A stretch of DNA of 34,645 bases from a virus, in the IMG/VR virus record IMGVR_UViG_3300028490_000016, positions 1 to 34,645 of that record; one strand, written 5' to 3'. Made by a program: the position numbers and the translations under genes. The notes below the pieces were generated by a model. The model was not told where the DNA came from and did no database searches. It saw only the letters and a program-made list of their open reading frames with translations. Below are positions 1-34,645 of the stretch, piece after piece; position 1 is the stretch's first letter, and every line of letters begins with the position of its first letter.

Positions 1-1
1 A

Positions 2-112
2 GACTTAGAGGCAGAGGAAATTGTTGAAGCTTGTATGCTTTATTATGTTGCTTGTAGTAGAGCTAAACACTCACTAGTGAATGCAACGGAACTAACTACT
101 AAAGGGAAGTAA
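2..112 (+). CDS. UvrD/PcrA-like SF1 helicase, C-terminal end (partial)
   Basis: Only the last 36 codons lie in the window; the gene begins upstream. The peptide contains YYVACSRAKHSL, which fits motif VI of superfamily 1A helicases (usual form YVAxTRAK), where the Arg contacts ATP. A run of acidic residues precedes it, as in UvrD/PcrA/Dda-type proteins. The stop TAA is immediately followed by the ATG of the next gene, so the two are probably co-transcribed. A phage SF1 helicase at the head of a replication module would unwind DNA for replication or recombination. The call rests on one motif in a short fragment, so any other UvrD-like nuclease/helicase is possible. Confidence 0.55.
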   Translation, partial: DLEAEEIVEACMLYYVACSRAKHSLVNATELTTKGK

Positions 113-271
113 ATGAAACGAGATGCCATACTTGAGAAAGTATATGAACAAATAACTAGAGATGTTTTATTTGAAGATTTCACTTCTATAGAACAACTAT
201 TGAAAGAAGTATCTAATAAGGATTTACTAGAATTTCTGACAGAAGAAGATTCAGAGGAGGATATATGTTAA
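113..271 (+). CDS. Small conserved phage protein, function unknown (52 aa)
   Basis: An open frame of 52 codons starts directly after the upstream stop and overlaps the next gene by 7 nt. The protein is acidic and predicted helical. Its core DFTSIEQLLKEVSNKDLLEFL resembles small proteins of the form 'DFTxIEELLKFxPxxxLxxYLPE' that I recall from many phage replication modules; their function is unknown to me. The GAGGAGG ribosome binding site of the following gene lies inside its 3' end. Its compact position between two replication genes supports it being real. There is no clear strong ribosome binding site upstream (AAAGGGAAG lies just before the ATG), so it may be translationally coupled to the helicase. 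Confidence 0.6.
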   Translation: MKRDAILEKVYEQITRDVLFEDFTSIEQLLKEVSNKDLLEFLTEEDSEEDIC

Positions 272-2583
272 TCAGTAAAAAATATATTGAAGACTTAGGA
301 GGGTTTAAACCTGAACTACCGTATATCGTAGATATTATGGTCAAGTCAATACCTAAAGATGTACCTAGAAACTTAGCACTGACTATTGTACTAAGTGAGA
401 TTAGTGCATTTATATCTAGCTTTAGAAATAACATTCTATTGAACTCAACGAGTAAGAAGATGAAGACATTAGTACCTACTAATACTTACATCTTTTCACT
501 ATCACCTTCAGGTATCAGTAAGGATAGAACTAGAAATACTATCCATAAGTTACTAGCTGGAGGATATAAAGAACTAGATAAGACTATCAAGGCTGACCTA
601 GTATCTAGAGCTAAACAAGCTGCTATTGCAGATGGTGATGAAGAAGCTAACTACTATGCTTATATGCATCCTCAGATAGACCAGGAGTTCAAGTTTGGTA
701 CAGTAGCAGGAGTATCTGCAGAGATATCCGGCTTAGGTAATGAACAGTCGTTAGGTTCTCCTATACTACTATCTAGTGAAATAGGTTCTGACCTAGCAAC
801 TAGAGGTGAAGAACTTATCAAGACATTTACAGTATTAGCAGATCTTTACGATCTAGGTACAGGGAAATTTGATACAGTCAAGTCTATGGAGTCTAAACTC
901 AAAGGAGTAGTAGGACTACCTGTTAACTTCTTAGTATTTGGATCAGAGAAAGGTATTCTCATGGATGCAGGTAACAAGAAGAAATTTAAGTCATTCTTTA
1001 ACCAGCAATTAGCTAGAAGATGTATGTTTAGTTATACAACGAAAGTACCTAAGAAGGTATTGGCTAAGACGGTAGCAGAACGTAAGACAGCTAGGGATAA
1101 GACGGCAGCTATAGAAGGTAGTTTCCACGATACTATTTATGAAGTATTTGAAGAGTTGGGAGTATGGATGCCTAACAACACAGAACTATTCGTAAGTACT
1201 GATGTAGATGATGTATTTGAAGAATACAAAAACTACAATGAGATGTTCTCAGAAACTATCTCAGATACCTTGCCTATTAGCCAATTAGCTAGAAAACACA
1301 AGCAGTGGTTAGCATTAAAACTAGCTGGTATCTTAGCACTTATAGACAAGAGTGATACTATTCAAGTACCTCATTATGTAGAAGCTATCAATGTAGTAGA
1401 AACATTAGCACCGGACTTAGAGTTATTTGAGACAGAACTAGATAAAGAGTCCTATGAAATACTAGATGGTTATTGTATAGCTAACAGCAAGAAAGGTGAG
1501 TTTCATATCAGTTTGCATGAACTCAAGAAGATGGACTTCATTCCAGGAACTAGTGGAGCAGAAGGAAAGTTGAAAGAGTTATGTGTACTACTTAATGACT
1601 ACTCTAAAGAAGGTATTTATAGTATAGAGGGAAGTATCCTTAGTTATGAGAAGACAGTAAGTACTGAAGTAGTTGGGGTATCCCTACTATCTGTAGATAC
1701 TACTGATATTCAGAATGCCATCAAACACAAGAAGGGTAAGGTAGCTATTACAGCACTGAAGCAATCGTTAGCACATACAGCAGTATATGGGTATAACTTT
1801 GTAGAGACAGATCCAGATGGTAATCCTCTCAAGTTTGCAGACTATATGCACCTACTGGCAGATGACTTTGCCTATACACCATTCAAACTCAAAGAGAAGC
1901 ATGATGCTATCTATGATGAAGATAAACATCCTGATGCTGAAGGTGGAATTAGAGGTAAAGACAATATAGCTAGTGGAGCTAAGTTCGTAGTATTGGATGT
2001 AGATACATCAACTATTACAGATGAAGAAGCACACCTATTATTAGAGGGTACTAATCACCATATTGCTAGAACTAGTGATCCGGATAACCCATTCAAGTTT
2101 AGAGTGTTAGTCGAAATGGATATGATTGTCAAGGTAGACAGTATTACATGGAAACATTTTATCAAGATTGTAGGTAGTAAGTTAGGACTTATTATTGATC
2201 CAGTAGCACAAAGTCAGATATTCTATTCTTATAAAGGAAGAGAGATACTTTCTGAAGTCTCAGGAGAGCCACTAGCTGTTAAAGAACTAGTTGTTAGAGC
2301 ATTAGCTGAGAAAGATGCTAAACCTACTGCTAGAGCAATTCCTGTAGCACAACAGAAGGCATTACTAGCTAATCCTATGTCTACGTTTGAACAAGCATTT
2401 AATCACCCTACTGAAACAGGTGTTAGTTCAGCAATGATACAAGCAGCTTACTACGCTAAAGATTTAGGAGCTACTAATGAATACATCATTGAGCTAATGG
2501 ATAAGATACAGAAGTATGTAGACTTTCCACTAGATGAAGAAAGATTTGAGAATACTATTCTTGTACAAATTAGGAGATGGTAA
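265..2583 (+). CDS. DUF3987-type helicase fused to AEP/primase-like domain (772 aa)
   Basis: Probable replicative primase/helicase. The N-terminal part (about 1-420) follows the DUF3987 layout: a P-loop-like LSPSGISKDRT around residues 79-89 (K86), a Walker-B-like ILLSSEIG, and a later stretch ending ..NQQLARRCMFSY. The P-loop is degenerate, with Ser in place of the Gly before Lys. The C-terminal part has FVVLDVD (D578, D580), HHIARTSD, KFRVLVEMD (R613) and IIDPVAQSQIFYS (D645), an order like the catalytic core of archaeo-eukaryotic primases and PrimPol-like Rep proteins. A strong GAGGAGG site 4 nt before the ATG fixes the start. In N4 the primase-type protein (gp42) belongs to the same replication module; equivalence is inferred. 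The primase call is less certain than the DUF3987 call. Confidence 0.65.
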   Translation: MLISKKYIEDLGGFKPELPYIVDIMVKSIPKDVPRNLALTIVLSEISAFISSFRNNILLNSTSKKMKTLVPTNTYIFSLSPSGISKDRTRNTIHKLLAGGYKELDKTIKADLVSRAKQAAIADGDEEANYYAYMHPQIDQEFKFGTVAGVSAEISGLGNEQSLGSPILLSSEIGSDLATRGEELIKTFTVLADLYDLGTGKFDTVKSMESKLKGVVGLPVNFLVFGSEKGILMDAGNKKKFKSFFNQQLARRCMFSYTTKVPKKVLAKTVAERKTARDKTAAIEGSFHDTIYEVFEELGVWMPNNTELFVSTDVDDVFEEYKNYNEMFSETISDTLPISQLARKHKQWLALKLAGILALIDKSDTIQVPHYVEAINVVETLAPDLELFETELDKESYEILDGYCIANSKKGEFHISLHELKKMDFIPGTSGAEGKLKELCVLLNDYSKEGIYSIEGSILSYEKTVSTEVVGVSLLSVDTTDIQNAIKHKKGKVAITALKQSLAHTAVYGYNFVETDPDGNPLKFADYMHLLADDFAYTPFKLKEKHDAIYDEDKHPDAEGGIRGKDNIASGAKFVVLDVDTSTITDEEAHLLLEGTNHHIARTSDPDNPFKFRVLVEMDMIVKVDSITWKHFIKIVGSKLGLIIDPVAQSQIFYSYKGREILSEVSGEPLAVKELVVRALAEKDAKPTARAIPVAQQKALLANPMSTFEQAFNHPTETGVSSAMIQAAYYAKDLGATNEYIIELMDKIQKYVDFPLDEERFENTILVQIRRW

Positions 2584-3113
2584 TGGAGTGGACTTATGAA
2601 GGTAAAAATATTCTTGGACATGACGATCTTGATGCTCTTTGTACTGACTTCGTTTACGTTATTCATTATACTGACGGACGAATGTATATCGGTAAGAAAA
2701 CCGTTAGAAGTATGTCCGTGTTGCCAGTGCTGAAGACGAAGACTAGAGACAATGGAAATATGATAACTAGACATATCCTTAGAGGAGATGATGGAAAGAT
2801 CATTACTTCCAAACCAGCTAGGAAAGCAGCTAGATTAGCAGGAGTTAAAGCTAAAGCTGAACTCTTTGAAGAAGTCTTTACTGATAAACCGTTTGTTAAG
2901 TATGAAGGATCTAGTAAAGAGACTGAAGGACTAGTTGTTGCTGCTAAAGAGATCTTGTATCAATGTAGTGGTAAACAGACAGCTACCTATTTGGAGGCTA
3001 TGTTGTTGTTCGATGTAAGTGCTATTGTGAGTCCTGAGTATGTTAATAGTAATATCTTAGGTTCATTTTACGATGATGCCCTTAACGGGTTAATAGAGAC
3101 AAAGGAGAAATGA
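2583..3113 (+). CDS. GIY-YIG family endonuclease (phage SegE-like)
   Basis: The N-terminus shows VYVI followed by MYIGKK about ten residues later, the two strands of a GIY-YIG nuclease, then Arg in KKTVRS. Further on come a Glu in ATYLEAMLLFDV (about residue 138) and an Asn in PEYVNSN (about 155), matching the order Tyr, Tyr, Arg, Glu, Asn of the catalytic core. GSSKETE and the YLEAMLLF segment resemble SegE-like phage proteins. Such enzymes act as homing nucleases or branch-specific nucleases. An upstream ATG at 2577 is possible, but AGGAG (2572-2576) abuts it directly; the ATG at 2583 has 6 nt spacing and forms a TAATG overlap with the previous stop, so I prefer it. It sits inside the replication operon with no sign of late insertion. 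Confidence 0.65.
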   Translation: MEWTYEGKNILGHDDLDALCTDFVYVIHYTDGRMYIGKKTVRSMSVLPVLKTKTRDNGNMITRHILRGDDGKIITSKPARKAARLAGVKAKAELFEEVFTDKPFVKYEGSSKETEGLVVAAKEILYQCSGKQTATYLEAMLLFDVSAIVSPEYVNSNILGSFYDDALNGLIETKEK

Positions 3114-3358
3114 TGGAAATGGATAACAGACAGGCTCAACGTATTAAATGGTCAGAAGCAGATTTATCTGATACAGCTGAAGTACTAAAACGTATTCATG
3201 CTGCAGGTATTGGTGCTAATGATGTCAAGACTGTAATTAGAGATATCTGTTTAACAGATAAAGACCTAGCTAATACAATACTAGAAGAACTACAATATTG
3301 GAGCAAACATGGAAGCAACAGTGAAGGTAAAGTACAAGACTTATGCTACTCTTTATAG
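3113..3358 (+). CDS. Hypothetical protein (81 aa)
   Basis: I do not recognise this protein. It is small, soluble and predicted mostly helical (KWSEADLSDTAEVLKRIHAAG, then VIRDICLTDKDLANTIL), with no signal peptide or membrane segment. ATG codons at 3110 and 3113 are both possible; AAGGAG at 3102-3107 is better spaced from 3113 (5 nt), while 3110 gives an ATGA overlap with the previous stop. Its last 50 nt overlap the start of the exonuclease gene in another frame. The overlap and operon position indicate co-expression with the replication genes; no function can be assigned. Confidence 0.6.
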   Translation: MEMDNRQAQRIKWSEADLSDTAEVLKRIHAAGIGANDVKTVIRDICLTDKDLANTILEELQYWSKHGSNSEGKVQDLCYSL

Positions 3359-3986
3359 CATCCGTAGAGCTATTAAAGAAATAGAAGCATCTCATAAGAT
3401 GGTAAGTTTTGACATAGAAACTAGGAGTATCTATACAGAAGTACAGAGACTCATAGCTAAGAAGTACCTAGAGGACAATGAGCTAAACATAGAGGAAGAA
3501 AACGAGTATACAAGAATTAAACATTCTAGTGGATTATCTCACCCTTCTATGGTACAGACTACTCATATCATTCTAGGACTAGATGTAAATGAGAGTGTAA
3601 TATTTATCGTAGATGAAAAGCTGGAGAGATTTGTATTTAACTGGTTAGTAAATACTGACCTGAAGATACTAATCCACAATGCTAGTTTCGATCTAAAAGT
3701 TGTGCACCACCGTACAGGCAGGTTTCCTAAGGACTATGAAGATACTCAGCAACTTGCTAAATCACTAATTAATGACTGTAACAACTATCACAGTAGGACA
3801 GGATTAAAGTTACTCGTAGGTAGCTACTATCCTCCTAAGTGGAGTATGAAAGGAGAGACTGACTTTGAGGTTAAGAACCTCAAGGATAAAGACTTCTTGT
3901 ATTACTGTGCTATTGATGGTGGTGCTACTAGGATGTTATACAGTATGCTAAATAAAATGATAAGAGAAGGGAACGAAGATGAATAA
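3309..3986 (+). CDS. DEDDy 3'-5' exonuclease (stand-alone proofreading domain)
   Basis: All three motifs of a Pol I-type 3'-5' exonuclease are present: Exo I VSFDIETRS (D35, E37), Exo II LIHNASFDLKVV (N124, D128), and Exo III YYCAIDGGATRML (Y199, D203, the YxxxD spacing of the DEDDy class). These acidic residues bind the two catalytic metals. At 225 aa it is only the exonuclease; the polymerase domain is encoded 408 nt further on. It likely supplies proofreading in trans to that family A polymerase. GGAG at 3300-3303, 5 nt before the ATG, supports the start although this lies inside the previous gene. It overlaps the next gene by 8 nt. A role in end resection or nucleotide scavenging is a weaker alternative. 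Confidence 0.88.
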   Translation: MEATVKVKYKTYATLYSIRRAIKEIEASHKMVSFDIETRSIYTEVQRLIAKKYLEDNELNIEEENEYTRIKHSSGLSHPSMVQTTHIILGLDVNESVIFIVDEKLERFVFNWLVNTDLKILIHNASFDLKVVHHRTGRFPKDYEDTQQLAKSLINDCNNYHSRTGLKLLVGSYYPPKWSMKGETDFEVKNLKDKDFLYYCAIDGGATRMLYSMLNKMIREGNEDE

Positions 3987-4392
3987 GATGACTTTAGACG
4001 ATTACCCACAGACAGTTATATCCGATCCAACATTAACTAATGTTGATGATCCAATGAGACATAACGTAGGAGGTGCTATGAATAGACCTGTAAGAAATGA
4101 AGATCCACTAAGTGCTCGTAATGTAGAACACAACCACATTGATAAGGTACTAGAAGAGAGAGGTGAAAGATATGGAGAGTTTAAGAAACATGCTTATCTA
4201 TGTCAGGAACTTAAAGCAGTAATGCGATTAGGTGACTCATGGGACAAGTGTAGTCCATCACAGAAACAAGCCTTAGAAGTTATTGTTGATAAGATTGCTC
4301 GTATGCTTAATGGTGATCCATATTATGATGACAACTGGATTGACATTATTGGTTACTCACAGCTAGTATTAGACGAACTTAAGAAGGTATAA
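3979..4392 (+). CDS. DUF6378-like phage protein between exonuclease and polymerase
   Basis: The C-terminal two thirds has the pattern VLEERGERYGEF, a helix, then QKQALEVIVDKIARMLNGDP, then DNWIDIIGYSQLVLDEL. I recall this as a small conserved phage family (DUF6378) found beside replication genes, with an all-helical core somewhat reminiscent of MazG-type NTP pyrophosphatases; no activity is established that I know of. The first 45 residues are polar and probably disordered (VDDPMRHNVGG). It overlaps the exonuclease stop by 8 nt and ends one nt before the polymerase ATG, so it is translated with both. A role in dNTP pool control or replisome assembly is a guess from context only. Confidence 0.7.
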   Translation: MNKMTLDDYPQTVISDPTLTNVDDPMRHNVGGAMNRPVRNEDPLSARNVEHNHIDKVLEERGERYGEFKKHAYLCQELKAVMRLGDSWDKCSPSQKQALEVIVDKIARMLNGDPYYDDNWIDIIGYSQLVLDELKKV

Positions 4393-4393
4393 C

Positions 4394-6208
4394 ATGAACC
4401 CAATAGATTTACTGCCAATAGAACATCCTATTAAAGTAGATCCATCTATAGGAGAGTTAGATTACTTCTATAAGAATGTATCTAAACATTTGATTAACGA
4501 TGTTGTAAGAGTTATGAACAATGGTATTCCTATAGACCTAGCTAAGGTTGCAGAACTAGAGAAGACAGTTAAGAATGTATTAGCTGATGTTGAAGCGAGG
4601 TTGGCAGATAACAAGGTTATCCAAGACTTCCAAGCATTTATGTATCCTAAGAAGTTTAAAGCCTTCAAGGACGAGCAGGAGCTTAGAAAAAGACCTCTTA
4701 GCTACTACTTGAAACCTTATAAGGGAACTATCCCACAAAGAACCTATGTAGTAAATGCGTATCTAGGTGCAATAGGTAGTCCTCATGCTGGTAAAGATAA
4801 GTGGACTATTAAAGACCTTAAGGGATTGAACGTACTACTAGAAGATCCAGAAATAGCTGACATAATAAGTGGAGACACTAACGAAGAGACAGCTAAGTGG
4901 GGTATGTTAGCTATGGCTGAAGCAAAACTAGTGGTCTACAATAAGAGTGTAGATACGAAAGTAAAGACAGAGGGTACTCATGAGAAACTCTTACCTCCTT
5001 TTAATCCAGGTAGTAATAAGCAGAAGAGAGAACTATTTGAGTGGTTGAAAATACCAGCTATTAGACATTCTAAAGATACTGGTGAACCTAGTTGGAATAG
5101 AGAAGCTATAGAGGAGCTACAGATAACGATTGATAAGACAGAGACAACACTTCAAGAAGTCCTGCAGTTATTTGTAGACCATAGTTTCAGTGCTATTATT
5201 AACAACAACTTCATTGCCTCTTTTAAGAAGTATACCATTGATGGTATCTTGTATGGAAACATTAAGCTATTTGGAGCTAAGTCATTTAGACTGACATCTA
5301 GTAATCCTAACCTACTTAATATGCCTTCTACAGCTAGTATATATGCCAAACCACTGAAGGAGTGTTTCATAGCTCCTAAAGGATGGGTAATTCTTACTGC
5401 AGATTATAATGCATTGGAAGATAGAGTTATTGCTAACTTGTCTGGAGATGTGAACAAAATAGCAATATTTGAGGAAGGACTAGATGGACATAGTTTAGCT
5501 GCTACTTACTACTTTAGAGATCGTATCGAAAAACTAGTAGGACCTGTAATAGTAGGTATGGATAACAAGGAGATCTCTAAGGAACTCAAGAAGTTAATTG
5601 CTGAAGGTAACAAGAATATTAAAGAGATTAGACAGGACGGTAAACCAGTAACATTTGGTCTATCTTATGGTGCTTATCCTCAGAAAGTATCTGATACAAT
5701 AGGTTGTACGTTAGAGGTAGCTCAAGGTATATTTGATGCTTACCATAACGAGATGTTTCCTGGAATTACTGAGTTCCGAGAAGTCATTACTGAGGAAGCA
5801 AAATTAGAGGGGTATACCCATTTAGGATTAGGCTGTAGGCTTTATACTAGTGATGTGGGTAAGGAAGTAAGAACGCTATTTAATGCTAACAGTCAATTTT
5901 GGAGTATCTTAACTCTACTGACAATCAACAAACTACATTCACTAATAGATGACGCAGGATATACAGATGACATTAAGTGCATCTCTACTATCTATGACAG
6001 TATCTACTTTATCGTTAAAGAAGATGCTGAGATCATTCAGTGGTTGAATAATGTGTTGATTGAGGTTATGTGTGTCGATTATCTAGTTGATCAGAGAGTA
6101 CCTAATACAGCAGAGTCAGAGATTGGTAGAAACTGGAGTAATTTGGTTGAGCTATCTAACAAAGCTACGTTAGGTGAAATTGCATACAAGTTAAAGGAAG
6201 AGATATGA
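4394..6208 (+). CDS. Family A DNA polymerase, polymerase domain only (604 aa)
   Basis: Template-directed DNA synthesis on phage DNA. Motif A is ILTADYNALEDR (D337, E342, R344; usual DYSQIELR). Motif B is R413xxxK417xxxF421xxxY425G, the O-helix signature with Phe at the position corresponding to Pol I F762, the residue that selects against dideoxynucleotides. Motif C is STIYDSIYF, with catalytic D535 but Tyr and Ser flanking it instead of the usual His-Asp-Glu. No DEDD exonuclease motifs occur in the first 300 residues; that activity is encoded separately upstream. N4 and T7 polymerases carry both parts in one chain, so this is a split version. It starts one nt after the previous gene and overlaps the next by 4 nt (ATGA). 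Confidence 0.92.
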   Translation: MNPIDLLPIEHPIKVDPSIGELDYFYKNVSKHLINDVVRVMNNGIPIDLAKVAELEKTVKNVLADVEARLADNKVIQDFQAFMYPKKFKAFKDEQELRKRPLSYYLKPYKGTIPQRTYVVNAYLGAIGSPHAGKDKWTIKDLKGLNVLLEDPEIADIISGDTNEETAKWGMLAMAEAKLVVYNKSVDTKVKTEGTHEKLLPPFNPGSNKQKRELFEWLKIPAIRHSKDTGEPSWNREAIEELQITIDKTETTLQEVLQLFVDHSFSAIINNNFIASFKKYTIDGILYGNIKLFGAKSFRLTSSNPNLLNMPSTASIYAKPLKECFIAPKGWVILTADYNALEDRVIANLSGDVNKIAIFEEGLDGHSLAATYYFRDRIEKLVGPVIVGMDNKEISKELKKLIAEGNKNIKEIRQDGKPVTFGLSYGAYPQKVSDTIGCTLEVAQGIFDAYHNEMFPGITEFREVITEEAKLEGYTHLGLGCRLYTSDVGKEVRTLFNANSQFWSILTLLTINKLHSLIDDAGYTDDIKCISTIYDSIYFIVKEDAEIIQWLNNVLIEVMCVDYLVDQRVPNTAESEIGRNWSNLVELSNKATLGEIAYKLKEEI

Positions 6209-6513
6209 ATAACATATTTGAGGTTAGAGATGACGGAGTAACGATAGTAGAAGTAAAGAATAGCAATGACATGATATTCCTAGCTATCGGTATCTTCAAT
6301 TCAATGAAGAACATGCCAGAGCTAGAAACACTAGTTGTAAGTCTTATGGCTAAGAAGGTTACTCCTGACGATTTGGGTGTAAGTACTATCGTTAATAGAA
6401 TACCTAAAGGTGTAGATGCAGATCAGTTTCTACGGAAAATTAAAGGAAGAGAACCTGCTAAAGATGCAGATGTACCTGACTTTGTAAAGAGAAGTTTAAA
6501 GGGAAGCACATGA
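6205..6513 (+). CDS. Hypothetical protein (102 aa)
   Basis: Not recognised. A small soluble protein that probably has a beta-rich start (FEVRDDGVTIVEV), a helical middle (NDMIFLAIGIFNSM, ELETLVVSLMAKK) and a basic, polar end. No cysteine cluster, signal peptide or convincing membrane helix is visible. It is joined to its neighbours by ATGA overlaps on both sides, with GGAAGAG just upstream of the ATG, so it is translated as part of the polymerase operon. Co-translation suggests a replication accessory, but there is no direct sign of function. Confidence 0.65.
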   Translation: MNNIFEVRDDGVTIVEVKNSNDMIFLAIGIFNSMKNMPELETLVVSLMAKKVTPDDLGVSTIVNRIPKGVDADQFLRKIKGREPAKDADVPDFVKRSLKGST

Positions 6514-7301
6514 GTCATGTAGTAACAGAATTAGATTATCAAGGTGGAATGGATAAGTTACCAGAAGGAGTATTTAAAATATCTCCAAGTAGCTTTAGTA
6601 GATTTATGGAAAGACCTCACTATTGGTATAGAGAGCAAATTCTTAAAGAAGGTGGCTTCGAGGGTAATACAGCTAGTGTTATCGGTACTTTATGTCACTA
6701 TGTGGCAGAAAAGGTAGCTAAGGGAGAAGTTCCTGATAAAGAACAGATTTCACAGTATGTGCTTAACCATAAAGATAACGAAGATGTAGATCCTATAGAG
6801 GTACTATCACAGTACAAACCTATGGCTGAACGACTAGTTAATGATTATGTGTTAGGTAACCTACCAAATATAGTTGAAGACTTTATTGCCTACGATCTAG
6901 GTGATGGTGTTTGGACTGCTGGTAGTGTAGATGCTTTTGACAATGGTTGTATCATTGACTATAAGACTTACAATTCAAAGAGTAAGCCTAAGGCTATTCC
7001 GATGGGATACAGATACCAACTACTTATCTATGCTTATATTTATACTAAGCTAGGTCATGAGGTTGATCGTATTCGTTTGGTGTATGTCAATAGAAACATC
7101 ATTGGTGAGATTAGCGAAAAGACTGGTAAGCAGTTGAAGTCATATCCACCTGAAGTAACTGTACTTACAGAGTCAATTACTAAAGACGATCTAGACTTTA
7201 TTGAAAGTCTGTTGATGATGTGTAAGGAAACTTACTTGATGGCTAAAGAAGATCCATCTCTAGTTCATCTCTTATATAGAGATATGAGATTAAAGGTCTA
7301 A
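6510..7301 (+). CDS. PD-(D/E)XK nuclease, RecB/Cas4-like (263 aa)
   Basis: The motifs are those of the RecB-like exonuclease fold: ISPSSFSRFMERP at the N-terminus, H63 in GTLCHYVAE, D141 in AGSVDAF, D150-x-K152 in IIDYKTY, and QLLIY (Q170, Y174). These residues form the metal-dependent active site. The cysteines that hold the Fe-S cluster of Cas4/AddB are missing, so it is a cluster-free version. Beside a Sak4-like ATPase and an SSB, it likely makes the 3' single-stranded ends used for strand annealing, or processes replication ends. AAAGGGAAG precedes the ATG at a fitting distance, and the start overlaps the previous stop by 4 nt. Confidence 0.85.
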   Translation: MSHVVTELDYQGGMDKLPEGVFKISPSSFSRFMERPHYWYREQILKEGGFEGNTASVIGTLCHYVAEKVAKGEVPDKEQISQYVLNHKDNEDVDPIEVLSQYKPMAERLVNDYVLGNLPNIVEDFIAYDLGDGVWTAGSVDAFDNGCIIDYKTYNSKSKPKAIPMGYRYQLLIYAYIYTKLGHEVDRIRLVYVNRNIIGEISEKTGKQLKSYPPEVTVLTESITKDDLDFIESLLMMCKETYLMAKEDPSLVHLLYRDMRLKV

Positions 7302-7303
7302 CT

Positions 7304-7507
7304 ATGGCAGTAGAAGTAGGACAGACATGGACTCGTAAGAAAATCAACTATACAGTAAAGAGAGTAGACCATAAAGGTTTGTTCTCTTATGTATGGGCTT
7401 TACCTGAGGGTTTAGAGGATACAACATCTAACTGTATCTGTTATGGCAGTAAGTTATTTAAAGAAGAATTCAATCTTATGAAAGGAGGGGACGATGGAAC
7501 AAGTTAA
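7304..7507 (+). CDS. Hypothetical protein (67 aa)
   Basis: Not recognised. A short protein with a probable beta fold (VGQTWTRKKINYTVKRVDHK), two cysteines in SNCICYG and a polar tail. The start 'VGQTWTRK..YTVKRV' resembles small phage proteins of SH3/Tudor-like appearance, but that is a weak impression. AAGG lies 7 nt upstream of the ATG. It begins 2 nt after the nuclease stop, and its last 14 nt overlap a small coiled-coil gene whose AAAGGAGGGG binding site lies within it. This tight packing supports a real gene. Confidence 0.55.
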   Translation: MAVEVGQTWTRKKINYTVKRVDHKGLFSYVWALPEGLEDTTSNCICYGSKLFKEEFNLMKGGDDGTS

Positions 7508-7664
7508 AGAACAAGAAGAACAAGATCTTGACAACTACGTTATTGGCTTAGAGAAGACAGTAGCAGCTCTTGACACACAGCTTAAAGCAATTCAAACTGA
7601 GAAGATTAAGCTATTTGAAGACTACATTGATAGTCTACATGCATTACATAAAATAGGAGGCTAG
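7494..7664 (+). CDS. Small coiled-coil protein (56 aa)
   Basis: A 56-codon frame in the gap between two larger genes. A very strong site (AAAGGAGGGG) lies a few bases before the ATG. The product is highly charged and should form one long helix: EQVKEQEEQDLDNYV followed by heptad-like LEKTVAALDTQLKAIQ. It resembles the small coiled-coil proteins often found beside Sak4/SSB genes, but no specific family is recognised. It ends 3 nt before the Sak4-like gene, whose own AGGAGG site lies at the end of this frame, so the two are likely translated together. A partner or adaptor of the ATPase is possible but unproven. Confidence 0.65.
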   Translation: MEQVKEQEEQDLDNYVIGLEKTVAALDTQLKAIQTEKIKLFEDYIDSLHALHKIGG

Positions 7665-7667
7665 ATA

Positions 7668-8435
7668 ATGGCAGCAAAGATACTACTTAATGGAGAAGCA
7701 GCAGTAGGTAAGACATCACTACTAGCTACTTTAGATCCCACTAAGACACTAGTTATTTCTAGAGACAGTAAAGCCTTTACATTACCTATGCCACACATGT
7801 TGGTAGAAGAGTATTATGATATGAACTTATTTTTGTTTGGTGGAGAAGTCCAGCAAGACGGAGAAGCAGTTGCTATTGAAGGTGTTACAGACAAGATGGA
7901 AGCATTTGAAGCTAAGATGGGAACATACCCGGAAACAGTAGTTTTCGATACAGTATCTCAGATTACTATGGATGTCATCAATAAGGCACTTAAGACTCCT
8001 AATGTATACGGTAGTCAAGGTGCAGAGATCAATAAGGAACTAGGTGTTTTTGTAGACTTTCTACATGAATATTTAGAACTTAATGATATCAACATCGTTT
8101 TACTTAACCATGTCATCAAAGACAAGTCAGATGAAGCTACAGAGTATGTGGCATTCGGACAGGGTAAGTTTAAAGATAAGGGTGGTTTCTTTAGTATTGT
8201 TGACGAAAGTGTAACAATCGCTCAAGAAGGAAGTTACTTAGTAGCTTACACTAAGGGTATGTTGAAACAGGCAAGATCTAAACTAGATATTCCTGCGAAG
8301 ATGTACATCGAGAGTACAGGTGATCCAATTAAGTCTAAGAAGCTTAAAGAAGATGAGGTTTATTACAGTTTACGTAGTCATTTAGATATGGTTATAGAAG
8401 CTAATAGTAAAGTAACAACAGAGTTCAGACTCTAA
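7668..8435 (+). CDS. Sak4-like RecA-fold ATPase (single-strand annealing)
   Basis: P-loop NTPase with Walker A GEAAVGKTS (residues 9-17, K15) and Walker B TVVFDT (D94), followed by INIVLLNHVIKD, a typical sensor strand. The size (255 aa) and layout match the phage Sak4/AAA_24 group, truncated RecA-like proteins that work with a phage SSB in strand annealing. N4 encodes a comparable ATPase beside its SSB (gp44/gp45); equivalence is inferred from position. AGGAGG 7 nt before the ATG supports the start. The next gene, a likely SSB, follows after 18 nt, and a RecB-like nuclease lies upstream, giving a complete recombination set. Confidence 0.82.
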   Translation: MAAKILLNGEAAVGKTSLLATLDPTKTLVISRDSKAFTLPMPHMLVEEYYDMNLFLFGGEVQQDGEAVAIEGVTDKMEAFEAKMGTYPETVVFDTVSQITMDVINKALKTPNVYGSQGAEINKELGVFVDFLHEYLELNDINIVLLNHVIKDKSDEATEYVAFGQGKFKDKGGFFSIVDESVTIAQEGSYLVAYTKGMLKQARSKLDIPAKMYIESTGDPIKSKKLKEDEVYYSLRSHLDMVIEANSKVTTEFRL

Positions 8436-8453
8436 TAAATTAAAGGAAACACA

Positions 8454-9152
8454 ATGTTCAAAAGAAATACAAACTCAGCAGACGTAAAAGACTTCGAGGG
8501 TTCAGGAAATAAATTCCTAAACAAGTCAGGTATCTATCAAGATGTAACAATTAAAGCAGCTATCTATGACGAAGCAGAGAATGGTGGAGCAGTTATTAAC
8601 TTCTATGTAAATCATCAAGGTGAAGATCAAGTAATTTATGGAGATCTTAGAGTAGCTAACAAAGGTGGAGCTGAGAACAAGATTGGTCTTGAGACACTTA
8701 ACGAATTGCTAGTTGTACTAGATGTTGATGGTCTTGATGAGCCAGTAGAAGCAGAGCTTCCAATCGGTAAGAAGAAAGCACCTAAAGACGTTATGGTATT
8801 TGAAGAGGTAGCTGAAGAACTAGTTACACTTAAAATCACTAATAAGTACTCTGTATGGAACAACAACATCATGGAGAAGACAGTGATCACTAAGTTCTAC
8901 CGTAATGAAGATAAAGCTACTGCTGCAGAAGTATTGCTTGATGCTGACAATCCAGGTGAAGTTGAACTAGGTACTAAGTTTGGTAAAGACCAAGAATACG
9001 CTGATAACATCAAGTATGAAGATGGATTGACACCAGAGCAAGTAACTGCTTGGATCAAAGCTAAAAGACCTAAAGGTACTGCAGGAGCAGGTGCAAGTAC
9101 AGCTAAGTCTAAGCCTTCATTCAAGAAGCCAACAAAGAAGTTTGGTAAGTAA
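8454..9152 (+). CDS. ssDNA-binding protein (N4 gp45 / DUF669-like)
   Basis: A 232-residue protein with a probable OB-fold core (KSGIYQDVTIKAAIY, ..VINFYVNHQGEDQVIYGDLRV, ..LVTLKITNKYSVWNNN), then a low-complexity linker (GTAGAGASTA) and a strongly basic end (KPSFKKPTKKFGK). Phage SSBs next to Sak4 look like this. Cellular SSBs end in an acidic hydrophobic tip, which is absent here. In N4, the SSB also activates host sigma70 RNA polymerase at late promoters, and its basic C-terminus is involved; the tail here would allow the same role for the opposite-strand late genes, but this is inference. AAAGGAAA before the ATG supports the start. Confidence 0.8.
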   Translation: MFKRNTNSADVKDFEGSGNKFLNKSGIYQDVTIKAAIYDEAENGGAVINFYVNHQGEDQVIYGDLRVANKGGAENKIGLETLNELLVVLDVDGLDEPVEAELPIGKKKAPKDVMVFEEVAEELVTLKITNKYSVWNNNIMEKTVITKFYRNEDKATAAEVLLDADNPGEVELGTKFGKDQEYADNIKYEDGLTPEQVTAWIKAKRPKGTAGAGASTAKSKPSFKKPTKKFGK

Positions 9153-9170
9153 GCCAAACGGGAGATAGCG

Positions 9171-9305
9171 ATGAGAGGAATATTATCCTTATTCATAGGC
9201 ATAGCAGTAATGACTGTTGTGCTGCTAGTAAAACTGCTGTTCTTTCCGTTTATAATAGGAACGATGATAGTATACGGGATATCTAGCTACCTCGATAGAG
9301 GATAA
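9171..9305 (+). CDS. Small hydrophobic membrane protein (44 aa)
   Basis: A 44-codon frame after the SSB with GGGAGA a few bases before the ATG. The product is nearly all hydrophobic: ILSLFIGIAVMTVVLLV, then a single Lys, then LLFFPFIIGTMIVYGI, ending SSYLDRG. This suggests two short membrane segments or one long helix. It is the last gene of the + strand block. A holin-like or inner-membrane accessory role fits its size, but holins of N4-like phages usually sit with the late lysis genes, so the function is unknown. The stop lies one nt from the stop of the converging giant gene. Confidence 0.55.
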   Translation: MRGILSLFIGIAVMTVVLLVKLLFFPFIIGTMIVYGISSYLDRG

Positions 9306-9310
9306 GCTAG
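9283..9310. terminator. Interrupted dyad across the convergent gene ends
   Basis: The two blocks end with stop codons one base apart (TAA at 9303-9305 on +, the - strand TAG at 9307-9309). Over them lies an interrupted inverted repeat: CTAGC (9283-9287) pairs with GCTAG (9306-9310), and inside it CCTC (9290-9293) pairs with GAGG (9298-9301) around GATA. Neither strand has a clear U-tract afterwards, so it is a weak candidate for a bidirectional terminator or an RNA-protecting end. Confidence 0.3.
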
Positions 9311-12300
9311 TTCCTGTCATAACCCATCATTAAATCGTATAATGCTGGAGATATACCTTCTGCTGTATTATCTACAATACTAAATGATGCTGCAGAGAAT
9401 ATCTTAAATGCTGACTCTTGAGCAGACTCTAAATCGAACCATACCCCATCTGCTGCTGTTTGTAGTAACCCAGCTAGTGAACTAACTACAGGTTTTTCTT
9501 TAAATCTTCTCAATAACACCCTCTTAATTCTTAACTTATATTTATAGAATGGATTAATCATAGTCTTATCTAAGTATGTAGCTACTTTACCACCTGTTGC
9601 TGCAGAATACATAATAGTTAATTCTCCTAACATCCTCTTTCTATTAAGCTCATACGTTGCTAACCTAGCTCGTCTGAATGCCTTATACCTGATATTACGT
9701 ATCTCCTCAGTAGCTAGTCCTTGTTTCTTTAAAGAACCAAAGTATGCTTTAAACTCATTCTTAATATCTTGTTCTATGTACTTCTTATCTAGTTGATCAG
9801 ATGTTATTTGAGCAGCGACATCAGCTAAGATGAATGCGTTAGTAAACCACTTATTTAGAGTAGTACCTTTATTCACATAAGCAATATCAAATGCTTTCTT
9901 CATTTTAGGGAAGCGTTCAGCATACTGGTATATCTTCTTATCTGTATCACTCATGTACAGTGACTCTTTTACGTTTAGGTCATCAATGAAGTTATCATGG
10001 AAACCTTCTTCTACCATGTACCAGACAGAGGACTTCTTAGCCTTAGCTCGTAATCTATCTAGTTTATCTTCAATAGCATCTACCTCATCAGGATCAGTAG
10101 TACCTCTTTGTCTAATTCTAGTCTCAGAGATATCTCTTTGTATTACGTTAATTTTGTGTAACTCTCGCATGTTCCTAAAGAATACTTGTAATACTTCAAT
10201 ATAGTTTTGTCTACCTTTAAGCATCTCCAGTAATACGTTTGAGGTAATGTTACCTGCAATAGTCACAAAGTTCTTCATAACAACATCTAATTTAAATAGT
10301 TTAGCTAGTTTCGTTAATCCATTCTCTACTCTTCTTACTATGTCTCTAACAGTTTTGTCGGTTATGTTATAAGACTCAAGTAGATCAACTACCGATCCAC
10401 CTTCTGTACCCATAGACATAGTTAATGCTTCTTTTCTAACCCATAGTCCATTCTCACCATTATTAGATAGTATAGGAGACTTCTTAATCTTCTGTTTTAA
10501 GTAGTTAGGTAACGTCTTATAGTGAAGCTGTAGTTCTTTCGATCTAGAGTCGATACCTACCCATACAAAATCACTAGGACTATCTAGTAGATTAGCTTCT
10601 GCATCTTCTGTAGCTACCGTTAGCCAATTACTGTTCTCTTTCTTACTTGCGTAGAACTCTTCTAAAGATCCTCTCTTGTGAGCTAAAGATGTAGAAGCTC
10701 TTTCATCAATATCTAGGTACTGGTTCTCTAGGTGTGGAGGAACAACAAATACAAAGTCTCTTACTTCACCTTTACCTGACTTCACTGGTGCAAAGTATGT
10801 TCTACTCTTTATGTTAGTACCTAAATGGAGCTTCTTCATCATACGGTTAGCTGTATTCTTAGATGCTCCTGCTTCAGTGAGGAGTTGCATCAGTGTTTTA
10901 CTACCTTCCATCTCTAAGTCGATTAGTCCAATTAGACCACCATTCCTATTAGAAAGTACAGACTCTTCTATTTTATAAATACCTACTTTAACATCTATTC
11001 CATCTAGTGTTACACTATCCACTAGTTCATTTCCTAGTTTCCTAGCTGTAGCAATATTCTCTTCAGTCATAATGACCGGAATTAATCTAGTGGTATCGTT
11101 AGTTACTTTGGTTGTACTTCCTTTAAGGGCTATCTTTCTATTGACTTCCTTAATCTTAGCAAATCTGTCTTCTACATCTTCAGATATATCTAGTGTCTTG
11201 TAGAAAGAGTCAAAGTACTTTCCTTCTTTGCCTACTTCATCTAGGAAGGTCTGTAAATTCTCATCTCTACCAATAGCGAATAACGTGATTAGTGCATCTA
11301 TTTCTTCAGTGTAGTAAGAAGCATCATGTGACTCTGCCAGGACAGATGCATTACTAGTACGTAGATTAATATCAGAAACACTAGCTTTATTGTTAGTTCT
11401 GTTATATAGGTGTTCTCCAGCTTTCTTTATAGACTCTATTAAGGCAGGAGAAGCATTAATACGTTCACTTAGTATGCGTATTGCTTCATCTGTATTATCT
11501 AGTTGTTGTAATACACCTAATGCTCTGATATCTGTATCTCTTACGTTGTCTGACGTAGGTAGTCTAAATAGTGATTGTAGATCATACTTTAGTACAAAAT
11601 GATGTAACGCTTCATCATTACGAACAGTAATAGCAGGTACACCTTTGACTACACCTAGTATGAATGTACTTACATCTCTAATCTTAGTCTCTCTAGCCTT
11701 ACTGATATACGTAGCAGCTCTTTGTGATAACTCATAGTACTTATTCATGTATTCTGTACTTGGTAAGATATCTTGGAGGAAACCACCGACATCACTGTTG
11801 TAATCATTAATGAGTACTTTATGTGCCATTTCTGGATTAAGATCTAGGTTAGCTATCAGTTTTACCTTATCTAGTACAGTAACGTGGTTTGCTATCTCTC
11901 TTGTACCATACTTAAACGAGTACATCATAACGTCAATATTATCTAACATTCTCCTAAAGTTGTTGTACATCTTACTTTTGTACATATTCTCTAACCCATT
12001 CATATCTAATGCCATAGACAACAGCAAAGCATCAGCTTTAAGGTTCTTTCTGTGGTCACCAGCATGTATTAAATAGTTAAGTACTTTCATGAATACGGAC
12101 TCTACAAACGAAATTATACCGTTAGAGGTATCTATGCTAGATGCTTCCTTTAGTATAGGGTTAGTTACATTATCACTAACATGTTTAGCTAGTACATGGT
12201 CAGACAACATGTGAGCATAAAACTCTTTCATTCTCTTCTCTTTAGAGCCTTCTCTAAAGACATAATCATACCTGTCCATAGACTCATCTCTAAACCAGGT

Positions 12301-15300
12301 GTTAGTAGCTTGTTTCTTAGCATCATCATAAATACTTTCTAGTAGGGAGTACTCATAAGAAAATCTATTTTTGAGTATGGGATTACCAAAGATTTTATCT
12401 ATAATGATGTGTATGTTCTCATGAACGAATACCTCAGAAGAGGATTGTTTTGTCTTACCATCTCCTGTTTTATGCATTATCTTAATAAGCTCAGGTAGAT
12501 CACTTTCGTACCTGAGGTCATACGTACCTAATGTTTTATCATCTGTTTCTAGTACATCATCTCTCTTGACTTCAAATAGTAGTGTCTCATTACCTTGCTG
12601 ATAGAAAGGCTTAACAATAGCATCAAATACTCCTCGTATAAAGGACTCTTCTCCTTCTTGTAATTCATCTCTAACTACCATACTCTCAAAGATAGTTTCT
12701 ACTGTCTCTGCCTTAATAGCATTAATACTCTCTTCAATACCATCTTCTATCTTATTAGCGTCTTCTGAGGAGTTACCTTTACCTTCCTCTTCCATTGCTT
12801 CTTCTACGATACTAAACAAGTCCATACCACCTAAACCACTACTCTCTGGTTTTGGCTTCTCTTTTGCTGTCTCTTTCTTTGTCTCTTCTTTAGTATCAGC
12901 AATAGCTTCTAGTAGAGCATTTAGCATATTCACATCTGCCTCTGCAGTGTGAGCCTTACCGAACTCTTCCATATTCTCTTCAGGTAACATTGTCTCTACC
13001 ATAGCTTCTAGTGTATGTGTTCCTGTACCTCTGCTAGTATTTAGTACGTATGCAGCAGTATATGGATCAATTACTTCAATCTTAGCTAATAGTGCCTGTA
13101 ACTTTACGTTATTTGTTCTAGTAGCTAGTTGTTGCATGATAGGTAAGTCTGAGTTGTATCCGTTATAAGCCACAATAGGGTATTTACCATTGTTTGTGAG
13201 TTCACTCAAGGTTTCGTATAGGAACTTACTTAAATCTTCCTCAGTCTTCGTATTAGACGTTGATGCATCTAGTGGCTTAGAGAACTCTTCAGATTCAAAC
13301 GCTTCTGCATACTTAGCGTTAGCTTTTTTACTCTTCATCCCTTCCATAAACTCTTCGTAGAAAGTAGGCTTAAAGTACAAAGTACTTAGTTCGCTATCAG
13401 GCTTACCTTCAGTAAATCTCATACCACCAAATTGTAAGATAGTATCATGTTGATCTAGCATCTTAAAGGTATTCTCTAAGTCAAACACTACGTAAGGAGT
13501 CTTACTTCTTACTAGTTCTTTAATTCGAGCAATAACCTTCTTAGGTATAGTTCCATCTAGTTCCCAATACTTACCTCTCTTGTCTAGTACTGTCTCTAGT
13601 TCTGTCTCTGTCAAAGCACCAGGATTTCTGGTTTTATACTGCTTACCTTTTACTTCTTCTTCTCTAATCTTTTCTACACGTTCTTCTTGGTCTAATCTCT
13701 CAACTGCTTCTTGTAGGATATTATTTATATCTTCTACTTGGTCATTCATGAATAGTGCTTCAGTAGCTTCTACTGTCTTTCCTGTTATCTCACCAACTAA
13801 CTCTTGCTTACCTTCAGTAGTTAGTTCATCACTTCTGTATATTTCCTCTATAACAGCCTTAATGTATGCACTTTCGCTTGTATGCTTTCTAGTACCTATC
13901 TTACTGAATAAGTCTCTTGTAAATATGCCTTTATGTGCAGCAGTAGTATCTTCATTAAACATACTAGGCTTCACTGCCTTGCTTACTTTAGTCTTAGTAT
14001 CTTTACTTTTAAACTCTTTCTCTTTAACAGTCTTCTCTAAACCAAACTCTTTAGCAACCTCTTCCACTAGTTTTAGTATCTGTTTTCTAGGATCTTTGCC
14101 TAGTAGATCTATATTAGCTGGGTGTATAGCTCCATTCGCTAATTTAATACCAGTTATTCTATTACCACTGATAAGTACTGGACCACTAGACGAGTACTGA
14201 GTAACAGAACCATCTAATTTACTTATCTTCTCTTCTCTATTAGTCTCAAAGGCAGTTTCAGACTCCTCTAATTTCTTCACTAGACTCTTCATCATATCTC
14301 TGAAAGTACTACTGTTGCTTGTTACCTTCTTACTGTTAAGTAGGGAGTTAAACAAGATGTACATAGTCTTATCTTCTCTATCTTCCTTTAGGTTGTTAAG
14401 GGTTACAGCAAATGCTGACATAAACTCTTTCTCTACTGCGTCATTGTTACTCATGTGCTCAAACTCTTTTAATAGCTTGATCATGTGCAGTCTAGCTTTC
14501 TTGTACAGGTTCTCTGTAGGGAAGTACGCTTCAGCAATAAAGCCTAAGTTAGCCATACCTGCTACAGCAGATCTATCTCCTGATGTTACCACTACGTTAT
14601 CAAATACTTGTAGGTATCCATACTTAACTAGTAGTGCCACTACAGCCTTATCAATGTTGTGAATACTACTTACTGCTGCAGCACCGGGGTTAGTGTCTAG
14701 CTCATACGATGGTTTAGACACCGATACAGTTTTACTACCTCCCTCTTTAGTATTAGGTACAATAAGTCTTTGGTTACCAGAAGCTTCTTCGTTTACTGTA
14801 GTATCACTAATATGTAGTACTTGGTTGTATGTGCTATCTCCTATACCAAATAGGTAATCTTCTCTAATAGAGTCCATCAATTTTGTCTGTATATCTTTAA
14901 TTTGGTTGATACCATTATTTATGTTTAGGTTAGCAAACATTCGTTGTACTACCTTACCAAATATTACAGACATGTTAGCCGTATGGTTAAGTAGTTGTCT
15001 ATTCTTCAACATTGGAGCATTAGTCTCTTCTAGAACGTCATACATCTTAGCTGTAACAATACCTTCTATTAGTGCTGTTGCTTTATACTTTAGGAAGTTC
15101 TCTATCTCTTTAGCATCATGCTTACTACCTGCATCTATCTCTGCAATAAAGCTCTTTATGTCCTTAGGGTTTAATCCTTTAGTCTGTACACCTCTTACGT
15201 GGTTTTCGTTGTATACTGCCATAGTAGATAATACATCTAACGCTTCCTCTAGATCTTCTACCATAGTAGTATCAGCTTTGTTTGATACGTTTAAGTAGTT

Positions 15301-18300
15301 GTGTATTCTAGTTTGTATTTGCTCTATCAGTACTGTAGCTGTACCAGTAGTAATAGCTCTTTCTTGTCTACCGTACAAGTATGTCATTAGTGGATCTTTG
15401 GAGAAGTTCCTACCTGCTACTGTAAGTTCCACTACCTCTTCACCATTCTCATCTTTGGTTACTTTAACTAGTTCATTACCCAACAGTAAACCTATTGCTC
15501 TTACTATTTCAGGAGACTCTTTGTATAGGTTCAGTGTAGCTAGTTCATATCCATCTTTAATCTCAATACCTAGTTCTAATAGGTCTGCTACTGTCTCTGC
15601 ATCTGTGATCTCTTGCTCTAGCTTAGGGTTCTTGCCTATAAGCTTCTGTTTAGCTGTAGTAGTAAGTTGACCAGTAGATAGTAGTAACTCCCAAGTATCT
15701 TCTATATTACCCTCCATAGCAGATAAGAATGCTGCTGCTGAAGCTTTACCATCTACTCCTATGGTGTTACTGTGTACAAAGAAGCCTGTCTTATTAGAGT
15801 GTGCTCTCTTGTACTCCCCGTAGGCATGTATAGCATTAATGATAGATGAGTCTTTTATATCAATGAACCCACCCAATACCTTCATGTCCTTAGGACTAAT
15901 AGTTCCATCTAGTAATGCATCCACTAGTTTTGCTACGTTATCGGGTATTACGATGTCTGCAAATGCCTCTATATTAGCCTTATCATTTCGGTAGTCAGCT
16001 TTCTTATTGTACTTCTTAGAAAAAAACTTGCTAGGTAACGCACTAACGATGTTTTCTTTAAACTCATGCAATGCTAGATTGCTTGTAGTATCAGCTAGGT
16101 GTACGACTGAACTAGTAGTAGTTTCTGTAGTCATCATATATCTAAAGAACTTATCTGATTGAGGTTCTAGTAACCCCAGTCCTTGCATATATAGTCTACC
16201 GTTAGCTCCTACACTAGCTGCATAATGTACTACCGGACTGTTTAGATCTCTAAATGCCTGAATAGTCTTTATGATCTGTACCACTTCTCCAACATTACCT
16301 TCATAACTAGCTTTCTGCTCTCTAGTCATGTTCTTAATTTCAGACATGTGATTATTGTATGCATCCTGTAACTTACTTGCCATATCGGAGATATCCATAG
16401 AAGGAGTTGGCTCTTTACCTATAACTGCTTTATAGTACTCTTTGATATTTATATCTGTGTGAGTAAGTAGTCTACTAGGGTTCACTGACTTAATGTTCAT
16501 ATTGAATAAGTTAAGTAGCTCAAATACACTTTGTTTAGTAATAGCCTTTAGCATCTCTGTAGGATACCAACTGATGCTTTCCATCTGTTCTATTTGCTCT
16601 GCACTATGCTCATTAGGTTTATCGTTACTTTTCTTTATTCTCTTCTGACTATAACTTATCTTATCTGATACAGGTACTAGTCCTTCTTGTTCTACCTTCC
16701 CAATTATCTCTTGTTCTACTAGATCTTTGTATAGGTGCTTAAGTGCTATGTCTTTTTCTCGTACATGCATATCTATACCGTTTTGGTCAGCATTCTGTCT
16801 AAAGTAGATATATGTCACATTACCTTTAGCAGAGCTGTGCTTGTCTAACATTACACTATCTGATATCAGAGACTCTACTGCTACTAGTGCAATACTTTCT
16901 GCAATATAACCCTTTAGAGGATTTGTAATAGCGTAGTCATACTCCTCTACTACACCTTCAAGCGTAGTTCTATTCTTCTGCATAGTTTCTGCTGTCAATA
17001 CTAAATCTAACTGATCCTGGATAGCCTTAGACATATAGGAGATGAATTCACTTCTACTAACCCCTAGATTATTAAGGTCTTCATTCTTGATTGACTCCTG
17101 AGGATTTACAGCTAGTTGTATAGAGTAGTTTCTAATTGCTTCTAGTGCTCCCTTTATTACTGATGCTTGGATATCTTTATGTAGGTGTCCGTTCTTATCT
17201 AATGCTGTGTATAGATACGGATTACTGTTCAAGTACTTCTCTATAGTCTTCTCGTCAAAGACAATAGTACCAATACTCTTTTGTATCTCTTCAATCATCT
17301 CTGATAGTGCTACTACATCTTTAGTATCTGTACCCTCTGTAGGTAGGATATTAGTTAGACTTTCACTTATCTTATTGGACATGAGCATGGTAGCTTTACC
17401 TGCTGACTTGAATGCCAGGATAACAAACTTAGTCATCTCAGTTGCTACTTCTCTGCCTTTGTCGTTTAAGTACTTATAGACATACGCTGTACCTGCTTCA
17501 TTCACACTAATTCTATCAGGAAGTAACTCCTCTAATACCTCTTGCTGATCTTCATCTTTTAGTTTACCAACGAATACCTCTGGATGTACCATAGCTCTTA
17601 GTAGCCTACGGATTAGAGCTTTTCTGCTCTTACTGTCTTTACTACCTATAGTATCATCAACCAGCAGTTCATCTACTTGTTTAAATATGTTGGCAAATAG
17701 TCTTTCATCTCTAGCTTTAATGCTGTTGGTGTCTGCCTTCTTCTTGTTCTTCTTCTTCTTCTTCTTGCCTGTCTGAGTAGTATCTTCTACAGTATCCTCT
17801 ATGATCTCTGTAGCTTCTTTAGTAGACATACCTAATAGTGTTGGCAACAATGCTTTAAATGCTTCTATATGAGACTTCTCTATATCACTAAGTTCTTGTA
17901 GCTCTGCTGTCAATGTACCTGTAGGTTCTTCACCTTCTTTAGCCTTAGATAGTCCAGTCTTGGAGTTCTTAGTTTCTAGGAATATCTCTAAACTCTTGTC
18001 TATACTATCTAGCTTAGACTTTAGTGAGATAGCATCTGTAGTACCAGATATTACTCTCATTATAGTGTTGAGGTGACTCTGTAGAGATGGCTTACCTTTA
18101 CTGTGATTACCTTTAGTATCATTAAAGATACCTCTAGCTGTATTTGCTATAGACTCCATATCTACTGAAGGATCATTCATCTTATTCTGTACATTTCTAG
18201 ACTTAGCAAACCCTGTATTGATTAACATCTGAGCTGTCAAGAATGCTTCTCTCTGCTCTACTGTTAGAGCACCAAATTCTTCCATCTTAGTAGCTATCAC

Positions 18301-21300
18301 TAGCTCTGCCTCTGAAGATAGTTCTCTGCTGAATAGTGTCTTAGACAGTGCTTTACCTGAGACTGATGAACTAGTTACACCATTACCACTGTCTAGGATA
18401 CTTGTAAAATACTCATTAGCTGCACTAACAATACTTGCTGTATCACCATTCTCGCTTTGTGTCTTAGCTAGGTATAGCACTTTACTGTAGATATCTGGTA
18501 AGCTATCTAGTATCTTCTTAGTTTTAGTATCTCTACTCTTTCCACCGAATGCGTCTTGTGCTGCTTTACTACTACCACCAGTACCAAATGCATCTTCTAC
18601 AGCATCTTCTGACTCTTGTGTATTAGAGTCTGTAGCAATCTCTTGTTCACCCTTGGCTATAAGATTAGTTTTTATACTCTCGTATACTTTCTGAGATGCA
18701 CTACCCTCTTCTGCTGTAGCTATTAGTTCATCTAGTAGTACCAATCTTTCTTGTCTAGTATCACCTTCTTTTGTGAATACGTTTGATAGCTCTGATAGTA
18801 CTACACTAAAGTTCTTGGTGTTCATGTTGTTTAGTTTATTGGCTAACTCTACTTTCTTACTATCAGTAGGATTTTCTACAAGATCCTTAGCTAGTGTTTG
18901 TACTGCTTCATGTCCCTCTTTTATCCTATCGGCATATCCTTTGGCTTGATCCTTAGTTATTGTACCACTATCTACTGCTCTCTCTAGTAGTGTCATTAGT
19001 ACTCTACCTGTTGCATCTCTTTCACCGGAAGAATACATTAGTGTTTCTGCATTAGTTACTAGATCCTCTATTGCATCTACCTCTGTTTCGTGGGTACTGT
19101 TCTTTACGTTATCCTGAAAAGTTGAGTATGTCTCATCTGCAGATTGACTCTGCTTACCTGTAGCCTGTAGTAGTGACTCTGTGTTGTTGAGTTCTCTTTC
19201 TCCAAACAAGGTGTTTAGTTCTGTGTTACTACCTACGTTACCGAACAGGTCTGTACTGTTGTTTACTTCAGTCTTTCTCTTACGTTCTTTAACACCTTTG
19301 GCAGCCATTACTCCACCATGCATAACTCCACCAGCACCAAATCCTAAGATAGCTCCTTTAGTGGCAGCATCCATGAAGTGTTCACTGAAAGGATCATCAC
19401 CATACTTCTCTGTACCTAGAGCACCATTGATAGTTTCTCCCCATGTTTGGGTAAACTCTTGTGCTGCTTCTATTGAACCATTCTTGACTAGTTGTGACGT
19501 AATAGCTGCAGCCTTCTTAGCTACCCCTACCATACCACCTTCAGGTATTGCTTTCATCATAGCTTTGATAGGTTTGACGTTTAGTTCTTTACCTAATGCC
19601 CATCTATCTATACCTGCTAAAGAGTACTCTAGTGCAAACATACCTGCTACTTGAGCTAAGTTTACATCTGTATCACCATTAGCTATTCTCTCATCTATTT
19701 GGTTATTCACCTCTTTAGCTGAGAATGCCATTAGACCATGATTAGTTGCAGGATCATACGCCTTCTTTAGCATACCTCTCTTGCTGAACTTCTCAGTAGC
19801 CTTAACACCTGCGTCTATTGCTTTAGTATCCATCATAGCGATTGGTAGTGCAGCTTTTAGGTTAGCTTTAGTGTATGCTTGTCCTGATGCTTTAAGCCCT
19901 TCTTCTGCTATCTTTAGTGCTGCTGCTTTTTGTGCTACTCTACCAGCTTTAGCTGCTGTAGTAACTGCACCTGTCAGTCCACCAGAATACAGCATTAGAG
20001 CCATATCTGGAGCAGATTGAGCAATAGTGTCAGGAGCAGCTTTAATACCTTTAAATAGTGCTCCTACGTAGTCACCCTTCTTCCATTGTCGTACTGCTTG
20101 TCTACCTAATGCTTCTACTTCGTGTCTACCTTTATATCCCCAAGTTTCATCTGCTGACTCAGCAGACTTAACATTATCTAACCATTCTCCTTGACCAGCA
20201 TTTACAACGGTAGCTGTAGCATCTAACGCTAGATCTCCTAACCCTGCAGCTACCTGCTGAATACCAGATCCTACAGCACTAGCTAGATCTCCTGGAGCAC
20301 GAATTAAAGCTCTAGTCTTCTTACCCTTGTGTTCCATGTTAGCAACTAGTTGAGCCATCTCTTCGTACTCTACGGAGTTCTCCCCGTAAAGACTCTTCTT
20401 CTTGTCTAGTTCTTTGTATGCTAGTTCCATACCTCTACTGTCATATCTATCTGCTACATGCACACCTAGTTCATCTAACTTAGCTGCTGAACTCATATTA
20501 AGAGTTCTTACTTTATCTGCAGATGCACTTCCATCTAGTTGCATGAAGTCAGCATTGTATATCTCTGATTTACCTGCACCATAGTTTTCTACATCTGTAC
20601 CAATATCATTACGTCTGGTCTTGAGCATACTTCTGTTACCATGAAACATTGCTTCATACTTAGCAGCATCTTTAGTACGCTTAGTCCACAAGTAAGTGAT
20701 ATCCTTACCTCTATCTTCTTCTGCTGTTCTACTGAAGGTATCTACTCCAGCCAGTCCTATCTTGTATGAGCTAGTCCCGTCTAGGTTATCTATTCTTGCA
20801 TAGTAAATTAATTGGTCTGCTTCAGGATCTTCTTTAGCATTCATAAGATTAGAACGTAAACTATCAATAGATTTATCGTTCATTGTAGCTTGTCTACTGT
20901 ACATAGTATTACCGTCTTCATTGACCTGTAAGTTCATGTCAGCTCTAGCTGCCTCTTCTTCTTCCTTCTTATTCTTGTAAGTAGGTTTACCAAAGATGTA
21001 AGCCATCACATCATCATAGCCATCGTCAATAGAGTCTGCAGTTCTTTCTAGCCAACCAGTAGGTTTATTTCTATCTATACCAGGATCTTCATTACGATAT
21101 TGGGTAGTACCGATCTCACCTTTACTGTATACATCAGTTATATTTTGTTTACCTAGTCGTTCAGCTCTGTGTCTTGAAGCATACTCATCAGATATGTCTA
21201 CTTGCTCTGATGGGATACCTCCAGTCTCAGGTATAGCAGCTAGTGTATCAGGTATACCTAGACCATCATAAGGACTAGCCTTAGCAGTAGAACCAGGAGT

Positions 21301-21429
21301 TATTTGTCCTATATCTCTAGCTATGATATCCTTCTCTGACATTACACCTTTAGCAGTATTTCCATACTCATCTCTAGAGACAGGCTCTCTTCCACCATTA
21401 GACAAATACCTACTACGAAAACCACCCAT
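9307..21429 (-). CDS. Giant N4-type virion RNA polymerase with nuclease- and protease-like domains (4040 aa)
   Basis: Counterpart of N4 gp50, the RNA polymerase packaged in the capsid and injected to transcribe early genes. Polymerase signatures: GANGR (R1745), VDGKASAAAFLSAM (D1893), R2007xxxK2011x7Y2019G, and VFDNVVV (D2277), preceded by IHNID like FVHSQD of T7 RNA polymerase. Spacing suggests a polymerase domain of about 1320-2430, after a Lys-rich linker (1221-1231). Other regions: GIY-YIG/T5orf172-like (204-295: YKIG 222-225, R234, E259, E289); Gly/Ala-rich, possibly membrane-active segments (about 380-710); DEDDh exonuclease-like (D2650, E2652, D2761, H2827, D2832); HENIH zinc-peptidase-like (3003-3007, E3069); and an unassigned C-terminal quarter, possibly for packaging. 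N4's protein has about 3500 residues. AAGGAG precedes the ATG. The frame is unbroken. The polymerase call is strong; extra domain activities are inferred. Confidence 0.88.
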   Translation of the reverse strand: MGGFRSRYLSNGGREPVSRDEYGNTAKGVMSEKDIIARDIGQITPGSTAKASPYDGLGIPDTLAAIPETGGIPSEQVDISDEYASRHRAERLGKQNITDVYSKGEIGTTQYRNEDPGIDRNKPTGWLERTADSIDDGYDDVMAYIFGKPTYKNKKEEEEAARADMNLQVNEDGNTMYSRQATMNDKSIDSLRSNLMNAKEDPEADQLIYYARIDNLDGTSSYKIGLAGVDTFSRTAEEDRGKDITYLWTKRTKDAAKYEAMFHGNRSMLKTRRNDIGTDVENYGAGKSEIYNADFMQLDGSASADKVRTLNMSSAAKLDELGVHVADRYDSRGMELAYKELDKKKSLYGENSVEYEEMAQLVANMEHKGKKTRALIRAPGDLASAVGSGIQQVAAGLGDLALDATATVVNAGQGEWLDNVKSAESADETWGYKGRHEVEALGRQAVRQWKKGDYVGALFKGIKAAPDTIAQSAPDMALMLYSGGLTGAVTTAAKAGRVAQKAAALKIAEEGLKASGQAYTKANLKAALPIAMMDTKAIDAGVKATEKFSKRGMLKKAYDPATNHGLMAFSAKEVNNQIDERIANGDTDVNLAQVAGMFALEYSLAGIDRWALGKELNVKPIKAMMKAIPEGGMVGVAKKAAAITSQLVKNGSIEAAQEFTQTWGETINGALGTEKYGDDPFSEHFMDAATKGAILGFGAGGVMHGGVMAAKGVKERKRKTEVNNSTDLFGNVGSNTELNTLFGERELNNTESLLQATGKQSQSADETYSTFQDNVKNSTHETEVDAIEDLVTNAETLMYSSGERDATGRVLMTLLERAVDSGTITKDQAKGYADRIKEGHEAVQTLAKDLVENPTDSKKVELANKLNNMNTKNFSVVLSELSNVFTKEGDTRQERLVLLDELIATAEEGSASQKVYESIKTNLIAKGEQEIATDSNTQESEDAVEDAFGTGGSSKAAQDAFGGKSRDTKTKKILDSLPDIYSKVLYLAKTQSENGDTASIVSAANEYFTSILDSGNGVTSSSVSGKALSKTLFSRELSSEAELVIATKMEEFGALTVEQREAFLTAQMLINTGFAKSRNVQNKMNDPSVDMESIANTARGIFNDTKGNHSKGKPSLQSHLNTIMRVISGTTDAISLKSKLDSIDKSLEIFLETKNSKTGLSKAKEGEEPTGTLTAELQELSDIEKSHIEAFKALLPTLLGMSTKEATEIIEDTVEDTTQTGKKKKKKNKKKADTNSIKARDERLFANIFKQVDELLVDDTIGSKDSKSRKALIRRLLRAMVHPEVFVGKLKDEDQQEVLEELLPDRISVNEAGTAYVYKYLNDKGREVATEMTKFVILAFKSAGKATMLMSNKISESLTNILPTEGTDTKDVVALSEMIEEIQKSIGTIVFDEKTIEKYLNSNPYLYTALDKNGHLHKDIQASVIKGALEAIRNYSIQLAVNPQESIKNEDLNNLGVSRSEFISYMSKAIQDQLDLVLTAETMQKNRTTLEGVVEEYDYAITNPLKGYIAESIALVAVESLISDSVMLDKHSSAKGNVTYIYFRQNADQNGIDMHVREKDIALKHLYKDLVEQEIIGKVEQEGLVPVSDKISYSQKRIKKSNDKPNEHSAEQIEQMESISWYPTEMLKAITKQSVFELLNLFNMNIKSVNPSRLLTHTDINIKEYYKAVIGKEPTPSMDISDMASKLQDAYNNHMSEIKNMTREQKASYEGNVGEVVQIIKTIQAFRDLNSPVVHYAASVGANGRLYMQGLGLLEPQSDKFFRYMMTTETTTSSVVHLADTTSNLALHEFKENIVSALPSKFFSKKYNKKADYRNDKANIEAFADIVIPDNVAKLVDALLDGTISPKDMKVLGGFIDIKDSSIINAIHAYGEYKRAHSNKTGFFVHSNTIGVDGKASAAAFLSAMEGNIEDTWELLLSTGQLTTTAKQKLIGKNPKLEQEITDAETVADLLELGIEIKDGYELATLNLYKESPEIVRAIGLLLGNELVKVTKDENGEEVVELTVAGRNFSKDPLMTYLYGRQERAITTGTATVLIEQIQTRIHNYLNVSNKADTTMVEDLEEALDVLSTMAVYNENHVRGVQTKGLNPKDIKSFIAEIDAGSKHDAKEIENFLKYKATALIEGIVTAKMYDVLEETNAPMLKNRQLLNHTANMSVIFGKVVQRMFANLNINNGINQIKDIQTKLMDSIREDYLFGIGDSTYNQVLHISDTTVNEEASGNQRLIVPNTKEGGSKTVSVSKPSYELDTNPGAAAVSSIHNIDKAVVALLVKYGYLQVFDNVVVTSGDRSAVAGMANLGFIAEAYFPTENLYKKARLHMIKLLKEFEHMSNNDAVEKEFMSAFAVTLNNLKEDREDKTMYILFNSLLNSKKVTSNSSTFRDMMKSLVKKLEESETAFETNREEKISKLDGSVTQYSSSGPVLISGNRITGIKLANGAIHPANIDLLGKDPRKQILKLVEEVAKEFGLEKTVKEKEFKSKDTKTKVSKAVKPSMFNEDTTAAHKGIFTRDLFSKIGTRKHTSESAYIKAVIEEIYRSDELTTEGKQELVGEITGKTVEATEALFMNDQVEDINNILQEAVERLDQEERVEKIREEEVKGKQYKTRNPGALTETELETVLDKRGKYWELDGTIPKKVIARIKELVRSKTPYVVFDLENTFKMLDQHDTILQFGGMRFTEGKPDSELSTLYFKPTFYEEFMEGMKSKKANAKYAEAFESEEFSKPLDASTSNTKTEEDLSKFLYETLSELTNNGKYPIVAYNGYNSDLPIMQQLATRTNNVKLQALLAKIEVIDPYTAAYVLNTSRGTGTHTLEAMVETMLPEENMEEFGKAHTAEADVNMLNALLEAIADTKEETKKETAKEKPKPESSGLGGMDLFSIVEEAMEEEGKGNSSEDANKIEDGIEESINAIKAETVETIFESMVVRDELQEGEESFIRGVFDAIVKPFYQQGNETLLFEVKRDDVLETDDKTLGTYDLRYESDLPELIKIMHKTGDGKTKQSSSEVFVHENIHIIIDKIFGNPILKNRFSYEYSLLESIYDDAKKQATNTWFRDESMDRYDYVFREGSKEKRMKEFYAHMLSDHVLAKHVSDNVTNPILKEASSIDTSNGIISFVESVFMKVLNYLIHAGDHRKNLKADALLLSMALDMNGLENMYKSKMYNNFRRMLDNIDVMMYSFKYGTREIANHVTVLDKVKLIANLDLNPEMAHKVLINDYNSDVGGFLQDILPSTEYMNKYYELSQRAATYISKARETKIRDVSTFILGVVKGVPAITVRNDEALHHFVLKYDLQSLFRLPTSDNVRDTDIRALGVLQQLDNTDEAIRILSERINASPALIESIKKAGEHLYNRTNNKASVSDINLRTSNASVLAESHDASYYTEEIDALITLFAIGRDENLQTFLDEVGKEGKYFDSFYKTLDISEDVEDRFAKIKEVNRKIALKGSTTKVTNDTTRLIPVIMTEENIATARKLGNELVDSVTLDGIDVKVGIYKIEESVLSNRNGGLIGLIDLEMEGSKTLMQLLTEAGASKNTANRMMKKLHLGTNIKSRTYFAPVKSGKGEVRDFVFVVPPHLENQYLDIDERASTSLAHKRGSLEEFYASKKENSNWLTVATEDAEANLLDSPSDFVWVGIDSRSKELQLHYKTLPNYLKQKIKKSPILSNNGENGLWVRKEALTMSMGTEGGSVVDLLESYNITDKTVRDIVRRVENGLTKLAKLFKLDVVMKNFVTIAGNITSNVLLEMLKGRQNYIEVLQVFFRNMRELHKINVIQRDISETRIRQRGTTDPDEVDAIEDKLDRLRAKAKKSSVWYMVEEGFHDNFIDDLNVKESLYMSDTDKKIYQYAERFPKMKKAFDIAYVNKGTTLNKWFTNAFILADVAAQITSDQLDKKYIEQDIKNEFKAYFGSLKKQGLATEEIRNIRYKAFRRARLATYELNRKRMLGELTIMYSAATGGKVATYLDKTMINPFYKYKLRIKRVLLRRFKEKPVVSSLAGLLQTAADGVWFDLESAQESAFKIFSAASFSIVDNTAEGISPALYDLMMGYDRN
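17737..17766. repeat. CTT/AAG triplet tract encoding a Lys-rich linker
   Basis: A run of CTT/TTC triplets broken once by G. On the coding strand it reads AAG repeats for six Lys, Asn and three Lys (residues 1222-1231 of the giant protein). It lies about 90 residues before the inferred start of the RNA polymerase domain, so it probably marks a flexible basic linker; triplet slippage could vary its length. Confidence 0.6.
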
Positions 21430-21446
21430 TAATGCTCCTTAAGGAC

Positions 21447-22631
21447 TTACTTTACTTTATTGATAGCTTTATCAAACTCTCTGATAACTTTCTCTGACTT
21501 AATTCTATTTACCTCTTCTAGGTTAGATCCGGCTCTCATAATACGAAGTTTCTTCTCTAGTGCTGCTGTCTCTATAAATAGTTTCTTGTAACTAGGATGA
21601 GATGGTCCAACTGCTTCTAGGAACTCCTTGTTGTACTGTACAGTAGCTTCTGCATCATTTACTGCATCAGTAGTTTCATCTGTAAAGCCTTCTCTGATAC
21701 CTGCATACATATTAGCACCTGCTAGACCGACAGTATCAAGGAAACCTGTTATACCACTATTCTTCCCAGATAAGCGTAACATAGCTTCCTTTCTAGCTGC
21801 TTCTGCAGTAGCTTTTGTTACAGTATTGTCTTTAGCATACTTTACAATAGTATCTACAGCTCCAGCTTTATTGTCTTTAAGGTCTTGAGCAAATGCTCTA
21901 TTCGTTTCTGCAACTCTACCCTTCTGAAATTTAAAGGTCTTATTTACCATTCTCTGTACCTTAGAGGTAGAACCATCAGGTAGTTTAGCTAGTCCAGGAA
22001 AGTACTTACTGTAGTTTTTCTTCAGTTCCTCAGGAGTCATATTAGATAACTTCTTAAGATCCTTGAAGTCCATTCTATCCAGTCCTGCTTGTAGGTCTTC
22101 GTGGAATACACCAAGTGCAGTAGCATCTTTCTCTTTCTTTAATGCATATATGCTCTCATCTGTTGCTGCACCACTAGCCTTACTTTGAGCCTCACTAGCT
22201 TTAATGGCTGCTGCTGTAACAGGTATCTGTGCAATTCGTTTAGCTTCATTGATATCTGATAAAACTTTAGCTGCTGCTACTCTGTCTCGTCTAGCCTGTT
22301 GGTTGTCGGCAAGTACACTAGCATTATATGACTGTGTAGCCATCTTATCTACAACACCACTAATCCTATTACTATCCATGTAGGTATCAGCCATACCACC
22401 TAGATCCTCTGGCTTTATCTCACCTGACAATAATCCCATCTCTATCTCAGCAGTATTACGTTCTTTTAGTGTTGCATCGTTCTTCTCATCTAGGGATCTC
22501 TTATCCTTGAAGATAGAGTCTATCATTGCATTAGTATGCATCATATTCTCTATAAGTTTATCGTTACCGTTAACTAAGTTTAGTGAAGGTACATAAGCAC
22601 TTCCTACTGTATCAAAATTTACTCCTGCCAT
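21447..22631 (-). CDS. Virion/internal protein, helical (394 aa)
   Basis: Not assigned to a named family. The protein is rich in Ala, Lys, Glu and Asp and mostly helical (AARKEAMLRL, ETAALEKKLRIMRAG), with one Gly/Ala-rich stretch (GFLDTVGLAGANMYAGI) that could touch a membrane. No signal peptide or catalytic motif is visible. It sits directly upstream of the giant virion polymerase in the late transcript (17 nt gap), the place occupied in N4-like phages by small virion proteins gp51-gp52, so it is probably a virion or ejection protein. It follows the 222-aa gene by 9 nt. Confidence 0.7.
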   Translation of the reverse strand: MAGVNFDTVGSAYVPSLNLVNGNDKLIENMMHTNAMIDSIFKDKRSLDEKNDATLKERNTAEIEMGLLSGEIKPEDLGGMADTYMDSNRISGVVDKMATQSYNASVLADNQQARRDRVAAAKVLSDINEAKRIAQIPVTAAAIKASEAQSKASGAATDESIYALKKEKDATALGVFHEDLQAGLDRMDFKDLKKLSNMTPEELKKNYSKYFPGLAKLPDGSTSKVQRMVNKTFKFQKGRVAETNRAFAQDLKDNKAGAVDTIVKYAKDNTVTKATAEAARKEAMLRLSGKNSGITGFLDTVGLAGANMYAGIREGFTDETTDAVNDAEATVQYNKEFLEAVGPSHPSYKKLFIETAALEKKLRIMRAGSNLEEVNRIKSEKVIREFDKAINKVK

Positions 22632-22640
22632 CTGCTACTC

Positions 22641-23309
22641 CTACTTACTGTATGGTACAGCATACTCTCTGTACGTCTTGTAAGGGTTAGCTGCAGCAAT
22701 CTGTGTCATATACGCAGTGTTGTTAGCATTACCTAATCCCATCTGTTGATTACGTCTTTGTTTAGCAATCTTATTGTGTTGATCAGTTCTCTTCATGTAG
22801 ATACCCTCATTAGCTAGAGAGATCTTAGCTGCATTCTGCTTCTGTGTCTCTTCTAATGCTTGATAGGATTGATATGCATTCCAAGCTGACATACCTAACT
22901 TGTATGCAGGAGCTACCCAACCTGAGGTAGTAATACCATTTTGTGTAGTACCAAATGCACCTTCACCTGTAGCAATACCATATCCACCAGTAATAGAGTT
23001 ACCATCAAGACTAGCACCTCCATTAGGGATAGGATTAGTAGCAGTACCAGTAGTAACAGCGTTCCCCCCTGCATCAGTAGTTGTAACTGTTTCCGGCTCT
23101 ACTACAGGAGCATTTATATCTATAGGTACGTTCTTCTTTGGATCATTCCACATAAAACTACCCCAACCAGATTTTAGAGTCAGATTACCATTAGCATCTG
23201 CTCCCCAATTAGGATTTCTTGCTAACATCTGCTGTCTTACTTCAGGAGTAGCTGCTAGGTAGTCCTCTTTAAACTTTAGTTCACTATAGCCATTAATTAC
23301 GGTACTCAT
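22641..23309 (-). CDS. Virion protein, Gly/Thr-rich centre (222 aa)
   Basis: Not recognised by sequence. It has a polar N-terminus (RNPNWGADANGN), a low-complexity Gly/Thr/Asn-rich middle (VTTTDAGGNAVTTGTATNP), and a helical C-terminal part: AYKLGMSAWNAYQSYQALEETQ, then KISLANEGIYMKRTDQHNK. The latter resembles small internal virion proteins of podoviruses (T7 gp14-like style: a short amphipathic segment followed by a charged helix). It is likely a particle or ejection protein given its place between the membrane-segment protein and the 394-aa protein. AAAGGAAT upstream of the ATG supports the start. Confidence 0.65.
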   Translation of the reverse strand: MSTVINGYSELKFKEDYLAATPEVRQQMLARNPNWGADANGNLTLKSGWGSFMWNDPKKNVPIDINAPVVEPETVTTTDAGGNAVTTGTATNPIPNGGASLDGNSITGGYGIATGEGAFGTTQNGITTSGWVAPAYKLGMSAWNAYQSYQALEETQKQNAAKISLANEGIYMKRTDQHNKIAKQRRNQQMGLGNANNTAYMTQIAAANPYKTYREYAVPYSK

Positions 23310-23326
23310 CTTTAATTCCTTTAATT

Positions 23327-25126
23327 TTACGGTAGTATTAATCTAGACCTCAACCCTGAGATTGTAAGAGCTTCAGTCTTAAGTTGCATACTAGTTGTAC
23401 GTTGAAGGAACTCAGCTCTACTCTCAAATATAGGTATATCGACTGTTGCGAGTAACCTCTGAAGATCTAGTTGGAGTCTTCCTAATAGGGATGATGTATG
23501 CATCTTGTCATACTCATCGTCTAGTTCATCTAGTTTATCTTTTTCTTTCTTTATTCTTGCCATAGCTTCTTTATGATCTTTGCTTTCTATCATCAGTTCA
23601 TAAGCATAAGCCTTACCTGTAGCCTCTAGTAACTGCATTATAACACTCATAGAAGTCATATCAAAAGTTATTCCAGGTACACCATAGTAAGCTGCCACTA
23701 CTGTCAATACAATCTGTAGTATGGCTGCTACCCAACCACTAGTTATAATCCCTGCATCTACCAGGGCTTTAATCAGATACGATATGGCGTATACCACTGC
23801 CATCTGTATTGCCATCTGTATAATAAACGACAGGGCTGTACCTCCTACACCAAAGGTGAACCAGTTTATTATCATACTAACTACAAATACTACTACTTTG
23901 AACCACCCTTGAGCATACCAAGGGATGTCTACTATATTTAGTACTTGTGTCAGGTTACCCTTACATTCTATAAGTAAGTTAGCTCTTTGGAATAACTTAA
24001 CTTTACTGACACTGTTCTTACTAAGAGGTATAAAACTGTTAGCTAGATAGTACTCTTCTGCATCAAACCCATCTGCTTCTCGTATATCCTCAGGAGGCAT
24101 AGCAGAACTCACTATCGTACCTTGTTCTTTGTTAGCTACTACCGTTCTTTGGTCTAGTCCACCAAGCAGTAATTCTTTAAATGTTGTGCTACTAGTTTGT
24201 ACTTGGATACTTACATAGAAGGAGGAAGTCATTGCTGCTCTAAGCATCTCAAAGAACCCCATACCATCTCTAAGCTTACCTGAGTCATCAGAGTTAAGTA
24301 TGTTACCTTTAGCTAACATTTTCTTATCAATAGGAGCAGTGATTAGTTCAATCTTAGAGTAACCCAACTTACCCATATCATTACCCTTAATAAGTCCCTC
24401 CATCTCTACTTCATACCACTCATTTACAGCATAACTAGTTCGTATATCCTTATTGGTTAGAGTGAACCCTCGTTTACCTGATACCATAAAGGCTTCTAAG
24501 AAGGTATCGTATATAGCTGCTGGAGCTACTCTTAACCTCTTGTCTATCCTACCGAAGTACCCTACAGACATATTCTGTACGTCTTTCATGCCTTCACGCT
24601 TCTCTTCCATGCCATTTACCATAGTAGCCCTGAAAGCAGCTTCTTGAGCAATACTACCACCACTAGCTATGAATGACTTACGATAGGGTATCCATTCTTT
24701 AGAACCTATTACTGGTACAGCACTAGTACCTACCATAGCAGAGTCTAATGACTCCATATCTAAGCCCATAGCCTTCATGAGTTTCTTATTGCTAATCTTG
24801 GTAAGGTTGTGATCGTTAAGGGAGTTAACACCTTCTTTATATCTAGGACTTAACACAGTAGCAGTAGGCATGAAGTCTAACCCACCACCGGAGAATATAA
24901 AATCTCTATTTTCGTCTTTACCTGTCTTGTACACTTTATTGATTTCTTTAAGTGAACCCATCTTAGCGTCTTGTGCTCTATACTCGTTATAGCCTATCTT
25001 TAGGGCAGAGGTTTCGATAGCATACAATAATGCTCCAGACTTCTTCGTATCGAGAGGAGTCATAGGATTACACTGTACTGCTCCAAATAACTTCTCGTCC
25101 TCGAAGAGATCAGAAAACCAACCCAT
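23327..25126 (-). CDS. Virion protein with a block of membrane segments (599 aa)
   Basis: The first 400 residues are a mixed soluble region with no motif I recognise. From W408 to about residue 484 there are three or four strongly hydrophobic helices (WFKVVVFVVSMIINWF, LSFIIQMAIQMAVVYAISYL, WVAAILQIVLTVVAAYYGV), then a charged coiled coil (KDHKEAMARIKKEKDKLDELDDEYDK) and a polar C-terminus. In the N4 late order this corresponds to the gp52-gp54 region of structural proteins. A hydrophobic block inside a virion protein suggests insertion into the host membrane during DNA ejection, which is inference. The gene begins 3 nt after the stop of the preceding coiled-coil gene, so the two are translated together. 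Confidence 0.72.
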   Translation of the reverse strand: MGWFSDLFEDEKLFGAVQCNPMTPLDTKKSGALLYAIETSALKIGYNEYRAQDAKMGSLKEINKVYKTGKDENRDFIFSGGGLDFMPTATVLSPRYKEGVNSLNDHNLTKISNKKLMKAMGLDMESLDSAMVGTSAVPVIGSKEWIPYRKSFIASGGSIAQEAAFRATMVNGMEEKREGMKDVQNMSVGYFGRIDKRLRVAPAAIYDTFLEAFMVSGKRGFTLTNKDIRTSYAVNEWYEVEMEGLIKGNDMGKLGYSKIELITAPIDKKMLAKGNILNSDDSGKLRDGMGFFEMLRAAMTSSFYVSIQVQTSSTTFKELLLGGLDQRTVVANKEQGTIVSSAMPPEDIREADGFDAEEYYLANSFIPLSKNSVSKVKLFQRANLLIECKGNLTQVLNIVDIPWYAQGWFKVVVFVVSMIINWFTFGVGGTALSFIIQMAIQMAVVYAISYLIKALVDAGIITSGWVAAILQIVLTVVAAYYGVPGITFDMTSMSVIMQLLEATGKAYAYELMIESKDHKEAMARIKKEKDKLDELDDEYDKMHTSSLLGRLQLDLQRLLATVDIPIFESRAEFLQRTTSMQLKTEALTISGLRSRLILP

Positions 25127-25129
25127 AGG

Positions 25130-27223
25130 TTACAGTCCTGTATCTAGTGATAATCTCTCTATCTTAGAGGATAATTCTGGTCCTTTAAGTGCTTCAATTA
25201 CCATACCTTCTGCACCTAGTGTGTCTATCTGAATAGTCCACATATCTTTAAGTAGCTTCATGGTGTCGTTTCTCTGACCATGAATGTATGTCTTACGTTG
25301 TTGATCGTATAAACTAGCTTGTTTGTTCTTAGATTGAATATCTGCATTAGTCATACGTCTACTAGATGCTCCATTCGCTTTAGCTTCTTCTGTCTGTACC
25401 TTAGTAGCGTATGCTTGATACTTCTTAAGCATAGCATCATACTTAGCTGTCTTAATGCCAACTCTAGTCTGTTCTATCTTAGCCTCTGTAAGGTTTCTAT
25501 TAAGTACACCGTTCATAGTAGTTTCAGCAATATCTTTCTGTGTCTTATCAATAAGTACTTTAGCTTCTTCTCTCTTATACTCGTTAGTAGCATTAGTTTC
25601 ACCGATAGTGTTGTAAGTAGCTACAACATTAGCTTCTGCACCCTCTATCTGTTTACCTAATAGTTCTACTTGCTTCTCAGAACTCTTAGTATCTTGAGTG
25701 AGTTTAGCTAGATCTAGTGGTGTTCTTACTTTTCTCTCTTCTATCTCAAATAGCATCTGATCTGTCTTAACTTCAGTTTCTACTACTTGTGCTTGTGTAA
25801 GCAGGGAAGCATACATAGTTTGTTCTGTCTTAGCTTTAGTTAGAGCAATATCATACTTAGACTTCTCTTCCTTCAATGCATTATCTAAATCACTGCTGTC
25901 TTTCTTTAGGTTAAACTCTGCAATAATAACGTCTAGTTTAGCCTTATCTAGTAAGAGTTGTTTTTCTTGAACTAGAAATGCTGTAGTCTGTTGCATAGCT
26001 GATGATATGGCTGATGCATAAAATTCACCAAATGCTTTGTTGTCTAACCTAGAGTTCTTAAACTGTAGGTCTATAGAACTATCAATAGCTGTCATCAACT
26101 TATCAAACAATCCATCACCATTAGCACAACCACTAGTTATATCTTCATCTGAGATTTCTACATCTACGTCTATTTCAAGATCAGGAGTCTCTTCCACATC
26201 TACTTCTTCAGTAGTTATCTCATCAATCTCAGGCTTATCTCGTTCTTCTATTTCTCTCTCTTCAAACGTACAAGGTAAATCCTGTAGACAAGTCTCATGC
26301 TCTTCTGAGTAAGTATCTTTGTTGTAGTCTTTGTTGAAGTCAATGTACTCTCTATCAAATCCTTCAGAGTCAGTAGTTGCTGTTTCTGTAGAAGGAACAT
26401 ACTCTATACCATCGAAGTTAGGATCTGGAAGGTCATCAGGAGTTACTACAGCAAACTCACTTCTATCAGCAGTAGTAGCTACGTCTATATTGTCTGTAAA
26501 CGTATCTAGTTCCTGAACGATAGTACCCATCGGTGTACTTCGTCTTGTCATAGGAGATAGTGGATCTCTGTAGTCACCTAAGAAGGTAGTCATTAACTCT
26601 GCACTAGTTACTGGGATCGCATCATCAATATTGATTAAGGCAGTGTTGATGGTAGTTAGGGATGCTTCTATCCCTCTTACGACATCTTGCATGATTACTA
26701 TGTTAGCATCTACCATTCCTTCGGTACAAGTAGGAGATAGCCTTACTGCGTAACAAGCTAGAGTTTCTTGGTAGGCAAATCGCATATCCAATAGTCTTTG
26801 TTCTTCAGACTTGCCTTTCAGAGCCTCATAGTGGGGAATAGGTAGAGCACAAACAGAACTACAATTTAGTTCTCTTCCACCAGGACTAGTAGCTGTACCG
26901 TCACCATCAGCGTTAGCCCAATCTGCATGAGGATCGGTAGCCTCTCTGTTAGGAGCACCTGTAAACTTATCTTCATATCTGTACATAGGGAAAGGATTTT
27001 CTTCGCTTAGGGTACAGTTCTCATCTGTATTAACACCATTCTCTTCGTTACATTGGTTGTTAATATCTTCTGCTTCTTCTAACGTAGTAGTTAGACATGC
27101 ATTCTCTATAGTACAGTAGAAATACCCTGCTGCTGTACATTCCTCAGGAGTAGCACCAGCACCAGGATACGTTCCTGCTCGTTCTTCAAGACTGGGAATT
27201 TTATTCTTCTTATTGTCTGCCAT
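25130..27223 (-). CDS. Structural protein: Cys-rich N-terminal extension plus coiled coil (697 aa)
   Basis: The C-terminal half (about 366-697) is a long helical coiled coil starting GLFDKLMTAIDSSI and continuing TTAFLVQEKQLLLDKAKLDV, then many heptad-like Lys/Glu repeats; I recall this style from N4 gp54-type structural proteins. The first 365 residues are different: acidic, with about a dozen cysteines and a motif ECTAAGYFYCTIENACL shared with the late-region lipoprotein, plus NADGDG, a calcium-loop-like sequence. The cysteine-rich part looks extracellular. ATG codons at 27229 and 27223 are possible; AAGG touches the first, while the second has 5-6 nt spacing, so I chose 27223. A surface-exposed or tail-associated role is inferred from the Cys-rich part. 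Confidence 0.7.
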   Translation of the reverse strand: MADNKKNKIPSLEERAGTYPGAGATPEECTAAGYFYCTIENACLTTTLEEAEDINNQCNEENGVNTDENCTLSEENPFPMYRYEDKFTGAPNREATDPHADWANADGDGTATSPGGRELNCSSVCALPIPHYEALKGKSEEQRLLDMRFAYQETLACYAVRLSPTCTEGMVDANIVIMQDVVRGIEASLTTINTALINIDDAIPVTSAELMTTFLGDYRDPLSPMTRRSTPMGTIVQELDTFTDNIDVATTADRSEFAVVTPDDLPDPNFDGIEYVPSTETATTDSEGFDREYIDFNKDYNKDTYSEEHETCLQDLPCTFEEREIEERDKPEIDEITTEEVDVEETPDLEIDVDVEISDEDITSGCANGDGLFDKLMTAIDSSIDLQFKNSRLDNKAFGEFYASAISSAMQQTTAFLVQEKQLLLDKAKLDVIIAEFNLKKDSSDLDNALKEEKSKYDIALTKAKTEQTMYASLLTQAQVVETEVKTDQMLFEIEERKVRTPLDLAKLTQDTKSSEKQVELLGKQIEGAEANVVATYNTIGETNATNEYKREEAKVLIDKTQKDIAETTMNGVLNRNLTEAKIEQTRVGIKTAKYDAMLKKYQAYATKVQTEEAKANGASSRRMTNADIQSKNKQASLYDQQRKTYIHGQRNDTMKLLKDMWTIQIDTLGAEGMVIEALKGPELSSKIERLSLDTGL

Positions 27224-27254
27224 GTTCATCCTTTAGTTTGTATAGATATAAGTA

Positions 27255-27272
27255 GACTACCCGAAGGTAGTC
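27255..27272 (-). terminator. UUCG-tetraloop hairpin in the late transcript
   Basis: On the - strand GACTACC TTCG GGTAGTC forms a 7-bp stem closed by C(UUCG)G, a very stable tetraloop. It lies between the 277-aa gene and the Cys-rich structural gene. What follows is A/T-rich but not a T-run, so it may terminate weakly or protect RNA ends. Confidence 0.5.
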
Positions 27273-27287
27273 CGATATATTTATAGT

Positions 27288-28121
27288 TTAGAGATCGTAT
27301 CCAGCTAACTCTAGTTGTGTCTTAGGTGTTTCCACTTCAGCATTATCATCTAGGATTGCATCTTCTCTCTCATCTAGGTTCTCACTTCTAAGTCTCTGCT
27401 TCTTAGCTAGAGCTTTCAGTTCAGCTTCCGTCAGCTTAGGCAAGATGTTGATAGAGTATGCATCAATAGATTTGTACCCTCCCATAGTCTCACCTGTCTG
27501 CTTATTACCACTTAGTAGACTATCATCAAAGATATTTACTTTCTTGTTAGAAAGGATCTTATAAATAGCTAGTGGTATGTGTGTCTCTAAGTTGAAGGGG
27601 ATCTTATATCTTAAGTCACCAATCAAGTCATTTGACATAGTAATTACTTCTGCCTTCTGGTTTACCTTAGAAGGATCTCTAGGGATTACAGTACATCTAA
27701 TCAATGTAAGTGCTCTTTGGATCTTCTCTTCTCTGTTAGGAGTATCATCTACTTTGATACCTTTAGAGATCTTCATTCCACTGTTACCGGAGTTAATGTT
27801 AAGTGCTTGTACTAACGCATCAACAGTATCATCTGATTTAACACCTGGTTGTTTAGCTTTTAGTTCGTCAATTTGTGCTTGTAACTGTTTAAGTATTTCT
27901 ACTGGTACTTCTACGGTTTCTGCTTTAGTAACTACTTCTTCAGCAGGGACAGTTGGAGATGCTTTAGGCAAGTCTACTACTTCCTCTTTGTCTTCTGTAG
28001 CTAATCTAGCTTCTACTACCATAAGTCCTAGTTTCTCTGTCTTAATGTTATTGGGAAACTCTAGTCCAAGTTGTTTAGCTTCATCTAACAATGCTTGTCT
28101 GTCGTTATTCTCATTACTCAT
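27288..28121 (-). CDS. Capsid-module protein with HeH/LEM-like N-terminus (277 aa)
   Basis: The opening helix-extended-helix (ALLDEAKQLGLEFPNNIKTE) matches the HeH/LEM-like motif common at the N-terminus of phage capsid-region proteins. Then comes an acidic, Val/Pro-rich linker (EEVVDLPKASPTVPAEEVV), a short coiled coil (VEILKQLQAQIDELKAKQ), and a globular C-terminal part (IQRALTLIRCTVIPRDPSK; FNLETHIPLAIYKILSNKK). It sits directly downstream of the major capsid gene, the position of N4 gp55. A decoration, connector or head-completion role is possible; no specific function can be read. Hairpins lie on both sides of the gene (27255-27272 and 28156-28173), so it may be expressed at a level of its own. 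Confidence 0.65.
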   Translation of the reverse strand: MSNENNDRQALLDEAKQLGLEFPNNIKTEKLGLMVVEARLATEDKEEVVDLPKASPTVPAEEVVTKAETVEVPVEILKQLQAQIDELKAKQPGVKSDDTVDALVQALNINSGNSGMKISKGIKVDDTPNREEKIQRALTLIRCTVIPRDPSKVNQKAEVITMSNDLIGDLRYKIPFNLETHIPLAIYKILSNKKVNIFDDSLLSGNKQTGETMGGYKSIDAYSINILPKLTEAELKALAKKQRLRSENLDEREDAILDDNAEVETPKTQLELAGYDL

Positions 28122-28155
28122 TGATTTATTCCTTAATCTTTAAATTATAAATATA

Positions 28156-28173
28156 GGAGAGGTAAACCTCTCC
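28156..28173 (-). terminator. 8-bp hairpin after the major capsid gene
   Basis: The - strand reads GGAGAGGT-TT-ACCTCTCC, a perfect 8-bp stem 10 nt after the capsid stop. It is followed by TATATTTATAATTT, T/A-rich but not a pure T-run. It fits a partial terminator that raises capsid output over downstream genes, or an RNA-stabilising end. Confidence 0.6.
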
Positions 28174-28183
28174 CAAGCGTTTG

Positions 28184-29431
28184 CTACAGTTCTGCTACTG
28201 AGTAGTAGGCTGCAATTCTTTCTGGTCTTTCGATCAATGTACCGTAGTACCATTTGATTGAGAAGAAACCTGTCTCTCCGTATGGATCAAGAGTAGAATA
28301 GTTGTCTTCTGGCTTACGGTAATATACATCCCACTTCTTACCTGATTTACCAGTTCTAAGTCCGATAGTCGAGAACGACTCTGAACCAACAATAGTAAGT
28401 GGATATACATCATATCTACCGTTAGTTGCTCTGTATCCAGCATTCTTAGTTGCTGCTTTACCAACACCTTTGTAAGAACCTGAGAACGGGTTAACGATAA
28501 TTCTGAACATATCAACTGCTCCAGCTTCACCTGCTGCAATAGAACCTGCTGCTGCATAGTGTCTAACCTGGTGGTAAGCTCTTTCTCCGTGAGCATCTTT
28601 CATTCTGATGAATGTTGGAAGTAACTCAGAACCGATGATAGCATATCTAGATGCATCTACAGTTAGTGTATCTTCGTTCTTGTGACCTTTAATGATCTTA
28701 GTTGCCATAGGAGTTTGGTTATTATCCAAAGTAATTCCCATCTTCATTAGACCTTCGTAAGAAACCTGAGAAATAACATCTCCAGCATTTCCTGTCATCT
28801 CATCAAATGCTAGTGCTTCACCACCAAATTTAATAACTCCTGCTCCATTAAGCAAGTCAGATGATAGTGCAAGTTCATAGATCTCTGCTGCAGCTCTTAA
28901 CATTTCACGTCTAATGTGCATTTCCATCTTAGTAGTGTTACCAAACATAAATGCTTCTTTAGAGTGCTCGATGAAGAAACCATATTTACATACAGATCCA
29001 GTTACTTTTTGTTTAGTGATACCAACACGGTTCACTCTACCACCATGCTCAGTAAGTACTGGCATATAAGAACCCATAGCGTTAAGGTCTTTAGATGAAG
29101 CTAATAGGTTACCATCTACAATAGTTACACCGTTTGCATCAATACCTTGATCGTTAATGTTACGCTCATCCATAATTGGAAGAATAACTGTTTTAGAAAT
29201 TGCTTTACCAGAATGAGTAGGCAAATTAGTTGTTGAACCAAACTGCGAGAATACCATCTTGTATGCTGTTTCTGTAATAACCTTACGGTCAAGTGCTTCC
29301 GTTATAACGTCTTCACCCATTGAACCATGTTTACCATCTCCATAGATGATTTCCGAGTCCATAGTTGCTGAGTTTAAGTGTTTAGTTAATGCACCACCTT
29401 TGTTAGGGTGCAAATTCATGTTAGTTGGCAT
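28184..29431 (-). CDS. Major capsid protein (N4 gp56 family)
   Basis: The main shell protein of the head. Length (415 aa), position after a scaffold-like gene, and content match the N4 gp56-type HK97-fold capsid protein: polar N-terminus with MNLHPNKGGALTKHLN, then ISKTVILPIMDERN, GYMPVLTEHGGR-type segment, KYGFFIEHSKEAFMF, and a late RHYAAAGSIAAGEAGAVDMF followed by RIIVNPFSG. No signal or protease motif is visible. GGAG 7 nt before the ATG supports the start. The gene is bounded downstream by a strong hairpin (28156-28173), consistent with high expression of the shell protein. Recognition is from remembered family features and gene order. Confidence 0.88.
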   Translation of the reverse strand: MPTNMNLHPNKGGALTKHLNSATMDSEIIYGDGKHGSMGEDVITEALDRKVITETAYKMVFSQFGSTTNLPTHSGKAISKTVILPIMDERNINDQGIDANGVTIVDGNLLASSKDLNAMGSYMPVLTEHGGRVNRVGITKQKVTGSVCKYGFFIEHSKEAFMFGNTTKMEMHIRREMLRAAAEIYELALSSDLLNGAGVIKFGGEALAFDEMTGNAGDVISQVSYEGLMKMGITLDNNQTPMATKIIKGHKNEDTLTVDASRYAIIGSELLPTFIRMKDAHGERAYHQVRHYAAAGSIAAGEAGAVDMFRIIVNPFSGSYKGVGKAATKNAGYRATNGRYDVYPLTIVGSESFSTIGLRTGKSGKKWDVYYRKPEDNYSTLDPYGETGFFSIKWYYGTLIERPERIAAYYSVAEL

Positions 29432-29446
29432 ATTAATTCTCCATTA

Positions 29447-30655
29447 TTAATTATCGTCTATATCTAAAGTCGCATAAAAAGCATCAAACTCTTCTTCTGA
29501 CATCTTATTAATGTCCTTAGATTGGACGTTCTGTTGTTGACTACTCTTCGTAGAACCTTTGCTAGTACCAACATTAGAAGATCTCTTCTTTCTGCTAACT
29601 ACTTCCTTCTTGTTCCTAGTATCTGTAACGGGTTTCTTGTTAGTTACTTCAGGGTTTGGTTGTCCTGTAAGACTAGTGAAGAATGCCTCATCTTGCATTA
29701 CTGCTATATAAGATTGTAGGATTGATTGTTTTGGTAAAAGCCCTCTATCCATCCGAAAGTGTGCTTCGTCTAATGCCTTCTGAAATACGCCTGATTGCAT
29801 ATCATCATTCAATAAACTAACTAGATTCGGTTCCCTACTGATTAGTGCTTTTCCATCATCATCAATACTACTGAGAAAGTCAACCGTCTGGTTGTATGTA
29901 GGAGTTGTTTTAATATCTTCTAGTATTTCTTGTAACTGAAATCTACTATCTGAAATTACGTGATCATTAGCAACGTATGGTTGCTTACCACCTTCTTCTT
30001 CATCATACCAGGACTGTAGTTCATCCTCACTCATATTAAATTTGTTCTTTACAAGTTCTTTAAGGGCATCCTTGTTACCACTCATTACATCCACTAAGAA
30101 GTTAAGGTTATCATCTTCTAGGCTTACTCCTGCCTGTTCAAGGGACTTTAACTGCTTAAGGTAAGGTTTGATCTTACGATTATTTTCGTTAGCTCCTAGC
30201 CCTATTCTAACCAATGTTTTTAAATGTTCAGGATCTCTTACAGTTCTATCTACTCCTGCAGCCTTAATACCATTCTTAAATAGGTCTTCGTATACCTCTG
30301 TCATAACAGCTAGTTCAGCATCATCATACCCATCCATAGAGATAGGAGTAATTTCGTCTGCTGCTTCTTGGTCGGTTGTTCCAGACTCAGAATTATTAGT
30401 TCCCTCGTCATCAGCTTCAGTACCTTCGGTACTCTCATCTGAATCCTCATCACTAATAACTTCTTCCTCTGTCTCTCCCTCTGACTCTTCTACCTCGGTA
30501 GCTTCATCGGTAACTACCTCTGTAGTTTCTTCTTCTTCGTTAATAACGTCTGAAGGTTCATTCATGTCTACACCAGTAGCTTCTTCCAGGAAGGAGTCTA
30601 GCTCCTCATCTGACATAGCATCTACATCAATAGGTTGTTCTGGGTTACTTGACAT
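29447..30655 (-). CDS. Scaffold-like capsid assembly protein (402 aa)
   Basis: Upstream of the capsid gene in the late order, as N4 gp57. The N-terminal 100 residues are very acidic and low in complexity (Glu/Asp/Ser/Thr), the middle is helical, and the C-terminus is basic and polar (KKEVVSRKKRSSN, then Ser/Gln-rich) before an acidic end. A short element is repeated at both ends: MSDEELDSF (about 14-22) and MSEEEFDAF (about 385-393). This is the make-up of a scaffolding protein with binding helices at both ends. I start at the ATG at 30655 because AAGGAG lies 7 nt before it; a TTG at 30661 abuts the same site and is unlikely. It overlaps the previous gene by 11 nt. Confidence 0.72.
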   Translation of the reverse strand: MSSNPEQPIDVDAMSDEELDSFLEEATGVDMNEPSDVINEEEETTEVVTDEATEVEESEGETEEEVISDEDSDESTEGTEADDEGTNNSESGTTDQEAADEITPISMDGYDDAELAVMTEVYEDLFKNGIKAAGVDRTVRDPEHLKTLVRIGLGANENNRKIKPYLKQLKSLEQAGVSLEDDNLNFLVDVMSGNKDALKELVKNKFNMSEDELQSWYDEEEGGKQPYVANDHVISDSRFQLQEILEDIKTTPTYNQTVDFLSSIDDDGKALISREPNLVSLLNDDMQSGVFQKALDEAHFRMDRGLLPKQSILQSYIAVMQDEAFFTSLTGQPNPEVTNKKPVTDTRNKKEVVSRKKRSSNVGTSKGSTKSSQQQNVQSKDINKMSEEEFDAFYATLDIDDN

Positions 30656-31082
30656 TAGCAACTCCTTCTGGTGGAGTTACAGCCTGTGCTGGTTGCATAG
30701 GGTAACCTATAGATAGTAGTGTCTCTAATTCTTTAATTCTAGTAGTGTGTTCAACTAGTCTACTAGCACTAATAGCTCCCATTGATACTGTTGACTTCGT
30801 CCAGTCGTTAAAGTGAGATTTACTGATAAGACTGTCTTCTAAACTCTGTCTTTGATCAGCTTCTAGGAAATACTTTTCTACTAGTAGCATTGTGTCTCTA
30901 ATTACTTCAGTCTTTAGGTAGTACTCATCAAATACTTTCTTGTATCTGTCGTCTGTCATTAAGTCAGCTAGTACTTCACCTATCTCTACACTGTGTTCAA
31001 TTCTTGCTACTTCGTCTTTAATCTTCGCTAGTTCTCTCTCAGTTACAGCTATTTGCTCTGGAGTTAGTTCTTGGTAATTCAT
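30645..31082 (-). CDS. Small helical protein between portal and scaffold (145 aa)
   Basis: Predicted all-helical. It opens with LTPEQIAVTERELAKIKDEVARIEHSVEIG, a coiled coil, followed by DDRYKKVFDEYYLKTEVIRDTMLL, a pattern I recall in small proteins between portal and scaffold in many tailed phages (N4 gp58 position). Its role is not established to my knowledge; a chaperone or accessory in head assembly is plausible. AAGGAAAA upstream of the ATG overlaps the end of the portal gene (10 nt gap), and the stop overlaps the scaffold start, indicating coupled translation. The Pro/Ala-rich tail (GYPMQPAQAVTPPEG) is probably disordered. Confidence 0.65.
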   Translation of the reverse strand: MNYQELTPEQIAVTERELAKIKDEVARIEHSVEIGEVLADLMTDDRYKKVFDEYYLKTEVIRDTMLLVEKYFLEADQRQSLEDSLISKSHFNDWTKSTVSMGAISASRLVEHTTRIKELETLLSIGYPMQPAQAVTPPEGVANVK

Positions 31083-31092
31083 TTAGTTTTCC

Positions 31093-33270
31093 TTATTTAT
31101 ATAAATCGCTTGGTTTGAGTGATTCCGTTGGTAGGTCAATCACTGGTATATCTGCGTCATTCATTGTTGTGTTTGGAACTTCCGTGCTTATGCCATTCTC
31201 AGTATCTCCTTGTGTTAGGTTGTTTTCTAGTATTTTCCCTTTGGTCTTGTTAGCGTAGTCTGCATCACTAGCTTCCATAGCTCTCTTCTCAGAAGTACCA
31301 TCCCTCTTGTGAAGGAAGTCAAGATCTTGGTTATCTGCTGTAGAGTAGAGAACCTTAGTCTTAGCAATTTCTGTATCTGCCTTAGCATTCTTAAGAAGCT
31401 CATCAGCCATATTCTCTTTACCTTGTGCATACTCATTAGCAATTTGTGCTTTAAGCAACTCAACATTAAGTTGGTGCAACTCTTGTTCTTGAGGAGTTGG
31501 TCCAGGTTCAGGGAGGTCTAGTAGCATCTTAGCTAAGTCTGGTCTTTTCTTTAATCTAGCAATATCACTTAGTAACATGTTCTTTGCCTTAGCAGGAACA
31601 GAGTCACCTAAAGTCTGTACTAAGAAACCTAAGTCGTTAGCTGCCTTATCGTCCATCTCTGGAGTAGACACTTGTATCTTAATATTGATCTGTGACTGTA
31701 ATTCGTTAGGTCTAATAGTCTTAAACTCATTGTCAGATAGAGCAATTACTTTATCTTCAGTAATAAACTCTCTGTTAAGTTGTGCCATCTTCTTGATGAT
31801 AGATACAAAGGGTTTGTTGAACTTTCTTATACTAGCCATATCTCTTGTATCAGTAGTACTAGTTACAGCCTTAACACCTGCAGCTACATCTCCATAAGCT
31901 TGTGAGTTGAGTCCTTCACCAAACATCTTCTTACCAGACATAGATTCCATAGAACCCTGCATCATACCTAGCATCTGCAATGCTGACTGTGGTAATTCAG
32001 GGAACTTCTCTTGTACTATTCCTCTAGAAGGATCAATAGCCGGATTAAACTTATAGTCTTGTCCAATCTGTCTCTTACGTTCTTCTGCTGGATCTAGCAT
32101 ACCTTGTGCCATACCTGTTTGACCATTGGCAGCTTTAGCCATAATGTCAATCATACCTCTAGTTACTGCACCAATGATCTTCTGATCTTCCTCTAGTTCA
32201 GGAGTGTCAGGTATACCATCGTATAGGTCATCTTCTAGTGACTGTGAGTATAAACCTCTAGAGTAAGGATAACCTACATCTACTCCGAAGGGAGACTCAT
32301 CTCTAGCAATAACAACACCAGCTACAAAAGTAACTACTACTGGTACTGGGTAACCATTCTCTTTCAATGGCAGCATTGTCCAATAATCAGTTACAACTAG
32401 TGGTTTGTCTTTGTTAACCTGCTTCTTATCTAAGTCTTCACCATTGTCTTCCATCATAGCTTCAAACTCTAGCTCGAAGTCTGCATCCGGTAAAGCATTG
32501 ATGTCATAGTCTGACTTCATATCTCTATCTGATATCTTATCTAGGTTCTCGTACTTACCACTAGATGCTAGACTATTAATTGTTGCATAGTACTTATCTG
32601 CAATAAACTGTAGTGAGTCTATAGTGTTAGATCCATCTATACTTGGTCCTAGAATAATCTGATTATATTTCTTAATACCTATTACTGGGTGATCTTGTAC
32701 TACGTTAGTAACTTCTTTATCTACTATGAGCATACCATCTTCGTTAATAAGACCTTGCTGTTGTAGCTGTTGTAGTTGTTCAGGAGGTACACCTTCAGGT
32801 ATTTCTTTAAGTGTTGGGTTGTGGTTCTTTTCTTTTCTCTCTTTGTAGTTCCATGAGAGTTTTAGGTAGAAACTACCGTAGTCTTCAAAGTATCTAGCTG
32901 CTTTATCTACTACAGATTCAAAGTCCATCTCTTCATTGAGTTGGTGGTTGAGTAGTAGTTGTTGTGCTTGAGACTCTGCTAAGTCAGTATGTCCGTTAGG
33001 AGATGCCATGATGATATCATAATCACTTAGTAGCCCTTCAGAAAGGGTTGAATAAGCATAGTTATGGAGCTTCTTAATAGCTTTAGGAGTGACTTTAGAT
33101 TTACCTTCACCACTACCTATAACGTAATCTGCATCCATAGCTACTTGGTAACTCTTGATAGTATCTACGTAATTAGTATACAGAGTATGAACAGAAGAAA
33201 TGTTACTAAGTATGTCCTTAAGAGGTAATTTCTCTTCCCAGTTGGGAGTACTCTTCTTCTTCTTGCTCAT
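31093..33270 (-). CDS. Portal protein (N4 gp59-like)
   Basis: The head vertex through which DNA enters and leaves. At 725 aa it is close to N4 gp59 (about 760). Features: a basic start (MSKKKKSTPNWEEKLPL), helical DADYVIGSGEGKSKVTPKAI, ..YFEDYGSFYLKLSWNYKE.., a Gln-rich segment, the acidic PDTPELEEDQKIIGAVTRGMIDIM stem-like region, and a charged C-terminal helical tail with repeats of Glu, Lys and Gln. I recall these from podovirus/N4 portals, and the order portal, small protein, scaffold, capsid agrees. AAAGGA precedes the ATG. The start region is AT-rich. Position and composition carry much of the call. Confidence 0.85.
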   Translation of the reverse strand: MSKKKKSTPNWEEKLPLKDILSNISSVHTLYTNYVDTIKSYQVAMDADYVIGSGEGKSKVTPKAIKKLHNYAYSTLSEGLLSDYDIIMASPNGHTDLAESQAQQLLLNHQLNEEMDFESVVDKAARYFEDYGSFYLKLSWNYKERKEKNHNPTLKEIPEGVPPEQLQQLQQQGLINEDGMLIVDKEVTNVVQDHPVIGIKKYNQIILGPSIDGSNTIDSLQFIADKYYATINSLASSGKYENLDKISDRDMKSDYDINALPDADFELEFEAMMEDNGEDLDKKQVNKDKPLVVTDYWTMLPLKENGYPVPVVVTFVAGVVIARDESPFGVDVGYPYSRGLYSQSLEDDLYDGIPDTPELEEDQKIIGAVTRGMIDIMAKAANGQTGMAQGMLDPAEERKRQIGQDYKFNPAIDPSRGIVQEKFPELPQSALQMLGMMQGSMESMSGKKMFGEGLNSQAYGDVAAGVKAVTSTTDTRDMASIRKFNKPFVSIIKKMAQLNREFITEDKVIALSDNEFKTIRPNELQSQINIKIQVSTPEMDDKAANDLGFLVQTLGDSVPAKAKNMLLSDIARLKKRPDLAKMLLDLPEPGPTPQEQELHQLNVELLKAQIANEYAQGKENMADELLKNAKADTEIAKTKVLYSTADNQDLDFLHKRDGTSEKRAMEASDADYANKTKGKILENNLTQGDTENGISTEVPNTTMNDADIPVIDLPTESLKPSDLYK

Positions 33271-33298
33271 AATTATCCTTTATGCTTATTATATATTA

Positions 33299-33394
33299 CT
33301 ATTCTTTACTTTTGGGTTTAGTGCATTTGCATACACCATCTAGAGTCTTGTATCCACACACCTTACAGGTGATGAACAAGATGGGATTACCCAT
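33299..33394 (-). CDS. Tiny zinc-ribbon-like protein (31 aa)
   Basis: A 32-codon frame begins one nt after the stop of the outer-membrane-type gene. The product has CKVCGYKTLDGVCKC, that is CxxC then CxC, followed by a basic KPKSKE end; this pattern could hold one zinc ion. No good ribosome binding site lies upstream (AGGA touches the ATG), so translation would depend on coupling. It is short enough to be a chance frame, but the four Cys in 15 residues and the tight fit between neighbours argue for a real gene. Its function is unknown. Confidence 0.45.
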   Translation of the reverse strand: MGNPILFITCKVCGYKTLDGVCKCTKPKSKE

Positions 33395-33395
33395 C

Positions 33396-33989
33396 CTAGA
33401 AACGGTACAAGAACCCTACTGTATGTACAGCAGCGTTATCTGGATTAGCGAATAATCCTAACTGACTTTCCATATCAGACCATACTGCATCGTAAGTAAA
33501 TGCAAAATGTTCTTGTATATCCATTTGAATACCAAATCCACCTGCAAGACCAGTCTTAGTTACATCTAGTCTGTAGTAGTTATCTACGTAGTTTACTGTG
33601 GTAGATCCAAATAGTCCATAAATGTTAATATGCTCAAGCATAGTGAACTTAGGCTTTAAGAAGATATTTCCTGCAGTAACTTCTACATCTTCTGATGCTT
33701 CACCTGTTGCATAACCTCTAAGTAGTCTAGCTTCAATAGCTAGTGTAAGCTTATCTCTACGTAGAACTTCTACACCACCTACTAAACCAAAACCTGAAGT
33801 AGTAAACTCTGGGAGTCCATCACCATCTACATCTAGTTCATTTACTCTTGAAGACGACTGAGTAGTGTTAACTAGTAATCCTACATACTTGTCTAGACCT
33901 AGATCTATCTTAGCTACTTCTTTAGTATACTCTCCACCTGCCATAACAAACACTGTTAGTGCTGCTAAACTTAATAAAATTTTCTTCAT
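33396..33989 (-). CDS. Outer-membrane beta-barrel-type protein with signal peptide (197 aa)
   Basis: The N-terminus MKKILLSLAALTVFVMAG is a clear Sec signal peptide. The mature part has alternating aromatic/polar beta strands (HINIYGLFGSTTVNYVDNYY, GGFGIQMDIQEHFAFTYDAVW) and ends in GFLYRF; a C-terminal Phe is the usual targeting signal for Bam-assembled barrels. A loop contains DVDGDG, like a calcium-binding loop. The style of the first 30 residues is common in Campylobacterota outer-membrane proteins, which is why I infer that host. In a phage late region it could mask or replace a receptor, change the envelope, or act in release; none is shown. AAGGAAA before the ATG supports the start. 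It follows the lipoprotein in the same transcript. Confidence 0.75.
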   Translation of the reverse strand: MKKILLSLAALTVFVMAGGEYTKEVAKIDLGLDKYVGLLVNTTQSSSRVNELDVDGDGLPEFTTSGFGLVGGVEVLRRDKLTLAIEARLLRGYATGEASEDVEVTAGNIFLKPKFTMLEHINIYGLFGSTTVNYVDNYYRLDVTKTGLAGGFGIQMDIQEHFAFTYDAVWSDMESQLGLFANPDNAAVHTVGFLYRF

Positions 33990-34051
33990 CTTGTTTTCCT
34001 TGTTTAATTCTTAGTTACCGACTCAATGAATGAGCACCTCTTATACATATC

Positions 34052-34459
34052 TTAGTTTGACGTACACGTACCACCGATTGCTGGTTGGTCGAGACATTGA
34101 TTCTCAATCGTACAATAGAAAAATCCGGCAGCAGTACACTCTGACTGGGTATACGCTTCACTGAACGTACCTACTTCGACATCTTGTTCTCCATCACCAT
34201 CACTGTCTCCAGTACCAACACCTTGAATGTCATTCTCGTCACCAGTAGTAAATGTTACAGAACCATCACTATTATAGATGTAAGTACCTTCATCAGATAC
34301 CTCTACGTCATTAATGGTAACATCTCCACCACCACTATCAATAGTTGTGTTCGTAATAGTCGTATCACCTCTAGAGTCACCAGAGTTGTTAGTTGTACCA
34401 CATCCTGTCATCATTACTAGTGTCATTGCTGACACCATTCCTAAACCTAATTTTCTCAT
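34052..34459 (-). CDS. Phage lipoprotein with Cys-rich C-terminus (135 aa)
   Basis: The N-terminus MRKLGLGMVSAMTLVMMTGC is a signal peptide ending in a lipobox (MTGC), so the Cys should be lipidated and the protein anchored in the envelope. After it comes a Gly/Ser/Thr/Asp-rich, probably disordered stretch, DSDGDG (calcium-loop-like), and at the end SECTAAGFFYCTIENQCL, nearly the same as a motif in the 697-aa virion protein. The function is unknown; superinfection exclusion or receptor blocking is typical of phage lipoproteins. I start at 34459 (AAAGGGAA just upstream, and a TAATG overlap with the preceding stop) rather than further upstream, since this start gives a proper signal peptide. 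Confidence 0.75.
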   Translation of the reverse strand: MRKLGLGMVSAMTLVMMTGCGTTNNSGDSRGDTTITNTTIDSGGGDVTINDVEVSDEGTYIYNSDGSVTFTTGDENDIQGVGTGDSDGDGEQDVEVGTFSEAYTQSECTAAGFFYCTIENQCLDQPAIGGTCTSN

Positions 34460-34644
34460 TACATTCCCTTTATTTTGTCGTAATTTGCTTGTCGTTCTGA
34501 ACGACTCTCTGTATACATGTTCCACTTGTCTGTTACACAATCCATAGAGCTACATGCTCCTGCATTGACTTGCATCCAATATCCCATACCACCTAAGTTT
34601 GCTACGTAGGGGTTTGTAATACTATCAGCAAAGTGAGAAGTGTT
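34459..34644 (-). CDS. C-terminal end of an unidentified late protein (partial)
   Basis: An open frame of 61 codons runs in from the right edge and ends in TAA, which overlaps the lipoprotein ATG (TAATG). The peptide includes NPYVANLGGMGYWM, GACSSMDCVTDKW (CxxxxC) and a polar end (ESRSERQANYDKIKGM). The gene's start lies outside the window, so the family cannot be judged. The paired Cys suggest an exported or disulfide-bearing protein, like its two neighbours in the transcript. The AAAGGGAA ribosome binding site for the lipoprotein lies inside its 3' end, so the two genes are probably translated together. Confidence 0.55.
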   Translation of the reverse strand, partial: NTSHFADSITNPYVANLGGMGYWMQVNAGACSSMDCVTDKWNMYTESRSERQANYDKIKGM

Positions 34645-34645
34645 A

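Follow-up and report, generated by a model that had tools for sequence, protein, structure and literature searches.

A virion RNA polymerase of N4 type with a predicted DEDDh exonuclease insertion and a probable GIY-YIG nuclease domain

A giant N4-type virion RNA polymerase

Can the RNA polymerase that an N4-like phage carries into its host bring nucleases and a peptidase with it, as parts of the same polypeptide? The question is raised by one gene in a virus contig of 34,645 bases, a genome fragment that was analyzed over its whole length (hereafter the window). A first-pass annotation had proposed that a single unbroken gene of 4040 codons combines a full set of N4-type polymerase motifs with GIY-YIG-like, DEDDh-like and HExxH zincin-like domains, a Lys-rich linker and hydrophobic segments, a set that it took to be undescribed. 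The open reading frame is indeed unbroken, begins with ATG and lies on the minus strand, which the annotation had left unstated. The gene and its parts, listed from the N-terminus of the protein, are as follows.

9307-21429, minus strand: virion RNA polymerase (vRNAP) gene, N4 gp50-type, 4040 residues
20530-20823, minus strand: probable GIY-YIG (T5orf172-like) domain, residues ~203-300
19270-20292, minus strand: N-terminal region kept in relatives, residues ~380-720
17737-17766, minus strand: Lys-rich linker KKKKKKNKKK, residues 1222-1231
14440-16362, minus strand: single-subunit RNA polymerase core, residues ~1690-2330
12706-13776, minus strand: insertion made up of a linker, the DEDDh domain and an acidic/Lys linker, residues 2552-2908
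12895-13512, minus strand: predicted DnaQ-type DEDDh 3'-5' exonuclease domain, residues ~2640-2845
12100-12507, minus strand: zincin-like metallopeptidase domain (predicted), residues ~2975-3110
9310-11982, minus strand: C-terminal domain (N4 C2 counterpart), residues ~3150-4040

The 4040-residue protein matches the PHROG family phrog_2206, 'virion RNA polymerase', with E=4.3e-48 in a profile search, and a full-length homologue is encoded in contig IMGVR_UViG_3300033146_001486, its closest relative. The polymerase core was delimited in an alignment of twelve vRNAPs, comprising the window protein, N4 gp50 and ten others. In this alignment R1745 of the T/DxxGR motif, D1893 of motif A, R2007, K2011 and Y2019 of motif B and D2277 of motif C fall on R424, D559, R666, K670, Y678 and D951 of gp50, and all six positions are invariant in the twelve sequences. 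We take R666 to be one of the catalytic residues of gp50. The other five gp50 residues have been described as catalytic (PMC2784036). The window protein has no cysteine, where about 21 would be expected from the other genes of the window; cysteine is likewise missing from N4 and the other unsplit vRNAPs in the comparison, and the Alteromonas-type and split vRNAPs have one or two cysteines per open reading frame. Absence of cysteine is a reported trait of N4-type vRNAPs and has been tied to host entry (PMC2784036). On its sequence, the product of 9307-21429 belongs to the N4-type (Schitoviridae) virion RNA polymerases.

The regions on either side of the polymerase also have counterparts in N4. 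Residues ~380-720 are conserved in relatives (288 bits to the closest relative and 91 bits to a second contig, G004) and would, by position, correspond to the N4 N-terminal domain (NTD), which has a membrane-associated role (PMC12633501). The Lys-rich linker, read in the translation at the boundary between this region and the polymerase, is present as first noted, at a place comparable to that of a low-complexity linker of ~100 residues in N4 (PMC12633501). The hydrophobic segments of the first-pass annotation are weak, and only a few short stretches of the 4040-residue protein exceed a mean hydropathy of 1.3 in a 19-residue window. The C-terminal domain matches that of the closest relative with 319 bits and other contigs more weakly.

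The genes around the vRNAP gene are consistent with this identification:

21447-22631, minus strand: probable ejection protein, gp51 position
22641-23309, minus strand: probable ejection protein, gp52 position
28184-29431, minus strand: major capsid protein, N4 gp56-type
31093-33270, minus strand: portal protein, N4 gp59-type
3309-3986: stand-alone 3'-5' exonuclease gene, adjoining the DNA polymerase gene
4394-6208: family A DNA polymerase gene

The gene order is N4-like, with the portal, major capsid and structural genes on the strand of the vRNAP gene and the genes for primase, DNA polymerase A, Sak4 and SSB facing them. The capsid protein matches phrog_1357 (E=1.9e-88) and 469 phage records, nearly all of which, among those whose lineage was read, belong to Schitoviridae; the portal protein matches PF23899 (E=1.3e-69) and phrog_1216 (E=9e-107). 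The two probable ejection proteins are placed by gene order, and a search for family matches to either product found none. Because of its homology, the N4-like gene order and the absence of cysteine, the vRNAP is likely to be packaged and ejected, as it is in N4.

The predicted DEDDh domain and its insertion site

Residues ~2640-2845 contain all five catalytic residues of a DEDDh exonuclease in the canonical order D-x-E, D and H-x4-D (D2650, E2652, D2761, H2827 and D2832). The same segment matches phrog_192, 'DNA polymerase exonuclease subunit', with E-values between 1.4e-8 and 4.2e-10 depending on the slice searched; this family is absent from a scan with the full-length protein and appears with slices of 203, 401 and 701 residues. 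The PADLOC DEDDh model matches at E=9.8e-8 over positions 1-138 of its 139, the NCBIfam model for DNA polymerase III epsilon matches at E=1.3e-5, and three Pfam families of the DEDDh-exonuclease kind match weakly, among them RNase_T (0.03) and RNase_H_2 (0.009). Three shuffled copies and one reversed copy of the domain gave no match below 0.02 in the profile search. An AlphaFold model from the single sequence has a mean pLDDT of 45.5; with this low-confidence model VIA-align ranks TREX1, RNase T and REXO2 at the top (Z ~4-5), and Foldseek returned no match at E<=0.001. Neither a search for closer relatives of the domain among viral contigs, genome contigs, phages and plasmids nor a sequence search of the PDB gave a relevant match. 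Taken together, the complete motif set, the matches in three profile libraries and the clean shuffles identify this segment, as first proposed, as a predicted DnaQ-type DEDDh exonuclease domain. It shares the canonical Exo motifs and profile matches of the DnaQ/DEDDh 3'-5' exonucleases but differs from them in being embedded in a vRNAP, with long linkers around it.

Comparison with the closest relative, whose major capsid protein is 80% identical to that of the window, delimits the insertion. In phmmer alignments, residues 1451-2551 and 2909-4030 of the window protein pair with residues 1353-2419 and 2502-3598 of the relative's vRNAP, and the intervening region shrinks to ~82 residues in the relative, which lacks the DEDDh domain although both flanks align. 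Nor does the domain occur in the vRNAPs of the ten further phages in the alignment, in the vRNAP open reading frames of a contig survey searched by motif, or in vRNAPs of a further 90 virus records searched by profile, some of which are fragments. The few DEDDh profile matches in those 90 records are separate open reading frames of 217-637 residues and not vRNAPs, and a search of 34 related virus records with PF00929 found nothing. In the twelve-vRNAP alignment the DEDDh columns land at residue 2122 of N4 gp50, within a linker (2102-2123) that the cryo-EM structure does not resolve and that separates the polymerase from the C-terminal domain of a protein described as beads of 250-300 residues each (PMC12633501). 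As it is missing from the relatives and is located at the disordered linker of N4, the DEDDh domain is best read as an insertion that is specific to this lineage and occupies a natural hinge, and not as a domain that has decayed; the insertion appears to be recent.

The N-terminal GIY-YIG-like domain and the zincin

The case for a nuclease domain at the N-terminus rests on motif residues, on a profile match of the relative and on hhalign comparisons. The window protein has Y210, Y222-G225, R234, E259 and E289; the copy of the closest relative is 47% identical over the domain, reads Y-K-Y-G and retains Y222, G225, R234 and E259. The window's own copy has no match in any profile library searched, while that of the relative matches phrog_681, 'endonuclease', at E=5.9e-6. 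This match points to a GIY-YIG nuclease because the stretch of phrog_681 concerned and PF10544 (T5orf172) fall on the same loci in other records. When hhalign is run against T5orf172, the segment ranks first of 88 along the protein, at a low probability (5.6, or ~20 with a pair alignment); none of 200 shuffles reaches the real score of a three-sequence alignment, and with a five-sequence alignment, which is misaligned, the score is weak and 3 of 300 shuffles equal or exceed it. For an AlphaFold model from two sequences (mean pLDDT 47.2) VIA-align ranks UvrC GIY-YIG domains first (Z 4.0-4.1), and Foldseek gave no match at E<=0.001 with this low-confidence model. The fold comparison suggested in the first-pass annotation places members of the predicted families nearest to both domains, on models of low confidence; this is consistent with the sequence evidence and is no proof by itself.

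Similar motifs are found at the same place in Alteromonas phage AD45-P1 and in contigs G002 and G003, and the domain is apparently common to these and the closest relative; a profile of the window and relative sequences reaches AD45-P1 at E=0.1, which is not significant. Compared with T5orf172-type GIY-YIG nucleases, the domain has the same KIG, R, E...H and G.G.SE pattern, and the relative's copy matches a segment of the family; it differs in being too divergent for Pfam and in standing at the N-terminus of a vRNAP instead of alone. We consider an N-terminal GIY-YIG nuclease domain probable but not certain, with weaker support than the DEDDh domain has.

The zincin-like domain, recognized by its HExxH and a distal Glu, was correctly read from the start. 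Its residues H3003, E3004, H3007 and E3069, which include the zinc ligands, are invariant in the 12 aligned vRNAPs. We do not regard it as new: the fusion of vRNAP and zincin was described in 2017 as the norm for N4-like polymerases (PMC5512222), the C1 subdomain of N4 bears an HExxH (PMC12633501), and the 12 of 12 conservation agrees with a known family feature, with peptidase activity predicted. AD45-P1 has no HExxH, so degeneration of the zincin does occur within the family. The first-pass annotation had named missing active-site residues in close relatives as evidence against the proposed domains, and the outcome is mixed: the GIY-YIG-like and zincin residues are kept in the closest relative, those of the polymerase and zincin are kept in the gp50 homologues aligned, and the DEDDh domain is absent from the closest relative as a whole.

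Possible roles and relation to known systems

The reading we favor, and hold to be probable, is that the gene encodes a Schitoviridae-type vRNAP that is also a polyvalent ejected protein, in which the two nuclease domains are accessory nucleases delivered together with the polymerase and acting near the entry site. The protein would be arranged as a GIY-YIG-like nuclease, a membrane-associating NTD, the Lys-rich linker, the single-subunit polymerase, the DEDDh insert, the zincin and a large C-terminal domain. As in N4, a few copies would be packaged; on the N4 precedent the protein would be ejected last, passing through the tail one bead after another, and would then remain at the inner membrane, where it would transcribe the early genes (PMC12633501). 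We infer the catalysis, substrates and biological purpose of the nuclease domains: carried on flexible linkers, the GIY-YIG and DEDDh domains may trim or cut DNA or RNA beside the entry site, the likeliest substrates being host DNA, defense nucleic acids and free 3' ends. Accessory cargo fits better than a core polymerase function because the DEDDh domain is lineage-specific and separately linked, and we regard the domain as accessory because the relatives manage without it.

It is unlikely that the DEDDh domain instead serves the polymerase by trimming or proofreading the 3' ends of early transcripts, as the DEDDh ExoN does with nidovirus polymerases. The domain is inserted right after the polymerase, at a flexible hinge; RNase T and REXO2, two RNA 3' exonucleases of the DEDDh class, are among the solved structures closest to the low-confidence model; and there are precedents for a viral ExoN (PMC7968707). 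However, all the other vRNAPs compared, that of the closest relative included, work without such a domain, its best profile matches are proofreading subunits of DNA polymerases, and the long linkers on either side leave no fixed geometry. The corresponding broader proposal, that a DNA-dependent RNA polymerase delivered by the virion edits or trims its own transcripts by means of an integral DEDDh exonuclease, as a DNA-phage counterpart to nidovirus ExoN proofreading, strikes us as rather improbable. A role in DNA replication or the processing of genome ends is quite unlikely: the N4 vRNAP is needed for N4 DNA replication (PMC2784036) and the domain most resembles exonuclease subunits of DNA polymerases, but next to its DNA polymerase gene the window already encodes a stand-alone 3'-5' exonuclease, and the relatives replicate without the insertion. 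Loss of catalysis in one or both of the nuclease-like domains, which would then act as nucleic-acid-binding or structural beads, would fit the degeneration of the zincin in AD45-P1 and the divergence of the window's GIY-YIG-like domain from family models, but the full DEDDh residue set and the retention of the GIY-YIG R and E in the relative make it very unlikely. Although a vRNAP with a DEDDh domain is known from one sequence in one metagenome contig only, an assembly chimera is highly improbable, since the frame stays open across the two joints, the flanks on both sides align to one and the same relative, the GC content of the segment (0.372) matches that of the gene (0.374) and the segment has no cysteine.

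The protein can be set against three known systems. Like the polyvalent phage proteins (Iyer et al., 2017; PMC5512222), which are delivered with DNA and carry accessory enzymatic cargo, the window protein is a giant multidomain protein in which a polymerase-zincin fusion is joined to other, unrelated enzymatic domains, the GIY-YIG domain being the less certain of these. The known vRNAP partners in that work are ART, lysozyme and PBECR domains, and neither 'GIY-YIG' nor 'DEDD' occurs in its main text. The first-pass claim of an undescribed set holds, within the literature searched, for the DEDDh part and less surely for the GIY-YIG part, which would be new for vRNAPs; it does not extend to the zincin. 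Two types of nuclease would be added in this way to the cargo of ejected vRNAPs, which bears on early takeover and counter-defense.

Escherichia phage N4 gp50 shares with the window protein the six catalytic residues, the order of NTD, polymerase, zincin and C-terminal domain, the absence of cysteine, the gene order and the HExxH with its distal Glu. It differs in its length of 3500 residues against 4040, in having a 23-residue linker where the window protein has the DEDDh insertion, and in the GIY-YIG domain, which is not described for N4 in the literature searched. The insertion suggests that an N4-type vRNAP can accommodate an entire additional enzyme at the hinge between its polymerase and C-terminal domains. 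The vRNAP of the closest relative (G001, locus L172, 7779-18590, minus strand) has the same GIY-YIG-like, NTD, polymerase, zincin and C-terminal domains and differs in lacking the DEDDh domain, at 3604 residues; the two proteins form a natural comparison with and without the insertion, by which the 'beads-on-a-string' model of ejection becomes directly testable.

Stand-alone nuclease and replication genes

In the window, the 3'-5' exonuclease has a gene of its own, apart from that of the family A DNA polymerase, and a stand-alone nuclease gene is also present on the same strand.

2577-3113 (+), stand-alone GIY-YIG nuclease, SegE-type (PF19835, E=2.3e-9)
3309-3986 (+), 3'-5' exonuclease
4394-6208 (+), family A DNA polymerase

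Late-strand proteins

The gene for a beta-barrel protein is located in the late operon, upstream of the portal gene, and the N-terminal start of its product resembles a signal peptide. A tail-type structural protein has a Cys-rich module, ECTAAGxFYCTIENxCL, that also occurs in a lipoprotein-like protein; a pattern search found this module in none of the other loci compared.

25130-27229 (-), tail-type structural protein with Cys-rich module
33396-33989 (-), outer-membrane beta-barrel protein (PF13505, E=8.9e-8)
34052-34540 (-), lipoprotein-like protein with Cys-rich module

vRNAP regions of compared phages and contigs

The virion RNA polymerase (vRNAP) region of Alteromonas phage AD45-P1, annotated with a possible frameshift, is spanned by two long ORFs, neither of which (0/2) contains an HExxH motif. 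Alteromonas phages V19 and R22Y, like contigs G002 and G003, have a vRNAP divided between two genes, one for the N-terminal part (~1000-1160 aa) and the other for the polymerase part (2080-2400 aa).

Locus L003, 35624-47306, vRNAP region, AD45-P1
Locus L002, 24766-34020, split vRNAP, V19
Locus L004, 24771-34048, split vRNAP, R22Y
Locus L173, 6567-17134, split vRNAP, G002
Locus L174, 6480-16982, split vRNAP, G003
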